A DNA stretch of 64,000 nucleotides from Halomonas sp. CH40. GTDB lineage: Bacteria; Pseudomonadota; Gammaproteobacteria; Pseudomonadales; Halomonadaceae. This document shows positions 1 to 64,000 of the stretch, in pieces (position 1 is the first letter of the stretch; each line of letters starts with the position of its first letter). Below the pieces are notes generated by a model. The model had not been told where the DNA came from. It saw nothing but the letters and a program-made list of their open reading frames with translations, and did not search any database. The DNA lies in contig CP112982.1 of the NCBI GenBank assembly GCA_041875495.1, forward strand, positions 3,348,001 to 3,412,000, read 5' to 3'. The translations under genes were made by a program, and so were the position numbers.

Positions 1-604
1 TTCCTGTCAGAGCTTCAACACCTGCCATTTCACCCTGCTCGGCACGATAAATGGCGACGGCCTGGGTTAAGCGGTTGCGGACATAGTCATCGTCCGCCTC
101 GCTGATAAGTGGCGTCAGGGTATCGACCATGTCGCCATCCACTTCGCCGAGCAGACGATCAGCCGAGGTGCGCCGCCGTTCTACATTCGGCGAATAAAGA
201 TCCACCACGGCGATGGCACTGCGCAGCTGATTGCGCAAAGCATTGTTGATACCAACACGCTCCAGATCGCGGCGCGACATCTCGCCGAGTGATTCGCCGG
301 TCAAGGCATCTTCAACCGGCCAATCGCGGCCGCGGTTATTGAGCACCACCACAAAGCGGCCCTCATCGGTGCGCTGCAGCTTGCCGTCAAGCAGTGCCTG
401 CAGCCAGTCACGGGCGCGCTCGTCATCGCTTTGCAGGATGGCGATAATGGCATCGCTCTTGTCAGCAAAGGAATCCACATCCAGCGCCGTCAGCAAGGCC
501 AGCGCTGCTTCATCATCGGTTTGAGGGGACTGCTGGGCCTGGGCGGGCAAGGTCACCGCCAGCAAGAGCACACAGCACAGCGCCCAGGAAAGAAATCGCC
601 GCAT
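1..604 (-). CDS. urtB: Urea ABC transporter permease UrtB, N-terminal part (runs off window)
   Basis: Read on the minus strand, an open frame starts at the ATG at 604, preceded by GAGGAAG, and continues without a stop to base 1. The first residues form a signal peptide (MRRFLSWALCCVLLL...AQAQ) followed by a long soluble helical region with NNRGRDWPVEDALTGE. Such a long periplasmic N-terminal extension before the membrane segments is typical of UrtB and not of the related branched-chain amino acid permease LivH. The membrane part lies outside the window. The gene follows urtA by 97 bases, so the two form the start of a urea uptake operon. UrtB would be one of two permeases that, with UrtC, carry urea delivered by UrtA across the inner membrane. 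The identity rests on this context plus the extension. Confidence 0.88.
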   Translation of the reverse strand, partial: MRRFLSWALCCVLLLAVTLPAQAQQSPQTDDEAALALLTALDVDSFADKSDAIIAILQSDDERARDWLQALLDGKLQRTDEGRFVVVLNNRGRDWPVEDALTGESLGEMSRRDLERVGINNALRNQLRSAIAVVDLYSPNVERRRTSADRLLGEVDGDMVDTLTPLISEADDDYVRNRLTQAVAIYRAEQGEMAGVEALTG

Positions 605-652
605 AGGGTTTCTTCCTCAGAAAACAGGATAGGGAAAGGAGAAACAGTGGCT

Positions 653-676
653 TTGCCCCGCACAGCGGCGGGGCAA
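653..676 (-). promoter_or_regulatory. urtA-urtB intergenic stem-loop
   Basis: A perfect 9-bp stem (TTGCCCCGC / GCGGGGCAA) with a 6-base loop lies between urtA and urtB. No T-run follows it on the minus strand. It more likely protects the urtA mRNA 3' end or partly attenuates transcription, allowing more binding protein than permease, than acts as a full terminator. Function is inferred from position. Confidence 0.5.
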
Positions 677-701
677 GTCACACAGCAGGGTGGGTTAGAA
701 C

Positions 702-2075
702 TTACTCGTCGGCTTCCTCGCCACCGCCGCAGCTGCCTTCCACCACGTTGTAGTTACCGCAGACCAGAGGCTGGCGCCAGTCGCTGATCATGTCGCGGGA
801 GCCCGGCAGGTAATCAGACCAGGCATCGCCAACCACGGTAGACGGTGTCTGCCAGACGATATCGAACTGGCCGTTATCCTGGATCTCACCAATCAGCACC
901 GGCTTGGTAATATGATGGTTGGGCATCATGGCTGCATAGCCACCAGAGAGATTGGGCACCGTCACACCGATAATGGCTTCCTTGACCGCATCCACCTCAG
1001 CAGATCCCGCCTTGCGCACCGCTTCGGCCCACATGTTAAAGCCAATATAGTGGGCTTCCATGGGGTCATTGGTAACCGCCATTTCATCGCCGGTGTACTC
1101 GATCCATGCATCGATAAAATCGTAGTTGGCGTCGGTGTCTACGCTCATGAAGTAGTTCCAGGCGGCCAGATGACCTACCAGCGGAGCGGTATCAATACCG
1201 GAAAGCTCCTGCTCGCCCACTGAGAAGGCCACGACAGGAATATCACCTGCATCAATACCCTGGTTGGCCAGCTCACGGTAGAAGGGCACGTTGGCATCGC
1301 CATTGACCGTAGAAACCACTGCCGTACGCTTGCCTTCCTCACCAAAGCGGCGAATTTCGGCAACAATGTTCTGCCAGTCGGAATGGCCGAACGGCGTGTA
1401 GTTGACCATGATGTCGTCTTCGGCAATACCGTGCTCTTCCTGGAGATAGGCATTCAAGATACGGTTGGTGGTACGCGGATAGACATAGTCGGTGCCCACC
1501 AGAGCAAAACGCTCGATACCCACTTCATTGATCAGGTAATCCACCGCCGGAATCGCCTGCTGATTGGGCGCCGCGCCGGTGTAGAAGACGTTGCCAGAAG
1601 ATTCTTCGCCTTCATACTGCACCGGGTAGAACAGCAGGCCATTGAGCTCTTCCACTACCGGCAGCACCGACTTGCGCGAGACTGACGTCCAGTTACCGAA
1701 GATGACATCGACTTCTTCCTGGGCCAGCAGCTCGCGGGCTTTCTCAGCAAACAGCGGCCAATCAGATGCCGGATCCACCACGACGGCCTCAAGTTCACGC
1801 CCCAGCAGGCCGCCCGCTTCATTCTGACGCTCGATGAGCATTTCAACGGTATCCTTGAGTACCGTTTCACTGATCGCCATGGTGCCAGACAGCGAGTGCA
1901 GAATACCCACCTTGATCGGGTCATCATCCTGGGCCAGCGCCTGGGTGCCCGTTGCGGCAATTGCAGCCGCCAGCAGCGTCATGGAAAGCTTACGCTTGAC
2001 GCCTGAATAGCGGGGCGTGCCAGAAACAGCGTGAGAGTGAAGCTGATGAGAGTTCGAAACGGCCTGTGAAGACAT
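702..2075 (-). CDS. urtA: Urea ABC transporter substrate-binding protein UrtA
   Basis: This 457-residue protein binds urea in the periplasm for an ABC importer. After a longish N-terminus comes a hydrophobic signal (SMTLLAAAIAATGTQALAQ, residues about 31-49). The mature protein begins DDPIKVGILHSLSGTMAIS, the hallmark opening of UrtA in the type-1 periplasmic binding fold. Further family signatures are FGNWTSVSRKSVLPV, LFYPVQYEGEESS and TNDPMEAHYIGFNMWAEAV. The ATG at 2075 has GAGGAG about 5 bases upstream; an internal start nearer the signal peptide (KLSMTLL) is possible. It is followed by urtB in the same direction. Urt systems are usually under nitrogen control, but I found no convincing sigma54 promoter upstream. 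Identity is confident. Confidence 0.93.
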   Translation of the reverse strand: MSSQAVSNSHQLHSHAVSGTPRYSGVKRKLSMTLLAAAIAATGTQALAQDDDPIKVGILHSLSGTMAISETVLKDTVEMLIERQNEAGGLLGRELEAVVVDPASDWPLFAEKARELLAQEEVDVIFGNWTSVSRKSVLPVVEELNGLLFYPVQYEGEESSGNVFYTGAAPNQQAIPAVDYLINEVGIERFALVGTDYVYPRTTNRILNAYLQEEHGIAEDDIMVNYTPFGHSDWQNIVAEIRRFGEEGKRTAVVSTVNGDANVPFYRELANQGIDAGDIPVVAFSVGEQELSGIDTAPLVGHLAAWNYFMSVDTDANYDFIDAWIEYTGDEMAVTNDPMEAHYIGFNMWAEAVRKAGSAEVDAVKEAIIGVTVPNLSGGYAAMMPNHHITKPVLIGEIQDNGQFDIVWQTPSTVVGDAWSDYLPGSRDMISDWRQPLVCGNYNVVEGSCGGGEEADE

Positions 2076-2419
2076 GCAAAGCTCCTCGCCCTGAAAACAG
2101 GGCCTTGAAATGATGCACCCAGTACACGGATGCCGGCAAAGTCCTACAGACTGAGCAAGGAGCGCGCCACAATGGCTAAAATAGGTTAATTTACTGGCAA
2201 TTCAAAACGTTACTTAATATGAAAAAACGCTGACAAGACGTTATCTACAAGCCAGGCAAGTAACACACTGCTTTTTAATGGTGCGTAGGTGGCAAGCACT
2301 GGTTTTGCGTTGCACCAAAATACAGCTCAGGAAAACTCTGATATTGCCAGAGGGGTACCTGACACCTTGAATGCCTTATGGTCTCTGACGGTCTCACCGC
2401 CCGCTGGGATTACCGCTGA
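2076..2419. other. Intergenic region upstream of urtA
   Basis: This 344-base stretch separates the urtA start from the stop of the downstream yihY-like gene; both genes run on the minus strand. It must hold the urtA promoter. I saw no clear sigma54 GG-N10-GC element, no strong terminator and no credible open frame with a ribosome site. Confidence 0.4.
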
Positions 2420-3346
2420 TTATTCAATCCGCGAGACCGCCTGATGGTCAGGGTCAAGATACCAAGGCAGGCCTACCCGGGAATTGCGCTCCAGTTCGGC
2501 GATAACCTGGGCGCCCAGCAGTAAGATGATAGCGCCGATTTCAAGGCTCAGCAGGACAATCACCAGAGTCGCCAGGGAGCCGTAAACGACGCTGACAAAG
2601 GAAAGGTTGGCAAAGTAGTAGACCAGCAAAAGCCGCACGGCTTCCCACAGTAAGGCGGCCACAAAACCGCCTACCACCGCCCGGCGCAGGGCAATCTGCA
2701 CCACGGGAAGCACCTTGTAGATGGCACTGAACAGTAAAAAGACGCCAACAAAACTGCTCAGGTTAAGCACCGGTTCAGACAGCACGGCCAATGGCAGCTC
2801 ACGCTCGAAAATCGCCAGCACCAGGGTATTCAGTGAACTGGCCAGGGTTACCACCAGCGTTAGCATCATCAGCCCCGCCCCCAGCACCAGAATAAAGGCA
2901 TAAGGCAACATCACGGACACCCAGGCGCTGCGCTTGATGTGCGGGGTTTCGGGAGCATGAAAGATGATCGCCAGCGCATCTTCCAGCATGCGAAAAGCGA
3001 ACGAGCTGAACAGCAGCAGCACCGGAAAGCCCAGAATGCCCATCACATCGCCGGAATCCAGCAGGCCGCGCACGGCCTCCAGCAGGACATCCGCGTGGGA
3101 GGGCGCAAGATGGCGCGCCTGAACATCCAAAACCCCGAGCAAATGCTGCTCATCCACCAGGTGAGTCAGCAACACCACCAAAACGGCAAACAAGGGCACA
3201 ATGGAAAGCAGGATGTTATAGCCAACCCCACCGGCCAGCAGGATGCCGCGGTTCTTTATAAAGTGACGCAGCACACGCCAGGCAAAGTGTGCCAGCCGGG
3301 GCAACAACAAAAGGACGGCATTCAGCAACGGTGATTTTCGAATCAT
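2420..3346 (-). CDS. YihY/BrkB (UPF0761) family inner-membrane protein
   Basis: A 308-residue integral membrane protein with about six hydrophobic segments. The family signature near the N-terminus is present (FIKNRGILLAGGVGYNILLS, then IVPLFAVLVVLL), as is the C-terminal region (VYGSLATLVIVLLSLEIGAI, then ILLLGAQVIAELE), typical of YihY/virulence factor BrkB. The biochemical role of the family is not settled; YihY was once misassigned as RNase BN. Length is normal. It stands alone, with its start at 3346 facing the divergent gene at 3530. Fold and family are confident; function is not. Confidence 0.85.
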   Translation of the reverse strand: MIRKSPLLNAVLLLLPRLAHFAWRVLRHFIKNRGILLAGGVGYNILLSIVPLFAVLVVLLTHLVDEQHLLGVLDVQARHLAPSHADVLLEAVRGLLDSGDVMGILGFPVLLLFSSFAFRMLEDALAIIFHAPETPHIKRSAWVSVMLPYAFILVLGAGLMMLTLVVTLASSLNTLVLAIFERELPLAVLSEPVLNLSSFVGVFLLFSAIYKVLPVVQIALRRAVVGGFVAALLWEAVRLLLVYYFANLSFVSVVYGSLATLVIVLLSLEIGAIILLLGAQVIAELERNSRVGLPWYLDPDHQAVSRIE

Positions 3347-3529
3347 GGTTTGTCGTCCTCTTTAAACGCTTAACCCCATGATACGCTGATGTCCCTCGGC
3401 TCTGGCCAAGTCTTTCGCTCAACGTCTGTAAAAGCGTTTATCCTGGGTAGCGGCGTTTAAACGCCCCTTGCTGCAGCGCGGCGGCAAGGTAAACTGTGGG
3501 GTCTTTCACCCAAGGTTGGCCTTACCTCT

Positions 3530-3910
3530 ATGTCCATGCAGATTTACCACTCGCCGATTCAACTTTATGACGTGGTGTTTGTGATCATCCCCCGCCTGGA
3601 ACAGGCGCGTAACCTGGTGAATAGCACCCTGGATACGCTGATCGACAATGCCAGCCACCCCAACGATCTGCTGCGTTACCGGGAAATGCAGCGCAAGCTG
3701 ATGCTGGAAATGCAGATGATCCATGCCAACCTGACCCATCTACTGGAGCGTTACCGCAGCGATGTCCAGGAGCTGCTACAAAGCCAGGGCGCTCAGGGCA
3801 ACCGCGAAGCGCAGCTAGATGATATGGAGCAGGATGCCCTGGCTCGAGCGAAGGAAATCTACCAGAAGGTAGTCGAGTTTCAGACCGGACGGCGCAACGT
3901 GCCCTGGTAA
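3530..3910 (+). CDS. Small helical protein of unknown function
   Basis: A 126-residue predicted cytoplasmic protein with no family that I recognise. It is rich in Leu, Gln, Glu and Arg, and the stretch LRYREMQRKLMLEMQMIHAN through LLERYRSDVQELLQSQGAQG suggests a long amphipathic helix or coiled coil. No signal peptide or membrane segment is visible. Two possible starts (3530 and 3536) are two codons apart; an AAGG lies about 14 bases upstream. It runs toward the amphi-Trp gene and ends 31 bases from that gene's stop, so the two are convergent. Location beside the GAK-type operon may be coincidental. The gene is probably real because codon use and composition match its neighbours. Confidence 0.65.
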   Translation: MSMQIYHSPIQLYDVVFVIIPRLEQARNLVNSTLDTLIDNASHPNDLLRYREMQRKLMLEMQMIHANLTHLLERYRSDVQELLQSQGAQGNREAQLDDMEQDALARAKEIYQKVVEFQTGRRNVPW

Positions 3911-3940
3911 ACCATCAGAAGAAAACCAGCCGCAGGAGAA

Positions 3941-4213
3941 TCAATTGCCCACCTTGATTTTCGGCGCTGTACTGGCGATAGCTTTTTCCTTGATGCGCCA
4001 TTTGATCTTGACTTCAACTTCCTGCTTGTCGCCTTCATCGCTGGCACGCAGGGAAACCTGCAGCAGTTGCTGAGGCGACAGCACCAGATCATCTTCGCTT
4101 TCCTGAAATGCCAGATGGCCTTCATTGATGGCCTTGGCCAGAGTCACCAGCAGCTCCTGGGTGGCTTCCCGGTCAAGCAGCGAGTCATGGCTGAACTTGG
4201 TTTTAGACTTCAT
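3941..4213 (-). CDS. Amphi-Trp domain-containing protein
   Basis: This 90-residue protein matches the small amphi-Trp family: an N-terminal KSKTKFSHDSLLDREATQEL, a middle SEDDLVLSPQQLLQVSLRAS and a C-terminal amphipathic strand KQEVEVKIKWRIKEK bearing the conserved Trp. The family is known from its frequent linkage with an ATP-grasp enzyme and an HprK-related kinase (the 'GAK' genes), exactly as here. It is the last gene of the minus-strand operon, 57 bases behind the metallophosphoesterase. A role as a small substrate, carrier or membrane-surface protein modified by the enzymes encoded upstream is plausible but not shown. Confidence 0.8.
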   Translation of the reverse strand: MKSKTKFSHDSLLDREATQELLVTLAKAINEGHLAFQESEDDLVLSPQQLLQVSLRASDEGDKQEVEVKIKWRIKEKAIASTAPKIKVGN

Positions 4214-4269
4214 TGATGGCCCCCCGTTAAGGCTTTATCCATTTAACCCTTTTCCATTTAACTATTTTG

Positions 4270-5616
4270 TTATGACGCCTTGCCCGACCGCTTCCCCTTG
4301 CGTCCGGGGCTGAAGACCTTGGCCACCGGATAGTCGCCGCTCAACCCCACCAGGCCACGTTTTTTATCAATCAGCGTCGCCCCCACGCCTATTCCCTTGA
4401 GTCCTTCGCTTTTCCGCGAGTTGGTATCCAGGGTGATATCGGCCTCGATATGAATCAGGTCATTCTTGAGCGTGACCCGTTGGCCCCCATGTTGGTTGAT
4501 ATGCCCGTGCACCAGCACTTGAATACCGGCCTTTCTGGCCACTCGGGCGCCGTGCCGGGTCAGCGGCAGGTCAGCCTTGCGATACTTGGTTCTGAAGGTA
4601 TTGGCCAGCGAGCCATAGTAGAAGCTGAACAGGTTCTGGCTCATCAGGTTCTTTTTGAACGCCCGGTTGGCATGCTTGATGCCGTGATTGGCCAGCAGTT
4701 CGGCCATTGCATCATCCAGACCTGCATGCAGAAACAGAAAGGAGCCGCGTTTTTTAACCAGCTGCATGCGGCGGAAAAACCAGCCAAACTCACCGGAGGG
4801 CTTGAGAAACAGTGAGCGGCATTTCATCGCTGCGGCATACACCTGCTGCAGTGAGAGCCCATTTTTGGCGCAATGACTCTCAAAGTTCTCGGCTTTCTTG
4901 TGCATCTTGCTGATTTCACGGTCGATGCCTTCTGGTGTCAGAAACCCCGCTGCATAGAAGGGAAAATTTTCAAACCAGGCATCACTGGGAAACAGCGCCT
5001 CTCGGCAAGCGTCTTCACTGGGTATGTCCCTGTCCCATTGGCTATCCGCCAGATACTGGTCAAAAACCTCCTTGAACAGCGGAATGACCTTCTTGCCCAT
5101 ACGCACAAACAGGTGCTGGCTGCCGGTATCGGTGTCGCGTTTCAGCGACAGCAGGCCCATCAGCAGGCGCAGGTCATGGTTACCCGCCAGCAGGGTGACA
5201 TTGGCCTTGAGGCGGTAGAGGTGCGCCAGGCTGCGCAACAGCATCAGGTTGCTGGGCCCCTTGTCCAGGCAGTCACCGCCAACGATGATTTCTGCTTTCT
5301 TGCCGAAACGGGTCAGTTCATATTCACACAGCTGAGCACCGTCACGCTCGATGACTCCAGCGGCTAACAGGGACGCTTCAAATGCTTCAGCATCGGCGTG
5401 GGCATCGGAGATAAACACCACCGGTTTGGCGGGCCAGGTAAAGCGCTTTTTCTGCGCGCGGCGCTGAAAGGTGGCTAACGCATCATCATGGTTGACGGAC
5501 GTCGGGTCATCCGGCCAGGGCGCCCACTCGGTTGGCAGCTGGCTCAGCACGGCATTGTGATAGGCCTGCCTGCTGACCTGTGGAATAAGGTTGAATGCTG
5601 TCATGGTCGCCATCAT
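4270..5616 (-). CDS. Metallophosphoesterase (calcineurin-like) of the GAK-type locus
   Basis: A 448-residue cytoplasmic metallophosphoesterase. All the metal-binding motifs are present in order: D-A-H in VVFISDAHADAEAF (about residue 65), GD in IIVGGDCLDKGPSN, GNHD in LLAGNHDLR, a histidine in FLFLHAGLDDAM and the final VHGHINQHGGQR. A basic tail (SPGRKGKRSGKAS) ends the protein. This metal set is that of phosphomonoesterases, diesterases and nucleotide hydrolases, so the substrate cannot be read from sequence. It begins 3 bases after the histidine phosphatase stop and is fifth in the operon. Several Met codons cluster at the start (5616, 5613, 5604) and none has a strong ribosome site, so the exact start is uncertain. 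Confidence 0.85.
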   Translation of the reverse strand: MMATMTAFNLIPQVSRQAYHNAVLSQLPTEWAPWPDDPTSVNHDDALATFQRRAQKKRFTWPAKPVVFISDAHADAEAFEASLLAAGVIERDGAQLCEYELTRFGKKAEIIVGGDCLDKGPSNLMLLRSLAHLYRLKANVTLLAGNHDLRLLMGLLSLKRDTDTGSQHLFVRMGKKVIPLFKEVFDQYLADSQWDRDIPSEDACREALFPSDAWFENFPFYAAGFLTPEGIDREISKMHKKAENFESHCAKNGLSLQQVYAAAMKCRSLFLKPSGEFGWFFRRMQLVKKRGSFLFLHAGLDDAMAELLANHGIKHANRAFKKNLMSQNLFSFYYGSLANTFRTKYRKADLPLTRHGARVARKAGIQVLVHGHINQHGGQRVTLKNDLIHIEADITLDTNSRKSEGLKGIGVGATLIDKKRGLVGLSGDYPVAKVFSPGRKGKRSGKAS

Positions 5617-5619
5617 CTT

Positions 5620-6303
5620 CTAGTCGAGTGGGTCCGCCGCCTGACGGTGCTTCCAGTTGCCATAAAGCCGCCTCCAGCCGACGGCTTGTCTTTCAAAAAC
5701 GACCGGATGACCGTGAAACATGCTCAACCGTTTAATATCGCCGAAAGAGATGACATTAAGATGATAACAGGCATGACGGATAGAGGCACCGTGGCCAACA
5801 ACCAGCTGTATCTGGCCATCGGCAGCAGAAGGCAGCGCCTGCAAGTGCTGGGCAACCCGCTCGCCGGCTTCCAACAGTGACTCTGCCCCTTCAAAGGGCA
5901 ACCTGAAGTGGCTGGCGGATTTCCAGCCTACTGGTAAAGGCGCCAGGCGTGGGTCCTGGGCGACAATACCTTCGATTTCACCAACGCTGAGATTGGCCAC
6001 GGCCCCTACGCTGCGTTCACACAGGGCAGAAAAGCTGTTGACGGACGGCGACTCGGTAAAAAAAGAGGCGAGCTCCTGGCGGTAGATATCCGCCGTTTGC
6101 CAGGCTCTTAACAGCGTCGAACAGTGAATATCGCTACGTAACCACCACCCTGACCCGGCCAGCCAGTCGCCGAATGCACGGGCCTGCGCCCTGACCTCGG
6201 CTGTGCCTTCTGCTGTCAAGGGGTAGGGCTGCAGCGCACTGGGCGTTTTTGCCCGTTGGGCATAGTCACCGTGGCGAATCAGCGCCAGCCGCTGCACGTT
6301 CAT
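5620..6303 (-). CDS. Histidine phosphatase family (phosphoglycerate mutase-like/SixA-like) protein
   Basis: A 227-residue histidine phosphatase. The catalytic RHG motif is at residues about 10-12 (LALIRHGDYAQ), and the second histidine lies in VVGHGASIRH near residue 170. The presumed acid residue lies in the CERSVGAVANLSVGEIEGIV segment. Family members remove phosphoryl groups from small molecules or, in SixA, from phosphohistidine on proteins. Its ATG overlaps the stop of the HprK-related gene by 4 bases (ATGA), showing translational coupling. Being beside a kinase related to HprK, it may reverse that kinase's modification; this is an inference from context only. Confidence 0.85.
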   Translation of the reverse strand: MNVQRLALIRHGDYAQRAKTPSALQPYPLTAEGTAEVRAQARAFGDWLAGSGWWLRSDIHCSTLLRAWQTADIYRQELASFFTESPSVNSFSALCERSVGAVANLSVGEIEGIVAQDPRLAPLPVGWKSASHFRLPFEGAESLLEAGERVAQHLQALPSAADGQIQLVVGHGASIRHACYHLNVISFGDIKRLSMFHGHPVVFERQAVGWRRLYGNWKHRQAADPLD

Positions 6304-7409
6304 GCCAAAAGCCCTTCTGCCTTGAGCAGTTCGATGGCGCGGTCAAAGTTCACTCCACCGTTCAGGCGTAACACCTTTACGCCGGCCAGCTGGTCGGCGT
6401 AAAGGCGACAGGAAGGCGCCTGCTCAGGGGGAAAGTGGCCATCGCCACTCTGAAAAAACGGCCCAGGGCTTTTACGCAAACCCTCCAGCGCCTCAGGCGT
6501 TTGCTCTATATCCACGCGGTTTAGCCCGGTGGGCGTAGTAGCCTCAAGCGACCAGTCCAGCAGTACCAGAGTACTCAGCTTGCCTGACAGTGTGGTTTTA
6601 TCATCACCGTAAAGCGCTGGAATCAGCACGTCATATTTTTGCTCAATGCCCCAGAGTTGCGCAGTCGGCATCTGCCCATAGCGCTCGCGCTCAGCAGCGC
6701 TCAATAGCCCGGCAAGCCGCGCTGAACTGATCAGAGTGCCAGGGTTTACCCGAGGATGCTTGGCCACACCCAGCACCTCGGTGGCGCATCCTTCAGGCTG
6801 GGGCTTGAACAGGATACGATCATTGGACAGAAAGCGGGCGCCGGGGTTTTCCAGGGCTTTCAGCATCAGGGTCGATTTGCCACCGCCTGAGCTGGCGGCA
6901 ATCGCTGTTGCCTGGCCATTGGCCGTAAAGGCTGAGGCATGCCCTAGAAAATAGCCGCAGCGCTGCTGCACATTGAGAAACTGGTTGTTGATAAAATTGA
7001 CGACCTGAGAAAAATGCCGGGTCAGATCGCCCATGGCAAGCGGAGCGTCCAGGGTCTGGAGAAATACCATGCCGGTGCGGACTTTATGAATCCAGCGGCC
7101 CTCAGAGGTATCCCAGTAGGCTTCTTTCAGACCCAGCGGGCTGGGTTTGTTACGCTTGGCCGGCGTCCAGTTAATGCCTTGGGTGTTGGCTTGCTGATCA
7201 ATCAGGAACACCGCTTGCACCGGCTGGCTCTCACTCGGAATACTCGCGGTCAGGCCTGAATAATACTGCTTGAGCAACTCAAGAATGCGCGGATTATCGG
7301 CCCATATCTGCAAGGTCAGCCCCTGAAAAGGCAGTAACAGGTGAACGGTACAGCTGGCCTTGAGGCTGGCCAGAGGCTGGCAGACAAGGGCATCAATTTT
7401 GAGTGTCAT
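6300..7409 (-). CDS. HprK-related kinase B of the GAK-type system
   Basis: A 369-residue P-loop kinase resembling the C-terminal domain of HPr kinase/phosphorylase. The Walker A is ASSGGGKST (about residues 169-177), followed by FLSNDRILF, where HprK has its SDD-like segment, and by HPRVNPGTL. The sensor domain of true HprK and its exact capsular motif are absent, so it is a relative rather than HprK itself. HPr-kinase-related proteins of this type are repeatedly found with an ATP-grasp gene and amphi-Trp gene. The start codon overlaps the ATP-grasp stop (TGATG), and the stop overlaps the next start. The likely job is phosphorylation of a protein or small molecule handled by the neighbours; the substrate is unknown. 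Confidence 0.85.
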   Translation of the reverse strand: MTLKIDALVCQPLASLKASCTVHLLLPFQGLTLQIWADNPRILELLKQYYSGLTASIPSESQPVQAVFLIDQQANTQGINWTPAKRNKPSPLGLKEAYWDTSEGRWIHKVRTGMVFLQTLDAPLAMGDLTRHFSQVVNFINNQFLNVQQRCGYFLGHASAFTANGQATAIAASSGGGKSTLMLKALENPGARFLSNDRILFKPQPEGCATEVLGVAKHPRVNPGTLISSARLAGLLSAAERERYGQMPTAQLWGIEQKYDVLIPALYGDDKTTLSGKLSTLVLLDWSLEATTPTGLNRVDIEQTPEALEGLRKSPGPFFQSGDGHFPPEQAPSCRLYADQLAGVKVLRLNGGVNFDRAIELLKAEGLLA

Positions 7410-8317
7410 CAGGCAGGCTCCCGGTTATCAGCCTGCAGCTCGGCCAGTACGTGATCACACAGCGCCCCGGCAGCATCGAGGCCGCAGCCTTTGAGCGCGC
7501 CGCTGAAACCACCAAAAGCAGAGACTTCAAACACCACAGGCCCTTCATCGGTCAGGGCAATATCCACGGTGGTGAAGCTCAGTTCAAAACAGGCCTGTGC
7601 CTGGCGGCCAAGCGCAATCAGCTCAGGACTGGCATGATAGGCTTGGTACTTGCCCCCACTATGAATAGTGGTGTTCCAGGTATTGGCGCCGCTCACCCGG
7701 GCATAAGTACACAGGTATTCGCCGCCGATAAACACCATTCCCAGATCCTGGCCGCCCAGATTGACAAATTTCTGCAGGTAAAAAAGCCCGTGCCTGTCTC
7801 TGAAAGCATCCAGCTTGCGTCGGTTGGTTGCCTCATCGTTGGCCACATCCAGCACCACCATACCCCGCGCCTTGGTGGAATAAAGCGGCTTAAGAATCGC
7901 CTTGTCGAACTCTCTGATCGCCTCCAGCGCTTCATCGGTGTTTTCAGTCACTCGGGTGGGCGGCAGGCTGACATTGCCCGAGGCCAGCGCCGCTGTGCCT
8001 TCAAGGCGGTTGATCAGACGGCTTATCTGCCCTGGGCTGCTGAAACAGCGCACGCCATCGGCTTCCAGGCTGCCCAGCATGCGAATCCGGTCATCGGCGG
8101 CAGGTGAATAGGTCTCACTGACCTTTTTGATAATGACGCCATCCAGTTCGTTCAGCAGAATATCGCCGTAACGTAACTTGCCCGTTTCAAGTTCCAGCAC
8201 CACCTCAGCCATATCCACCACGCAGCGAAAGCCGGTGCGCGCTTCCAGATGGTCAGCCAGGACATCGGTCGACCACTTTCCAGGCGTTCCGATGACGGCA
8301 ATCCGCTTATCAATCAT
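7409..8317 (-). CDS. GAK-type ATP-grasp enzyme
   Basis: An ATP-grasp fold enzyme of 302 residues from the ATG at 8317, which has GAGG about 10 bases upstream; a TTG in frame at 8332 would add 5 residues but lies in that ribosome site. It begins KRIAVIGTPGKWSTDVLADH. ATP-binding segments include AILKPLYSTKARGMVVLD and LFYLQKFVNLGGQDLGMVFI. The C-terminal GPVVFEVSAFGGFSGALKG carries the metal-binding Glu of the family. ATP-grasp enzymes ligate a carboxylate, activated as acyl phosphate, to an amine or thiol. It overlaps the upstream phosphotransferase by 8 bases and the downstream kinase by 1 base. The conserved partnership with the HprK-like kinase defines the GAK grouping, so a pathway role is likely though undefined. 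Confidence 0.88.
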   Translation of the reverse strand: MIDKRIAVIGTPGKWSTDVLADHLEARTGFRCVVDMAEVVLELETGKLRYGDILLNELDGVIIKKVSETYSPAADDRIRMLGSLEADGVRCFSSPGQISRLINRLEGTAALASGNVSLPPTRVTENTDEALEAIREFDKAILKPLYSTKARGMVVLDVANDEATNRRKLDAFRDRHGLFYLQKFVNLGGQDLGMVFIGGEYLCTYARVSGANTWNTTIHSGGKYQAYHASPELIALGRQAQACFELSFTTVDIALTDEGPVVFEVSAFGGFSGALKGCGLDAAGALCDHVLAELQADNREPA

Positions 8318-9947
8318 GAAAAATATCCTCAAGGGGCAGCTTGTAGGTATCGAGAGCGTGCGGATTCACCAGGGTAATCGCTTCCAGCAGATAGCCAGCT
8401 CTCAGCGCCAGCGCGCTGGCAAACTGCCTGTCATAAATAAAGCGTGTGGAGGTGGCAAACGAGCGCCCCAGGGCAATCGCCAGGCGCGCATCGAAGCTTG
8501 TGTCCTGGTGGCTCTTGGCAAACCGGCGAGCAAACTGATAAAGCTGGTGGATCAGGCCCATCAGCTCGGCTCTGGGCGCGGTATCCAGAATCGGCAGCCG
8601 ATAGATCGACACCATCAGCACGGACAGATCCTGTACGTAATCCGAGTAAGACGCGCGGTGCAGGTCGATAAAATAGATGCGCTCCTTGAGATCGTCATAA
8701 ATGATGTTATCGACGTTGAAATCGCCGTGAATCAGCACCGAAAACGGCGCCCGCAGCTGCTTCTCCAGGGTGCCGACATGATCAATCAGCTGATCAAAGC
8801 TCGGGCGCGTCAGCCCGCAGATAAACTGCCCTTCACTGAATAACCCCGGATGGGTATGGCGGCTTTCCGGCAGGCGTTTCCGCAACTGCTGCATGTAACC
8901 GGGCTGCGCCATTTCAGCGGTACGGGAACTTTTCCAGATTTTTCGCAGGGTTTTCTGCAGTTTGTCGATCAGCTGACGGGCGGCGTCCCATTGATGGTTG
9001 AGCAGCAGCGATTCAAGCGTATGTCCGGGCAGGTGTTCAATCACCATGGAACTCAGCTTATCGCCCTTTTCAACATGCTGGGAAAGCACCGTTGGCGCCA
9101 CCTTGGGATACACCTGATTCCACTGATCCACCCCGGAGAGCTCTTCAATCACCTTCTTGCTCTGGCCTTCCTTGTAGACGGCCATGACTTCACCGGCGTC
9201 AGCATGCTCAGCCTTGAGGGTAGCAATCGTGCTGCCACTGCGGGTCAGCGCCAAGCGCTCAACGCTGAACCCGGCATCCTGATCCGCCATGGCATGGGCC
9301 GCCTTCTTGAGCTGCTTGTAGTTCTGCAATCGCACCGCAGGGCCGAAGTTGGCCGCCAGTAAGGCATCGGCCAGCTCTGATAACAGCTGCACCATGCGTC
9401 GGATCTGAAAATCCAGCACGGCACAGGCACCGGTACTGGAAGTCTCTGGCAGGCGGGCCAACAGCTTGGGAATCCGGCGCCCAATCTTGAGGCCTTGACG
9501 GGTGTTGGCGTTATCCAGCTTGATAGTCACCAGCTTGAGCGATTTACCAATCGAACGAATGACCTTGGCATAGCCCTTGAGATTGCTCTTGAGATCATCC
9601 TTGCGGTCGCCTTTCAGGTCTTTATTCGACAGCTTTTCCAGCGACCGGATATCCGTGACTTCCAGACAGGCGTGGCCCAGCTGGTCAAGCAGGCTGGCCA
9701 GACGCTCCAGGGATTTGGATTGCTGAAAACCGGCGCCGTCAACCTTGCGCCTTTGCACGTCAAGCGCCACCGCAAGCTCGACCTTCTCCAGCAAGGTGCT
9801 GCGGTAACCTTGACGGTCAATCAAACGCTTTGCGACGGCCCCTTTGGGTTGGGTCACATAAACTTCAACTAACTCAAAGTGATTTTCAACTTCGAATCGG
9901 AGAAAATAGAAATGCTCCAGAATGGATGCGTTGATAACCTGCCTCAC
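8310..9947 (-). CDS. Large aminoglycoside phosphotransferase-like (APH) kinase
   Basis: This 545-residue protein has two parts. Residues 1 to about 240 are mostly helical and unfamiliar, with Lys/Asp-rich NKDLKGDRKDDLKSNLKGYA. The second half is a protein-kinase-like APH fold with the Brenner motif HGDFNVDNIIYD and the DFG-equivalent YFIDLHRASY. APH kinases phosphorylate small molecules. The first codon is GTG at 9947 with no convincing ribosome site, so the start could be wrong. It is first in the six-gene operon and overlaps the ATP-grasp gene, and lies 125 bases from the divergent CofD-like gene. Homologous phosphotransferases occur in other GAK-type loci as I recall them; the substrate is unknown. 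Confidence 0.78.
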   Translation of the reverse strand: MRQVINASILEHFYFLRFEVENHFELVEVYVTQPKGAVAKRLIDRQGYRSTLLEKVELAVALDVQRRKVDGAGFQQSKSLERLASLLDQLGHACLEVTDIRSLEKLSNKDLKGDRKDDLKSNLKGYAKVIRSIGKSLKLVTIKLDNANTRQGLKIGRRIPKLLARLPETSSTGACAVLDFQIRRMVQLLSELADALLAANFGPAVRLQNYKQLKKAAHAMADQDAGFSVERLALTRSGSTIATLKAEHADAGEVMAVYKEGQSKKVIEELSGVDQWNQVYPKVAPTVLSQHVEKGDKLSSMVIEHLPGHTLESLLLNHQWDAARQLIDKLQKTLRKIWKSSRTAEMAQPGYMQQLRKRLPESRHTHPGLFSEGQFICGLTRPSFDQLIDHVGTLEKQLRAPFSVLIHGDFNVDNIIYDDLKERIYFIDLHRASYSDYVQDLSVLMVSIYRLPILDTAPRAELMGLIHQLYQFARRFAKSHQDTSFDARLAIALGRSFATSTRFIYDRQFASALALRAGYLLEAITLVNPHALDTYKLPLEDIFHD

Positions 9948-10072
9948 CGTACAAGTGCCATGAATGGGAGGATGATACTATAAGTAACCTTGTCATTCCT
10001 GTGTGTTACATTTTTCTTAAATTTCAGTCAATTGCATCAGCAAGCTGAATAAAACGCCGGATAGGAAGCTGG

Positions 10073-11293
10073 ATGAAGAAACGTCGCCGGGGTCACTCCT
10101 GCCTTGATATACCCCGAGACCCCGCCAGGGGGCAGGCGTTGCGCCTGGCCAGGTACCGTAAAGCCCCCGAACTTGGGCCCAAGCTGCTTTTCTTCAGCGG
10201 TGGCAGTGCCTTACGGCGTCTATCCGAGGTACTAACCGACTATACCCACAATTCCATTCACCTTGTTACCCCCTTTGATTCGGGCGGCAGCTCCGCTGAG
10301 CTGCGCCGCGCCTTTGCCATGCCCGCGGTAGGCGATCTGCGCGCGCGCCTGCTATCACTGGCGGATGATTCGGTGACCGGGCACCCGGATGTCGCCGCGC
10401 TTTTTTCCCATCGCTTGAACGGCTCGGGGCTTGAGCAGAACCTGCTGGATCTGGTCAACGCCAAGCATCCCTTGCTCAAGGCGATTGCCGAACCCATGCG
10501 CTCACTGATTCAAAGCTATCTCGCCGCCTTTTATCGCCAGATGCCAGCGGATTTCGACCTGGCTGGTGCCAGCGTGGGCAATCTGATCCTGACCGGTGGC
10601 TACCTGATCCACAACCGCTCGCTGGATCCGATTGCCTTTCTGTTTGGCCAGCTGATCAAGACACGCGGGACGGTGCGCACCACCAGCGACGTTGACCTGC
10701 AGCTGGAAGTCGAGCTTGAAAATGGCCGCACGATTACCGGGCAGCATAATTTTACCGGCAAGGAAACCGCCAGCATCGACTCCCCGATCCGCGCCATCAA
10801 ACTCACCGGGGAAGCAGATGATATTGATACCCTGGATGCTTCCAGAGTCTGCAAGGAAACCCTGACGCTGATTGATTCCGCCGAGCTTCTGGTGTTTCCA
10901 CCGGGTAGCTTTTACAGCAGTATTATCGCCAACCTGCTGCCCAAGGGCGTCACCAAGGCCTTGCACAAAAACCCTTCACCCAGGGTCTATGTACCCAGCC
11001 TGGGCACCGACCTGGAGACACTGGGCATGACGCTAGCGGATCAGGTTCAGGTGCTTGACCAGCACCTGGCCGGTACGCCAGCGACCAAGGCCACCTCCAG
11101 GCATAGCGGGCGATGTGCCATCGACTTTGTGCTTTTCGATTCCCGGTTGCTCAGCGTTTCGGACAAGCAGGTAGCACGGATCAGCGGTGAGATGGGCGTA
11201 CAGTTGATTGACACCGACCTGGCTAACGATGCTCACGATACTCATCGCTATGACGACACCAAGCTCGCCCAGGCGCTGCTCGGGCTGACATAA
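10073..11293 (+). CDS. GAK-type CofD-like protein
   Basis: A 406-residue relative of CofD/YvcK. It contains KLLFFSGGSALRRLSEVL near residue 40 (nucleotide-binding glycine loop), HLVTPFDSGGSSAELRR, and AVGDLRARLLSLA, which are the family landmarks. CofD transfers 2-phospholactate to deazaflavin, whereas the YvcK branch is regulatory, so the family alone does not fix the reaction. Near the end, VLFDSRLLSVSDKQVARISG is unassigned. It has AGGAAG before the ATG and is transcribed divergently from the phosphotransferase-led operon across a shared 125-base promoter region. The combination ATP-grasp, HprK-like kinase, CofD-like and amphi-Trp matches the GAK gene set. Confidence 0.85.
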   Translation: MKKRRRGHSCLDIPRDPARGQALRLARYRKAPELGPKLLFFSGGSALRRLSEVLTDYTHNSIHLVTPFDSGGSSAELRRAFAMPAVGDLRARLLSLADDSVTGHPDVAALFSHRLNGSGLEQNLLDLVNAKHPLLKAIAEPMRSLIQSYLAAFYRQMPADFDLAGASVGNLILTGGYLIHNRSLDPIAFLFGQLIKTRGTVRTTSDVDLQLEVELENGRTITGQHNFTGKETASIDSPIRAIKLTGEADDIDTLDASRVCKETLTLIDSAELLVFPPGSFYSSIIANLLPKGVTKALHKNPSPRVYVPSLGTDLETLGMTLADQVQVLDQHLAGTPATKATSRHSGRCAIDFVLFDSRLLSVSDKQVARISGEMGVQLIDTDLANDAHDTHRYDDTKLAQALLGLT

Positions 11294-11314
11294 CGCTGCC
11301 CTGGCGGGCAGCGT
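11293..11314. terminator. Stem-loop between convergent CofD-like gene and putA
   Basis: An 8-bp stem, ACGCTGCC / GGCAGCGT, starts at the CofD-like stop codon. It sits in the 58-base gap between two convergent stops. There is no strong T-run, so it would be a weak or Rho-assisted, possibly bidirectional, terminator. Confidence 0.55.
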
Positions 11315-11351
11315 CATCATCGGTCACCTGTACGGATTGCGACTGGCGGTT

Positions 11352-14300
11352 TTACTCTGCCGTCGCCAGCAGGCTGGCATTACCCCCGGCGGCAGTGGTG
11401 TCGATGCACAGATGGCGTTCCACCACATAGCGCTCTGGCGAGATTACCTGGGTTTCCAGTGGCACAATCGCGCCCTCGCGCTCGGCAAGCGCTATGCGCA
11501 GCTCGCGGGTCCAGTCGCTGGAACCGGCGGCAGCCACCACATCAACCCCATTGACATAGGTCAGCGTCTGCGCAGCGATCACGCCATCCAGCCCGACGAC
11601 CGGCGCGCCCGCTTCCCTTAGGGGTTTGACCGCCTGGGCGGCACCAGGGGCAACGAGCACCACGGGAGAGCCTGCCCCCAACGCCTGCACCGCCTGGGCA
11701 ACGGCAATATCCAGAGTCGGGCCAAGGCATAGCACCGGGCCTTTGGGATACATTGCCAGCCGGTTGCTTTCACCGGTGGGCCCAGGCAGCGTCTGCGGGG
11801 TCATATCCAGCGCCGCCGTTTCGGCCAACGCCTTACGAATAACACCGCTCTTGCCAGACAGCGCCTTGCGCAGCACTTCAACCCGGTCGCGGCGCGCCGC
11901 CCAGTTGCGCGCATCCAGCTCCTCAAGGGCGGATTGTAAGCTTTGCAGCGCTACGCGTTCACCTTCAGGGGCAGCGTGTTCCTCAGCCTTGGCGGTGCGC
12001 CGGAAGCGGGTAACATACAGCGGGCCGCCTGCCTTGGGGCCGGTGCCCGAAAGCCCTTCGCCACCAAAGGGCTGGGAGCCAACAATGGCACCAATCTGGT
12101 TGCGGTTGACGTAGATATTGCCCACATGAATGCGCTCGATGATTTGCTGTACACGGTCGTCAATGCGTGTATGCAGGCCAAAGGTCAGCCCGTAGCCTTT
12201 GTCATTGATGGCATCCACTACCTTATCGATATCCCGCGCCTTAAAGGTAGCCACATGCAGCACCGGCCCGAAGATTTCCCGTTCAAGGTCTTCAATGCCG
12301 CCGACTTCAACCACCGCCGGGGTCACAAAGGTGCCGACCTCTGGCGCAGGCAGGGTTTTCAGTACCTTGCCGGCTTTTTGCTTGGCGGCCACGTAATCAC
12401 TGATCTCGGCCTGGGCGTCGGCATCAATGACCGGCGAGACATCCGTATCGGTATTCCAGGGGTCGCCAATGGTCAGGGCGTCCATAGCGCCATCCAGCAT
12501 ATTGAGCAGGCGCTCGCGGGCTTCTTCCTGAACGTAAAGCATACGCAACGCCGAACAGCGCTGACCCGCCGACTGGAAAGAAGAGATCAGGATATCGCGC
12601 ACTGCCTGTTCGGTCAGCGCGGTGGAATCCACGATCATGGCATTTAGCCCGCCGGTCTCGGCGATCAGTATCGCATCCGGCCCGGCATTTTCGGCCAACG
12701 CCTTATGGATGATCTGGGCAACCGGGGTGGAACCGGTAAAGCACACCCCGGCAATCCGCGGGTCACTGGTCAGCGGCCCGCCCACTGTGGGGCCATCGCC
12801 GGGCAGCAGCTGCAGCGCCGCTTCCGGCAGGCCCGCTTCACGCATCAGTTCAACGGCCCGCGCGGCAATCAGTGGGGTCTGCTCGGCGGGCTTGGCCAGC
12901 ACCGCATTACCGGCTGCCAGGGCGGCGGCAATCTGGCCGGTAAAGATGGCCAGCGGAAAGTTCCAGGGGCTGATGCACACAAAAATCCCTCTGGCATCGC
13001 CGGGCTCTTCGGCTTCCAGCCGCTCGCCTTCGTTGGCGTAATAGCGCAGGAAGTCCACCGCTTCACGCACCTCGGCAATACCATCAAACATCATCTTGCC
13101 CGCTTCCCGGGTGGTAATCACGGTCAACTCGGCAATGTGTTCCTCGTAAAGATCGGCAATCCGGCGCAGCACCTCGGCGCGCTTGGCTGCTGGCTGTGCC
13201 GACCACTCCCGGAAACCTTCTTCGGCGGCATCAAGGGCGCTGGCGACCTCTTCCGGCGTGGCTTCATACACCTGCCCGACCACTCGCGACGTATCCGCTG
13301 GCGATAACGCATCCCGGGCAGGCCCTTTGGGCGCCGGGCTGCCCGCCAGCATGGGCGCGGCTGTCCAGGTGGTGTCGGCAAAGCGTTCACGGGCATCAAG
13401 CAGCGGCAGGATGGAGGCGGGTTCGTTGATCCGGTAGCCGCGTGAATTCTTGCGATCCGGGGCAAACAGCTCGCCGGGCTGGCGGATCAAGGGGCTGGAC
13501 ACCGCCTCACCCAGCTGCTGCATGCCCGCAATCGGGTCCCTGGAGACTTCGCTGGGTGAGATGGATTCATCCACCACCTGATTCACAAACGACGAGTTGG
13601 CGCCGTTTTCCAGCAGGCGGCGCACCAGATAGGCCAGCAGATCACGGTGCGCTCCCACAGGGGCATAGATACGGCAGTGGGTGCCGTCTGTTTCCTTGAC
13701 GATATGGTGCAGCGATTCGCCCATGCCGTGCAGGCGCTGGAATTCATAGCTGTCCTTGTCATCACCGGCCATGGCCACCACGGCCGCGCAGGTATGCGCA
13801 TTGTGGGTGGCAAACTGCGGATAGATGCGGTCACGACGATCAAGCAGCATCTGGGCGCAGGCCATATAGCTGACATCAGTATTCACTTTGCGGGTAAACA
13901 CCGGGAAGGTTTCAACGCCCATTTCCTGGGAGAGCTTGATTTCAGTATCCCAGTAGGCGCCCTTGACCAGCCGCACCATGATCTTGCGGTTGTAGCGCTC
14001 AGCCATGGCATGCAGGGTTTCGATCATCGGCGCGGCGCGGCGCCCGTAGGCCTGCACAACAACCCCGAAGCCGTCCCAGCCCTCCAGGCTATCATCGGCC
14101 ATCAGCGCTTCGATAATATCCAGTGACAGGTCCAGCCGGTCCTGCTCTTCGGCATCAATATTAAAGCCGATATTGGCCTTGGCAGCCTGCTGTACCAGCT
14201 CTTTGGCACGCGGCAGCAGCTCGGCCATCACCGTCTCACGGTGGGTGTATTCATAGCGCGGATGCAGGGCTGAGAGCTTGACCGAGATGCCGGGGCTACC

Positions 14301-15011
14301 GCGCACGTCGCCCTTGGCCTGCTTGGCAATGGCGGTGATCGCTTTGGCATAAGCCTTATGGTAGCGAACCGCATCCTCATCGGTGCGCGCCGCTTCGCCG
14401 AGCATGTCATAAGAATAGGTATAGCCCTGCTTTTCCAGCTCACGAGCATTTTTCATGCCCTCTTCAATCGTCTGGCCCAGCACAAACTGGCGGCCCAGAA
14501 TCTTCATCGACTGGCCTACCGCCGTGCGCACCACCGGCTCGCCCATCCGCCGCACCAGACCCCGCAGCGCCCGCGTCGGGCCCTTGGGGTCGTCATCCAG
14601 TACCTTACCGGTCAGCATCAACGCCCAGGTGGAGGCATTGACCATCGAAGACGATGACTTGCCCAGGTGTGCGCCCCAGTCGGACGGTTCAATCTTGTCG
14701 TGAATCAGATCATCAATGGTTTCTGCATCCGGCACCCGCAGCAGGGCTTCCGCCAGGCACATCAGGCCGACGCCTTCAGAAGTTGAAAGCCCGTATTCGG
14801 CCAGGAAGGCCTCCATCATGGAGGGAGACCTTTCCTTGCGTACCCGCGCGACGTAGCTGGCGCCCGCTTCCGCGACCTTTTTACGTGCGTCCTCTGAGAG
14901 TTTGATACGCTCGACAAGCTCGCCAAGCACCTTGGCTTCTGCAGCGGCGTAGTTGGCACGAATGCGCGCACGCTGCTTGCTGACAGTGGCATCCGGGGTT
15001 AGCTCATTCAT
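11352..15011 (-). CDS. putA: Bifunctional proline dehydrogenase / L-glutamate-gamma-semialdehyde dehydrogenase PutA
   Basis: PutA oxidises proline to glutamate in two steps: an FAD-dependent proline dehydrogenase and an NAD-dependent aldehyde dehydrogenase in one chain. The ATG at 15011 has AAGGAA upstream (1219 residues); an in-frame TTG at 15035 would add 8. The proline dehydrogenase barrel spans roughly residues 80-470 (GFNIDAEEQDRLDLSLDI, MVRLVKGAYWDTEIKLSQEM). The dehydrogenase domain spans about 550-1010 (FTGSTPVAQIIH, GQRCSALRML, FGPVLHVATF). A C-terminal domain follows. It lacks the roughly 50-residue ribbon-helix-helix DNA-binding N-terminus of E. coli PutA, so it should not repress its own gene. 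Proline use is common in halophiles that take it up as an osmolyte. No putP is adjacent. Confidence 0.95.
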   Translation of the reverse strand: MNELTPDATVSKQRARIRANYAAAEAKVLGELVERIKLSEDARKKVAEAGASYVARVRKERSPSMMEAFLAEYGLSTSEGVGLMCLAEALLRVPDAETIDDLIHDKIEPSDWGAHLGKSSSSMVNASTWALMLTGKVLDDDPKGPTRALRGLVRRMGEPVVRTAVGQSMKILGRQFVLGQTIEEGMKNARELEKQGYTYSYDMLGEAARTDEDAVRYHKAYAKAITAIAKQAKGDVRGSPGISVKLSALHPRYEYTHRETVMAELLPRAKELVQQAAKANIGFNIDAEEQDRLDLSLDIIEALMADDSLEGWDGFGVVVQAYGRRAAPMIETLHAMAERYNRKIMVRLVKGAYWDTEIKLSQEMGVETFPVFTRKVNTDVSYMACAQMLLDRRDRIYPQFATHNAHTCAAVVAMAGDDKDSYEFQRLHGMGESLHHIVKETDGTHCRIYAPVGAHRDLLAYLVRRLLENGANSSFVNQVVDESISPSEVSRDPIAGMQQLGEAVSSPLIRQPGELFAPDRKNSRGYRINEPASILPLLDARERFADTTWTAAPMLAGSPAPKGPARDALSPADTSRVVGQVYEATPEEVASALDAAEEGFREWSAQPAAKRAEVLRRIADLYEEHIAELTVITTREAGKMMFDGIAEVREAVDFLRYYANEGERLEAEEPGDARGIFVCISPWNFPLAIFTGQIAAALAAGNAVLAKPAEQTPLIAARAVELMREAGLPEAALQLLPGDGPTVGGPLTSDPRIAGVCFTGSTPVAQIIHKALAENAGPDAILIAETGGLNAMIVDSTALTEQAVRDILISSFQSAGQRCSALRMLYVQEEARERLLNMLDGAMDALTIGDPWNTDTDVSPVIDADAQAEISDYVAAKQKAGKVLKTLPAPEVGTFVTPAVVEVGGIEDLEREIFGPVLHVATFKARDIDKVVDAINDKGYGLTFGLHTRIDDRVQQIIERIHVGNIYVNRNQIGAIVGSQPFGGEGLSGTGPKAGGPLYVTRFRRTAKAEEHAAPEGERVALQSLQSALEELDARNWAARRDRVEVLRKALSGKSGVIRKALAETAALDMTPQTLPGPTGESNRLAMYPKGPVLCLGPTLDIAVAQAVQALGAGSPVVLVAPGAAQAVKPLREAGAPVVGLDGVIAAQTLTYVNGVDVVAAAGSSDWTRELRIALAEREGAIVPLETQVISPERYVVERHLCIDTTAAGGNASLLATAE

Positions 15012-15238
15012 GGTTGATTCCTTCTGGCTGCTCAAGAACCTGGGTGCATGTAGTGGTTCGGCAGCATTGTGATTGTTAAATCATCATGCAGAAAAAGCCT
15101 GTTGAAGTTCTCAACGCTAGGCAATGTTGTTTTACCCAACCTTTGTTTTAACTCATCCTGCTTACTCAATCAGAGTGGCGCCTTTTAACCAAAAGCGCCA
15201 GATTTGGGCTTTATGTAGCCCACATCAAAGGAGCCATC

Positions 15239-15739
15239 ATGACGCTTATATTTGAGACAGCAGATGAACAACAGCGCTGGTTTGCAGTAGATGACGGGGT
15301 CATGGGCGGCGTTTCGCACAGTACGTTCAGCGTAAGCGAAAGCTGCGGCTGGTTTCACGGAAAGGTGTCATTGGATAACGGCGGTGGGTTTGCCTCGGTG
15401 CGCCGCCAGCCTGACGAATTTGAAGCACGTCTCACCCAGGCGGCCGGTATCCGCCTGACGGTAAAGGGCGACGGCCGCCCCTATCAGCTGCGCCTGAAAA
15501 GCAAACTGTTAAGTGACGCCTGCGCTTACCGGGTGATCATGACGCCACAAGCCGATGAATGGGCAACCCTGAACTTTCCCTGGCAGGCCTTTGAAGCCAT
15601 CAGGCGGGGCAGTCTGCTCAGCGACGCCCCGCCATTGGAGGCCGCCAGCATTACCCAACTCGGCTTTCTGATCGCCGACCGAACCGCTGGGCCCTTCTGC
15701 CTGGGCGTCCAGCGGCTGGAACCCTCAGGTCATCTTTAA
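15239..15739 (+). CDS. CIA30 (NADH:ubiquinone oxidoreductase intermediate-associated protein 30) domain protein
   Basis: A 166-residue single-domain protein beginning MTLIFETADEQQRWFAVDDG and containing DDGVMGGVSHSTF, the signature of the CIA30/NDUFAF1 domain, a galactose-binding-like beta sandwich. The C-terminal part (ASITQLGFLIADRTAGPFCL) also matches. In mitochondria the family assists complex I assembly; bacterial versions are uncharacterised. AAAGGAG precedes the ATG. Its stop codon overlaps the stop of the convergent MFS gene across a shared TTAA, so both end in the same 4 bases. Confidence 0.85.
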   Translation: MTLIFETADEQQRWFAVDDGVMGGVSHSTFSVSESCGWFHGKVSLDNGGGFASVRRQPDEFEARLTQAAGIRLTVKGDGRPYQLRLKSKLLSDACAYRVIMTPQADEWATLNFPWQAFEAIRRGSLLSDAPPLEAASITQLGFLIADRTAGPFCLGVQRLEPSGHL

Positions 15740-17136
15740 CGGCTGTCCGGCTTATCAGACTGAGACTCGGATTCCGACTCTGTTTCCAGCTCAGACTCTT
15801 CTTCTGAGTCTTCCTCCTGAACAGGATCGGGGTCCGGGTCCAACGGTGCCCCTTCTTCATCCACCAGCTGATGATCATAGGCGGCCTGGAGACCCGTATC
15901 CTCAGGCTGCGGCTCTTCCGCTTCTTGAGTATCGGCTACCGCTTCCTCGCTCTCGGTGATGCTTTCTGTCCAATCTGCAAAGTAGTCGATATGCCCCGGG
16001 TACACCGGCGACAGCACCGCCGCCAGAATGCCAATCGAGGCGAAAATCGAAAACGCTTCGGCATAACCGACACTTTCCACCAGCATACCCACGACGGGAG
16101 ACCCGGCTGCCTGCCCCAGCGCACAGGCCATAAAGGGCAGCACAGGCCCTACTGATAAGCGCCCCGGCAAAAGGCGGATACCGGTCATCAGGTACAGGCC
16201 GGTCAGGCTCATATAAGCCATGCCAAACACCAACGCTGAAAATATCGCCAGGCTAAGATTTCCCGGGCTGGCCGCTAGCAGCACCAAGCTGGATGACAGC
16301 ATCATCAGCATCAGGGCCTGAGTGATGGGTGGATTGTTACGGTCGGCCAGGTCACTGATGACAGCGCCGCCCAGGCCGGCAAGGCCAGCGGCAAACCATA
16401 GCCAACCGGTGTGATTAGCAGCCAGGGCGCCCAGGTTGACCGCCAGATCCGGCGCAAACAGCCAGTAGGGTGACGAGACAAATCCCATGGCAAAGGCAAA
16501 GAGAGTCAGCCGGATCAGACGTGACCACTGCAGCCGCGTTAAGGTAGGCGGCGGCGCGGCGTTAGCGGGAACGACTCTTGAAACAGAAGGAATGAAGTAC
16601 CAGGCTGCGACCACCCCCAGAACCGCCAGAAAGGCAAAGCCTTCATAGGTAACCCGCCAGGCATCTGCCAGGAAGACCACGGTGGGTACCGCCACCATGA
16701 TGCCAACGCTGGTACCCGCGTTCATTATCGAACTGACCCGCCCGTGCATGCTGCGGCTGACTACAGACTGCATGGCTGCCGACAGAGCAGGCATCATCAA
16801 ACCGGTGCAGATACCGCAAACAAACACACCTGTGCCCAGCATGATGGCATCCGAGGACTCGCTGACCAGCCCCAGCCCCACCACGCCCAAGAGGCCTGAC
16901 AGCACTGCCAGATAACGCGCCCCCATGAGATTGGCTGCAAGCGGCGCCACGGCAGTCGCCAGTACAAAGCTGATAAACGGCAATGCACCGATAACACCCA
17001 CTTGGTAGGCAGATAGCTCAAGCTCTGCACTGATTGAGGGCACGAAAAGCCCGAATGCAAAGCGCGCCAGACCGTAGCTGATGGCTACCAGTGCCGCACC
17101 GAATAAGGCAAATCCCATGCTCGACAAGGCTCTCAT
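15736..17136 (-). CDS. Major facilitator superfamily transporter with acidic tail
   Basis: A 466-residue MFS protein from the ATG at 17136, which has AAAGGAG upstream; an in-frame ATG at 17208 lacks one. It opens MRALSSMGFALFGAALVAIS and shows about twelve hydrophobic segments, ending near residue 390. The loop after TM2 (APLAANLMGARYLAVLSGLL) has a weak MFS motif. It resembles the YbfB/CynX-like group of sugar or organic-anion exporters; the substrate cannot be stated. After the last membrane span is an exceptionally acidic tail of about 75 residues (EEDSEEESELETESESESQS), common on membrane proteins of halophiles. It is convergent with the CIA30 gene, sharing the terminal TTAA. Confidence 0.85.
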   Translation of the reverse strand: MRALSSMGFALFGAALVAISYGLARFAFGLFVPSISAELELSAYQVGVIGALPFISFVLATAVAPLAANLMGARYLAVLSGLLGVVGLGLVSESSDAIMLGTGVFVCGICTGLMMPALSAAMQSVVSRSMHGRVSSIMNAGTSVGIMVAVPTVVFLADAWRVTYEGFAFLAVLGVVAAWYFIPSVSRVVPANAAPPPTLTRLQWSRLIRLTLFAFAMGFVSSPYWLFAPDLAVNLGALAANHTGWLWFAAGLAGLGGAVISDLADRNNPPITQALMLMMLSSSLVLLAASPGNLSLAIFSALVFGMAYMSLTGLYLMTGIRLLPGRLSVGPVLPFMACALGQAAGSPVVGMLVESVGYAEAFSIFASIGILAAVLSPVYPGHIDYFADWTESITESEEAVADTQEAEEPQPEDTGLQAAYDHQLVDEEGAPLDPDPDPVQEEDSEEESELETESESESQSDKPDSR

Positions 17137-17351
17137 TGCGAGTGCTCCTTTCGGTGATCGTAATACCAAGTCGCATTCTCTCAGCGACATTCGCAATGAG
17201 CAATGCAAGAATAATTCAAGCCGCCAGCCGGAATCATTACGCCAACCAATGGTCAGTCGTACACGTTAGTTATCAGCAATTTTCAGGCCAACTTCTCACA
17301 GATAGACGCTCTTTGAATTCAAACATTTTACGAAAGCATAGGACGGCAAGG

Positions 17352-18263
17352 TCAGCAAGTCGTCATTAACAGAGGATTAACGTTGTTATTAGCAGCGGGA
17401 CTTTCTGCTACAAGCCCTACTACACTGCCTACGATTATAATGCACGGTGATGGCAACGGTTGAGCAGAGAGCGTTTGGGGCATATCAACGAGTGTGCCCA
17501 CCAGCGATTGCTGATCAGGTCGACTGGCGTTCGCCACCAGCATGATGGGCCAATGATCAGGCAATCCAGCCTCCCGTAACCCCTCGCAAATCGCTTCGAC
17601 CTTGGAGAGCCCCATGTAAAACACCAGTGTCTCGTCGCGTTGGGCAAGTGCTGACCAGTCCGGCGTACCTTCCTCACGACAAAGCTGTGCGGTCACAAAG
17701 CGGATCTGCTGAGCATGCCCTCTGTCAGTCAGTGGTATACCCATACAAGCAGCAGCTGAGGAGGCGGCCGTAATGCCGGGCACAATCGTGGCCGACAGCT
17801 GTGCTGCAGCTAATGCCTCAAGTTCTTCACCCATACGACCAAAAACCGCGGGGTCGCCTCCTTTCAAACGTACCACTGACTTGCCCTCACGGGCCAGTTT
17901 GACCATCAGAGCGCCTATTTCAGGCTGGGGAACGCTATGCAGCCCCCTTGCCTTGCCTACGTAATAACGCTCGCAACCAACAGGAATCAGCGCGAGTACG
18001 TCATCACCCACTAAACGGTCATACACGATTGCATCTGCCTGACCTATAAGCCGCGCAGCCTTGAGTGTTAACAACTCAACATCACCACTTCCGGCCCCTA
18101 TGAGATACACATGACCCGGCTGAGAGCTATTCTGTATAGCCAATGGTTTATTTTTAATATCGTTGCCACGCCTTGCTTCCAAAAAGCTAGAACCTACGAG
18201 ATTCATGAGCCGTGGTAATGAATGGCACCATTTCAGCAGTGAGAATTTATTTAATACACGCAT
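17352..18263 (-). CDS. cobA: Uroporphyrinogen-III C-methyltransferase (siroheme branch)
   Basis: A 303-residue SAM-dependent methyltransferase that converts uroporphyrinogen III to precorrin-2, the first step toward siroheme, the cofactor of NirB. After an odd N-terminus of about 45 residues, the core starts GHVYLIGAGSGDVELLTLKA. It includes VRLKGGDPAVFGRMGEELEA and VPGITAASSAAACMGIPLTD, all diagnostic of SUMT. The CysG dehydrogenase/ferrochelatase half is absent, so that step is encoded elsewhere. AAGGAG precedes the ATG. It lies 177 bases behind nasA in the same direction with no terminator visible between, so it is probably the second gene of the nasA operon. Confidence 0.92.
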   Translation of the reverse strand: MRVLNKFSLLKWCHSLPRLMNLVGSSFLEARRGNDIKNKPLAIQNSSQPGHVYLIGAGSGDVELLTLKAARLIGQADAIVYDRLVGDDVLALIPVGCERYYVGKARGLHSVPQPEIGALMVKLAREGKSVVRLKGGDPAVFGRMGEELEALAAAQLSATIVPGITAASSAAACMGIPLTDRGHAQQIRFVTAQLCREEGTPDWSALAQRDETLVFYMGLSKVEAICEGLREAGLPDHWPIMLVANASRPDQQSLVGTLVDMPQTLSAQPLPSPCIIIVGSVVGLVAESPAANNNVNPLLMTTC

Positions 18264-18440
18264 GAAAGCGCTCCTTTTTAAACCTTGATTTAATCAGCAA
18301 TACTGGTGGACAACCCTTTAACGAGAAAAACTCTCATTTAATCTTGATTCTGTAACAAAAAGCCCCTACTCCACTTTCGGCAAGCCAGAGAAGGACTTTA
18401 CAACAGGTCATTACAGCAACAGTCGTCAGGCAGTGAAGGC

Positions 18441-21116
18441 TTAAACCAGTTCTGTGATGGCATTATGAGCTTCCTGTTGAATAAGCGACCTGACTTCCGG
18501 TAAGCAGGAACCGCAATTGGTGCCACAGGAGAGAGTTTTACCAAGAAGCTCTGGCGTATCCTGACCGTCAGATATGGCTTTTATGATCTGGTTAGCGGAG
18601 ACTTGAAAACAACTACAAATGAGCTGGTTATCTGTTTGCGCACCAGAAAGTGTAAAAATAGCGTGCCTTGCTTCGAGTGAAAGGTTTTGACTGGCGAAAT
18701 GCTGATCGATTGCTTTAACTTCCAACTGGGGGCGCTCCCTGCTGACGACCAGCATCCAGGCAAACTGCCCCTGATCAAAACCGGCGGCCCGAAAAGCGCC
18801 TTCTTGGGAGCTTTCCAATTGCATTTGCGGGCGCTGCCCTAAAGTCACTTCACACCAGGCACTCCAATCCTTAATGCTTTGGCAACCCGCAAAGACATAG
18901 CTGTGACTGTTGGCCAGGGATTGTTCAGCCAGATAATCTGCCTGCAAAGGCTTGTGTAATGGTTGGGCAATCAGAAGCTGGGCCTGCCAGGCAACTTGCA
19001 ACGCTTCAAGTTGCACACGGCCCTGCTTGAATTCAGGTTGCCCGGATACAGGATCACAGAACTGCTCAATCAACTGATTGCACAGCCCCTTGTCAGTGAA
19101 CTGGCGGTTCCAATGTATGGGAATAAAAATTTCACCATGCCTTTGGCCATGATTGAACCGTACACGCCCCAGATAATCACCTTGAGGATGACTCAACCTG
19201 GCTAATCCTTGATCTTTCAGGCCAACTTGAGCGGCATCATCAGGGTGAACTTCAATAAAAGGTTCGTTTCTGTGTTGCATTAAAGCAGGTGAGCGCCCTG
19301 TACGTGCCATGGTATGCCACTGATCACGGATGCGGCCGGTGTTCAAACGAAAAGGATAAGTTGGATTCAGTTTATGTTCAGGCGGCCTGGATTGAATACC
19401 TATAAACTGTGCACGCTGGCTGGCAGTGAAAAATTTTCCGTGCACAAAAAGACGTTCAGTGCCTAAAGGGTTGGCAGCATTAACAGGCCACTGCACAGGC
19501 TTCAGGCCGTCATAGGCCAAATCTGTCAGATGCTGCAATCCACTGATATCAAAACAACGTTGGCCTTGGTTTTTGAAACCAGACAAAGCGGCGTGCTCAC
19601 GAAAGATATCTGCAGGCGAAGAGTAATCAAAAGCCTGGCCATGACCCAGGGCTTGTGCGATCTGGCAGATAATTTGCCAGTCATGACGTGCTTCGCCGGG
19701 AGCAGGCAAAAAGCCACGCTGGCGAGAAATTCGCCTTTCTGAATTAGTCACCGTACCGTTTTTTTCAGACCAGGTAGTGGCTGGTAAAACGATATTCGCC
19801 AGCTCCAGTGTATCTGTTGAGGCGGCTGACTCTGAAATGATGACCAGCTCACATTTTTCCAGCGCTTCACGGACAAACTGACTATCAGGCAGGCTAACCA
19901 AGGGGTTAGTACCCTGAATCCAAACCGCTTTGATTTCACCAGAATGAATGGCTCTAAAAAGATCCAGAGCTTTATAACCTTCCTGTCGAGTCATTCTGGG
20001 TGCCCGCCAGAACTCTTCTACAAGCGCCACTTCCTGATCAGAAAATCCCATATGAGCCGCCAGCTGATTGGCCAGGCCACCAACCTCTCTCCCCCCCATG
20101 GCATTAGGTTGTCCCGTAAGGGAAAAAGGTGTGCTACCTGGTTTGCCGATTCGCCCCGTCGCCAGATGGCAATTAATCAGCGCATTCACCTTATCAGTAC
20201 CACTGCTGGACTGGTTCAAACCTTGGGAAAAAAGACTGACCGTTTTAGGCGTCTCTGCAAACCAGTGAAAAAAAGTCAGCAGCTGGTGCTCAGGAACATC
20301 CAGCTGGCTTACAACCGCTTTGATATCCCCTGCTTCCGAGAGGGCCGTCAAAAGGCTGCCCGAAAAGTGGTCAGTGGAACGGCGGATAAACTCCTGGTCC
20401 ACGTATTCATGTTCAGATAGATAAACCAGTAGCGCATTGAAAAGCAGAGCATCGGTGCCTGGTTTTAAAGCCAAGTGAAGGTCGGCCTGGTCACAGGTGG
20501 CGGTTAGGCGTGGATCGATGACGACCACCTTGAGTTCTGGGCGTTCCTGTCTAGCGGCTTGAATGCGCTGATAAAGCACCGGATGGTTCCAGGCTGTGTT
20601 CGACCCGACCAACACCAACAAGTCAGCCAGTTCAATATCTTCATAACAGCCAGGCACAGCATCTGCCCCGAAAGCCCGTTTGTGGCCAGCAACGGTGGAA
20701 GCCATGCAGAGTCGGGAGTTGGTATCTACATGGCTGCTGCCAATAAAACCTTTCATGAGCTTATTGGCGACATAATAATCCTCTGTCAGCAACTGACCTG
20801 ACAGGTAAAAAGCCAGACTTTTTGAACCATAGCGATCAATAATACTTTGTAGCTCTTGAGCAGTCGCTTCGATGGCTTTATCCCAGCTGACCCTTTCTCC
20901 CGCAATTCGTGGATATAAAAGACGCCCTTGATGGCCACCTGTTTCCGATAACTTACTGCCTTTAATACAAAGGCGCCCCAGATTTGCCGGGTGCGACGCA
21001 TCACCGGAAGTAGCAACCAGGCTATCATTTTTAGCGTTAACAGTGGCCTTCACGCCACAACCAACACCACAATAAGGACAAGTTGTGAAAACGCAACTCG
21101 TTGCATGCTTGTTCAT
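18441..21116 (-). CDS. nasA: Assimilatory nitrate reductase catalytic subunit NasA
   Basis: An 891-residue molybdopterin oxidoreductase that reduces nitrate to nitrite in the cytoplasm. The N-terminal [4Fe-4S] motif is CPYCGVGCGV...GRLCIKG. Mo-bis-MGD binding regions follow (SRLCMASTVAGHKRAFGADA, QGTNPLVSLPDSQFVREALE, FRLNTGRIRDQWHTMARTGR). The C-terminus carries a BFD-type [2Fe-2S] domain (ICSCFQVSANQI...CGTNCGSC), as in Klebsiella-type NasA, which takes electrons from a NasC-like reductase not found in this window. The start chosen is the ATG at 21116. A TTG in frame at 21131 lies inside the T-run of the leader terminator and cannot be sensible. Expression is probably set by the sigma54 promoter and attenuator upstream. 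Confidence 0.93.
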   Translation of the reverse strand: MNKHATSCVFTTCPYCGVGCGVKATVNAKNDSLVATSGDASHPANLGRLCIKGSKLSETGGHQGRLLYPRIAGERVSWDKAIEATAQELQSIIDRYGSKSLAFYLSGQLLTEDYYVANKLMKGFIGSSHVDTNSRLCMASTVAGHKRAFGADAVPGCYEDIELADLLVLVGSNTAWNHPVLYQRIQAARQERPELKVVVIDPRLTATCDQADLHLALKPGTDALLFNALLVYLSEHEYVDQEFIRRSTDHFSGSLLTALSEAGDIKAVVSQLDVPEHQLLTFFHWFAETPKTVSLFSQGLNQSSSGTDKVNALINCHLATGRIGKPGSTPFSLTGQPNAMGGREVGGLANQLAAHMGFSDQEVALVEEFWRAPRMTRQEGYKALDLFRAIHSGEIKAVWIQGTNPLVSLPDSQFVREALEKCELVIISESAASTDTLELANIVLPATTWSEKNGTVTNSERRISRQRGFLPAPGEARHDWQIICQIAQALGHGQAFDYSSPADIFREHAALSGFKNQGQRCFDISGLQHLTDLAYDGLKPVQWPVNAANPLGTERLFVHGKFFTASQRAQFIGIQSRPPEHKLNPTYPFRLNTGRIRDQWHTMARTGRSPALMQHRNEPFIEVHPDDAAQVGLKDQGLARLSHPQGDYLGRVRFNHGQRHGEIFIPIHWNRQFTDKGLCNQLIEQFCDPVSGQPEFKQGRVQLEALQVAWQAQLLIAQPLHKPLQADYLAEQSLANSHSYVFAGCQSIKDWSAWCEVTLGQRPQMQLESSQEGAFRAAGFDQGQFAWMLVVSRERPQLEVKAIDQHFASQNLSLEARHAIFTLSGAQTDNQLICSCFQVSANQIIKAISDGQDTPELLGKTLSCGTNCGSCLPEVRSLIQQEAHNAITELV

Positions 21117-21129
21117 TTTCGATAGTCCC

Positions 21130-21173
21130 AAAAAAAAGCCTGCAATCCCTAAATTTGTTTAGGGATTGCAGGC
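21130..21173 (-). promoter_or_regulatory. Leader terminator (attenuator) before nasA, probable NasR target
   Basis: On the minus strand a perfect 16-bp stem (GCCTGCAATCCCTAAA pairing with TTTAGGGATTGCAGGC, loop CAAA) is followed directly by eight T residues and then, 13 bases later, the nasA ATG. An intrinsic terminator between promoter and start codon would block the gene unless relieved. In Klebsiella NasR, an ANTAR protein, relieves such a terminator in the nasF leader; nasR is the divergent neighbour here. The NasR-binding hairpin itself is not obvious. Confidence 0.85.
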
Positions 21174-21237
21174 TGCGTTGCCTGAAAAGTTTCTTGTTGA
21201 ATCGTTATGACGCTGATACATACAATGTTATAAGAAA

Positions 21238-21253
21238 AGCAATTTTCATGCCA
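21238..21253 (-). promoter_or_regulatory. Sigma54-type promoter for nasA
   Basis: Minus-strand TGGCATGAAAATTGCT matches the sigma54 consensus TGGCAC-N5-TTGCW with the invariant GG and GC exactly 10 bases apart. Predicted transcription start is near 21226, leaving a leader of about 110 bases that contains the attenuator. Sigma54 control fits NtrC-dependent nitrogen regulation; no clear NtrC sites were identified. Confidence 0.75.
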
Positions 21254-21612
21254 AAAATTTATGTCTTTAAAAACAGTTATTTATATATTGACGATACTTG
21301 GCACCAAAGAGAACCTGCACTTTTGTAAGGCAACCGCGGTGGCTTTGCTCTTTTTTAGGGACGGTGAACCGACGTTGACCAGTGAAAAACCAGTTATCTG
21401 GCTTGAAATTTATCTGCATCGTGCTGCGAATTACGATGTTGCCTACGCCTCCATGCAGCTCTCTTTACCCTTACTCATTGATTTACAAATATATTATCGC
21501 CAACCAAAAAATTATAAATTTTCTAATTTAGCAAGACAAATAACGATAAGGAACAAAACTTGCTACTCACCTGAAGAAGATTCAAGTAACCAGACAAGGT
21601 GGGTAATAACGA
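21254..21612. other. Divergent nasA-nasR intergenic region
   Basis: This 359-base AT-rich stretch lies between the nasA promoter and nasR. It should hold enhancer sites for nasA and the nasR promoter. An open frame covers part of it, but it has no ribosome site and overlaps the nasR start, so I do not call it a gene. Confidence 0.4.
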
Positions 21613-22851
21613 ATGACCAGCACACGTAACCGTCTAGCCAAAAACTACTTGTTGGCTGCTAAACATTGTGAAATACATGGCCTTGAATATCTGGAAGTGA
21701 CCTGTGAGCTGGTAGCTTATGTCAGCCAACTGATTCATGCACTGCAAAAAGAGCGTGGGCTTTCTAATGTACTTCTTGCGTCACAAGGGAGTCATTTTGG
21801 TGATCAGCGCATCGAACAAGTCCAGAATTCACGGGAAAAGGAAAGCCAGCTGGATCAGTTCTTACAGGAATTGAACCCGCAAAAATGCCACGACAATGGA
21901 CGGGTTAGACAGTTTATTCGCATTGCCGCTGTTCTTCAGGAATTGGACCAGCTGCCTTGCCTACGCCAGAAGATTCTTGAGCAGCACTTACAACCTGAAG
22001 AATCAACTGAAGCCTTCACTCATTTGATAGGTGGTTTATTGTCGATTGTTTTTGAGGCAGCAGACGCTTCAGCTGACCCTGAAATCACTCGCCACCTGGT
22101 CGCCATGTTCAATTTTATGCAGGGTAAGGAGCTGGCAGGGCAGGAAAGGGCCTGGGGTGCCAGTGGTTTTGCAACGGGTCATTTTACTGAAGAAAACCAA
22201 CAGCGCCTCTGTCATCTTGTTGAACGTCAGGAAAAATGCTTTGAGCTCTTTGAGCAGTTCGCAGATCAGCATTCACTCCAGGCCTGGCAGCAGCTCTTTG
22301 AAGCTACTGCACATAAAGAGTTGTTGCGCTTGCGACAAGTCGTCAAAAAATCAGGCAAGAATGAAGGAATTCCATCCAGCTTCAGCGAAGTCTGGTATGA
22401 AGTTGCGACTGGCCGTATTGATGCCATGAAAATCATAGAAGACCAACTGGCTACGGCCCTCAAAAAACTTTCTGAACGTCGTATCCAAAGAGCCAGGGTC
22501 GATCTTAAGAACCATCAGGAGTTCCTGGATCAACTGGCCCAAGAGCCGACAGACGCGCCTTCCTCTTTATGGGTGGAAGGTCAGATGAGTGGAGTAGGAC
22601 GCTCACTCTGTGAATTGGTACAAATTCAGGCCCAGCATCTGCAACGGGTACAGGATCAGCTACAGGAAGCGCGCCAAGCCCTGGAGGAACGCAAGTTGGT
22701 GGAACGTGCCAAAGGCTTATTGATGCAGCATCGTCGCGTCACAGAAGAGCAGGCCTATCGCCAGTTACGTAAAGCCGCAATGGAACAAAATCGACGCCTG
22801 GTTGAAGTGGCGGAAAGAGTCATCACCACGGTTGAGTTACTTCAAGGCTAA
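21613..22851 (+). CDS. nasR: Nitrate-responsive antiterminator NasR (NIT-ANTAR)
   Basis: A 412-residue cytoplasmic regulator. The N-terminal two thirds is a helical NIT nitrate-sensing domain (ELVAYVSQLIHALQKERGLS is the typical first helix). The last 60 residues form an ANTAR RNA-binding domain: KLVERAKGLLMQHRRVTEEQ followed by AYRQLRKAAMEQNRRLVEVA. A coiled coil (RVQDQLQEARQALEERK) joins them. In Klebsiella, NasR binds nitrate or nitrite and then the nasF leader RNA, stopping a terminator from forming. Here the gene sits between the nasA-cobA and nrt-nir operons, both of which have a leader terminator, so it likely controls both. AAGGTGG lies upstream of the ATG. Confidence 0.92.
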   Translation: MTSTRNRLAKNYLLAAKHCEIHGLEYLEVTCELVAYVSQLIHALQKERGLSNVLLASQGSHFGDQRIEQVQNSREKESQLDQFLQELNPQKCHDNGRVRQFIRIAAVLQELDQLPCLRQKILEQHLQPEESTEAFTHLIGGLLSIVFEAADASADPEITRHLVAMFNFMQGKELAGQERAWGASGFATGHFTEENQQRLCHLVERQEKCFELFEQFADQHSLQAWQQLFEATAHKELLRLRQVVKKSGKNEGIPSSFSEVWYEVATGRIDAMKIIEDQLATALKKLSERRIQRARVDLKNHQEFLDQLAQEPTDAPSSLWVEGQMSGVGRSLCELVQIQAQHLQRVQDQLQEARQALEERKLVERAKGLLMQHRRVTEEQAYRQLRKAAMEQNRRLVEVAERVITTVELLQG

Positions 22852-22998
22852 AAGTAAAAAATGCGCTCTTATGTTTCATTTCAAAACCAGTGTGCACTGC
22901 AACAGCGCTTAAAGAGCCATAGCCCTGCAAGGCGAGATAGAGCACTTTTTTATTTTAAGTCGATGATTTTTAATAAAAATAATTTTATTATGTTTTTC

Positions 22999-23014
22999 TG
23001 GCATGAATCATGCT
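22999..23014 (+). promoter_or_regulatory. Sigma54-type promoter for the nrt-nir operon
   Basis: TGGCATGAATCATGCT keeps the GG and GC dinucleotides 10 bases apart, as required for sigma54. It shares TGGCATGAA with the divergent nasA promoter. Start of transcription is expected near 23025, about 20 bases before the attenuator stem. Confidence 0.7.
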
Positions 23015-23044
23015 TAACATCTGACTGACAATTTATAAATGGAT

Positions 23045-23102
23045 AACGGCGTCCACTTCCCTACTGCTCAAAAGCAGCTACTGGAAGTGACGCCGTTTTT
23101 TT
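23045..23102 (+). promoter_or_regulatory. Leader terminator (attenuator) before nrtA, probable NasR target
   Basis: A long hairpin: AACGGCGTC pairs with GACGCCGTT, then with one bulged C ACTTCC pairs with GGAAGT, and an apical CTGCT-CAAA-AGCAG closes it. Seven T residues follow. It lies between the sigma54 promoter and the nrtA ribosome site at 23111, so it must be read through for expression. The sequence is unrelated to the nasA attenuator, but the arrangement is the same. Confidence 0.85.
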
Positions 23103-23122
23103 ATGTTTACGAGGTACAGATA

Positions 23123-24511
23123 ATGAAAAAAGCTGCTCAATCCCAGAGCTTGATTGGCCTAGGTCTTGCCAAGGCAACGCTTCTTAGTGGTGTCCTGATC
23201 TCTGGATCAGCAATGGCACTAGGCCTTCCTGAAAAAGAAGATCTGACGTTTGGTTTCATTAAACTGACTGATATGGCTCCCCTGGCCATTGCCTATGAAA
23301 AGGGTTTCTTTGAAGATGAAGGGCTTTATGTGCAGTTGGAAGCTCAGTCTAACTGGCGAGTTCTGCTGGATGGGGTCATTGAAGGCCGGTTGGATGGCGC
23401 TCATATGCTGGCTGGCCAACCGTTGGGAGCAACGGTGGGTTTTGGCACTGAAGCCCATATCGTTACTGCCTTCACCATGGATCTGAACGGCAATGCCTGT
23501 ACCGTTTCCAATGATGTTTGGGAAATGATGCGCCCCAACCTGCCAACAGATGATGAAGGCAAGCCTATTCATCCGATCAGCGCTGAGCATCTGCAACCCG
23601 TGATTGAAGAATATAATTTTATGGGTGAAAACTTCAATCTGGGCATGGTTTTCCCAGTTTCTACCCACAACTATGAATTGCGTTATTGGTTGGCTGCTGG
23701 CGGAATTAATCCAGGCCTCTATGCTCCCCAGCGTGGAGATACCTCAGGCACCCAAGGAGCTGGTGTACAAATCTCAGTCACACCTCCCCCGCAAATGCCC
23801 TCAACGTTGGATGCAGGCACCATTCACGGCTACTGTGTTGGAGAACCCTGGAACCAACAAGCGGTATTTCGTGATATCGGTGTTCCGGTTATTACAGACT
23901 ATGATATTCGCAATAATATAGCTGAAAAGGTGTTTGGCGTCAGTAATGAGTGGGCTGAGGAATACCCCAATACTCACTTGCGTGTTGTCAAAGCCCTGAT
24001 TCGTGCTGGCCACTGGTTAGATAAAAATGATAACGCTAATCGCGAAGAAGCCGCTCAGATTATCTCCAATAGCTACTATGTCGGAGCTGATTATGAAGTG
24101 ATTGCCAACAGTATGACCGGTGTCTTTGAGTTTGAAAAAGGCGATGTGCGCCCTGCCCCGGATTACAATGTCTTTTTCCGCTACAACGCCACTTACCCCT
24201 ATTATTCCGATGCCATCTGGTACCTGACCCAGATGCGCCGCTGGGGGCAGTTGCCTGAAGCCAAGTCGGATGACTGGTATGCGGAAACAGCCCAAAAGGT
24301 TTTCCTGCCGGAAGTTTACGAGGAAGCCGCTGCATCACTAATTGCGGATGGCCTTTTTCAGCCTGAAGATTTTCCCGATTTTGAGCAAGAAGATGGCTTT
24401 AGATCTATTGATCACACCACATTTATTGATGGCATCAAGTTTGATGCGCATCAACCTAACGAGTATTTAAACCAATTCTCAATTGGCCTTAAAAACGATG
24501 ACACCCCTTAA
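23123..24511 (+). CDS. nrtA: Nitrate ABC transporter substrate-binding protein (NrtA/NasF family)
   Basis: A 463-residue periplasmic nitrate-binding protein from the ATG at 23123 (GAGGT upstream); an earlier in-frame ATG at 23039 lies inside the leader hairpin region. The N-terminus MKKAAQSQSLIGLGLAKATLLSG...AMA is a signal peptide. The mature part shows the NrtA/CmpA fold: FGFIKLTDMAPLAIAYEKGF, LDGVIEGRLDGAHMLAGQPL, DLNGNACTVSNDVWE and GYCVGEPWNQQA. Related NrtA and CmpA bind nitrate and bicarbonate; linkage with NasR, NirB and NasA favours nitrate. First gene of a five-gene operon. Confidence 0.9.
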   Translation: MKKAAQSQSLIGLGLAKATLLSGVLISGSAMALGLPEKEDLTFGFIKLTDMAPLAIAYEKGFFEDEGLYVQLEAQSNWRVLLDGVIEGRLDGAHMLAGQPLGATVGFGTEAHIVTAFTMDLNGNACTVSNDVWEMMRPNLPTDDEGKPIHPISAEHLQPVIEEYNFMGENFNLGMVFPVSTHNYELRYWLAAGGINPGLYAPQRGDTSGTQGAGVQISVTPPPQMPSTLDAGTIHGYCVGEPWNQQAVFRDIGVPVITDYDIRNNIAEKVFGVSNEWAEEYPNTHLRVVKALIRAGHWLDKNDNANREEAAQIISNSYYVGADYEVIANSMTGVFEFEKGDVRPAPDYNVFFRYNATYPYYSDAIWYLTQMRRWGQLPEAKSDDWYAETAQKVFLPEVYEEAAASLIADGLFQPEDFPDFEQEDGFRSIDHTTFIDGIKFDAHQPNEYLNQFSIGLKNDDTP

Positions 24512-24544
24512 ATTTAATTCATTTAAGGTAAGAGGGTTAATATC

Positions 24545-25531
24545 ATGGGTGCAGTTCTATTTAAATTAAAGCAAGTTAGCCCTACAGCATGGAATAGTGA
24601 AAAGCTACGCGAAGTCCTGCTGGGCAGCCTTTTCCCGATCCTAGGTTTGGCCATCTTTTTGTCACTCTGGCATGTAGGCGCACAGCAGATCAACACCTCC
24701 CTGGGTACTTTCCCTAGCCCGGTAGAGGTAGCTGAGCAGTGGTCCAATTTGGTGGATGAACATCAGCAAGAGGGCCAGCGTGAGCGGGCATTCTATGAGC
24801 GTCAGGAAGAAAGAAACGCCGCCATTCTTCAAGAGAACCCGGATGCAGAGGTACGCTGGCGGGAATTCCGGGGTCGCCCCACTTTCTTTGACCAGATTGC
24901 AACTAGTCTCTGGACTGTTTTAAGTGGTTTTTTCCTGGCAACACTGATAGCTATTCCGTTGGGCATAGTTATTGGGCTTAACAAGCATACCTACAATGCT
25001 ATCAACCCGGTTATTCAAATTTTCAAACCTGTTTCACCCTTGGCTTGGCTGCCACTGGTAACTCTGGTTGTTAGTGCTCTCTATGCTACTGAAGATCCGA
25101 TGTTTTCACGCTCTTTTCTGGTTTCAATGATCACTGTGACGCTTTGCTCACTTTGGCCAACGCTGATCAATACTTCAGTGGGTGTGGGTAGTGTTAATCA
25201 GGACTTGAAAAATGTCAGCAAGGTTTTGAGGCTGGGTTGGCTGACTTATGTCATCAAGGTGGTCATACCCTCCGCTATACCCATGATGTTTACCGGTTTA
25301 CGCCTTTCACTCGGGATTGCCTGGATGGTGTTGATTGCAGCAGAAATGCTCGCACAGAACCCCGGGCTTGGAAAGTTTGTTTGGGATGAGTTTCAAAATG
25401 GCTCTTCCAGCTCTCTTGGCCGTATTTGTGTCGCTGTACTGGTGATCGGTGTGATCGGGTTTCTCTTGGATCGGGGCATGCTGCTCATTCAGAGATGGGT
25501 TAACTGGGACAAGAGCGCCATTACACGCTGA
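24545..25531 (+). CDS. nrtB: Nitrate ABC transporter permease NrtB
   Basis: A 328-residue inner-membrane permease of the NrtB/SsuC/TauC type. It has a first membrane span near residues 28-48, a charged cytoplasmic or periplasmic insertion (ERAFYERQEERNAAILQENP), and the membrane core from about residue 120. The EAA-type coupling loop is KNVSKVLRLGWLTYVIKVVI followed by PSAIPMMFTGLRLSLGIAWM. It lies 33 bases after nrtA with GAGGG upstream of the ATG. It would form the channel dimer through which NrtA delivers nitrate. Confidence 0.9.
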   Translation: MGAVLFKLKQVSPTAWNSEKLREVLLGSLFPILGLAIFLSLWHVGAQQINTSLGTFPSPVEVAEQWSNLVDEHQQEGQRERAFYERQEERNAAILQENPDAEVRWREFRGRPTFFDQIATSLWTVLSGFFLATLIAIPLGIVIGLNKHTYNAINPVIQIFKPVSPLAWLPLVTLVVSALYATEDPMFSRSFLVSMITVTLCSLWPTLINTSVGVGSVNQDLKNVSKVLRLGWLTYVIKVVIPSAIPMMFTGLRLSLGIAWMVLIAAEMLAQNPGLGKFVWDEFQNGSSSSLGRICVAVLVIGVIGFLLDRGMLLIQRWVNWDKSAITR

Positions 25532-25548
25532 TCTATAGGTAATCAATC

Positions 25549-26406
25549 ATGAACGATAAACATTTAGTACTCACTCAGGCAGGCATGGAATTTCCCACAC
25601 CTAAAGGGCCTTTCTGTGCGTTAAAAAACGTTGATCTGAAAATTTCCAAAGGCGAGTTTGTTAGCATTATCGGTCACTCTGGATGTGGAAAATCTACGGT
25701 TTTGAATATGGTTGCCGGTTTACATTGCGCAACTTCTGGCGGCGTTCTGTTAAATGGACGTGAAGTCAATGAACCGGGCCCTGAGCGCGCCGTCGTATTC
25801 CAGAATCATTCTTTGTTGCCCTGGATGAGCTGTTATCAGAATGTAGAGTTGGCGGTTAAACAGGTATTCAAGGGCAAAAAAAACCGTGCTGAGATGAAGG
25901 AGTGGATACAGCACAATCTTGCTTTAGTGCAGATGACAGATGCCATGCATAAACGACCCGATGAAATATCTGGCGGCATGAAACAGCGAGTCGGTATTGC
26001 CAGGGCCTTGGCAATGGAGCCTCAGGTTCTGCTGATGGATGAGCCCTTTGGCGCTCTTGACGCATTAACCCGTGCTCATTTGCAAGATTCTGTTATGGAA
26101 ATCCATGCCAACCTGAAGAATACCGTCATCATGATTACTCATGATGTCGACGAAGCTGTTTTGCTTTCAGATCGCATTGTCATGATGACCAATGGCCCGG
26201 CTGCCACTATTGGTGAAATTCTGGATGTTGACCTGGCACGGCCAAGAGACCGTATCAAAATGGCTGACAACCCAAAATATAACCACTGCCGACATGAAGT
26301 ACTGCGCTTCCTTTATGAAAAACAGCGGAAGGTAGAAGACTTGCTATCAGCAAAGAAAAATCGCGCAGTAGAAAGCACAACCAAGAAAGAAAAAAAGCTT
26401 GCGTAA
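25549..26406 (+). CDS. nrtC: Nitrate ABC transporter ATP-binding protein
   Basis: A 285-residue ABC ATPase. Walker A GHSGCGKST (about residue 43), Q-loop VVFQNHSLLPWM, signature EISGGMKQRVGIARAL, Walker B VLLMDEPFGALDALTR and the H-loop ITHDVDEAVL are all present. It resembles NrtD/NasD. Cyanobacterial NrtC has an extra C-terminal solute-binding domain that is absent here; the tail is short, Lys-rich and ends KKEKKLA. It would energise the NrtB channel from the cytoplasmic side. It lies 17 bases after nrtB and 26 bases before nirB. Confidence 0.9.
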   Translation: MNDKHLVLTQAGMEFPTPKGPFCALKNVDLKISKGEFVSIIGHSGCGKSTVLNMVAGLHCATSGGVLLNGREVNEPGPERAVVFQNHSLLPWMSCYQNVELAVKQVFKGKKNRAEMKEWIQHNLALVQMTDAMHKRPDEISGGMKQRVGIARALAMEPQVLLMDEPFGALDALTRAHLQDSVMEIHANLKNTVIMITHDVDEAVLLSDRIVMMTNGPAATIGEILDVDLARPRDRIKMADNPKYNHCRHEVLRFLYEKQRKVEDLLSAKKNRAVESTTKKEKKLA

Positions 26407-26432
26407 CTTTGCTGATTGAGGAGATTAGACTT

Positions 26433-28952
26433 ATGAAAAAGCAACTGTTGGTCATTGGTAATGGCATGGTGGGTCAGCATTTCATTGAGCAATTCCTGAA
26501 TGCTGTAAATAGAGGCAGCTGGGATATTAGAGTCTTGGGGGAAGAACCTCATGCGGCCTATGACCGAGTGCATTTATCAGAATACTTTGACCGAGGGCAG
26601 GCTGAAGACCTGCTCTTGGCTGACCCGGCCTTCTATCAGGGTAACAATGTTCAACTGCTCCTGAATGAGCAAGCCCTTAGTGTTGACCCTGGGGCCAAGA
26701 AGGTCACCACTAATAAAGGGACATATGATTATGACCAGCTGGTGCTGGCGACTGGTTCTTATCCTTTTGTCCCCCCGATTGAAGGCAAGGATCAAGAACA
26801 CTGTTTGGTCTATCGCACCCTGGATGACATGGATGCCATCAGAGCGAGTGCAGAAGGGAAAACACGGGGTGTTGTTGTCGGTGGTGGCTTGCTGGGTCTG
26901 GAAGCCGCCCACGCCTTACAAAAGCTTGGGTTAGAAGCATCCGTCGTCGAGTTTGCTGCCCGCTTGATGCCAGTACAATTGGATGCTGAAGCTGGAAAAC
27001 TCCTGCGTCAAAAAATTGAAGATCTTGGTGTCAATGTTCACACAGAAAAAGCGACTCAGCTCATCCGTCCGGGTGATGAACATCGCCTGTGTATGGAATT
27101 CAGCGATGGAAGCAAGCTGGAAACCGATCTGATCGTATTTTCAGCGGGTATACGTCCGCAGGATGCTCTGGGCCGTGAAGCGGGTCTTGAGCTGGGTGAA
27201 AGGGGCGGGATTCTGGTTGATAATTCCTGTCGAACCAGTGATCCCAGCATCTATGCTATTGGTGAATGTGCCATCTGGAATAATCAGCATTTTGGTTTGG
27301 TCGCACCGGGTTATCAAATGGCACGCACTGCGGCGGCGGCTATCAATGGTGACTCTTCGGTGACCTTTACCGGTGCAGATATGTCGACCAAACTGAAGCT
27401 TTTGGGTGTGGATGTGGGGTCGATTGGCGATGCCCATGAATCAACAGCTGGTGCCCAAACCTATCGTTATCTAAACGAAATAGATGGCATCTACTATAAA
27501 CTGGTGGTATCAGGGGATCATAAAAAACTTTTAGGCGCTATTCTCGTGGGTGATAATGCGCCCTATGACACTCTGCTGCAATATGCATTGAATGGGATAG
27601 ATCTACCAGAGCAACCGGAAGCCTTGATTCTGCCCAGTAATGCCGGTGGTCCTCCTGCTTTGGGGGCCGATGCTCTTCCGGATGAAGCCAACATCTGTTC
27701 GTGCCACAATGTCACCAAAGGCGATATTCGTGAAGCCATGAATGATGGCATCATGAACCTTGCTGACCTCAAGGCTGGAACCAAAGCCAGCACAGGCTGC
27801 GGTGGCTGTGCCGCCATGCTGAAAACCGTCTTTGAAAATGAGCTGGAAAGTCGAGGCGTCAGTGTGGATCGTTCCCTGTGTGAGCACTTTTCTTACACCC
27901 GCCAAGAACTCTTCCATCTGATTCAGGTAGAGGAGATTCGTAGCTTTGATGAACTTCTGGCAAAACATGGCAAGGGCGGTGGCTGCGAAATCTGCAAACC
28001 CACGGTTGCTTCAATTCTAGCCAGTTGCTGGAATGAGCATGTGCATGAAGAGCCGCATGTTTCCTTGCAGGATACCAATGATACCTTCATGGCCAATATG
28101 CAGAAAAATGGTACCTATTCAGTAGTGCCCAGAATTCCCGGCGGCGAAATCACTCCCGAGATGTTGATTAAGATTGGTGAAGTGGGTAAGAAATATCAGC
28201 TCTATACCAAAATCACCGGTGGCCAACGGATCGACCTTTTCGGTGCCACTCTGGATGAACTACCCTTGATCTGGGAAGAGTTGATAGCCGCTGGTTTTGA
28301 AACCGGGCATGCCTACGGCAAATCCTTGAGAACGGTTAAATCCTGCGTCGGCAATACTTGGTGCCGCTATGGTGTTCAGGACAGTGTTAGCATGGCGATC
28401 TTCCTGGAGAATCGTTATAAGGGTTTGCGCTCGCCGCATAAAATCAAAATGGCGGTTTCAGGGTGCACGCGTGAGTGTGCCGAAGCTCAAAGCAAAGATA
28501 TCGGTGTCATTGCCACTGAAAACGGCTGGAATCTTTTTGTTTGCGGTAATGGTGGCATGCGTCCACGCCATGCTGACCTATTTGCCACAGACCTGAGTGA
28601 TGAGCAACTGATAGCCACTATTGATCGGGTATTGATGCTTTACGTGCGCACAGGTGATCGCTTGCAACGGACCTCTGTCTGGCTGGAAAACATGGAAGGT
28701 GGCCTCAATTACCTGAAAGAAGTGATTCTGGAAGACAGTTTGGGGTTGGGCGCTGACCTGGAAGCTCAAATGCAACAGGTCGTCGATACCTATCAATGTG
28801 AGTGGAAAACAGCCATTGAGGATCCCAACAAGCGCAAACGCTTTCGCAGCTACGTAAATGCCGATGAGCCGCGACGTGCCCGTATTCAGCTGGTGGAAGA
28901 AAGAGGCCAACTGATTCCGGCTCGAGATATTACTGGCGAGGTGGTTGCATGA
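26433..28952 (+). CDS. nirB: Assimilatory nitrite reductase large subunit NirB
   Basis: An 839-residue cytoplasmic enzyme reducing nitrite to ammonium with NAD(P)H. Start at 26433, with GAGGAG upstream. Domains in order: FAD/NAD(P) reductase (KKQLLVIGNGMVGQHF; GVVVGGGLLGLEAAHALQKL); a BFD-type [2Fe-2S] domain (ICSCHNVTKGDI...GCGGC); a second Cys-containing stretch (GGGCEICKPTV); ferredoxin-like nitrite/sulfite reductase repeat; and the siroheme/[4Fe-4S] domain with SCVGNTWCRYG and SGCTRECAEAQSKDIG, then FVCGNGG. All four siroheme-cluster cysteines appear present. The siroheme precursor comes from CobA across the locus. It overlaps nirD by 4 bases. Confidence 0.95.
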   Translation: MKKQLLVIGNGMVGQHFIEQFLNAVNRGSWDIRVLGEEPHAAYDRVHLSEYFDRGQAEDLLLADPAFYQGNNVQLLLNEQALSVDPGAKKVTTNKGTYDYDQLVLATGSYPFVPPIEGKDQEHCLVYRTLDDMDAIRASAEGKTRGVVVGGGLLGLEAAHALQKLGLEASVVEFAARLMPVQLDAEAGKLLRQKIEDLGVNVHTEKATQLIRPGDEHRLCMEFSDGSKLETDLIVFSAGIRPQDALGREAGLELGERGGILVDNSCRTSDPSIYAIGECAIWNNQHFGLVAPGYQMARTAAAAINGDSSVTFTGADMSTKLKLLGVDVGSIGDAHESTAGAQTYRYLNEIDGIYYKLVVSGDHKKLLGAILVGDNAPYDTLLQYALNGIDLPEQPEALILPSNAGGPPALGADALPDEANICSCHNVTKGDIREAMNDGIMNLADLKAGTKASTGCGGCAAMLKTVFENELESRGVSVDRSLCEHFSYTRQELFHLIQVEEIRSFDELLAKHGKGGGCEICKPTVASILASCWNEHVHEEPHVSLQDTNDTFMANMQKNGTYSVVPRIPGGEITPEMLIKIGEVGKKYQLYTKITGGQRIDLFGATLDELPLIWEELIAAGFETGHAYGKSLRTVKSCVGNTWCRYGVQDSVSMAIFLENRYKGLRSPHKIKMAVSGCTRECAEAQSKDIGVIATENGWNLFVCGNGGMRPRHADLFATDLSDEQLIATIDRVLMLYVRTGDRLQRTSVWLENMEGGLNYLKEVILEDSLGLGADLEAQMQQVVDTYQCEWKTAIEDPNKRKRFRSYVNADEPRRARIQLVEERGQLIPARDITGEVVA

Positions 28953-29299
28953 ACATCGCTCAAATGAATACAGCCCAATGGCATCCGGTTTGCCATCTCG
29001 AAGATCTGGTCGCCAACTCAGGAATCGTAGCCTGGCTGGATACTCAATCGGCTGCTCTTTTCTGGTTACCGGATCAAGAGCCTTCCCTCTATGTACTCGC
29101 CCACTATGACCCTCTTGCCAAAGCTGAAGTGCTGGCACATGGGCTGGTCTGTGAAAGCCAGGGGGAATGGTCGGTTGCGTCTCCCCTCTACAAGCAGCAC
29201 TATCGGCTAAGTGATGGCCAATGCTTGGAAAATGCAGGCGTCAAGGTTAGCACTTGGCCGGTTCGAATCATTAACAAGGGCATAGAGATTTATTACTAA
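28949..29299 (+). CDS. nirD: Nitrite reductase small subunit NirD
   Basis: A 116-residue Rieske-fold small subunit that partners NirB. The pattern VLAHYDPLAKAEVLAHGLV then SPLYKQHYRLSDGQCLENAG matches E. coli NirD, where the fold is kept but the CxH/CxxH [2Fe-2S] ligands of true Rieske proteins are missing; they are also missing here. The ATG overlaps the nirB stop (ATGA), giving translational coupling. It is the last gene of the nrt-nir operon, followed by two stem-loops. Confidence 0.9.
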   Translation: MNIAQMNTAQWHPVCHLEDLVANSGIVAWLDTQSAALFWLPDQEPSLYVLAHYDPLAKAEVLAHGLVCESQGEWSVASPLYKQHYRLSDGQCLENAGVKVSTWPVRIINKGIEIYY

Positions 29300-29335
29300 T
29301 ACCTCCATTACTCATCAAGTTTAAAATAAAATTTA

Positions 29336-29368
29336 ATGCTCGGACAATAGATGCCCCCTTCCGAGCAT
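29336..29368 (+). terminator. Stem-loop downstream of nirD
   Basis: A perfect 9-bp stem ATGCTCGGA / TCCGAGCAT with a 15-base loop begins 37 bases after the nirD stop. No T-run follows, so it may act as an mRNA 3'-end stabiliser or pause site. Confidence 0.4.
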
Positions 29369-29438
29369 AGTTATTCATGAAAGCAACCCACGATCTTGCA
29401 AAAAACATTCAGCACTAATATGTTAAAACGCTGTCTTA

Positions 29439-29468
29439 GGGCCTGTTGATTCCAGCAGGCCCAAATTT
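29439..29468 (+). terminator. Probable intrinsic terminator of the nrt-nir operon
   Basis: GGGCCTG (29439-29445) pairs with CAGGCCC (29456-29462) around a 10-base loop, followed by AAATTTTA. It is the best terminator candidate between nirD and mgtE. Confidence 0.6.
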
Positions 29469-29608
29469 TATTGCGCTTCCCAATGTATGCCGGCCATCCA
29501 CCACATCTAGCTTTCATGCTGCCCACCGAAAAGCCACAGCATTCACTACTCGGTACATAATATATAATACGCTGACTGGAAAACCACTTCTCTTACAAGG
29601 ATGCTTCT

Positions 29609-30967
29609 ATGCGTGAAGACGAGCCGTATAACCAGACAGAAGAGCAGCTCCTGCAGCTTCAGCAGCTGCTGGATACCTCGGATGGGGCTGGCATAGATGA
29701 CCTGCTGGCGGATATGGACGTGCTGGACATTGCGCGCACCCTTGAGTCCTTTCCGGGCAAGACACGCGACCTGCTCTGGGAGTTTGTTCCCGAAGACGTG
29801 GTCGGCGAAGTGCTGGCCGAAGTGGATGAAGATATTCGCGCTGATTACATCGAGCCTTTATCCGCTGACGACATCGGCCAGATTGTCAAAGGCCTGGATG
29901 CCCAGGAAGTTGCTGAGGTACTTGATGTTGCAGACGACGACATCAAGACCAGCGTCTATGCCAGCCTGGATGAAGGCATTCGCGCCCAGGTTGAGTACCT
30001 GCATACCTATGAAGAAGATGTGGTCGGGCGTTACATGGATCCCGAAACGGTCAACGTCAAGCAAGGCGTGTCGCTTGAGGCCGTGCAACGCTATATCCGC
30101 ATCCATCACCTGCTTGATGATGAATCCCAGCAGGTCATGGTGACTGACAAGGACAAACGTTTACTCGGCACCCTGACCCTGATTGACCTGATCAAACAGC
30201 CGCAGGATGCCGTGATTGATGACTATATGGACGAGCCTTTCACCTTGAACGACCAGATGAGAGTGAGTGAAGCGGCCTCGATATTACGTTCCAAAGAGCT
30301 GGCCTTTGTGCCTGTCTGCAATAAGGAAGGCATTCTCGTCGGCCAGCTGAACGTGGCTGATGTGCTGGAAATTACTCAGGACGATGCGGATATGACCTTA
30401 AAGCATATGTCCGGCGTCAGCGATGAGGAAGAAGTTTTCACCCCCATCATGCGCAGTGCCAAAAGCCGTGGTATCTGGCTGGGCATCAACCTGCTGACGG
30501 CTTTTCTGGCAGCGGCAGTGATTGGCCAGTTTACCGAGGTACTGGATCAGATTGTCGCATTGGCCATTCTTATGCCGGTGGTGGCCAGTATGGGCGGCAT
30601 TGCGGGTAGTCAGACGCTGACGGTGGTGATCCGCGGTCTGGCACTTGGCCAGCTGGCAGGCAACAACAAGCGTTGGCTATACAACAAGGAAATGTGGGTA
30701 GGCATGATTAATGGCCTGATATGGGCACTCGTCGTCGGCGCTATTTCCCAGCTCTGGTTTGATAATCCCATGGTTACCCTGGTTATCACCCTGGCCATTT
30801 TTATCAATATGAGCGTATCCAACCTGGCCGGCGTCTTGATTCCCCTGGTGTTGAAGCGTTTAAAAATCGACCCTGCTTTATCCGGCGCGGTGATATTGAC
30901 CACTGTGACCGATGTCGTTGGCTTTCTGTCCTTTCTGGGCCTGGCAACGCTGATCATCCTGAATTGA
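29609..30967 (+). CDS. mgtE: Magnesium transporter MgtE
   Basis: A 452-residue Mg2+ channel-type transporter. The cytoplasmic MgtE N domain occupies about residues 20-130 (EDVVGEVLAEVDEDIRADYI). Two CBS domains follow, about 135-255. Five membrane helices begin near 285, including the pore helix region AILMPVVASMGGIAGSQTLT and the C-terminal VILTTVTDVVGFLSFLGLAT with the ion-binding Asp. AAGGATG lies upstream of the ATG. The last codons (ATC CTG AAT TGA) run into the end of the IS605-type element, whose terminal TTGA seems to supply the stop codon. The protein length is normal, so any change to the C-terminus is tiny. Confidence 0.93.
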   Translation: MREDEPYNQTEEQLLQLQQLLDTSDGAGIDDLLADMDVLDIARTLESFPGKTRDLLWEFVPEDVVGEVLAEVDEDIRADYIEPLSADDIGQIVKGLDAQEVAEVLDVADDDIKTSVYASLDEGIRAQVEYLHTYEEDVVGRYMDPETVNVKQGVSLEAVQRYIRIHHLLDDESQQVMVTDKDKRLLGTLTLIDLIKQPQDAVIDDYMDEPFTLNDQMRVSEAASILRSKELAFVPVCNKEGILVGQLNVADVLEITQDDADMTLKHMSGVSDEEEVFTPIMRSAKSRGIWLGINLLTAFLAAAVIGQFTEVLDQIVALAILMPVVASMGGIAGSQTLTVVIRGLALGQLAGNNKRWLYNKEMWVGMINGLIWALVVGAISQLWFDNPMVTLVITLAIFINMSVSNLAGVLIPLVLKRLKIDPALSGAVILTTVTDVVGFLSFLGLATLIILN

Positions 30968-31060
30968 CGTCCTCCCCCGCCTAAAGTCGGGGGATTCCAA
31001 CGGCTTGAGGGCAACGTCCTGCCCCGAGACGCAGGATATTTCGGGCTGCATTCACATCCC
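30964..31060 (-). ncRNA. Candidate omega RNA of TnpB (3' portion at element right end)
   Basis: TnpB proteins use a guide RNA read from the tnpB 3' end through the right end of the element. On the minus strand the end reads AATCCCCCGACTTTAGGCGG followed by GGGAGGACGTCAA, with the expected final hairpin. The guide would then be the adjoining bases 30944-30963, the antisense of the last mgtE codons. The 5' limit given is arbitrary. Confidence 0.5.
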
Positions 31061-32048
31061 GGTCATGCGAGGCACCACACTCGCTGCATATCCAGTCTCT
31101 TATTCCAAGACCTGCGATACCTTTCGGCCTTTCCTTGGGCAGTGCGCCACAATTCGAGCAGGTCTGGGTGGTGTAGGCTTCATTGACTTCTTTGAAGACG
31201 GTGCCTGCGTGATCGCATTTGTATTCCAGCATCGTCTTCAACTGATGCCAGCCAGCGTCCAGCACTGACTTGGCCATATGGGTTTTTGCCAACTTTGAGG
31301 CGCTGACATTACCTACGACGATAGTGCCGTACTGGCGGGTCAATTTGCGGCTGAACTTGTGGTTGGCATCCTTGCGACGATTCTTGATCTTGGCATGGAT
31401 CGTTTTCACACGCCGCTTGTTCCCCGCTCTCTGGGCGGCTGCCAGTTTGGCTTCCAAGCCGCGATAGAAGCGTCCTGCCTCCAGCTTTTGGCCGTCGCTG
31501 CATGTCGCGGTATCTTTAAGGCCAAGATCAATGCCAACCTCGCCCTGGGCCTTATTAGGCGGAATATCCACCTCAACCACGACATTAAAGTACCAGCGGC
31601 CACGGGCATCTTCATTGAAACTGCCTGAACGGAATTTGTAGTGGCTAAGGCCGTAGCTATCCCAGACCTTGAAGTAGGTGCCATTGTGGAACACCTGACC
31701 GTTTTTCCACTTCGCCGCGCCGGTATTCACTGGAATCCAGCCGAGTGAGCGACGAACACCGCCGGACTTGCGCCACGCCAACCGCGACTTCTTGAACTGT
31801 TTGCGGCGTGTTGTGTATTCACGGGCGACTTCCTGCAACGTTTGACTGTGCAGACCCAGGTCCTTACCTGCACCTCTGGTGTAGGGGTGCATATCGTAGG
31901 CTGATAGAAACAGACCTCGCTCACGAATCGCTCGTGAACTCAGTTCGTTAAGGTAGTTCCAGACAAAGTTCACGCGGCGTGCCATACGATTGAGTTGGTC
32001 GACGTGCTTGTCTTTGACTCGAACCTTGAGGGTCTTGGTCTGTTTCAT
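30981..32048 (-). CDS. tnpB: TnpB, RNA-guided nuclease of an IS605-type element
   Basis: A 355-residue TnpB from the ATG at 32048. N-terminal helical/WED part: KTLKVRVKDKHVDQLNRMAR. RuvC-I Asp in GEVGIDLGLKDTATC. Zinc ribbon CSNCGALPKERP...WICSECGASHD, with RuvC-III Asp in HDRDVNAARN. The RuvC-II segment reads TIVVGNVSASKLAKT, so the catalytic Glu expected after the VV is Gly-Asn. Related TnpBs with VGDVS at this place are common, so this may be a branch with a relocated Glu or a reduced-activity enzyme; sequence alone cannot decide. TnpB normally cuts the empty donor site, helping element retention. It is divergent from tnpA, with 21 bases between starts. Confidence 0.88.
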   Translation of the reverse strand: MKQTKTLKVRVKDKHVDQLNRMARRVNFVWNYLNELSSRAIRERGLFLSAYDMHPYTRGAGKDLGLHSQTLQEVAREYTTRRKQFKKSRLAWRKSGGVRRSLGWIPVNTGAAKWKNGQVFHNGTYFKVWDSYGLSHYKFRSGSFNEDARGRWYFNVVVEVDIPPNKAQGEVGIDLGLKDTATCSDGQKLEAGRFYRGLEAKLAAAQRAGNKRRVKTIHAKIKNRRKDANHKFSRKLTRQYGTIVVGNVSASKLAKTHMAKSVLDAGWHQLKTMLEYKCDHAGTVFKEVNEAYTTQTCSNCGALPKERPKGIAGLGIRDWICSECGASHDRDVNAARNILRLGAGRCPQAVGIPRL

Positions 32049-32069
32049 GCTTTGGAGTATAGTTGGCCT

Positions 32070-32495
32070 ATGAACACTAAACAAGAATTACGCACGGGCA
32101 GGCACTGCGTTTTTATGATTCACGCCCACTTGGTCTTTGTGACAAAATTCCGTGGCAGAATCTTTAACGCTGAACACCTCGATTCCCTCGAAGCGCTTTT
32201 TCGGCGGGTATGCGCTGACTTCGAAACAGCGTTGGTGGAATTTAATGGCGAGACGGATCACGTTCACCTGCTGGTGAACTACCCGCCAAAAATGGCGCTA
32301 TCCAAGCTGGTGAACAGCCTGAAAGGCGTATCAAGCAGGCGTATGAAGCTATTGCACCCTGAGCTGGCGAAATCGGCATACCTGAAAAACGCCCTATGGA
32401 GCCCCAGTTACTTTGCAGGAAGTGTCGGTGGGGCGCCTATATCAGTAGTCCGTCAATACATTGAGGAACAAAACCGCCCCAATAAGTCGCCCTAA
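32070..32495 (+). CDS. tnpA: IS200/IS605-family Y1 transposase TnpA
   Basis: A 141-residue HUH single-strand transposase. Start chosen at 32070 (MNTKQELRTGRHCVF), since upstream codons of the longer frame lie in tnpB. The HUH motif is TDHVHLLVNYPP and the nucleophilic Tyr is in VRQYIEEQ near the C-terminus. The protein appears intact. It excises and inserts the element as a single-stranded circle using the end hairpins. Confidence 0.9.
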   Translation: MNTKQELRTGRHCVFMIHAHLVFVTKFRGRIFNAEHLDSLEALFRRVCADFETALVEFNGETDHVHLLVNYPPKMALSKLVNSLKGVSSRRMKLLHPELAKSAYLKNALWSPSYFAGSVGGAPISVVRQYIEEQNRPNKSP

Positions 32496-32514
32496 CGGGC
32501 GACGCACTCTACAT

Positions 32515-32535
32515 CCCCGCACTAGAAGTACGGGG
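32515..32535. repeat. Left-end subterminal hairpin of the IS605-type element
   Basis: CCCCG and CGGGG flank CACTAGAAGTA, inside which ACT and AGT can also pair. Such imperfect hairpins are the strand-specific recognition structures for Y1 transposases. It lies 20 bases after the tnpA stop. Confidence 0.65.
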
Positions 32536-32574
32536 TTTTCCGCGCAAATCTGATAAAGAAAGGGGGGGGGCAAA

Positions 32575-32916
32575 ATGCCGACTGATAGCGATCTTAACCT
32601 TCGCCTACGTAGGCATCTCGAAGGGCTTGCGCCCGAGGCGTTACCCCTTACCTACCAGCAGGCCGCTGAGGCACTTGACCTGTCACCGCCGCGCACCATT
32701 CGGCGCGTGGCGTTGGCGCTTGAAGCGCTGATGCATGAAGACGTCGCCGCCGGGCGGCCGATGCTGGCAACCCTGGTGGTCAGTCGCCGTGGGGGCCTGC
32801 CTGGCGCCGGTTTTTTTGAACTCGCTGTGGCCTTGGAACGCTTTCCCGCCAATCCGGCAGAACATAAGGTAGCCTACCAGGATGAATTTGCAGCTGTGCT
32901 TGCTCAGCGGGCGTGA
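32575..32916 (+). CDS. Hypothetical protein, possible winged-helix
   Basis: A 113-residue protein that I do not recognise. LTYQQAAEALDLSPPRTIRR looks like a helix-turn-helix, with a following LALEALMHEDVAAGRPMLAT and a hydrophobic C-terminus. No signal or membrane segment. The ribosome site is part of an unusual run of nine G residues (32562-32570), a likely slippage or sequencing-error spot. It begins just outside the IS605-type element and so may have lost its original promoter region. Confidence 0.6.
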   Translation: MPTDSDLNLRLRRHLEGLAPEALPLTYQQAAEALDLSPPRTIRRVALALEALMHEDVAAGRPMLATLVVSRRGGLPGAGFFELAVALERFPANPAEHKVAYQDEFAAVLAQRA

Positions 32917-32969
32917 CGACCTCTCTCCCCGTTGGAGTCTTGGCTAATCAGGCGCGCTTTTATCCTCCA

Positions 32970-33161
32970 TCAGCCCGGTTTTCTGGCACTGAAATCAGGA
33001 TACACGTTCACCACTTCAAACTCGCCACCATGCTCACACGACAATGCATCGGCAATGCCTCCCGCATTCACCCAGGCACTTTCCGAGTTAAAAGCCTCTA
33101 TAACCTTCACCACTGCCTGCTTGGTGCTGGACTGCTCGATTATGACGCGATAACGGTTCAT
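32970..33161 (-). CDS. Small hypothetical protein
   Basis: A 63-residue frame (MNRYRVIIEQSSTKQAVVKV...) with GAGG upstream of its ATG and a plausible alternating beta-alpha composition ending VVNVYPDFSARKPG. No family recognised. Called because the ribosome site, composition and lack of an overlapping gene support it. Confidence 0.5.
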   Translation of the reverse strand: MNRYRVIIEQSSTKQAVVKVIEAFNSESAWVNAGGIADALSCEHGGEFEVVNVYPDFSARKPG

Positions 33162-33369
33162 TGGTTAACCTCGACAATGAAGTAAAAATCACGGGCATCC
33201 GCATGCGCCTCGTCTGGCAGCATATCACCATCGCTCATATTTTTTCAGCCCGCTCACTTATGGCGCGATGAAGGGTTGCGGAGGCAGTTTCTATCCCGAA
33301 TAGGGGGGTGCGTTAAGCTTACCTATCAGGGCCAAACACCTCCATGCAGTCAGTGTTCATTCCTTGCGT

Positions 33370-33636
33370 CTATTGCCCCAGATGAGCCGCTGGCAAGTCT
33401 GCGTATCCAGCCTCTTTGAGTTGGCCTTTCAGCGTTTCAATTCGGTAAGCTTCGCCGAAGGCTCTAGCCTCTGCTCGATCAACGTCCTGAGCGTGCTTTT
33501 GAGCGGCTTCATCGTCACCTTTTCTTAGTGCATCACGATATGCGGCGAGGCTAGCATTTGCGTGTTTCTGGGCATTCTCGTAGGCATCTTGAGCTTGCCT
33601 GATAGCGTCACTCAGTTGTTTTATTTGGCAAGGCAT
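33370..33636 (-). CDS. Small helical Ala/Gln-rich protein
   Basis: An 88-residue frame with AGGAAGAG before the ATG. The sequence (SDAIRQAQDAYENAQKHANA, then RKGDDEAAQKHAQDVDRAEA) is a long charged helix, likely a coiled coil, ending in a short Pro-containing tail. No family recognised and no signal peptide. It lies 107 bases downstream of the first Crp/Fnr gene in the same direction. Confidence 0.5.
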   Translation of the reverse strand: MPCQIKQLSDAIRQAQDAYENAQKHANASLAAYRDALRKGDDEAAQKHAQDVDRAEARAFGEAYRIETLKGQLKEAGYADLPAAHLGQ

Positions 33637-33742
33637 CTGTGGCTCTTCCTATTAGTGATGATCGATTGCTTGCTACCCATGGCGATCACAAACTCCACCT
33701 CTGTCTGTTCTGCCAAGCATCGAATCTCAACAACGTGGATAA

Positions 33743-34456
33743 TCAGGCGTTTTGCTCCAGTATTTGGCCATAGCTCTTGCAATCGGCGGCATAACAACAG
33801 CAGGAAGCCTCTTCGAGACCAGCACGATCCTGCACCCTGACCAGACCGCGTTGATAAGTGATTAGGCCACGCGCCTGAAGCCCCAGCGCAGCCCTGGTGA
33901 CACTGGCACGACGTACGCCCAGCATCATGGAGAGCCCCTCGTGAGTGAGATGTAATGGCCTTCCGCAGGTTTTGTCGTGGGCCATTAACAACCAGCGCGC
34001 CATGCGCGCTTCTAATACATGAAAATTGATGCAGGCTGCAGACTGGAGTGTCTGAATCATAATAACGTTGAGATAGTGCTTCATCAGTTTCTCAAGGGCA
34101 GGACTGCCAGCCAGATGCTTTTGAAAAGTAGCCGCCGGTATTTGCAACGCCAGCCCCGCTTCCTGGACAAGCACCTGCAATGTGCTTTTCTGTTCGTCCA
34201 GCATTAAAGGGATCCCTAGCATGCCTTCATGACCAACCATGGATACGGCCAGTCGACCGCCACTTTCCAGCCTCACAATCAGGGAAACAGCACATCCGAG
34301 AGGGAAAAATGCATGCGAAAAGGCGTCCTCTGGCTCGACCAGTATCTGAGCAAAGGTCATTTCGACGGTCTCACAGTCAGCGAGAAAACGCTGCCTGTCT
34401 TTGTCAGGCAGTCTATCGAGCAGTTGGTTGGTCGGTGGAAACGAGGAAGTATCCAT
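33743..34456 (-). CDS. Crp/Fnr family transcriptional regulator (divergent paralogue)
   Basis: A 237-residue regulator. The N-terminal cyclic-nucleotide-binding-like beta roll spans about 1-130 (FFPLGCAVSLIVRLESGGRL, VSMVGHEGMLGIPLML). The C-terminal helix-turn-helix is LTHEGLSMMLGVRRASVTRA. The glycine-arginine phosphate-binding cassette of CRP and the FNR N-terminal Fe-S cysteines are absent, so the effector is unknown. The tail has a Cys cluster (EEASCCCYAADCKS) that could sense redox or bind metal. It is more distant from the two other Crp-type genes of this window than they are from each other. Confidence 0.85.
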   Translation of the reverse strand: MDTSSFPPTNQLLDRLPDKDRQRFLADCETVEMTFAQILVEPEDAFSHAFFPLGCAVSLIVRLESGGRLAVSMVGHEGMLGIPLMLDEQKSTLQVLVQEAGLALQIPAATFQKHLAGSPALEKLMKHYLNVIMIQTLQSAACINFHVLEARMARWLLMAHDKTCGRPLHLTHEGLSMMLGVRRASVTRAALGLQARGLITYQRGLVRVQDRAGLEEASCCCYAADCKSYGQILEQNA

Positions 34457-34679
34457 GTACTTGCTCCTGACGCTAAAACACAGGCCATCGGCACATGGAA
34501 GAAAAAGCAGAGTGTCATTCCGATGTCATAGAGGCATCAGGAAAGAAAACATTTATCTGTCCTGTCGATGGTCTCTAACACAGTCATAATGTGCTGTTCT
34601 CTTCGTCGTCTCTGTTCGGTACCGCACATAAGAAGACAAACGCTATCGAGAAAATTAAACACACGCTAAGGAAGCACCT

Positions 34680-35399
34680 TCAGACAATAGATGAGTCAGG
34701 TAGTAAACGGGCATATTCCTGTTTGACGATCTTATAGCACTCACATGCCCGGTCTTCCAGTCCGGACTTGTCTAAAATGGTGATACGGCCGCGCTGGTAG
34801 GCAATCAGGCCAGCTTTTTGCAGCTTTCCGGCCGACTCGGTGACGCCTTCTCGACGAACGCCCAGCATGTTGGCGATCAGTTCCTGGGTCATGCGCAGTT
34901 CATTAGTCGGCAAACGGTCCAGGCTCAGCAACAGCCAACGACACAGCTGCTTATCCAGGCTGTGATGCCGATTACAAACGGCTGTCTGTGCCATCTGAGT
35001 CAGCAGTGCCTGAGTATAACGCAACAGTAAACCTTGCATTGGACCTCCCCGAGAGAACTCATCCTTGAGCCGTTGTCCCTTGAGGCGATAGGCTGTCCCA
35101 GCACTCTGCACAATGGCACGGGTTGGGGTGGTTTCACCGCCCATGAACAATGAGATGCCGACGATTCCCTCGAACCCGACAACGGCAATTTCCGTCGAGT
35201 CGCCTGCTTCCATGACACATAGCAGTGAGACGATGGAATCCGTGGGGAAATAGACATGCTGCATTGGCTGACCTGACTCGGCCAACGACGCACCGTGTTT
35301 TAACTCGACTCGCTCAAGATCAGGCACCAGGCGCTGGTATTCCGATGCTGTCAGGGCAGCCAGTAGATGATTCTGACCCGGTTCATGTGTCGACGGCAT
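34680..35399 (-). CDS. Crp/Fnr family transcriptional regulator
   Basis: A 239-residue regulator (start ATG 35399; AGGGG upstream). The beta-roll region includes YFPTDSIVSLLCVMEAGDST and EIAVVGFEGIVGISLFMGGE; the helix-turn-helix is MTQELIANMLGVRREGVTES. It is closely similar along its length to the product of 43694-44413 (both contain GISLFMGGETTP or GVSLFMGGETTP and IANMLGVRREGVTESAGKLQ), so the two are paralogues. FNR cysteines are absent. A perfect palindrome about 80-100 bases upstream is a candidate operator, possibly for autoregulation. Confidence 0.88.
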   Translation of the reverse strand: MPSTHEPGQNHLLAALTASEYQRLVPDLERVELKHGASLAESGQPMQHVYFPTDSIVSLLCVMEAGDSTEIAVVGFEGIVGISLFMGGETTPTRAIVQSAGTAYRLKGQRLKDEFSRGGPMQGLLLRYTQALLTQMAQTAVCNRHHSLDKQLCRWLLLSLDRLPTNELRMTQELIANMLGVRREGVTESAGKLQKAGLIAYQRGRITILDKSGLEDRACECYKIVKQEYARLLPDSSIV

Positions 35400-35480
35400 C
35401 AAGGTGACCCCTATATTCTATAAGCGATGCGAGGCAGCTGCTTTAAAAAGCCGACATTAATACAAAAAAAGAACCCCTAC

Positions 35481-35500
35481 TCTGTGCGCTAACGCACAGA
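35481..35500. promoter_or_regulatory. Perfect 20-bp palindromic operator candidate (best copy)
   Basis: TCTGTGCGCTAACGCACAGA has 8-bp perfect arms around CTAA. It lies upstream of the Crp/Fnr gene at 34680-35399. Related sequences recur upstream of other genes in this region, suggesting a dimeric Crp/Fnr-type binding site. Confidence 0.65.
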
Positions 35501-35550
35501 AAGGCGGTGATTATTTCTTATGTGTTAAAACTATACCATTGGTGTCAGCG

Positions 35551-37023
35551 TTAAGCGTCAGAATCCTTGCTATTGACCAAGACCCTGTTACGACCTGTTT
35601 CCTTGGCCTCATAGAGGGCTCTGTCCGCACGCTTCAGCAACGTGTTAGGTGTATCCCCACGCTGGAAATTGGTAACGCCCAGGCTAATGGTGATGCTACC
35701 CACTTCAGGAAAAGGCTCGTCTGCAATACAGCAACGAAGGCGTTCCGCCATTCCGACGGTTTCGGTGAGATTGGTTTCCGGAAGGAGGACCACGATTTCC
35801 TCGCCCCCCCAACGGGCGAGAAAGTCAGCCTCCCGTATTTGTCTGGCCAACCGCGCGCTCAGGTCTACCAGCACTTGATCACCAATGTCGTGTCCATAAA
35901 TGTCATTGACTCTCTTGAAATGATCTACATCAATCATCACCAGAGCAGTTTCAGACACATAGCGGGCGTAGCGAGCCAGCGCGCGCTCCATCTCCACATC
36001 AAAGCGCTGCCGATTATAGAGTCCGGTGAGGGAATCGGTGGTCGCCTCCCGCTCCAAGGACGCTTCCAGCTGCTTTTGCCTGGTAATGTCCAGCCCTATG
36101 CCCAGCAGGTAAGATTTACCGTTCAGCTCCACCCGCAAGCCACTTAACAAATATGGGGTGTCGCCCTTTACGGTGCACAGCTTGCTTTCAAGCATCGCGC
36201 TGCCTTCCGAAAAAGTCTTAGCAATGGCTGTACCAATAGGAGCTCTTTCTTCTTGTGGGACAAGCACGCAGATATCCATGCCACCAAGCTCCGCGGGACT
36301 ACGCCCTGTCACCGTCTCCATCCGATCATTCCATTGAACCAAATGACCTTTTCCATCATGAATGTAGAAGATCCCTGGCAAGCTGGCCAGAATCGACTCC
36401 GAAAGATCCTTCTCGCGTCGAAGCTGGTCTTCAAGATTCCGGCGCTTGGAAATATCCTGTAGAAAAGTGGATCTTTGGTGTATATCCCCGGTGGCATCCC
36501 GATGAACAATAGTCACCTGGGAAACGGGGGTCTCTTTTCCCTCCCGATCCAGCACGGCTGCCTCCTCTCTCCAGGAGCCTTCTTTCGCAGCGGTATTCAG
36601 CCCCACGTTTGCGCTCTTTTCTGCCGCCCAGCACGGATAAACTTTCTTGCGATCGCTAATGTCACGCACTAGCGCCTGCACCAAGGCCCCATTGTCCATG
36701 TCAATTCGACTCAACAAGACCTCAGTAGGGAAATCAACACCGTCCCATGTGCGGTGGCGCCATTCAAAAAAGGCACACCCTTGGCTCATGACTTCATCAA
36801 GGTGATCTGCCGCGGCCTCCCTGCTGAGACGGCCATCAGGCTGGTAAAGAGGGGAAAGATCGGCGGGATGGAAAGTCACGAAGGTGTTCACATCAGGCAC
36901 TCGAAACATCGTCAGGGTCGCAGAGTTACAGTCCTGAAAACGGTCTTCCGCAAACAGCATGATGGCATCGCGGGATTGCTCAAACGCCAACTGATATTTT
37001 TCTTGTTGCCGAGCCGTGTCCAT
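35551..37023 (-). CDS. PAS-PAS-GGDEF diguanylate cyclase
   Basis: A 490-residue soluble sensor that should make cyclic di-GMP. Start chosen at 37023 (MDTARQQEKYQ), with GGAG 9 bases upstream; in-frame TTG and ATG codons lie just before it. The N-terminal PAS (FEQSRDAIMLFAEDRFQDCN) and another PAS around residues 195-320 (SLPGIFYIHDGKGHLVQWND) precede GGDEF. The cyclase signature is WGGEEIVVLLPE, an active GGEEF-type variant, after the typical DSLTGLYNRQRFDVEMERAL. An RxxD inhibitory site (RQIREADFLARWGG) ends just before it. A copy of the operator palindrome lies about 90 bases upstream. Confidence 0.92.
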   Translation of the reverse strand: MDTARQQEKYQLAFEQSRDAIMLFAEDRFQDCNSATLTMFRVPDVNTFVTFHPADLSPLYQPDGRLSREAAADHLDEVMSQGCAFFEWRHRTWDGVDFPTEVLLSRIDMDNGALVQALVRDISDRKKVYPCWAAEKSANVGLNTAAKEGSWREEAAVLDREGKETPVSQVTIVHRDATGDIHQRSTFLQDISKRRNLEDQLRREKDLSESILASLPGIFYIHDGKGHLVQWNDRMETVTGRSPAELGGMDICVLVPQEERAPIGTAIAKTFSEGSAMLESKLCTVKGDTPYLLSGLRVELNGKSYLLGIGLDITRQKQLEASLEREATTDSLTGLYNRQRFDVEMERALARYARYVSETALVMIDVDHFKRVNDIYGHDIGDQVLVDLSARLARQIREADFLARWGGEEIVVLLPETNLTETVGMAERLRCCIADEPFPEVGSITISLGVTNFQRGDTPNTLLKRADRALYEAKETGRNRVLVNSKDSDA

Positions 37024-37111
37024 TTGGGACATCTCCAAACCGTTACGATATGCCGTGGTTACCCATTTATAACCAAACCTAGTGCATGTTGTCCCAAGGA
37101 GAGATGGTAAC

Positions 37112-37131
37112 TCTGTGCGCTATCGAACATA
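37112..37131. promoter_or_regulatory. Operator-like palindrome upstream of the diguanylate cyclase
   Basis: TCTGTGCGCTATCGAACATA keeps the left arm of the best copy exactly and 6 of 8 bases of the right arm. It lies 89-108 bases before the chosen start. Confidence 0.55.
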
Positions 37132-37253
37132 GCTATCGCTACAGGCAAAGACACCCATAAATTTAAATGTTTTATGCAACCTTCAAGGTCTGACCAAATG
37201 ATTTTAATCATGGACTGGGATACAGCGCCGTGAGGTTATCGACGCCAACCAAT

Positions 37254-39800
37254 TCAGGCCTGGGGGGAATCCCTCAATGCCGATTCCAGTTGCTTGGTCT
37301 CGGTAATATTAACCAGGGTGATAACCACTCCATCAATCATATTATCCAGCCTGCGGTAGGGAATGATTCTGACCGAAAACCAGCGGTCATCGTCGGAGGC
37401 GACCTGCTTTTCACTGACTGACAGGGTATCGAGTGTTTTCCGGGCGTCTTCCTGAAGCTCCGGATAGCGAAGGCTGGTGCTCAGATCGCTTAATGGACGG
37501 CCTACGTCGCTTTCACGCAGGCTGAAAATATCGGTTGTCCGCTCCGTGTAGCGCCGTACATTCAACGCTTGATCCAGGAAAAGAATCGCAATCTCGATGC
37601 TATTGAGCACGTTCTGCATGTCGCTCTGAGCAAGCACGAGATCATCCACCTTAGTTTCCAGCTCGGCATTAATGGTCTGCAACTCCTCGTTCATGGACTG
37701 CATTTCTTCTTTAGACGTGGTCAGTTCCTCATTAGCTGACTGCAACTCTTCATTAGTGGATTGAAGCTTTTCGTTGGTTGCCTGCAACTCTTCCAGCGTT
37801 TTTTCCCCCCGCTGTCGCAGGGTTCTGATTTCCTTTTGATACTGCTGGATCTGCACCTCCTGATCCGAGGAGGTGGTCGATACAGGCTCTCGGTTTTCAG
37901 AGGTCACAAAGGCAGGTGCATCGCGGAACACAACGAGGGTTTTGCCTTTGAGGGCATCGGGTTCATCCAGGATATGAATAGTCACATCAACGGCCTGGGT
38001 ATCCGAACCGGCCCGGACTAATAAGCCGGTAAGCTCCACCGGTCCGGCTGAACCAGATGCCTGCTTGAGGCCGTGATAGATGGGTTCACGTAGCCCTTCA
38101 CGTGCCATTGCATGGATGTTCAAAGTAGCTTTTCCGGCTGCGGGCTCCAGATACTTTCCGGTGCGTCCGCTGATATAAACAATATCGGCATCTTCATTGA
38201 GCACCACAGCGGCCGGTGCAAAGAGCTGCAGCAGTACATTGTCCACGGCAGATTGTAGGTTACTGATCGTGTTCTGCTGGGGAACCTCATTGGATGGCAC
38301 GGATTGCTCCTTGTGCAGGATAGACATCGGTGGATAAGATTTTAACAGGAAGTCAGAGTGACGGTTGGGCTGGAAAGGTTTACGTCGGAAAAGACGCACT
38401 CTGGACTTTAACGGTTCAAACAGCTGGGTCAGCCGACCGATGGTTTCCGAGCTACCCAGCATCAACAGGCCGCCAGGACGCAGGCTGTAATGAAACAGGG
38501 GGAGTATCCGTCTCTGAAGCGTCAGGTCGAAGTAGATCAGTAAATTGCGGCACGCAATCAGATCCAGTCTGGTAAAGGGCGGGTCTAGAATAACATCGTG
38601 GGAAGCGAACATTACTTTGTCCCGCACCCATGGTTGCACCTGATAATAATGCTCATGTCGGGAGAAAAAGCGGGCCAGCCGTTCTTCTGATATAGTGTTT
38701 TCAATATCGAGTGGATATTGCCCTCGACGGGCTGTGGTAATAGCGTCCGGACTGATGTCGGAGGCAAATACCTTGAGGTTCAGTTCTGCGCCAGGTTGAA
38801 TTCGTTCCAGCGATTCAGTGAACGCCATTACCAGTGAATAAGCTTCCTCTCCGGTCGAGCAACCCACTACCCAGGCACGCAGTGGGTGCTCTGACGTGTA
38901 ATTGATGACCAGTTCCGGCAAGCCTTTTTCAATCAGATAATCCCAGGCTTCAGTATCCCGGAAGAACTGGGTAACGCCGATCAGCAGTTCCTGGAACAAT
39001 AACTGAACTTCGTGACGGTTGTTTTCCAGGAAGCGAGTATAGTCCGTCAGTTCCGAAATCCCGTGGATCGCCATCCGACGTTCGATCCGACGATTGAGCG
39101 TGGTGGGCTTGTACAAGGAAAAGTCGTGTCGGGTTTGTGCCTGCAGCAGGCTGATAAGTGGATCCAGACGCTCCAATGATTTGTTTGGGCCCTGTATGGA
39201 ATCAAAGCGTTCATGCACGGTATCCGGCTCATCCGGCTCCGGAACACGCCGGACATACGCCAGTATCCGTCCTGGCAACTCATCGCTGGGTGCCACGATA
39301 TCGTCGCAGCCCGCCTCTATCGCGCTCTTTGGCATGGCATCAAACTGGGCTGACTCCGGGCTCTGCACCGCTGATAGCCCGCCGGTTGCCTTGATGGCCT
39401 GTAAGCCCAGAGTGCCATCCGAGCCCATGCCGGATAAGACGACGGCAATGGCCCGCTCATTTTCGGCACTGGCCAAGGATGAAAACAGCACGTTGATGGG
39501 CAAGCGGTGGCCCCGGGGCTCCACAGGCTTAGCCAGTTTCAGGACACCTTTGTGTACCCTCAGTTCCCGGCTCGGCGGAATCACGTAAACGGCATTGGCC
39601 TGGATTGTCATGTTTTGCTGTGCTTCATGCACCGGCATGTCGGTAGAGCGCTGCAAAAGCTCTACGAGCAACGACTTCTCGGCCGGAGCTAGATGCTGCA
39701 CCACCACAAAAGCCATGCCGGTATCGCATGGCGTATTATGGAAAAAGTCTTCCAAGGGTGCCAAACCGCCAGCGGAAGCGCCAATACCAATAATACGCAT
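37254..39800 (-). CDS. CheB-CheR fusion with coiled coil and PAS domain
   Basis: An 848-residue cytoplasmic protein; the ATG at 39800 has GGAGG 5 bases upstream. Residues 1-190 are a CheB methylesterase without receiver domain: active-site Ser in IIGIGASAGGLAP, His in VVVQHLAPAEKS and Asp in VLSGMGSDGT. Residues about 210-480 are a CheR methyltransferase (WVVGCSTGEEAYSLVMAFTE binds SAM). A PAS-like domain follows, then a strong coiled coil (EELQATNEKLQSTNEELQSA) and a last PAS (DIFSLRESDVGRPL). There is no kinase domain, unlike many CheBR hybrids, so output must pass through a partner. It lies 33 bases after a PAS-protein gene in one operon. It may modify a receptor not encoded here. Confidence 0.9.
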   Translation of the reverse strand: MRIIGIGASAGGLAPLEDFFHNTPCDTGMAFVVVQHLAPAEKSLLVELLQRSTDMPVHEAQQNMTIQANAVYVIPPSRELRVHKGVLKLAKPVEPRGHRLPINVLFSSLASAENERAIAVVLSGMGSDGTLGLQAIKATGGLSAVQSPESAQFDAMPKSAIEAGCDDIVAPSDELPGRILAYVRRVPEPDEPDTVHERFDSIQGPNKSLERLDPLISLLQAQTRHDFSLYKPTTLNRRIERRMAIHGISELTDYTRFLENNRHEVQLLFQELLIGVTQFFRDTEAWDYLIEKGLPELVINYTSEHPLRAWVVGCSTGEEAYSLVMAFTESLERIQPGAELNLKVFASDISPDAITTARRGQYPLDIENTISEERLARFFSRHEHYYQVQPWVRDKVMFASHDVILDPPFTRLDLIACRNLLIYFDLTLQRRILPLFHYSLRPGGLLMLGSSETIGRLTQLFEPLKSRVRLFRRKPFQPNRHSDFLLKSYPPMSILHKEQSVPSNEVPQQNTISNLQSAVDNVLLQLFAPAAVVLNEDADIVYISGRTGKYLEPAAGKATLNIHAMAREGLREPIYHGLKQASGSAGPVELTGLLVRAGSDTQAVDVTIHILDEPDALKGKTLVVFRDAPAFVTSENREPVSTTSSDQEVQIQQYQKEIRTLRQRGEKTLEELQATNEKLQSTNEELQSANEELTTSKEEMQSMNEELQTINAELETKVDDLVLAQSDMQNVLNSIEIAILFLDQALNVRRYTERTTDIFSLRESDVGRPLSDLSTSLRYPELQEDARKTLDTLSVSEKQVASDDDRWFSVRIIPYRRLDNMIDGVVITLVNITETKQLESALRDSPQA

Positions 39801-39833
39801 CAAAACCTCCCGAAGTATATGGCGGAGTACCTT

Positions 39834-40439
39834 TCAGAAGGCATTAGCTTCAGTCAGAATCAACAGGATGCTGTTACTGGACTCGGAAAATCTTGCACTG
39901 ATAGCGATCCGCCGATGATCCGGCAATTCCCATGAGCCATTCATCAGGTTGTCGGCCTCTGGTGTGCGTTCCCTGATATTGCTGAACAGACTGCGCACAG
40001 CACTTTCCTGGCCCGGCGCCAGTATCCTATCCAGCGTAAGACCGGCCAATGCCTGTTGAGGTTTGCCAAAAAGCACACCCGCAGCTTGATTGCCTTCAAT
40101 GATCTCGCCGTCAGCAGCGACAACCAGGTAAGCGGCAGGCGCCTGTTCATAAAGTGACCGGTAATACGCGAACTCCTCACTAACTTCCTGGTCGTTGGCC
40201 TGCAACTGCTCATAAAGCAGATCAAGCTCAACCTGATAGGTCTGAAGTTCATGCAGCAATTTAAGGGCATCACCCGCGGATTCAGGGTTACTGGCACGCT
40301 CGTACAATAGGTTGAGCGCATCAATGCTGAGGCTGCCCCCGCTATTGCGCGGAGTCGCGCCCTGCTCAATCAGATATTTAGCACTTTGGCGCAGCCGTTC
40401 ATGGCTGTTGGCATGCGGGTAGTCGTGTTTGTTGGCCAT
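39834..40439 (-). CDS. PAS domain protein, partner of the CheB-CheR fusion
   Basis: A 201-residue protein. The N-terminal half is helical and probably coiled (ALKLLHELQTYQVELDLLYE, then QLQANDQEVSEEFAYYRSLY). The C-terminal half is a PAS domain (EQAPAAYLVVAADGEIIEGN, then QAAGVLFGKPQQALAGLTLD). It has no output domain. AGAGGG precedes the ATG. It is the first gene of a two-gene operon with the CheB-CheR fusion, and the phrase TYQVELDLLYEQLQAN resembles the linker found before PAS domains of hybrid sensors. It may be a split-off sensor module. Confidence 0.8.
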   Translation of the reverse strand: MANKHDYPHANSHERLRQSAKYLIEQGATPRNSGGSLSIDALNLLYERASNPESAGDALKLLHELQTYQVELDLLYEQLQANDQEVSEEFAYYRSLYEQAPAAYLVVAADGEIIEGNQAAGVLFGKPQQALAGLTLDRILAPGQESAVRSLFSNIRERTPEADNLMNGSWELPDHRRIAISARFSESSNSILLILTEANAF

Positions 40440-40762
40440 TTGCCCTCTTTAGAGTGTTTCCTTATAAGCGCGCCCTGAAGCAGACGCCTAAATTATGACA
40501 GTGAGATCTACTGTCTATTGAGAAAAGACGCCTGACCGGCAGGCATCGGATAAATTTATTAAGCAGTCTTCTTATATAGTAGCTTTTATGTATGCATTAT
40601 CGCATCGAAGATAAGCGGAGCGGGGCCAAGTGTACATAAAAATATAGTGGCGGATCGTTCACCTTTGGCGCCTCAGGGTTTTAAAACGGGTTGGAATTGA
40701 TGGAGCCAGCTGTGATTTGAACGATCAATTGTCACTGCGCGAGGGATGAAGAATCTCTACTC

Positions 40763-40820
40763 AACCTGCTAAAAGAACGTGGTGTGTTTACGCCACAGCT
40801 CAGCACTCTACAGGCCGAGG
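40763..40820 (+). pseudogene. Relic of the AAA-ATPase/PD-(D/E)XK gene (middle segment)
   Basis: These 58 bases align without gaps with about 50550-50607 of the intact gene at 49665, roughly 85 percent identical by eye (AACCTGCTAAAAGAACGTGG versus AACCTGCTAAAGGAGCGCGG, then CGCCACAGCTCAGCA). Similarity stops on both sides. It marks an earlier copy of this gene family that has decayed. Confidence 0.7.
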
Positions 40821-40986
40821 AACGAGAAACCGATAGTAAAGCGCACTCTGCTCACAAACTGCCATCACAGGCCTGCCCTTCCCAACTATTTATAATTTTC
40901 CACACCAAAACAAGTAAGATGAATTTTACTCATAGTAAAAGGGTAAAACCTTCATTGGTCACGGCTGATATTGGGCTGCCAGAATG

Positions 40987-41020
40987 ATGCCTCGACAACC
41001 CCGGAACACCCCAGAGGCAT
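40987..41020 (+). promoter_or_regulatory. Hairpin covering the ribosome site of the homocysteine methyltransferase gene
   Basis: ATGCCTC pairs perfectly with GAGGCAT around a 20-base C/A-rich loop. The only plausible Shine-Dalgarno sequence, GAGG at 41014-41017, is fully inside the 3' arm, 9 bases before the ATG. This suggests translation is off unless the hairpin opens, as in translational riboswitches or thermosensors. It does not match SAM or SAH riboswitch consensus sequences that I know. Confidence 0.5.
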
Positions 41021-41026
41021 TTCTTC

Positions 41027-42076
41027 ATGGCGAACGACCTTATTACTCAGCGACTCGATCAAGGGCCACTTATCTGTGCGGAAGGCTTTCTGTTTGAGCT
41101 GGAGCGGCGCGGCTATCTTTCAGCGGGCGAGTTTGTGCCTGAAGTGGCACTGCTGCGCCCGGACGCATTGGAAGTCCTGCACCGTGATTTCCAGCATGCC
41201 GGTTCCGATATCGTTCAGGCCTTCACCTACAACGGCCACCGGGAAAAACTGCGCGTAATTGGCAAGGAAGACAAGCTGGAGCCACTCAACCGCGCAGCGC
41301 TGCGAATTGCCCGCAAAGTCGCCGATGAGCAGGAAGGTAACCTGATGGCCGGCAACATTTCCAACAGCAATATCTGGAACCCTGAAGACCCGGCTTCTCA
41401 GCAGAGCGTGCGCGCCATGTTTGATGAAATGGTGCAATGGGCCGTGGAAGAAGGCGCTGATTTTGTCATCGGCGAGACCTTCTATTACGCCGGCGAAGCC
41501 CAGGCCGCCCTCGAAGCTATTCAGGCAAAAGGGTTACCTGCGGTGATCACCCTGGCCCCCATGGCCGAAAACCGCATGATGGACGGGCCGGGCATTGTGG
41601 AAACCTGCGTGGCACTTGAACAGAACGGTGCCAGCGTGGTGGGCCTGAACTGTTTCAGAGGCCCCGATACCATGCTGCCCTGGATCCAGCAGATTCGCGA
41701 CGCCGTTTCCTGCCACGTGGCCGCACTGCCGGTGACCTTCCGCACCACCGCGCAGGAACCGACCTTTTTTAACCTGTCTGATCATCAGGGGTGCAGCTGC
41801 CCATCACCCCACGGGCGCCCCTTCCCGACCGCCCTGGACCCGCTGTTCTGCAACCGCTATGAGCTGGGCGCCTTTGCCCGTGATGCCTATGCCAGCGGCG
41901 TCAATTATCTTGGGGTCTGCTGCGGTGCGGCACCCATGCACATACGTGAAGTAGCCATGGTGGTTGGCCGGGAGCCCGAGGCCGCCCTGTTTGCCGAGCG
42001 CATGCAGAATCACTTCATGTACGGCAACCACGACCGCCTACCGTCCCACATTGCCGCCCTTGGCGACAAGGCTTGA
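41027..42076 (+). CDS. Homocysteine S-methyltransferase family protein (betaine-homocysteine methyltransferase-like)
   Basis: A 349-residue zinc-dependent methyltransferase domain protein. The zinc cysteines are in VVGLNCFRGP and the pair in LGVCCGAAPMHIRE near residue 290. Other core motifs are GDFVIGETFYYAGEAQAALE (seen as ADFVIGETFYYAGEAQ) and PAVITLAPMAENRMMDGPGI. It transfers a methyl group from betaine, S-methylmethionine or a similar donor to homocysteine, giving methionine. In a halophile, glycine betaine is an obvious donor, but the sequence does not settle this. It stands alone, with a weak terminator-like AGTCC...GGGCTTTTTT after it (42090-42113). Confidence 0.85.
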   Translation: MANDLITQRLDQGPLICAEGFLFELERRGYLSAGEFVPEVALLRPDALEVLHRDFQHAGSDIVQAFTYNGHREKLRVIGKEDKLEPLNRAALRIARKVADEQEGNLMAGNISNSNIWNPEDPASQQSVRAMFDEMVQWAVEEGADFVIGETFYYAGEAQAALEAIQAKGLPAVITLAPMAENRMMDGPGIVETCVALEQNGASVVGLNCFRGPDTMLPWIQQIRDAVSCHVAALPVTFRTTAQEPTFFNLSDHQGCSCPSPHGRPFPTALDPLFCNRYELGAFARDAYASGVNYLGVCCGAAPMHIREVAMVVGREPEAALFAERMQNHFMYGNHDRLPSHIAALGDKA

Positions 42077-42272
42077 TAAGTTAACTTAGTCCTACAGCAC
42101 TGGGCTTTTTTGAACGACTAATAAAGTTTTCACGCTGACGACCGATATAAAAAAGATAAGCTTTGATTTAATCGCCTTGAATGGCAAGAGGTCATTTTTA
42201 ACTCAGGGCGCCTCAGCCGAGCGGATCAGTGGTGGGCGTTTCTGAAATTTCATCCAGGATAAGGAGGACGAT

Positions 42273-42941
42273 ATGAACACTTTCGTTCAGGGTTTAGTAG
42301 CCGGAATGGTAATAACCATGGTGAGCGGCCCGGGGCATACTCAGGAAGTGGACGATCTGGACAGCCTTAAACCACAGCATTACAGCGCCGGAGTGACCGG
42401 AGCGGTTACCGCCAAGGCCGTGGGCCTCGACGCGGCCAATGGTGACGCCCAGGTCAGCGACGATCAGGTCAAAAGCGGCGAGATGAGCGAGCGTCTGATC
42501 TACACCTATGACACCTACTACAAACCCGATAGCGAGACCGACGGACCCTATGAAATAACCATGAGCTTGGGATCAGACTATGCCACTATTGAAGGCGAAG
42601 AGAACTCTCAGGTGGTTATTGGCCTGCATTTCAGCGATGCGATTAAACCGGGCACCTACGAGGTAACTGACGGGTTACTTGATGTCGGCCCCAATTCTGT
42701 GCCGGTTTCAGTACTGGTGGCGGCCTCGTCGCAAGAGCGCAGACAGCCGCTCGTGTTCAGTTGGAAGGTGGAAGGCACCGTGGCGCTGGAAACCATCAGT
42801 CGCGAACAGGCAACAGGGCGTTTTGAATTCAGCGCCTACGGCATGAACCGAAAAGGTCAGATCACCGACGACACAATCGCCGCCAAAGGTGCGTTCAAAT
42901 CCGTGCCCTATACACCGCAAGACTCTCTGCCGGACGATTGA
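42273..42941 (+). CDS. Exported acidic protein of unknown function
   Basis: A 222-residue protein with AAGGAGG before the ATG. The N-terminus MNTFVQGLVAGMVITMVSG... is a short signal peptide. The mature protein is acidic and rich in beta-forming stretches (YEITMSLGSDYATIEGEENS; FEFSAYGMNRKGQ), with no cysteines. No family recognised. Probably periplasmic. It is a single gene ending before a bidirectional stem-loop. Confidence 0.65.
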   Translation: MNTFVQGLVAGMVITMVSGPGHTQEVDDLDSLKPQHYSAGVTGAVTAKAVGLDAANGDAQVSDDQVKSGEMSERLIYTYDTYYKPDSETDGPYEITMSLGSDYATIEGEENSQVVIGLHFSDAIKPGTYEVTDGLLDVGPNSVPVSVLVAASSQERRQPLVFSWKVEGTVALETISREQATGRFEFSAYGMNRKGQITDDTIAAKGAFKSVPYTPQDSLPDD

Positions 42942-43023
42942 CAGTAATCGCCATTACCACCGCCACAAAGCCCTCTGAATCAAAAGATTAAAGTCGATTG
43001 AAAATTAATGAACATTGAGCTTT

Positions 43024-43046
43024 AGGGCCTCTACCTAAGAGGCCCT
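43024..43046. terminator. Stem-loop between convergent genes
   Basis: AGGGCCTC pairs with GAGGCCCT around a 7-base loop, followed by TGTTT on the plus strand. It lies between the exported protein gene and the convergent DUF465 gene and could serve both. Confidence 0.6.
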
Positions 43047-43087
43047 GTTTCAGCCACCCGAGAATGTCAGCAGCCACCGAGCAGTAA

Positions 43088-43318
43088 TCACAGGTAGGCA
43101 GCTATCTTATCTTTAAGTAACAGACGCTGTTTACGGTTTTTTTCTTCGATATGCGTAGCGACGGGTTCAACCTCTGTTTCCATGCGATGAATCTCGCGAT
43201 TCACTTCATGATAATCCTCTATCAGCTTGGCAAAGTGCGTATCAGACTGTTTCAGCTCGTGGATACGCTCTGCATGCTCAGGAAATTCCTCTGCAAGCTC
43301 ATGTGGTGTGTGGCTCAT
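43088..43318 (-). CDS. DUF465/YdcH family small protein
   Basis: A 76-residue all-helical protein: HELAEEFPEHAERIHELKQS then DTHFAKLIEDYHEVNREIHR and KNRKQRLLLKDKIAAYL match the YdcH/DUF465 pattern (a two-helix hairpin). GAGG precedes the ATG. The function of the family is unknown. Confidence 0.85.
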   Translation of the reverse strand: MSHTPHELAEEFPEHAERIHELKQSDTHFAKLIEDYHEVNREIHRMETEVEPVATHIEEKNRKQRLLLKDKIAAYL

Positions 43319-43488
43319 TCTAAAACCTCGTTTGGGAATTATTAAAATATCTAAAGCTCTCTAATATTTACCGTAACAGCCGTGTCGGTTGCCCGCCAAA
43401 CCTTTTTGCCGAGCAGCCCAAGGTCGCGAATCAGTTACAATTGCTCAACCCGGCTCCCACACAAAGCTGGATGCGTCAGCATAGGGTT

Positions 43489-43555
43489 ATCACACCATCC
43501 CACAGACGGGCGGCTACTACTTCCTCTCCCGCCCCCGACGGTTTGGTAAAAGCCG
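43489..43555 (+). pseudogene. Relic of the AAA-ATPase/PD-(D/E)XK gene (Walker A segment)
   Basis: These 67 bases align with 49761-49827 of the intact gene, including the P-loop coding part CGGTTTGGTAAAAGCC and the preceding GGGCGGCTACTACTTCCTC. Reading continues only a few codons (PDGLVKAERE in a shifted frame) before decaying. Together with the 40763 relic it shows past copies of the family left of the island. Confidence 0.7.
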
Positions 43556-43693
43556 AACGTGAGCGGCTCGGCCTAACGCTTGACCATGACACCGACATTG
43601 CCAGCCTGCCATTGCCACTTCCAGCCGACTGTCGTGATCGATCACCACAATCAGCGAAATAAAGCTATCGTGATGGCTTTGAAGTGCGGTCAT

Positions 43694-44413
43694 TCAAACC
43701 ACCTCTGGATGATTGAGCAAGCGATCGTACTCGCGTTTGACCACCGCGTAGCATTCGCAGACGCGCGCTTCGAGCCCGGGCCGGTCGGTCACGGTGATGT
43801 GTCCACGGTTGTAGGAAATCAAGCCAGCTCTTTGCAGTTTACCCGCCGACTCGGTGACCCCTTCCCGGCGCACGCCCAGCATGTTGGCGATCAATTCCTG
43901 GGTCATGACCAGTTGGTCGCCTGGTAGGCGGTCGAGGCTGAGCAGAAGCCAGCGGCATAGCTGCTGGTCGACGCTGTGGTGGCGGTTGCATACCGCCGTC
44001 TGCGCCATTTGCGTCAACAAGGCTTGGGTATAGCGCAAGAGTAGTCGCTGCATGGGGCCAGCGCGGTAGAACTCGTTTTTGAGCAGATGGCCCTTGAGGC
44101 AGTAGGCCGTTCCTGCACTCTGAACGATCGCGCGGCTGGGGGTGGTTTCGCCGCCCATGAACAGCGATACGCCGACGACCCCTTCATGCCCCACCACGGC
44201 AATTTCCGTCGAGGCGCCATCCTCCATCACGCACAGCAGCGAGACGATAGAGTTTATCGGAAAGTAGACATGACTCATCTGCTGGCCGGACTCGCACAGC
44301 GACTGGCCTAGGGTCAGCGTTACCTCCTCAAAATGCGGTAACAGTCTTTCAAGTTCGTCTTCCGGCAGCAGGCCAAGCAGCACGTTTTGCTGTAGAAGAG
44401 TTAGCTCCAGCAT
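43694..44413 (-). CDS. Crp/Fnr family transcriptional regulator (paralogue of 34680-35399)
   Basis: A 239-residue regulator; start at 44413 (MLELTLLQQNVL), with AAGGAT upstream; an in-frame earlier ATG lacks a ribosome site. Beta roll YFPINSIVSLLCVMEDGAST and VVGVSLFMGGETTPSRAIVQ; helix-turn-helix MTQELIANMLGVRREGVTES. Nearly the same architecture and many identical stretches as the product of 34680-35399. Effector unknown. Two operator-like palindromes lie upstream (44555 and 44654). Confidence 0.88.
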   Translation of the reverse strand: MLELTLLQQNVLLGLLPEDELERLLPHFEEVTLTLGQSLCESGQQMSHVYFPINSIVSLLCVMEDGASTEIAVVGHEGVVGVSLFMGGETTPSRAIVQSAGTAYCLKGHLLKNEFYRAGPMQRLLLRYTQALLTQMAQTAVCNRHHSVDQQLCRWLLLSLDRLPGDQLVMTQELIANMLGVRREGVTESAGKLQRAGLISYNRGHITVTDRPGLEARVCECYAVVKREYDRLLNHPEVV

Positions 44414-44554
44414 TGATGATTTATCCTTGTCGCTTTGTGTCGCACAAATTCTGATCGCAATGCTCACTAGTCGTTAATGATGTCAGGTACTAAATGCGGG
44501 TATCTCAAACTCACAGCTATACACAATCCAAGTATAGAACGATATAAGGCAAAT

Positions 44555-44574
44555 TCTGTACGCTAACACACATA
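44555..44574. promoter_or_regulatory. Operator-like palindrome upstream of third Crp/Fnr gene
   Basis: TCTGTACGCTAACACACATA matches the best copy at 16 of 20 positions, including the CTAA centre. It lies about 140-160 bases before the start of the regulator gene. Confidence 0.5.
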
Positions 44575-44653
44575 AGCGTGCGTGGATCCATACGGAAACC
44601 GCTACCGGGAGCGTCAAATTAGCCTGTTGAGTGGTGCGAAAAATTAATCCCTT

Positions 44654-44673
44654 ACATGTTCGCCAACGCACAG
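44654..44673. promoter_or_regulatory. Second operator-like palindrome in the 44.4-45.1 kb gap
   Basis: CATGTTCGCCAACGCACAGT keeps the right arm (CGCACAG) of the best copy and part of the left (TGT-CG). The 686-base gap it lies in separates divergent genes and contains no other clear feature apart from the neighbouring palindromes. Confidence 0.45.
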
Positions 44674-44884
44674 TCGGCGGCGGATTTACTGACTAGTATG
44701 AACGTAAGTGTAGCAACGGAGATGCCTAAACAGGACGTTGCACTTTGCGCTGCAGGAATCGTAGCGCCACCCTCCAAAATAATCACTTTCGCCCACTGTC
44801 TCTAGTATTCGTTTATGCAAGCTAACCCTGCTCCAATTCTCAGGCCTTCCCTCGATAACTACATTGAAAACGAAAACAGTACTT

Positions 44885-44904
44885 TGTGTACGGTTGCATA
44901 CAGA
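44885..44904. promoter_or_regulatory. Operator-like palindrome upstream of the PAS-GGDEF-EAL gene
   Basis: TGTGTACGGTTGCATACAGA has TGTGTACG and CATACAGA arms around GTTG, a looser match to the best copy. It is about 200 bases before the gene start. Confidence 0.4.
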
Positions 44905-45099
44905 AACGTCGCGCTTGATGCCCTTAAGGTCACGATAAGATGTCAATATCGTCAAGGTTCACGTATCGGTTTCGGAATTTTGACGGGCACAGGCAGCGGA
45001 TAATCAGGAGAAAAGTCCATAGTAGATGCGAGCTTGCAGATGATAATAAAGCACGTCGTGTCATCAAGCGCCCCTATTGAAGGGCAGAGGAGCGTTATC

Positions 45100-46929
45100 A
45101 TGGGATCCACTAAATGCGATAGCGGCGATGCTCAGGGTGATGATGAAAGTGCTGAAAATAAGCACATTGAGGACGCGTACGCACGCCTGCGCAAGGCCGA
45201 AGCCGCCCTGGAGACCGCGACAGAATGGGCTCAGGTCACCTTGAATTCGATCGGTGACGCTGTGGTTACCACTGATCTGGAGTCGCACGTCACCTATCTG
45301 AATCGAGTGGCGGAGTCATTAACGGGCTGGGCAAGCCACGATGCCATCGGCAAGCCACTGGATCAGGTGTTGATGCTTATCAATGGCCAGACGCTGGAGA
45401 CCGCCATTAACCCGGCAAAGCGAGCCATGGAGGAGAACCGAACCGTCGGGCTGGCCATGGATTGTATGCTGATCCGCAAGGACGGCAGCCAGTTGTTGAT
45501 CGAAGATTCAGCGGCGCCCATCCACGACCGGGAATGTTTCCTTCAAGGCGCGGTGATTGTCTTTCATGATGCCTGCCATTCGCCCACTCATTCCTCCAAG
45601 CTGGCTTACCAGGCGCAGCACGATGCTCTCACCGAGCTGCCCAACCGTGTGCTGCTCTCGGAGCGCCTTTCCCGCGCGATGGGTCTGGCAAAACGCCATC
45701 ATCAGCAGGTCGGGCTGCTGTACCTGGACCTTGATGCGTTCAAAGCGATTAACGATTCACTCGGTCATGCCATCGGCGATTTTCTTCTTCAGTCGGTGGC
45801 GGAGCGCCTCAGCCAAAGTGTTCGTAATACCGATACGATATGTCGCCAAGGGGGCGATGAGTTCGTGGTGCTGCTGAGCGACATTGAAAAGCCCCAAGAC
45901 GCCGTCAGCGTGGCGGAGAAAATTCTTGTTGCGCTAGCCGAGCCTTTCCACATCTGCCATAACGAGCTGCATATTACCGCAAGCATAGGGATCAGTCTTT
46001 ACCCTGATCACGGCAGTGATGAGCCCACCTTGCTCAATAATGCCGACACGGCGATGTATCACGCCAAGAAAAAAGGTCGCAACAAGCACCAGCTGTTCAG
46101 TGCTGACATGAACGTCCAAAAGACGCAAAGCAGTCATCTGGAATCCCAACTGTACCTGGCGCTGAAGACAGACGCGCTGTTTCTCGACTTCCAACCTCGG
46201 ATAGACCTCGCCACCGGCACGATGGCGAGCGCCGAAGCGTTAATACGTTGGCACAACCCGACGCTGGGGCTCATGCAGCCTTCAGCTTTTCTGCCCGCGG
46301 CGGAAGCCCGCGGGCTGATAGTACTTATCGGTTACTGGGTACTGAGCGACGCCTGCCGCCGGTTGCAGGCGTGGCGGCGGGAAGGGGGCGATATCGTGCC
46401 CATCGCAGTGAATATGTCCGCGATGCAGCTGCGCGACAAGTCACTACCTGCCCAGGTGGCGGAGATATTGAACCAGACGGAGCTGGATGCTCATTTTCTA
46501 GAGATTGAGGTATCCGAAAGCAGCCTTGTGCACCTTCATAACGACGACTCAGTATCAACACTAGTCGAGTTGAGCCGCATGGGGATACGCATTGCCATTG
46601 ACGACTTCGGTGACGGGCGTGTCAGCCTGAAGCAGCTGCAATGTTATCCCATCAATACGGTCAACCTTGCGCCCTGTTTTGTGCATGACATGCTCAATAA
46701 CCCCGAAGACGCCGTGTTCATCAAGGCGCTGATCAATTTTGGCCAGAACCTTTCCATGCGCGTTAATGCTAAGGGCGTGGAAACTCTGGCGCAGTTGAAC
46801 CATCTTAAATCACAAGGCTGCGATGGTGCCCAGGGGTTCTGGTTGAGCAAGCCGCTGTCGGCAAACAATTTCCGCGTATTGCTCGGCCCTGATCGGCCCG
46901 ACCTGCATCGCTCCTCGTCATTATTATAG
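45100..46929 (+). CDS. PAS-GGDEF-EAL protein with intact GGDEF and degenerate EAL
   Basis: A 609-residue cytoplasmic protein; ATG at 45100 has AGGAG 7 bases upstream, better than the in-frame TTG/ATG near 45034. Domains: short coiled start, PAS (about 60-180; NSIGDAVVTTDLESHVTYLN), GGDEF (about 190-350; CRQGGDEFVVLLSDIEK intact), EAL (about 365-600). In EAL the first motif SAEALIRWHN is present, but DDFGTGYSSL reads DDFGDGRVSL, the KID of the metal site reads VNLAPC, and VAEGVE reads NAKGVE. Loss of these acidic and Lys residues predicts no phosphodiesterase activity. It is therefore probably a cyclase with an EAL used for binding or regulation. Confidence 0.9.
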   Translation: MGSTKCDSGDAQGDDESAENKHIEDAYARLRKAEAALETATEWAQVTLNSIGDAVVTTDLESHVTYLNRVAESLTGWASHDAIGKPLDQVLMLINGQTLETAINPAKRAMEENRTVGLAMDCMLIRKDGSQLLIEDSAAPIHDRECFLQGAVIVFHDACHSPTHSSKLAYQAQHDALTELPNRVLLSERLSRAMGLAKRHHQQVGLLYLDLDAFKAINDSLGHAIGDFLLQSVAERLSQSVRNTDTICRQGGDEFVVLLSDIEKPQDAVSVAEKILVALAEPFHICHNELHITASIGISLYPDHGSDEPTLLNNADTAMYHAKKKGRNKHQLFSADMNVQKTQSSHLESQLYLALKTDALFLDFQPRIDLATGTMASAEALIRWHNPTLGLMQPSAFLPAAEARGLIVLIGYWVLSDACRRLQAWRREGGDIVPIAVNMSAMQLRDKSLPAQVAEILNQTELDAHFLEIEVSESSLVHLHNDDSVSTLVELSRMGIRIAIDDFGDGRVSLKQLQCYPINTVNLAPCFVHDMLNNPEDAVFIKALINFGQNLSMRVNAKGVETLAQLNHLKSQGCDGAQGFWLSKPLSANNFRVLLGPDRPDLHRSSSLL

Positions 46930-47009
46930 GCTCGAATTGCCTCAACACCTGACTGCCTTAAGTATTTTTTCCCATCACGCCAGGTACATCAACATAGAAA
47001 ACAAACCAC

Positions 47010-47029
47010 TCTGTACGGTAGAGAACATA
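47010..47029. promoter_or_regulatory. Operator-like palindrome upstream of the GAF-EAL gene
   Basis: TCTGTACGGTAGAGAACATA shares the TCTGTACG left arm and ACATA right end with the other copies. Confidence 0.45.
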
Positions 47030-47040
47030 CATCGAGGTAA

Positions 47041-47060
47041 TTAATGCGATAGCGTACATA
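47041..47060. promoter_or_regulatory. Second operator-like palindrome upstream of the GAF-EAL gene
   Basis: TTAATGCGATAGCGTACATA, followed by GAA, keeps the TGCG-N4-CGTACA core. A related inverted repeat, GTTCT-TGAAT-AGAAC, lies at 47108-47122, closer to the gene. Confidence 0.45.
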
Positions 47061-47163
47061 GAAGCTTTGTTTACCGGCAATAAGCCGGTTCGACCAGTAA
47101 AGCTCTTGTTCTTGAATAGAACATTGGTGCCCAAGGCATCGTACACTACCTAAAGAGAGGGTC

Positions 47164-49005
47164 ATGAAACAATCCAGCGTCATCGCCGCGCCGCTCATGA
47201 ATGAAAGCCAACCCTTTAACGAGGAGGCGCGGCTGGCTGAACTTCGCACTCTCAACATCCTGGACACCCCACCAAATAAGTATTTTGATCGCTACACGAA
47301 GCTCATCGCGGAGATTTTCAACGTACCTATGGTCGCCATATCCCTGATCGACGAGAACCGTCAATGGTTCAAATCCTCTGTCGGGATAGGGGTGTCTGAA
47401 ACACCCCGCGAAAAATCGTTCTGCACCCATTTTCTTGATAGGAACGTACTCGAAGTCCCCGATACTGTGGAAAATAGCTTCTTCTGCGATCACCCCATCG
47501 TGGTGGGCAGCCCTTTTATTCGCTTTTACATGGGTATTGTCCTGCGTGGCCCCACCGGCCAGCCTTTGGGTACCCTATACATAATGGACACCCAGTCTCG
47601 CTATCTCTCACGTGAGCAGTATTCCTGGCTAGAGACATTCAGCCTTCTAGTCCAAGAATTGATCAACCACAACCATGCTGCTCCGGGCGACTCCGACGAG
47701 AAGGGTACAGAGATCAGCCATCACGATAAGGTCACTGGCCTCCCCGACACGAAGCTGTTCAGCAATACTCTCAAACACCTGATTCACCTGTCGCAAGAGG
47801 AAGAAAAGCATCTCGCCATCTTGCACCTACGCCTTAATAAGGTCGACGAGATCAAACAGGTCCATGGACAACCTACCTGCAACGCCTTCCTGCGCTGCTT
47901 CGCTGATCGTTTGATCGCCGACGACACTAAGGTGCTAGCCGCCGGCCACTTGAGTCAAAGCCAGTTTGGTGCAGTGATACACCTGTCATCGTTGTACAAC
48001 CTTTTTGACGTGATCACTCCCATCGCCAATAAGTTGACTAGCTCCATGGAGCTGGAAGAGATGATGATTCGGCCCGATATCGATATCGGTATCAGCTTGT
48101 CTCCGCTGGATGGTCAGACGCCTAACGACTTGATGGAAAGGGCAAGAACCTCTATGGATGGCCCGAAATCCCATGCAGGAATGTATATTTTCAGTCACGA
48201 GGTAGAGAAAACGGCGCTGCGCCGACACACCATCGCGCAACATCTAGAAGTTGCACTCCACAATAAGGAACTGATCAAGCATTATCAGCCTTTGATAACC
48301 GTCGACGGTAGCCGTATCGTGGGTTTTGAGGCGCTGGCACGCTGGCATAATCCTGAACTTGGCCACGTGAGCCCCGCGGACTTCGTACCTATTGCCGAGC
48401 AAGACCCTCGGTTGTCACGTCAATTGACGGAATGGTCGCTCACGATGGTCTGTGGGGAAGTGCCCAAATGGCCTTTCCGGCCCGGTGATCCGTCCCTGAG
48501 GATCGCTGTCAACATTCCTCCCGGTCAGTTCCATGAACCCGGGTTCGTTGATCGCGTACTGGGTACCCTGGAGGAGCATCACCTGGCCCCCGAGCGTCTG
48601 ACACTGGAGCTCACCGAGGAGAGCATCCTGGCCAACGTCGACAAGTCTATTCAGGCCATGTGTGAGTTCCGCAGCCATGGCATCACCATTGCTCTGGATG
48701 ACTTCGGTACCGGCTATTCGTCACTGAGTAAGCTCAAGGACTTGCCGCTCGACATTCTCAAGATCGACAAGAGCTTCATCGATAACATTACCCATGATGC
48801 GCGCGCTGCCAATCTTGTCGGTGGTATCATCCACATTGCCCATGGCTTGGGTTTGAAGGTCGTTGCCGAAGGGGTCGAACACGAGCAACAGCGCGCCATA
48901 TTGCAGGCCTTCGGGTGCGATGTGGTTCAAGGTTACTTATTCAGCCGGCCAGTGCTGCCCGATGGCGCCGTAGAGTTACTTAAAAACTGGCCACACGCGT
49001 CATAA
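47164..49005 (+). CDS. GAF-GGDEF(degenerate)-EAL cyclic di-GMP phosphodiesterase
   Basis: A 613-residue protein. An N-terminal GAF sensor (residues about 20-165; EARLAELRTLNILDTPPNKY, CTHFLDRNVLEVPD) precedes a GGDEF-like domain in which the signature is replaced by SQSQFGAVIHL, so it should not make c-di-GMP. The EAL domain (about 355-610) is complete: GFEALARWHN, NIPPGQFHEP, LELTEESIL, IALDDFGTGYSSL, DILKIDKSFID and VVAEGVEHEQQ. It is thus a probable phosphodiesterase. It lies 234 bases after a protein with the reverse pattern (active GGDEF, dead EAL), with operator-like palindromes between. GGTCATG context has AGAGAGGG as ribosome site. Confidence 0.92.
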   Translation: MKQSSVIAAPLMNESQPFNEEARLAELRTLNILDTPPNKYFDRYTKLIAEIFNVPMVAISLIDENRQWFKSSVGIGVSETPREKSFCTHFLDRNVLEVPDTVENSFFCDHPIVVGSPFIRFYMGIVLRGPTGQPLGTLYIMDTQSRYLSREQYSWLETFSLLVQELINHNHAAPGDSDEKGTEISHHDKVTGLPDTKLFSNTLKHLIHLSQEEEKHLAILHLRLNKVDEIKQVHGQPTCNAFLRCFADRLIADDTKVLAAGHLSQSQFGAVIHLSSLYNLFDVITPIANKLTSSMELEEMMIRPDIDIGISLSPLDGQTPNDLMERARTSMDGPKSHAGMYIFSHEVEKTALRRHTIAQHLEVALHNKELIKHYQPLITVDGSRIVGFEALARWHNPELGHVSPADFVPIAEQDPRLSRQLTEWSLTMVCGEVPKWPFRPGDPSLRIAVNIPPGQFHEPGFVDRVLGTLEEHHLAPERLTLELTEESILANVDKSIQAMCEFRSHGITIALDDFGTGYSSLSKLKDLPLDILKIDKSFIDNITHDARAANLVGGIIHIAHGLGLKVVAEGVEHEQQRAILQAFGCDVVQGYLFSRPVLPDGAVELLKNWPHAS

Positions 49006-49048
49006 GGGCGCCAAGGGCTGATGGCATCGTTCGGTGTCTGAAGAGGGC

Positions 49049-49273
49049 TTAGCAGTAGCAAATTGATGGTTTATCCCAAGCTAACAACCCAGCCTCCCAT
49101 AGCATTCTGAACAGGACCTGCCGCAATTTATCGCGTGTTGAAGCGCTGGCGTTATCCAGTTCATCGTGCCATTCCGATTGACGGTTATGACGGTTATAGA
49201 AAGCACCGAAATCCTCAAAACTGAGGCTCAGTTTCATCGCGACAAACCGTTCGTGTAGCACTTCCACCGCAAA
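49049..49273 (-). pseudogene. 3' remnant of a BrxA-like (DUF1819, BREX) gene
   Basis: On the minus strand the last 74 codons of an open frame read like the C-terminus of BrxA: FAVEVLHERFVAMKLSLSFE, FYNRHNRQSEWHDELDNASA, STRDKLRQVLFRMLWEAGLL. The WHDEL and STRxKLRQVLFRMLxEAGLL phrases are the part I recognise from the DUF1819 family of BREX phage-defence loci. The similarity stops where the tRNA-derived sequence begins at 49272. No other brx gene is nearby, so this is a relic. Confidence 0.6.
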
Positions 49274-49312
49274 AGCAGGGTTCGAGCCTGAGACCCTCGG
49301 CTTCGGGGGCCG
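49272..49312 (-). other. tRNA-Arg 3'-fragment, probable attachment site (left)
   Basis: GCAGGGTTCGAGCCTGAGAC followed by CCTCGGCTTCGGGGGCCG matches, with a few differences, the T-arm, variable region and anticodon arm of the tRNA-Arg fragment at 61463-61512, in the same orientation. The acceptor stem is missing and no intact tRNA adjoins. It looks like a decayed att site left by integration into a tRNA-Arg gene. Confidence 0.7.
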
Positions 49313-49439
49313 TTTCCAATCAGCTGCGCAGCGCAAAGACACTGGTGGAGAAGCGACGCAAAAACTTAAAAAAACACAACATAACAGCCAGTTACAGCCA
49401 ATATGATATGCGTGACATGTTTTTTGGGCACACCGCTTA

Positions 49440-49536
49440 ACACCGATACATCTACGTTTTGATCCGCCAGGCTGGCACAAGCGTGATTTTCAGATGTCCC
49501 TTTTTTGGACATTTTTGACCCTCGGCCATTCAGCAC
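49440..49536. repeat. Att-flanking sequence shared with 61628-61727
   Basis: ACACCGATACATCTACG...CTGGCACAAGCGTGATTTT...TTTTTGACCCTCGGCCATTCAGC aligns with ACACCGATTAATATACG...GTGGCACATAGCGTGACTTT...TTATGACCTTTGGCCATTGAGC. Each lies about 115-130 bases beyond a tRNA-Arg fragment. This suggests two related elements end with the same type of terminus. Confidence 0.65.
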
Positions 49537-49664
49537 AACGCCGTCTGGATTATCCAACAGATGGATAAAGAGCCTTCTTCATTCCCTCAATTCAGCGGCA
49601 TGTTAGACTGGCTACCATCGCATCATTCGTTGTTTTTCTCTGCCCTGCATTCCGGGAGGCCTGT

Positions 49665-51245
49665 ATGCCAGTCACGCACCGTCAGACACTACCCATTGGC
49701 ATCCAGTCCTTCGAAAAGTTACGCAAGGGCCATTATTACTACGTTGATAAAACGCCCTTGATTCACCACATCGCAGAAACGGGCGGTTATTACTTCCTTT
49801 CCCGTCCTCGCCGGTTTGGTAAAAGCCTGCTGCTGGATACCCTTGGCTGCCTGTTCGAAGGCCGAGAGGCACTGTTTGAAGGGCTTTATATCCACGACAA
49901 ATGGAACTGGCAAACCCACTGCCCAGTGGTACGCATCAGCTTCTCTAATGGCGTGGTTAACAGCCGCGAAGACCTGGACGCGAACATTCGTTTTCAACTG
50001 CAGCAGCAGCGCAACCGTCTAGGGATTGATTCCGCACCACCAGAAAGGATAGCTGACGATTTTGCCAGCCTGCTTGAAAGTACTCACCGTGCCCATGACC
50101 AACGCGTTACCGTACTCATCGACGAATACGACAAGCCGATTCTGGATAACCTGCTCAACCCTGAGCTGGCCCGCGAACTGCGCGAGGGGCTGAAAAATCT
50201 CTACAGCGTGCTCAAGGACGCCGACCCGCACCTGCATTTCGTGCTGCTGACGGGCGTCTCCAAATTCAGCAAGGTCAGCCTGTTTTCAGGGCTTAACAAC
50301 CTTAGGGATATTACCCTTTCTCCCGACTATGCCGCCATTTGCGGTTATACCGATCACGATATCGATACGGTGTTTGCACCAGAGCTCCCCGGCCTTGACC
50401 GCGAAGAGATCCGCCGCTGGTATAACGGCTACCGTTGGGGAGGGCAAGACGTCTCGAGTGTTTACAACCCTTTTGATGTACTTCTATTGCTCGAAGAGCG
50501 CGAATTCGGCCCTTACTGGTTTGAAAGCGCCACGCCCACATTTCTGGTTAACCTGCTAAAGGAGCGCGGTGTCTTTACGCCGCAGCTCAGCAAACTTCAG
50601 GCCAAGGCACAGCTGCTGGGGCGATTTGATGTAGAGGATATTGCCACCGAAGCACTGCTGTTCCAGACCGGCTATATCACTATCAAGGATGTACAGGAAC
50701 CGATGGTGGGCTATCGGCTCTATTCACTGGGCTTCCCCAACCGAGAAGTGGAAAGCAGCCTGAACGAGTTTCTACTCCCCGTTTTGGGTCTGAAGGATAG
50801 CGACGCACAGACCTATCAGCTAGCGCTGTTCAAGGTACTGCATGAACATGACATCAATGCACTAGAAGCGCACCTGAAAGCCCTCTTCGCTGGCCTTCCC
50901 CATGACTGGTATCGCAACAACCCGATTGCCCAATACGAAGGCCATTATGCCAGCGTTTTCTACAGTCATTTTGCTGCCCTGGGGGTAGGCGTCACTGTCG
51001 AAGATGCCAGCAGCCACGGTAAGGTCGATATGAGTGTCGACTTCGGTGGCCAACTCTATATGTTTGAATTCAAAGTGGTCGAGCAGGAACCTCAGGGCAA
51101 GGCGCTGGAGCAGATCAAAGCCAAAGGCTATGCCGATAAATACCGTGCCAGTGGCAAGCCGATTCACTTGGTGGGTGTGGAGTTTTCCAATTTAGAGCGC
51201 CAGATCGTGGCGTTTGAGGTGGAGACGCTGACACCTTTATTGTGA
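49665..51245 (+). CDS. AAA-ATPase-like protein with PD-(D/E)XK nuclease domain (DUF1703 type)
   Basis: A 526-residue protein; GGGAGG precedes the ATG. The N-terminal AAA-ATPase-like domain starts with PIGIQSFEKLRKGHYYYVDK. Its P-loop is SRPRRFGKSLLLDTL and its Walker B LIDEYDKPILDNL. The C-terminal nuclease domain has KVDMSVDFGGQLYMFEFKVV, giving the D and ExK residues. Proteins of this family are widespread, multicopy and of uncertain role, often treated as mobile or as toxin/defence-related. Two short relics of the family lie left of the island, so it has moved or duplicated locally. Confidence 0.88.
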   Translation: MPVTHRQTLPIGIQSFEKLRKGHYYYVDKTPLIHHIAETGGYYFLSRPRRFGKSLLLDTLGCLFEGREALFEGLYIHDKWNWQTHCPVVRISFSNGVVNSREDLDANIRFQLQQQRNRLGIDSAPPERIADDFASLLESTHRAHDQRVTVLIDEYDKPILDNLLNPELARELREGLKNLYSVLKDADPHLHFVLLTGVSKFSKVSLFSGLNNLRDITLSPDYAAICGYTDHDIDTVFAPELPGLDREEIRRWYNGYRWGGQDVSSVYNPFDVLLLLEEREFGPYWFESATPTFLVNLLKERGVFTPQLSKLQAKAQLLGRFDVEDIATEALLFQTGYITIKDVQEPMVGYRLYSLGFPNREVESSLNEFLLPVLGLKDSDAQTYQLALFKVLHEHDINALEAHLKALFAGLPHDWYRNNPIAQYEGHYASVFYSHFAALGVGVTVEDASSHGKVDMSVDFGGQLYMFEFKVVEQEPQGKALEQIKAKGYADKYRASGKPIHLVGVEFSNLERQIVAFEVETLTPLL

Positions 51246-51266
51246 TGCAGTAAAGCTTACAACGGC

Positions 51267-52279
51267 TCAGCGCTTGAACATATCATCCAGGCGATTGGCG
51301 AACAGCACGTCACGCATCCAGCCTTTTAGCTGGTCATGATCGGCTTGCAATAGCTGTGCTTCTACCCAGTCAGGCACCTCACCAAACTTGAAGGCGAGCT
51401 GAGTGCGTACCACCTCACGCGCTTCAGCCAAGCGCCCTTTCTGAATGCCAAATCGCTCGCCTTCCTGCCGTCCTTCTTGACGCCCTTCCAGGCGTTCTTT
51501 CTTGACCAGATTTTCTATAAATTCTCTGCCAACATGTCTTTGTCCTCCATCAGGCTGTCGAGCCGATCCAGATTGACCTCCGCGCCCAGCCGGTACAGGT
51601 GCCGCTTGAGCCAGCGGGTGATAATCCGGTCGATGCGTTCCTTATTGGTGTCAGCCTGAATAATGGCGACGACCCGATCTACTGCGTTCTGTAGGGCTTC
51701 CCAGCTTTCTCCGGCGTTTTCCACACCGAATACACCACTCAGGGGCGTCTGGCGCAAGCCCAATTCTTCATTAGTATAGCGCCCTTCATCAACCAGAAAA
51801 TAGCGTAGACGCGGTTGATAGACCTGCAGGAAAGCCGGCGGTTCCGGCTGCACCATCTCGTAAATATCCAGCGGGGCTGTCCAGGGTTTTGAGCCATTGT
51901 ACAGCACCACCGGAAACACCGGCGGAAGCCCTTGGCTGGGCGTAACGGCCTTTTGTTTGAGCAGGTCGCTGTAGAAGCAGGCGACGTAGTGCATCAGCCG
52001 AATCGGCATGCTGCGCTCAACCGAGGATTGAAACTCCAACAGAATATACAGGAACACCCGCTGCGTAATACCTTGCCAGGTGATTTCCACCGACCATACC
52101 ACGTCTTCGATTTTTTCCTCGAACAGCGGCGTGATGTAGTGGCCGTTTCTTTTCTCAAGCGTGGTGAAGTCCATTAACCCGGCAATCTCGGGCGGGGCGA
52201 ACCCTTCGATCAATTGCTGAACGAACTCGGGGTGGCTGAACAGCTCCTTGTACCCCGTATCATGATGCTGAGTGGCCAT
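51267..52279 (-). pseudogene. Rpn family recombination-promoting nuclease/putative transposase, frameshifted
   Basis: The first frame (52279 to 51515) encodes 254 residues of a PD-(D/E)XK Rpn nuclease: HHDTGYKELFSHPEFVQQLI, then YILLEFQSSVERSMPIRLMH with the catalytic ExQ. It ends at a stop after DKDMLAENL. From there a second frame continues in the family pattern, IENLVKKERLEGRQEGRQEG to the stop at 51267. Adding one T to the run AATTTA (near 51516) restores a single reading frame of about 337 residues. So it is a frameshifted gene, a sequencing error or a frame-switch site. Rpn C-terminal parts can be made separately in E. coli, so the second frame may still be expressed. Confidence 0.85.
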
Positions 52280-52452
52280 AACGCGTCCCTGTTAATGCTA
52301 TAGAAGCAGAGTAGCATGACGAGCGATGGTCAGCAGCGCATTCCAGAGGCAGGGCAAACGCATGAAAGATTTCACCCAGCCAATATCGTCGCTAAATAGC
52401 TTTCATCCAGTGCTGCCTTTTTCTGCTTTCGGCGTATACCACCTTTAAAACT

Positions 52453-53801
52453 GGCTCTTCGTCATTTCATGTGGATTTGGCCTGATCAAGCAGGCGGCCC
52501 ACCGGGCTACCAATCAGGTAAATCATAGCAATGAAATTAGCTTCATTTCGGTAGCCCCGTGCACGTGAACGAGCCGCCTGAAACAGGCCGTTCATTCCTT
52601 CTAGTCGCGCGTTTGTCAGCCCCGAGTGCCAGCGCCTGACTACCGCTTTAGCGTGTCGCTCAAGTGTCTCCAGCGCTTTCCCCATCGGCTTCAGTAGAGG
52701 CTTCTCAGAAACTGCTGCTTTCATGATTTTTAGGTAGTTCGTGATCCGCCAACGCGCTGCCCTGGGCGTTGACGCTTTCTGGATCCAGCTTAACTTTTCC
52801 TTGATCACCCAAGCATCGGCCGTGGCGCTCTGATCGGCAACCAGCTCCTGAAGTGCCGATATCTGTTTAGGTGTGTGGTTCTCATTTTCCAGGCTCTTCA
52901 ACAGTGCCCAGCGCAGCGACTTGGGGTGTTTCTGCTCGCGGCGTTCTTTCTTGCGCACCTCGTCCAGTCGCTTGGTGAAGGTCTGCACGATATGGAACCA
53001 GTCGACCGTTACCTCCGCCTTGGGAAGAGACTCGGTGACGCCACTAAGGAAAGCAGGTGACATGTCACAGACAACCTCGACCACATTGTCCACATCGCCA
53101 CCATGAGCCGCCAGGAAGGCACTGAACGCCTTGATGGTGTCCTTGCCGCAGCCTGGAACAGCGAAAATCACCGGTTCCTGCTTGCGCTGCATATCGAGGA
53201 ACACGGTGACGTAACGATGCCCGCGTCGGGACGCGGTTTCGTCCACGCCAACCATGGTCACATTGGACAGATCCAGCTCTCCCAGCATGCGGTTCACGTA
53301 GTGGTGCACGATGCGCCATAGTCGTTTGTCGGAAATCTCCAACTGCCGGGAGACAGCCAGCACTGGCATCTCCTTGACGAGCGACATGGCCGCCTGCTCG
53401 AACAACAGGGTAAAGTCACTGCCGGGCCGCGCCCAGGGCACCTTTATGCGTTTGACGCCATGTTCAGGACACTTTGTACGAGGGACGCGAGCATGCAAGT
53501 AACAATGGTGCTGAAAGAAGTTCAGATGTCGCCAGGTTTTGTCAGCAAAGTCGTGGGCTTGGCAGGCCTTACCGCACTCTGGACAGGGATAGAGGCTGCC
53601 ACGCTCCGCCTCGACATACAGCTCCAGGCGGTGAGGCGACGCAGCGGTATCCAGGTGCTGATCCTTGAGAATCCAGGGCGCTTCCAGGCCAAGGCCGAGT
53701 GTTAAAATCTGGGTGCCGTCCATGTCGTACCTCCTGCTAATATGGAGGCAATATTCTGGCTCAGCTCAGGGGGCGAATTCCACACCCAACGACGAAGAGC
53801 C
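52453..53801. mobile_element. ISL3-family insertion sequence
   Basis: A 1.35-kb element with terminal inverted repeats: GGCTCTTCGTCATTTCATGT at the left and the complement of ...CACACCCAACGACGAAGAGCC at the right (first 11 bases identical, then partial). TTAAAA lies directly outside both ends, with the next two bases (CT versus GG) differing, so the expected 8-bp target duplication is imperfect. The right end joins the C-terminal part of a recombinase gene, which the insertion appears to have cut. Confidence 0.88.
52467..53723 (-). CDS. ISL3-family transposase
   Basis: A 418-residue DDE transposase with AGGAGG before the ATG. The N-terminal zinc-binding part is RGSLYPCPECGKACQAHDFA with a second pair in VPRTKCPEHGVKRI. 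The helix-turn-helix is followed by the DDE core: VTMVGVDETASRRGHRYVTV (first Asp), VEVVCDMSPAFLSGV with TVDWFHIVQ (second), and GLTNARLEGMNGLFQAARSR (Glu). All catalytic residues appear intact and the frame is unbroken, so the element may still be active. Confidence 0.93.
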   Translation of the reverse strand: MDGTQILTLGLGLEAPWILKDQHLDTAASPHRLELYVEAERGSLYPCPECGKACQAHDFADKTWRHLNFFQHHCYLHARVPRTKCPEHGVKRIKVPWARPGSDFTLLFEQAAMSLVKEMPVLAVSRQLEISDKRLWRIVHHYVNRMLGELDLSNVTMVGVDETASRRGHRYVTVFLDMQRKQEPVIFAVPGCGKDTIKAFSAFLAAHGGDVDNVVEVVCDMSPAFLSGVTESLPKAEVTVDWFHIVQTFTKRLDEVRKKERREQKHPKSLRWALLKSLENENHTPKQISALQELVADQSATADAWVIKEKLSWIQKASTPRAARWRITNYLKIMKAAVSEKPLLKPMGKALETLERHAKAVVRRWHSGLTNARLEGMNGLFQAARSRARGYRNEANFIAMIYLIGSPVGRLLDQAKST

Positions 53802-54470
53802 TTAAAAGGCTATGTTAAACGGTTAGTAAACCACATGCAGAACCGCTTAAGGATCCTCCAAAGCGACAAGTCGCTATTTGAGATGAGCGTGGATTTTCAC
53901 AACCGTTATACAGCCTATACGATTGCCATGCTGATGTTCAGCACCGGATACCGCTGTATCCGCGACCCGTTGCCCGAATGGAGACAAGTATCACTGAAAC
54001 GAGGGATCATTGTCATTGCGGATAAAACCGATGATGTACAAAGCCATGCACGTTTTTTACCCTTGCCTGCGATTGTCATCCAGCAACTACATCATTACCA
54101 GCGTCATCGCGAGGCGATCCTGAGCCGGCTGTCGCTGTTTTTCCAACAGCAATGGGCAACGCCTTTCTTTTTCCTGAATGCATACGACGCCCCCAGGGAA
54201 GCTACCCCAAAGGTACTGGAGGAGCACCTGGCCTGGCCGGGCTCACCGCCACTGAATATCAATCGACATTTTTTACACACTTATTTAAAGGAGTCAGGCT
54301 GCTCGTCTGAGATTGTCGATGCCTTTATGGGGCACTGGGATGCTGGGCAGGAGCCCTGGGCAGAGTTTTCGACGTTCTGCCCAAACAGCTACCGGGAACA
54401 AATCGGCAGTGCCATTGAAACAATGATGTTTGATCAAGGCTGGAAAGCCATTGAAGGAGCGGTGTTATGA
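53802..54470 (+). pseudogene. C-terminal fragment of a tyrosine recombinase (GmtY-like), cut by the ISL3 element
   Basis: About 222 codons of a recombinase remain in frame from the right end of the ISL3 element; the preceding 20 codons to an ATG at 53742 come from the insertion sequence. Conserved parts include MLMFSTGYRCIRDPLPEW, bearing the first Arg, and LNINRHFLHTYLKESGCSSE, then IVDAFMGHWDAG, bearing the HxxR-like region. The 5' part was not found left of the element. Its stop overlaps the start of the next large recombinase by ATGA. The pair order (shorter recombinase, then one above 1000 residues) resembles gmtY-gmtZ of gamma-mobile-trio islands, from memory. Confidence 0.7.
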
Positions 54471-57400
54471 AGCTGGCAGACGTCTGGAAAGACGGGCAGC
54501 TGACGCCTCCGGTTCAGAAGGGTATTGACGGAGAATCCAGGCGAAAATATCAACGCCAATGCGATACCTATAACGCCTTATCAGCTGCGCTGAAGCAATT
54601 AGAAAGCTTTCAGCCGGGTGCAGCTCACAAGGAAGAAGGCCTGGTCTTTACTGATACAGTTATCAGCAACCTCTTTGACGGCCTGCATACAACATCAACC
54701 AGCCCATACAAACTACACCTGCAACATAATTTTTTAGTCCAGTGGTTGGAACACGGTGTGCGTGAATGCCATTGGCAGGCCAACATTCCCAGCCCCATGA
54801 TTGTTCAGTCGCGTAAGCCCCCGCCGGTCACCACTCATACTTTCCAGCAACTGACTGAGTGGGATAATGCCATTGAGCTTCACGACCAGTATCGTTTACC
54901 GCCGCTACCGTCTTGTTCGCAGGACCAGTGGCTAGTCGGCCGTTTTATCTTTCAGCTGATGCGTGAAGGCGCGTTATTGAACAAGGACTGGTTAAAACAG
55001 CTACCCGCTGCGATCTGCAGCGGCATCGCATATGAGCAAGGTTCTGCGTACTTAACGCTGGCAAAAAACCTTCGCCCTGAGGCATCAAAGGACAAACGAT
55101 CCGCTGTGTCAGCGCCTAACGACACCCCGGTAGAGCAGGAAGCGCTTTATCAGTACCGACGACTCTTTTTAAGTCCAGTGAGTCAGCTTCTGCTGCTTAA
55201 CTACTACCAACAGCATGGGCTTCACTGGCCGAAAACGGCCAGTGCGGAAGTCTGTCTGATGCATTACGTGCGCCACCTCTTCCCTAAACGTAAAGGCAGA
55301 CACATGACAGAGCTGCTGGCATTGGCGTACACGTCGGCATCAATGGAGTTAATACCTTTACTGATTCAGTTTGCCAATCAGCAAGACATGACGGCGTCGT
55401 TATGCCCATCAACATGGAGGCGACTTAACCATGGAAGCGTCTTATCAGGCGCGCCAGAAGCCCAGGAAGAAGATGAAGTAATGGATCTGGCGTTTAACTC
55501 GTTACCGTCACCCGGCTTTCACTGTCCTGACCAATTGAAACGTTTTAGGCAGCTCCAAGCCTGTGTGTCTGCCAAAAAATCCACGAAAACGACAAGAAAG
55601 ACAGCACTCGCCAGGATTGATCAGCTGCTTGCGGCACCGGAAGAAAATGGCATTATGCTGACATTATTGGCAAATTGGTGTAAGTCTTTGATTTTAAGAG
55701 GTGGTCGAGTCAAAACTTCGCTTGCCATTAGTAGCGTTTCCACTTATCTCAGTGCCATTGGATGCTCTCTGATTGCCCATGAACACATGGTTGATCGGCT
55801 GGGGACTGACACCGCGAGTGATTGGGAGAAGCTCTATGCCCATGTTCTCGAAGAGGCACGAACGACGAGTAGCCGCATTACACGTCAATATCGCTTAAAC
55901 GACTTCCATCATTTTATCAGCCAACATTACGCCATCCCTGACATTGAATTCGAGACACCAGGCCGACCCTTGCGTCGTGTGGATGTCAACATTGTGACCC
56001 CTGCCGAGTTTCGCCGCGCACTGACGCTGATCGATTCATCTGATCAGCCCGACGTGTTTCGTAAGATGCAGGCATTGGGGCTGATTCTGGGCTATCGACT
56101 CGGGCTCAGGCGCAATGAGTGCGCTTCTCTGCTGATCCGCGATGTTGCAACCCTTGAGCATTCAGACGTCACTTTTGGTGAAATCATTGTCCGTGCCAAT
56201 AAATTTCATGACGGGAAAAGCGCTTCAGCCACTCGGCGATTGCCCTTGTGGCTGTTAATGCCACAAGAGCAAGAACGACTAATTGAGTGGGTAAAACACC
56301 AACGTGCTGCAGCCACAACCAAAGCTGTTAGCCATCAGCCCTTGTTCCATCGCCCTGACCTCGCCCATTTACCGCTTGGCAATGCGGAGTTATTTCGGCC
56401 CATACAGGTAGCACTCAAAGCCGCCACGGGCGATGAGCATGTGCGCTATCACCATTTACGCCACACCTTTGTGACGTTGACACTGCTCCGTTTACTGGAA
56501 GACTCGCCAATGGCGCTCATACCGGATGCCTGGCAACGGGATGATAGCGGCGATACTGCCCTTCCCAATACAACCACCGACGTATCAAAACGCGCAGGAC
56601 TGGCTCCCCTGGATACACCTTCACGCAAACGACTTTGGCAACTGGCGTTATGGGCAGGCCATGCCGGCCCGAAGGAAACACTTCGCTCATACACTCATCT
56701 GCTCGACTGGATACTCGGATGCACGCTGAAAGATCACGCCAACCCAGCGCTCAGTAATGATCAACAACAGCGGTTACTGAATATGCCTTCCGAGACAGCG
56801 CTGACCAGCTGGCACAACCGCCGCGGATTAACCGGTAAATTGCTAGCAGGAGAACTCTTGTCCTATTTAACCAAACAATGGAACGGCTTTACGGCAAGCG
56901 ACCCTTTGGCCACCTACGCAAGGCCTTATCAGAAACCCAACATCAACCCATTAGATGGCATGACTTCAACCGTATCCCCCTGGCCAGATGCGATACGCAT
57001 TTATCAATGCCTGAGGCTCGTTGAACAACAGGAAAGTAATAGGTTATCGCTGGAGGAAGCGATATCAAAAACGGCAAAGCGCGTTGCAATGCAGCCCGAG
57101 GAACTCAGGCATTGGATGGTTCATGGCGAAGCGCTGATGCTGCGCCAAACACGTCGCCACACACCACGTTTTAGCCGCCGTCGCGTTATTGATTGCAAAA
57201 GTCACCAAGACACCACGGGGATTTATCTACCTGAACTCAAACGCTGCATGGCACCTCCCATCAAGCCAGCCGTATTGAAAGAAGCCGGTCAGTTCTATCA
57301 TCATCTGCTCAATTGGTACCAGAATCAGCCCGACACTGCCGAAACCAGTTTATTGACATTGAAGCGCCATATGCAGCGCAGCACCGGCCAAATCGAGCTG

Positions 57401-57727
57401 CCCGATGCAGATGCCATTAACTACGTCCGCGAAATCCTGCGGCCTTTGCGCTGCTTTCAGCATGTTTACCTCGTTGTCGAGGTGGAGGCAGCCGCAATGG
57501 AAAAAAGCATCAAAGCACATTGGTTCAAAGCCACCGGTATTCCCCACCAGCGTATTGATCTAAAGCCAACGCCCACTCGCTCAGGCCGCACGCGTCACTG
57601 GTACGGCAACGCCAACCTGAGAATTACCCGAGGCCATTATTCAGATGGGCAACAGCCCCTTTGGGAGGCTGTCCGGTTTGCCGCCTTTATGGTGATGCTG
57701 GTACTGGGGCTGACAGAGGATACATAA
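54467..57727 (+). CDS. Very large tyrosine-type recombinase (GmtZ-like)
   Basis: A 1086-residue protein with a C-terminal tyrosine recombinase core at about residues 490-760: the first Arg in GYRLGLRRNECASLL, HxxR in YHHLRHTFVTL and the HxxxxxxxxxxY pair in LWAGHAGPKETLRSYTHLLDW. The long N-terminal half and about 320 residues after the core are unfamiliar. Length and operon position after a shorter recombinase suggest the integrase GmtZ of gamma-mobile-trio elements, known to carry defence and toxin cargo; I could not verify this by search. No GmtX-like gene follows on this strand, so the module looks incomplete. Confidence 0.75.
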   Translation: MKLADVWKDGQLTPPVQKGIDGESRRKYQRQCDTYNALSAALKQLESFQPGAAHKEEGLVFTDTVISNLFDGLHTTSTSPYKLHLQHNFLVQWLEHGVRECHWQANIPSPMIVQSRKPPPVTTHTFQQLTEWDNAIELHDQYRLPPLPSCSQDQWLVGRFIFQLMREGALLNKDWLKQLPAAICSGIAYEQGSAYLTLAKNLRPEASKDKRSAVSAPNDTPVEQEALYQYRRLFLSPVSQLLLLNYYQQHGLHWPKTASAEVCLMHYVRHLFPKRKGRHMTELLALAYTSASMELIPLLIQFANQQDMTASLCPSTWRRLNHGSVLSGAPEAQEEDEVMDLAFNSLPSPGFHCPDQLKRFRQLQACVSAKKSTKTTRKTALARIDQLLAAPEENGIMLTLLANWCKSLILRGGRVKTSLAISSVSTYLSAIGCSLIAHEHMVDRLGTDTASDWEKLYAHVLEEARTTSSRITRQYRLNDFHHFISQHYAIPDIEFETPGRPLRRVDVNIVTPAEFRRALTLIDSSDQPDVFRKMQALGLILGYRLGLRRNECASLLIRDVATLEHSDVTFGEIIVRANKFHDGKSASATRRLPLWLLMPQEQERLIEWVKHQRAAATTKAVSHQPLFHRPDLAHLPLGNAELFRPIQVALKAATGDEHVRYHHLRHTFVTLTLLRLLEDSPMALIPDAWQRDDSGDTALPNTTTDVSKRAGLAPLDTPSRKRLWQLALWAGHAGPKETLRSYTHLLDWILGCTLKDHANPALSNDQQQRLLNMPSETALTSWHNRRGLTGKLLAGELLSYLTKQWNGFTASDPLATYARPYQKPNINPLDGMTSTVSPWPDAIRIYQCLRLVEQQESNRLSLEEAISKTAKRVAMQPEELRHWMVHGEALMLRQTRRHTPRFSRRRVIDCKSHQDTTGIYLPELKRCMAPPIKPAVLKEAGQFYHHLLNWYQNQPDTAETSLLTLKRHMQRSTGQIELPDADAINYVREILRPLRCFQHVYLVVEVEAAAMEKSIKAHWFKATGIPHQRIDLKPTPTRSGRTRHWYGNANLRITRGHYSDGQQPLWEAVRFAAFMVMLVLGLTEDT

Positions 57728-57929
57728 CCGCGACGTTGCTCAGGTTTGACGCTCATCCCCCCAGGCTCGGTACCGTCCGACATAAAAAACCCCACCGCCC
57801 TGATAAAAGACGCTGGGGATCAAATCCGCTACTACTGCTTCCAAGCTAGTCGCTCAGCAACTCATATGCAGTAATAAAGCAGAGTTTGCGACTGACAAAA
57901 GAGCACCATTGAATGGTAACCAGTAAACG

Positions 57930-58130
57930 CTACCCCATATGAGGCGGCCCCGCTTCATTAAGATGGCGCTCCGCCAAGTAAAATTCATAGTTGCCTTTTG
58001 GGCCGATGACATACAGTGACCAGAAACGTCGATCCATCAACCACTCTGGGCCTTCCACACCGGCGACATAAAACTCCCCTGTATAGGTAAGCCCAGATGT
58101 TTCTGTCGTCCGAGGCTGGTTTATTGCCAT
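57930..58130 (-). CDS. Small hypothetical protein of the integrase operon
   Basis: A 66-residue protein from the ATG at 58130 (GGGAGGG upstream). Sequence: MAINQPRTTETSGLTYTGEF, then PEWLMDRRFWSLYVIGPKGN; aromatic-rich and apparently a single small domain. No family recognised. Overlaps the previous gene by 10 bases and is the last of three genes starting with the phage-type integrase. Confidence 0.6.
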   Translation of the reverse strand: MAINQPRTTETSGLTYTGEFYVAGVEGPEWLMDRRFWSLYVIGPKGNYEFYLAERHLNEAGPPHMG

Positions 58131-58441
58131 GCTTGACCCTCCCATGCCATTAACGTCCGTTCCAACTCCACCAGCAACGGCGGAATAGCACTTCGGTTAG
58201 GCTCCAGGCCCATTAACTTAAGCGTTTCGCCCACCCAAGTCGTCAGCGCTTCGACATTGCTAGTTTCACGCCCATCTCCCAGGCACATCACTAACCCTGT
58301 CCCTTTGCTCAGGTTCATCGCCAAAGCAAGGGATTCAGCCAGTTTCCGTTCCAGGCGACGGCGTGCCTGAATCGCCATTGTCGAGCGAAGTGACTGTTCG
58401 ATTTCATCGCGAGTCATCATTAGATCATTACTTTTCGACAT
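58121..58441 (-). CDS. Small hypothetical protein downstream of the integrase
   Basis: A 106-residue protein from the ATG at 58441 with a strong AAGGAGG. It is helical: MTRDEIEQSLRSTMAIQARR, RLERKLAESLALAMNLSKGT. It overlaps the integrase end by 14 bases, so the two are co-translated. No family recognised. An excision or regulatory role would be natural for a gene coupled to an integrase, but there is no helix-turn-helix that I can identify. Confidence 0.6.
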   Translation of the reverse strand: MSKSNDLMMTRDEIEQSLRSTMAIQARRRLERKLAESLALAMNLSKGTGLVMCLGDGRETSNVEALTTWVGETLKLMGLEPNRSAIPPLLVELERTLMAWEGQAWQ

Positions 58442-59522
58442 GGCAAGCCTCCTTAGCACGCGGCTTATTGTTGAGCATTTTTTCAAATGCTGAGCCATCC
58501 TGACGTGTCAGGTTTGGCACAAAGCGTGAATAAACACGAAAGAGCATTTCCGTGGTGGTATGGCCCATCTGTCGGGCAATCCATTCAGGGCTTTCACCAG
58601 CGGCCAGCCAGAGCGTGGCAGCGGTGTGGCGAGTCTGATAGGGCCGGCGCTTTTTCATGCCCAGCGATTGGAGCAAGGGGTACCAGATGCGCTTGGTCAC
58701 GTTTTGATGTGATAGTGCAGTACCATTGCGTGTCGTGAACACCAGCCCTGTTCGGCCCGTCACCGCATACTGCGCCTTGAGGGCATCAAAGACCGGTTGT
58801 GACATATCAATTGACCGGTACGACCCATCGGTTTTAGTAGTTACAATCTGCCCACGCACCAGAGCCTGATGCACCAGTATCTGACGACGATTAAAGTCCA
58901 CGTTTTCCCAGATCAGGCCGTCAATTTCCCCGGTACGCATCCCAGTAAAAAAACGCACGATGTAGTACTGGCGAAAGTCATCGCGTACGTTGTCGAGGAT
59001 CTGTTGCACCTCATCCAGCGAAAATGGCTCAACATCGGTGCGTGGCACACTCAACGATTTAATCCCGCGATACGGTGAGCTAAACTCATAGCGGTCGGCG
59101 GCCTCATTCAACATCATGCGCAATGGCGTCATGATGTGGTTAATACGACTGGCAGAGATCTTCTTGCCGCCCCGAGTGTTCACTTTGGCGAGGGAAGCTC
59201 GGAACTCAAGAATCTCTGCACGGGTGATGCTGGCGACCTCTTTATGGCCTAGCGCTGGAAGAATATGTTGATCCAGGCAGCCCCGTACCGTCACGATTTG
59301 CGACTCACGCCATTCGATCTCTTTCTCGGCAAACCAGGTTTCCGCAAATTCTCTGAGCAAGGGTGACGCATGGTAACCACCTGCTTTGGTCAAGGCCCGC
59401 TTGCTCAGGCTTTCAGCACGGGGGCTATCCGGAAAGTAGCGACCATAATCAAATGTCCCTAGCGTGATCTCCGCTTCGATCTTCTCCAGGATCCGCTCTA
59501 GTACCTGGCCGATAGCGGCCAT
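58428..59522 (-). CDS. Phage-type tyrosine integrase, possibly short at the N-terminus
   Basis: A 364-residue integrase. It begins inside what looks like the arm-binding domain (LERILEKIEAEITLGTFDYG), followed by a SAM-like core-binding domain (FAETWFAEKEIEWRESQIVT...) and the catalytic domain with Arg in FFTGMRTGEIDGLIW, HxxR region YQTRHTAATLWLAAG and HxxxxxxxxxY in MGHTTTEMLFRVYSRF. Relatives usually have roughly 40-60 extra N-terminal residues. Upstream in frame a TAG lies 13 codons before the ATG, so the arm domain may be truncated. It lies about 1.9 kb from the tRNA-Arg fragment at 61463, facing away from it, and probably integrated this island there. Confidence 0.88.
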   Translation of the reverse strand: MAAIGQVLERILEKIEAEITLGTFDYGRYFPDSPRAESLSKRALTKAGGYHASPLLREFAETWFAEKEIEWRESQIVTVRGCLDQHILPALGHKEVASITRAEILEFRASLAKVNTRGGKKISASRINHIMTPLRMMLNEAADRYEFSSPYRGIKSLSVPRTDVEPFSLDEVQQILDNVRDDFRQYYIVRFFTGMRTGEIDGLIWENVDFNRRQILVHQALVRGQIVTTKTDGSYRSIDMSQPVFDALKAQYAVTGRTGLVFTTRNGTALSHQNVTKRIWYPLLQSLGMKKRRPYQTRHTAATLWLAAGESPEWIARQMGHTTTEMLFRVYSRFVPNLTRQDGSAFEKMLNNKPRAKEACHVEK

Positions 59523-59606
59523 TTCCTGAACTGACGCATTCTGTTGCTCAACAGAAAAATGCTATGGTCATTGCATTGGCTTACAACGGCAAACCAGGGA
59601 TCGGAC

Positions 59607-61304
59607 ATGGCGACGCCTCAATCTACACATTTCTATGATGAGCATGCTCAGCGTCTGTTTGAACAATATCAATCGCTGGAGTTTGAGCAGGTTCATAGCG
59701 AGTGGCTGCATCATCTGCCGGATCAACCCGGGTTAGCCTTGGATATTGGAGCAGGCAGCGGGCGTGATGCCAAGGCACTGGCTCAACGGGGGTGGCAGGT
59801 GGTCGCTGTTGAACCGGCTGATAAGCTCCGCGCCCTGGGGCAAACCACGACAGCCGGTCTGGACGTCAGCTGGTTGGAAGATAGCTTGCCTACCCTGAAC
59901 TCTGTACGTCAGCTATCGCAACGCTTTCAGCTGATTCTGGTGTCCGCCGTCTGGATGCATTTGCCTGGTGAGGATCAGCAACGCGCTTTGCGTGTGTTGA
60001 GTTCCTTGCTAGCACCGGGCGGGCATCTGGTGATGACCTTTCGCGAAGGCCCGAATAACGATTCCCGCCAATTTCATCCGGTCGAGATGGGCGTGCTGGA
60101 TAGCTGGGCACAAAACCTTGCACTGTTACCGGTTCAAGCGAGCCACAATGGTGATCAGCTGGGTCGAGAAGGCGTGACTTGGCACTTACGTGTATTCCGG
60201 CTCCCTGATGATGGCACCGGTGCTCTGCCGTCACTACGCCATATTATCGTGAACGATGATAAGGCCTCATCTTACAAGTTGGGGCTTTTGCGCACGCTGA
60301 CACGCCTGGCAGATAGCGCGCCAGGAATCGTAATATCGCGTACGGATGAATGGGTCACGGTGCCACTGGGCGCCGTAGGGCTTTTCTGGATCAAGCTATA
60401 CCGGCCCCTGTTAATCGAGCGTGACCTGCGCCAATCACCTGGCCAAAAAGGCTATGGCTTTGCCAAGGATGATTTCTATCGCCTTCGGCAACTGTCACCC
60501 CATGATCTGCGGATAGGATCGGCTTTCCTTGATCCTCAATGCGCCGCCAGTGTGATGCGCGCGCTGCGTGATGCTTGCCAGACCATTCTCAAAATGCCCT
60601 CGCATTTTATTACCTGGCCTGGCAGCCAGCGCCCGGTCTTTGAAGGACAGTATCAGGGCATGCGTGTCCGAGAACAGGCTGTTCGACTTGATAGTGCAAC
60701 GCTGGCATCTTTCGGCACGTTTCAAATCCCGACACCGCTTTGGGACGCTATGAGCCGTTACGCCTGCTGGCTGGAGCCCGCCATCGTCCATGAATGGGTG
60801 CAGCTGATGCAGCGATATGACACCGGCTACGATACCGGCACCCTGCATCACGCCTTGCAATGGCAGGAAAGCCGTCGTGATACACAGCAGGTTCGTCAGC
60901 TGGTGGCACAGCGTCTGAAACATCCAGCGCCGTTGCCTTGTGTCTGGACGCACAACGATCTGCACCGCAGTGCTTATGCCATCGATCATTGTTTCCCCTG
61001 GTCGCGCTGGAATAACAATGATCTCTGGAATCTGCTGCCTGCGACGGAAAAAGCCAATCAGGCAAAATCAGACCGGCTGCCCGCGGCTCAGGTGATGCAT
61101 AAGGCAAGAGAAGACATTCTGCACTGGTGGCAATGCCTGGATGATAACCCGTCGATCCATCAACGATTCAGGGATGAAGCAGCCGTTGCATTGCCCTTGG
61201 CAACCCCTGATGCCTCTCTGGATAAACTTTTCGAAAGCGCTCTGTTGCAGCGTCAGCGTCTAAAAGCCAACCAGCAGCTGGTAGAGTGGTTGGGAGTGCA
61301 CTGA
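59607..61304 (+). CDS. Fusion of class I methyltransferase and HNH endonuclease
   Basis: A 565-residue protein (ATG 59607, with GGGA upstream). Residues about 35-190 are a Rossmann SAM-binding domain: ALDIGAGSGRDAKALAQRGW and VVAVEPADKLRALG, with SAVWMHLPGEDQQRALRVLS and SLLAPGGHLVMTFREG as later motifs. From about 210 comes a helical region (DDKASSYKLGLLRTLTRLAD) and near 450-490 an HNH nuclease core: YAIDHCFPWSRWNNNDLWNL then LPATEKANQAKSDRLP. The DH, N and final K/H-like residues are in the usual spacing. A methyltransferase joined to a nuclease in an island suggests restriction-like or phage-defence activity, but no partner gene is evident. The methylation target is unknown. Confidence 0.82.
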   Translation: MATPQSTHFYDEHAQRLFEQYQSLEFEQVHSEWLHHLPDQPGLALDIGAGSGRDAKALAQRGWQVVAVEPADKLRALGQTTTAGLDVSWLEDSLPTLNSVRQLSQRFQLILVSAVWMHLPGEDQQRALRVLSSLLAPGGHLVMTFREGPNNDSRQFHPVEMGVLDSWAQNLALLPVQASHNGDQLGREGVTWHLRVFRLPDDGTGALPSLRHIIVNDDKASSYKLGLLRTLTRLADSAPGIVISRTDEWVTVPLGAVGLFWIKLYRPLLIERDLRQSPGQKGYGFAKDDFYRLRQLSPHDLRIGSAFLDPQCAASVMRALRDACQTILKMPSHFITWPGSQRPVFEGQYQGMRVREQAVRLDSATLASFGTFQIPTPLWDAMSRYACWLEPAIVHEWVQLMQRYDTGYDTGTLHHALQWQESRRDTQQVRQLVAQRLKHPAPLPCVWTHNDLHRSAYAIDHCFPWSRWNNNDLWNLLPATEKANQAKSDRLPAAQVMHKAREDILHWWQCLDDNPSIHQRFRDEAAVALPLATPDASLDKLFESALLQRQRLKANQQLVEWLGVH

Positions 61305-61426
61305 CAAAGATTGTGTCAAACCTTGTGCCACAAAATGGCTAGAGGTCACTGGCTATCTTTCCCTACAGATTTTTTCCGCGCTTTACTTGGCACGAGGATG
61401 GCACAGATTCGACACAAGCAAAAAAT

Positions 61427-61454
61427 AAGGGCCTACGAATTAACGTAAGCCCTT
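61427..61454 (-). terminator. Intrinsic terminator of the tRNA-Arg locus
   Basis: On the minus strand AAGGGCTTACG pairs with CGTAGGCCCTT (one G-T) around a 6-base loop and is followed by ATTTTTTGC. It lies 9 bases past the CCA end of the tRNA-Arg fragment, the normal place for a tRNA terminator. Confidence 0.75.
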
Positions 61455-61462
61455 GAAATCGT

Positions 61463-61512
61463 TGGCGCGCCCGGCAGGATTCGAACCTGCGACCCTCGGC
61501 TTCGGAGGCCGT
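61463..61512 (-). other. tRNA-Arg(CCG) 3' fragment, probable attachment site (right)
   Basis: On the minus strand the sequence reads the anticodon loop CTCCGAA, T-arm GCAGGTTCGAATCCTGC, acceptor 3' strand CGGGCGC, discriminator G and CCA. The 5' half of a tRNA (D-arm, acceptor 5' strand) is not present on the higher-coordinate side, so it is not a functional gene. Such 3' fragments are left at the far end of elements that integrate in tRNA genes. The intact gene should lie to the right of the window. Confidence 0.85.
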
Positions 61513-61627
61513 TGTCACTCAAGATCAAGCTGATGCCGCATAGCTCACCACATTACGATTAATTTTTTAATTACAGAACCTTATATGCGATCAGTAGAAT
61601 ATCAGCACTGCTTTCAAGCTTCGACTG

Positions 61628-61727
61628 ACACCGATTAATATACGTATACGTCCGTCAATGTGGCACATAGCGTGACTTTTGAAAGTCTCGTTTCCAGGAA
61701 GTTATGACCTTTGGCCATTGAGCTCCC
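61628..61727. repeat. Att-flanking sequence shared with 49440-49536
   Basis: This stretch, about 115 bases beyond the right tRNA fragment, is homologous to that beyond the left one (shared ACACCGAT, TACGT, GGCACA, AGCGTGA, GACC and GGCCATT in order). It also has a TTTCCAGGAA palindrome like those of the array that follows. Confidence 0.65.
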
Positions 61728-63440
61728 ATCGGGAATTGCGTAGATACTTAAATAGATAGCTTTCAGCACGAAGCAAATGTTTTCCACCTGGAAAACCTAG
61801 CACCCAGACTCTATCGCTTTCCAGACTGAATGTAGTGTCGCCATCATCACAGGCTGGGCTAACAGATTGAGGATGCGATATTCCGCAGCGAACACGCTCA
61901 GGTCATCCCGGGCTCTTTTCCATTCAGAAAGTTGACCGCTGATCACCTTGGTCTAAAGGTACCAACCCGTGCTGCGCTGTTCCGTCTGGAAGGCGTTTCT
62001 GGTAATCGTATTCATTTCCACACGGAAAGCTGCGGTGTGATGAGATACATCAGGAAGACTTATCCGGCAGGGAAATTTTCCACCTGGAAGGCCTTTCCTC
62101 CAGGTTGCATCGCTTTCCAGGCTGAATGTAGTGTCGCCATCATCACAGGCTGGGCTAACAGATTGAAGCTGCGATATTCCGTAGCGAACATACCCAAGCC
62201 ATCTCGAACTCTTTTCCACTTGGAAAGTTGAGCCCTTATTGACTGAGTCCACAGGTACCAATCCGTGCTGCGCTGTTCCGTTTGGAAGGCGTTCCTGGTA
62301 ATCGTATTCATTTCCACACGGAAAGCTGCGGTGTGATGAGATACATCGGGAAGACGGGTCAGGCAGGGAAATTTTCCACCTGGAAGGCATAGCTCCCAGA
62401 TTGCATCGCTTTCCAGGCTGAATATGGCATCGCTATTATCACAGGCTGGGCTAACAGATTGAGGATGCGATATTCCGTAGCGAACATACCCAAGCCATCT
62501 CGAACTCTTTTCCACTTGGAAAGTTGAGCCCTTATTGACTGAGTCCACAGATACCAATTCGTGCTGCGCTGTTCCATCTAGAAAGGTGTCCTTAATGATT
62601 GTTTTCATTTCCACACGGAAAGCTGCCGTGTAATGAAATACATCGGGAAGACGGGTCAGGCAGGGAAATTTTCCACCTGGAAGGCATAGCTCCCAGATTG
62701 CATCGCTTTCCAGGCTGAATGTATTGTCGCCATCATCCCAGGCTGGGCTAACAGATTGAGGCTGCGATATTCCGTAGCGAACATACCCAAGCCATCTCGA
62801 ACTCTTTTCCACTTGGAAAGTTGAGCCCTTATTGACTGAGTCCACAGATACCAATTCGTGCTGCGCTGTTCCATCTAGAAAGGTATCCTTAATGATTGTT
62901 TTCATTTCCACACGGAAAGCTGCCGTGTAATGAAATACATCGGGAAGACGGGTCAGGCAAGGAAATTTTCCACCTGGAAGGCCTTTCCTCCAGGTTGCAT
63001 CGCTTTCCAGGCTGAATGTATTGTCGCCATCATCCCAGACTGGGCTAACAGATTGAGGCTGCGATATTCCGCAGCGAACACGCTCAAGCTACCCCGGACT
63101 CTTTTCCGCCCAGAAAGTTGAGCCCTTTTCGCCTGAGTCCACAGGTACCAATCTGTGCTGTGCTGTTCAGTCTGGAAGGCGTTCCTGGTGATCGTATTCA
63201 TTTCCAAACGGAAAGCTGCGGTGTGATGAGATACATCAGGAAGACTTATCCTGCAGGGAAATTTTCCATCTGGAAGGCCTTTCATCCAGGTTGCATCGCT
63301 TTCCAGGCTGAATGTATTGTCGCCATCATCACAGACTGAGCTACAGATTGAGGATGTGATATTCCGCAGCGAACACGCTCAAGCTACCCCGGACTCTTTT
63401 CCGCCCCGAAAGTTGAGCCCTTACTGCCTAAATCCACAGG
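61690..63440. repeat. Tandem array: about 5.7 copies of a 297-bp unit made of three 99-bp sub-repeats
   Basis: TTTTCCACCTGGAA-type motifs begin at about 61780, 62076, 62372, 62669, 62966 and 63262, a period of 296-297 bases. Within each unit six related short palindromes (TTTCCANNTGGAA, CTTTCCAGGCTGAAT, CTTTTCCACTTGGAAAG, GTTCCGTCTGGAAG, TTTCCACACGGAAAG, ATTCCGTAGCGAA) are spaced alternately about 37 and 62 bases, giving a 99-base sub-period. Units are mostly 85-95 percent identical by eye. Several frames on both strands stay open because 99 is a multiple of three, but none has a ribosome site, so I treat it as non-coding. Confidence 0.85.
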
Positions 63441-63492
63441 TAAGTGCCTATGCAGATGTTTTCATACATGAAAACATCTGCATAGGCACTTA
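63441..63492. repeat. Perfect 25-bp inverted repeat at the end of the array
   Basis: TAAGTGCCTATGCAGATGTT plus TTCAT is repeated exactly as its reverse complement after a 2-base centre (AC). The 52-base palindrome begins directly where the tandem array stops. There is no T-run for a terminator. It could extrude as a cruciform or form a very stable RNA hairpin. Confidence 0.85.
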
Positions 63493-63720
63493 GGCACTGG
63501 CAACGTTGAACCTGCCTTAAAGCCTGTTGCTCTGGTATCGCTTCATATTCCCAGTGTGGATAACGAGCTTATACATGTATGTCGGTATTTTGGAAGACAC
63601 CCCTGCTCAACGACGCGGCCTGATCAGAACGCTTGAGGAAAAGGGGCGAAGGAAGAGCAATCGATAAGCACACCTTGGAGCCGTTTCTCATTGCCCAAGA
63701 CACACGTGTGCTGTTTGTTG
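63493..63720. other. Short region with no clear gene
   Basis: Between the palindrome and the terminator of the next gene I see only a 30-codon frame (from about 63574, MYVGILEDTPAQRRG...) with no ribosome site. It may be a gene relic. Confidence 0.35.
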
Positions 63721-63764
63721 AAAAAATAAAACCGGTGCATGGCTGCCTTAATGACCATGCACCG
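63721..63764 (-). terminator. Intrinsic terminator of the small membrane-protein gene
   Basis: On the minus strand CGGTGCATGG pairs perfectly with CCATGCACCG around a 12-base loop and is followed by GTTTTATTTTTTC. It lies 21 bases after the stop of the gene at 63785-63958. Confidence 0.85.
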
Positions 63765-63784
63765 ATGTTTATCGCAATAATGCA

Positions 63785-63958
63785 TTATTGCTGAGTGGAC
63801 TCATGTTTTTTAAATGCCGCATTTTCGTGCTTTATAATACTGACCGTTAATAAAAGGCATAAACCTACGCCAACGATCAAACTCGCCGAGATAATAGCGG
63901 GATGACTGGAAAAGAACAGGTAATTAATGGCACTTTGCAAATCGGTACTGGTTTCCAT
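63785..63958 (-). CDS. Small single-span membrane protein
   Basis: A 57-residue protein missed by length filters. GAGGAG lies 6 bases before the ATG at 63958. Sequence: METSTDLQSAINYLFFSSHP, a hydrophobic span AIISASLIVGVGLCLLLTVS (residues 21-40), then a charged tail IIKHENAAFKKHESTQQ. An intrinsic terminator follows, so the gene has its own expression unit, although its promoter may be just outside the window. No family recognised. Confidence 0.7.
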   Translation of the reverse strand: METSTDLQSAINYLFFSSHPAIISASLIVGVGLCLLLTVSIIKHENAAFKKHESTQQ

Positions 63959-64000
63959 TGTTGTCTCCTCAACGTTTCTTAGGATATGTCTGGCAACTAC

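Follow-up and report, generated by a model that had tools for sequence, protein, structure and literature searches.

The GAK locus

The window, the whole 64,000-nucleotide stretch of DNA analysed here, comes from a Halomonas-like bacterium and carries at 3941..11293 a neighbourhood of seven genes which is a widely conserved, so far uncharacterised enzyme set. All seven are open frames and look intact. Six form a minus-strand operon, in the order PhoU-APH kinase, ATP-grasp, HprK-related kinase B (HprK-B), histidine phosphatase, metallophosphoesterase, and amphi-Trp protein; the gene for a CofD-like protein, on the plus strand, is divergent from these, with 125 bases between. Four of the seven exceed family cut-offs of the GAK system (NCBIfam TIGR04354-TIGR04358).

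3941..4213, minus strand: amphi-Trp domain protein, 90 aa (TIGR04354, 58.2 bits; cut-off 31)
4270..5616, minus strand: metallophosphoesterase, 448 aa (PF00149, 30.5 bits; cut-off 21.5)
5620..6303, minus strand: histidine phosphatase (His_Phos_1), 227 aa (PF00300, 66.4 bits)
6300..7409, minus strand: HprK-related kinase B, 369 aa (TIGR04355, 261.6 bits; cut-off 200)
7409..8332, minus strand: GAK ATP-grasp ligase, RimK/MptN group (TIGR04356, 397.6 bits; cut-off 300)
8310..9947, minus strand: PhoU-APH kinase fusion, 545 aa (Pfam APH above cut-off; family profile matches PhoU structures)
9948..10072: shared divergent promoter region
10005..10022, minus strand: weak Pho-box-like site (8.9 bits)
10073..11293, plus strand: GAK CofD-like protein, YvcK-like, 406 aa (TIGR04357, 439.1 bits; cut-off 340)

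The first-pass annotation had proposed a seven-gene cluster with tight operon spacing. The cluster is real, with NCBIfam and Pfam scores above cut-off and open frames throughout, and the minus-strand junctions are as it described. The ATP-grasp gene probably starts at the ATG at 8317 rather than the listed TTG at 8332, in which case it overlaps the kinase gene by 8 bases; the next junctions are, in order, overlaps of 1 and 4 bases and gaps of 3 and 56 bases.

The GAK genes are also clustered in 53 further loci, some of them truncated where a contig ends; these come from Pseudomonadota, Desulfovibrio bins, and one Eisenbacteria bin. Members were counted in 42 loci that no stretch end cuts, each selected through its ATP-grasp gene: the PhoU-APH kinase and amphi-Trp are each found in 42, HprK-B in 40, the metallophosphoesterase in 39, and the histidine phosphatase in 37. 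The six operon genes are in identical order in 35 of the 42, window included, and are annotated alike in all three public plasmid records read, two of which have a divergent CofD gene. A search of phages gave no match at E 1e-20. Since the same genes are grouped in 53 other loci, with their order kept in 35 of 42, the clustering is not due to chance; the set is old and stable. This recurrence lends good support to the earlier proposal of a conserved kinase, ligase, and phosphatase unit that makes and removes something phosphorylated. The expectation that all seven genes would recur together held in part: the six operon genes are not scattered in related genomes, but CofD is unlinked or absent in many. 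GAK CofD is present in 33 of 51 genomes and is therefore optional; as a fixed member it was rejected, 17 of 23 genomes in a second set having no copy over cut-off. The XXXCH protein (TIGR04358), which only some GAK members have, has no match among the seven locus proteins, and is present in the Eisenbacteria locus (L025). Searches by family names and accessions found no publications on GAK.

The encoded proteins

The protein first annotated as an APH-type phosphotransferase is a fusion: residues ~1-220 resemble PhoU, a phosphate regulator, and 225-545 form a kinase; the PhoU-like half was absent from the earlier account. Compared with the PDB, the kinase-family profile matches five PhoU chains (E 1.4e-11 to 1.5e-5) and APH(3')-Ia (1.9e-6), and the kinase HMM reciprocally matches real PhoU proteins, the identity of three of which was confirmed. 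Pfam PhoU (PF01895) is above cut-off in five of six kinase N-termini tested; the window's own N-terminus, taken alone, has no match to it. Fold searches with the predicted structure (pLDDT 86.8) listed matches to the kinase half, none of them informative on the PhoU half. The mode of action of PhoU is, to our knowledge, a long-standing open question, and a natural PhoU-kinase fusion would render PhoU output readable as enzyme activity.

Catalytic motifs are conserved in the six enzymes, presumably with the roles usual for them. HprK-B, a weak match to HprK structures, has the P-loop SGGGKST; conservation in 47 sequences is at least 95% for the P-loop residues and for D197 and R198. The ATP-grasp protein matches RimK structures at E ~1e-12. 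R10, H11, G12, R66, and H171 of the histidine phosphatase are at least 95% conserved (41 sequences), and the metallophosphoesterase has ApaH/PPP-like motifs (GGDCLDKGP, GNHD, HAG, HGH) and weak ApaH similarity. Some lineages add a SixA-Nudix fusion, with human DIPP enzymes as the best matches of its Nudix half, or a Nudix enzyme; in three loci (L183, L186, L188) an ApaH gene adjoins GAK, with PRK00166 above cut-off in each. ApaH-like, histidine phosphatase, SixA, and Nudix proteins would all suit nucleotide hydrolysis, and these with the adjoining ApaH genes could indicate phosphorus salvage, in which Pho-regulated hydrolases and kinases would recycle nucleotides or Ap4A-like compounds with no dedicated signal. 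The constant members, however, are the kinase, ATP-grasp, and amphi-Trp rather than the hydrolases, and L026, L071, and L079 are without either phosphatase; salvage is considered unlikely.

The “CofD-like transferase” of the first-pass annotation stands as a member of the Pfam CofD family (133.8 bits), but among NCBIfam models it is nearer YvcK (133.3 bits, under the cut-off of 196) than the F420 enzyme: true CofD (2-phospholactate transferase) gave no match, the NCBIfam models listed at E up to 0.01 being GAK CofD and YvcK only. This bears on a possible F420/tetrahydromethanopterin-type cofactor pathway, in which a phosphorylated cofactor would be glutamylated by the ATP-grasp and CofD would transfer a phosphorylated unit. 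Besides the Pfam match, such a pathway would fit the next-nearest NCBIfam model of the ATP-grasp, MptN (136.7 bits, below its cut-off of 350). With the CofD-like protein over cut-off in only 6 of the 23 second-set genomes, and with two kinases and several phosphatases, which would be odd for such a pathway, it seems very improbable.

The amphi-Trp protein is modelled as a helix plus four strands (pLDDT 83.6), for which no PDB match was found (best Foldseek E 1.6). An HPr-like fold seems improbable from this Foldseek result and from the order of helix and strands in the model, which differs from HPr topology. L22 and W72 are the only residues shared by all of 32 sequences. Conservation is 90% or higher at H9, S11, and D14 within 20 GAK copies; L015 and L016 have Ala in place of Ser11, and the Desulfovibrio and Eisenbacteria copies have no His9. 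A correlation of His9 with the histidine phosphatase was also considered, and is broken by L024, L071, and L079. Of 310 gammaproteobacterial genomes where GAK ATP-grasp was not found, 16 have an amphi-Trp protein over cut-off. The neighbourhoods of orphan copies were discarded as a clue, no common neighbour being seen by eye in 16 stretches, although two of these (L117, L118) belong to GAK genomes and the amphi-Trp frame is visible in only some.

These observations bear most directly on protein modification, in which HprK-B and the ATP-grasp would modify amphi-Trp, by Ser or His phosphorylation or by RimK/LysX-like amino acid addition, and the phosphatases would reverse it. Both HprK and RimK have relatives whose substrates are proteins or peptides, and the presence of amphi-Trp in every uncut locus and the near-constancy of H9, S11, and D14 in GAK copies are consistent with such a role. 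Against it, the protein has no invariant phosphorylatable residue; its C-terminus is variable, unlike the conserved one of LysW-type carriers; it occurs in the 16 genomes above; and two whole genomes which retain it gave no HprK-B match. The earlier suggestion of amphi-Trp as a modified peptide thus draws no support from residue conservation, and protein modification is doubtful, if the strongest of the alternatives; a role as scaffold or binding partner is more probable for amphi-Trp than one as phospho-acceptor.

Pho-box-like sites and phosphate genes

A simple consensus scan for Pho boxes proved too blunt, and was replaced by a matrix trained on pstS promoters only. Sites at p<=0.05 were found in 22 of 33 GAK promoters, vs. 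11 of 104 control promoters (G+C up to 0.52), the latter being twice the nominal rate; the Fisher value for this difference, 8e-10, is uncorrected for relatedness. By lineage, nine of 16 rank with the top 10% of controls; column-permuted matrices place 0.94 there on average, and none of 1000 of these reaches the real value. Hold-out sets had sites in six of 12 loci, including three near-canonical boxes, and then in two of three; 16 of 2000 permuted matrices attain the hold-out statistic. The spacer control covered shorter spacers only (-3 to -1). No site was found at 0.05 in three Marinobacter loci, L003 (p 0.055), L024, L025, L073, L075, L077, L078, or L079, nor among the hold-outs in L181-L184, L186, and L188 (12-locus set) or L191 (3-locus set). 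Orphan amphi-Trp genes had a site in none of seven cases, and four unlinked cofD promoters were without one.

As a mark of the PhoB regulon, the Pho box is strong in some relatives and weak in the window. The window site lies 58-75 bases upstream of the kinase start and has a degenerate first half-site (dinucleotide-shuffle p 0.035, with about a dozen equally strong sites across the 64 kb); its TGTAAC half is kept in most Halomonas-group relatives. Genes for pst/phoU are found near GAK in two lineages, and DUF47 and PHO4-family transporter genes in one, but this linkage was traced only where matches pointed and is anecdotal. The nearest pstS found in the window genome is ~200 kb away from GAK. 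The PitA-like gene in L159 was not accepted as a clear PitA, its sulfate permease and PitA NCBIfam matches both being below cut-off.

Proposed function and known systems

The reading tentatively favoured is that GAK may be an operon for metabolism or signalling that responds to phosphate: PhoB would control a kinase/ligase pathway, gated by PhoU, that makes and removes a phosphorylated product when phosphate is limiting. The PhoU domain, the enrichment in Pho-box-like sites, the lack of such sites at orphan amphi-Trp genes, nearby pst/phoU genes, the DIPP-like Nudix, and the conserved catalytic motifs all point this way. Counted against it are the weak window site, the window N-terminus missing Pfam PhoU, the many site-less loci, controls passing at twice the nominal rate, site-less unlinked cofD promoters, anecdotal linkage, and the distance to pstS. 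Under phosphate shortage, PhoB would induce the operon, and the PhoU domain, sensing phosphate, a metal, or a PhoR/Pst/Pit partner, would gate the fused kinase, which might phosphorylate a small hydroxylated acceptor. The ATP-grasp could then, through an acyl phosphate, link an amine to a carboxylate, the latter probably an amino acid, and HprK-B could add or relay a second phosphate. Once phosphate returned, the phosphatases and Nudix enzymes would remove the product, which might work in phosphate homeostasis as a signal or store. A database-named gene set would thereby gain a physiological context of phosphate limitation, PhoB, and a PhoU-kinase.

A more specific and rather improbable version is bacterial phosphate signalling akin to inositol pyrophosphate signalling, without inositol: the PhoU-gated kinase, ATP-grasp, and HprK-like kinase would, under PhoB control, make a messenger that is diphosphorylated or carries several phosphates, and the histidine phosphatase, PPP-type phosphatase, and DIPP-like Nudix would erase it. 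Were the product a messenger, it would be a new phosphate-signalling metabolite in bacteria.

Several known systems share parts with this one. The NCBI names for GAK include no PhoU-APH kinase, phosphatase, or phosphate link, and their named member CofD is the least constant here. The PhoU-like domain and the Pho-box-like sites in relatives' promoters recall PhoU and the Pho regulon, but here PhoU is fused to a kinase, and pst genes are nearby in few of the loci read. The ATP-grasp shares sequence family and motifs with the RimK, MptN, and LysX ligases; it differs at the position aligned with a RimK Asn, which we take to be a metal-site residue, replaced by Ser in 50 of 51 GAK sequences. HprK-B is a P-loop kinase like HPr kinase/phosphorylase and the HprK-related kinases, but no HPr-like partner was seen, the amphi-Trp model being a helix and four strands. 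The eukaryotic inositol pyrophosphate cycle (PPIP5K, DIPP) likewise combines an ATP-grasp, a histidine phosphatase, and a Nudix enzyme, and is tied to phosphate. Its ATP-grasp counterpart in GAK is of the RimK-ligase type, however, and inositol pyrophosphates as such are unlikely: 26 of 27 GAK genomes, the window's included, are without a match to the inositol synthase INO1 (PF07994), which is found in one.

Composition and conservation of the GAK locus

The first-pass annotation placed the seven genes of a GAK-type locus in one cluster. All seven have profile matches, and every frame is whole:

Genes of the GAK locus (window coordinates)
3941-4213, minus: amphi-Trp protein
4270-5616, minus: metallophosphoesterase
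5620-6303, minus: histidine phosphatase
6300-7409, minus: HprK-related kinase B (HprK-B)
7409-8332 (start probably 8317), minus: ATP-grasp
8310-9947, minus: kinase, 545 aa
10073-11293, plus: CofD-like gene, divergent from the operon across 125 bases

From kinase to amphi-Trp, the operon junctions are, in order, overlaps of 8, 1, and 4 bases and gaps of 3 and 56 bases. The locus is flanked by genes for a YihY-type membrane protein and a proline dehydrogenase/aldehyde dehydrogenase fusion, both absent from the shared neighbors in a clustering of GAK loci. A 126-aa frame with no Pfam or NCBIfam match adjoins the operon (3530-3910, plus strand); farther along, 18001-30000 has a G+C content of 0.47-0.50 vs. 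0.55-0.61 upstream, and is a possible foreign segment. By ATP-grasp identity, the closest named relatives are Vreelandella azerica (97%) and a Halomonas bin (94%).

The comparison covered 54 loci including the window, every one selected by its ATP-grasp gene and several closely related to each other: 27 from a species-genome scan, 10 from a class sample, 13 from a phylum sample, and three from plasmids, for which five records were found. Twelve run into a stretch end and were excluded from member counts. In the 42 uncut loci, the kinase and amphi-Trp are always present, followed by HprK-B (40), the metallophosphoesterase (39), and the histidine phosphatase (37). The expectation that the same seven genes would recur thus holds for the six operon genes, found in the window's order in 35 of 42, but less well for CofD, linked to the operon in 24. 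In whole-genome searches CofD was over cut-off in 27/28 first-set and 6/23 second-set genomes, making it a frequent but optional partner. Similar searches gave no HprK-B match in two genomes (G023 and G324) and only a weak match in the fragmented G125. In one complete Halomonas genome (L007), CofD, HprK-B, and the metallophosphoesterase are each broken into several frames, by decay or sequencing errors.

The GAK system is sparsely distributed: its ATP-grasp scores over cut-off in 10 of the 321 genomes of the gammaproteobacterial sample and in 13 of the 398 sampled across the phylum, each count including the window genome. Of 11 class-sample genomes that have the GAK ATP-grasp (split and below cut-off in one), 10 also have amphi-Trp over cut-off, vs. 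16 of the 310 others; these others include G223, with GAK gene fragments in which ATP-grasp was not found. No invariant acceptor residue was found across aligned amphi-Trp sequences, and a structure search gave no recognized fold. A second amphi-Trp protein occurs in the Desulfovibrio (L026) and Eisenbacteria (L025) loci, the latter also having an XXXCH protein that matches amphi-Trp weakly (L025:3103-3708, L025:10291-10614, and L026:6242-6700). Short orphan amphi-Trp genes (~74 aa, “RDIEK” type; L104-L119, e.g., L104:6145-6366) are found in gammaproteobacteria without the GAK ATP-grasp; inspection showed no neighbors common to them.

Pho-box-like promoter sites

A pstS family search in 25 genomes (22 with a match) returned 30 loci, and a Pho-box matrix was built from 19 boxes picked by eye among the best-scoring pstS upstream sites, GAK promoters excluded. 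In the 200 bases upstream, 22 of 33 GAK operons have a site at dinucleotide-shuffle p ≤ 0.05, vs. 11 of the 104 promoters with G+C up to 0.52 that served as controls within those loci. These counts are inflated by relatedness, so lineages were counted as well: 9 of 16 score within the highest tenth of the 122 controls, while 1000 column-permuted matrices averaged 0.94 lineages and none reached the real statistic.

Among loci found later and held out, 6 of 12 have a site at p ≤ 0.05. Three match pstS boxes in strength: CTGTCACATTAGTGTCAT at -75 (L177), GTGTCATAGAACTGTCAT at -74 (L178), and TTGTCACGAAAATGTCAC on the other strand (L179). Another passing locus, L187, belongs to the window's genus; without it, 3 of 11 pass at 0.05 when ranked against 45 control promoters from the hold-out loci, a result that 16 of 2000 permuted matrices equal. 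Among the plasmid operons, two of three have a site at 0.05 (one overlapping the cofD start), vs. 1 of 22 plasmid control promoters. Many GAK loci have no such site, nor do any of seven orphan amphi-Trp genes or four unlinked cofD genes. Pho control of GAK in several lineages is, on these sequence data, probable.

The window's own site (ATTTAAGAAAAATGTAAC, 10005-10022) is weak, at 8.9 bits and p 0.035, with about a dozen equally good in the 64 kb. The case for this strain leans on its relatives, which carry a motif like CTGTAAGAAACATGTAAC upstream of a TATACT-like element, and Pho control here is slightly less likely than not. The window's best match (16.0 bits; 5750-5767, minus strand) falls within the histidine phosphatase gene and is probably fortuitous.

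Phosphate-related neighbors and Nudix partners

In Nitrincola (L024), phoU, pstA, and pstC (families checked) lie 4-8 kb from GAK; in G291, pstS, phoU, and a pstC-like gene follow cofD by ~5 kb; and L071 has a polyphosphate kinase 2 gene ~6 kb away. In G317, DUF47 and PitA-like genes adjoin amphi-Trp, with a PHO4-family transporter, CYTH protein, Nudix, and polyphosphate:AMP phosphotransferase farther out; for both transporters, NCBIfam puts sulfate permease ahead of PitA, below cut-off. The other GAK stretches read, including three plasmid stretches checked by annotation, have no further assignable pst, phoU, or Pit gene; L157 does have a PstS-like gene, of ambiguous kind. Stretches were lengthened only where matches pointed, so this linkage is support rather than a test. 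At L071:4408-7120, directly next to that small GAK locus, are an ArsR-type regulator gene and the arsenate genes gapdh and arsJ; in the window's genome, gapdh-arsJ comes after pst genes (L163:10469-12816).

Some GAK operons include a SixA-Nudix fusion; used as a query, it matches 14 of 54 GAK loci, L080 through its Nudix half alone. Fusion-length matches in the class sample occur in six genomes, all with GAK genes (one match split over two contigs). Human DIPP enzymes are the top matches of the Nudix half (E ~1e-7), above Ap4A hydrolases. G180 (PhoB and PhoR checked) and G291 have related Nudix genes next to phoR, phoB, and pst genes. In L080 (2188-3621), the HprK-B frame continues into a Nudix domain, fusing two GAK partners.

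Proposed pathway and comparison with known systems

The gene set, domain fusion, conserved motifs, and enriched promoter sites are established for GAK. The kinase almost certainly carries a PhoU domain, and the CofD-like protein is, by sequence, YvcK-like. The smallest uncut locus (L079) consists of kinase, ATP-grasp, and amphi-Trp, so these three probably perform the central reaction, which HprK-B, the phosphatases, Nudix enzymes, and CofD would elaborate or regulate. In the proposed mechanism, PhoB would induce the operon, the PhoU domain would gate its fused kinase, kinase and ligase would act on one and the same molecule, and the phosphatases would serve as erasers, in a pathway serving phosphate homeostasis. 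As a whole, we give this just short of an even chance; inositol is unlikely to take part.

The GAK set is already named in NCBIfam, but searches by family names and accessions found no published work on it. Within that scope, the link to phosphate is new, as are the constant membership of the PhoU-kinase, the recurrent membership of both phosphatases and SixA-Nudix, and the optional status of CofD. By family models and structure matches, the ATP-grasp falls in the RimK/MptN group, and is therefore likelier an amino acid ligase than a kinase; it differs from RimK at the metal site, where the RimK Asn aligns with Ser in 50 of 51 GAK sequences.
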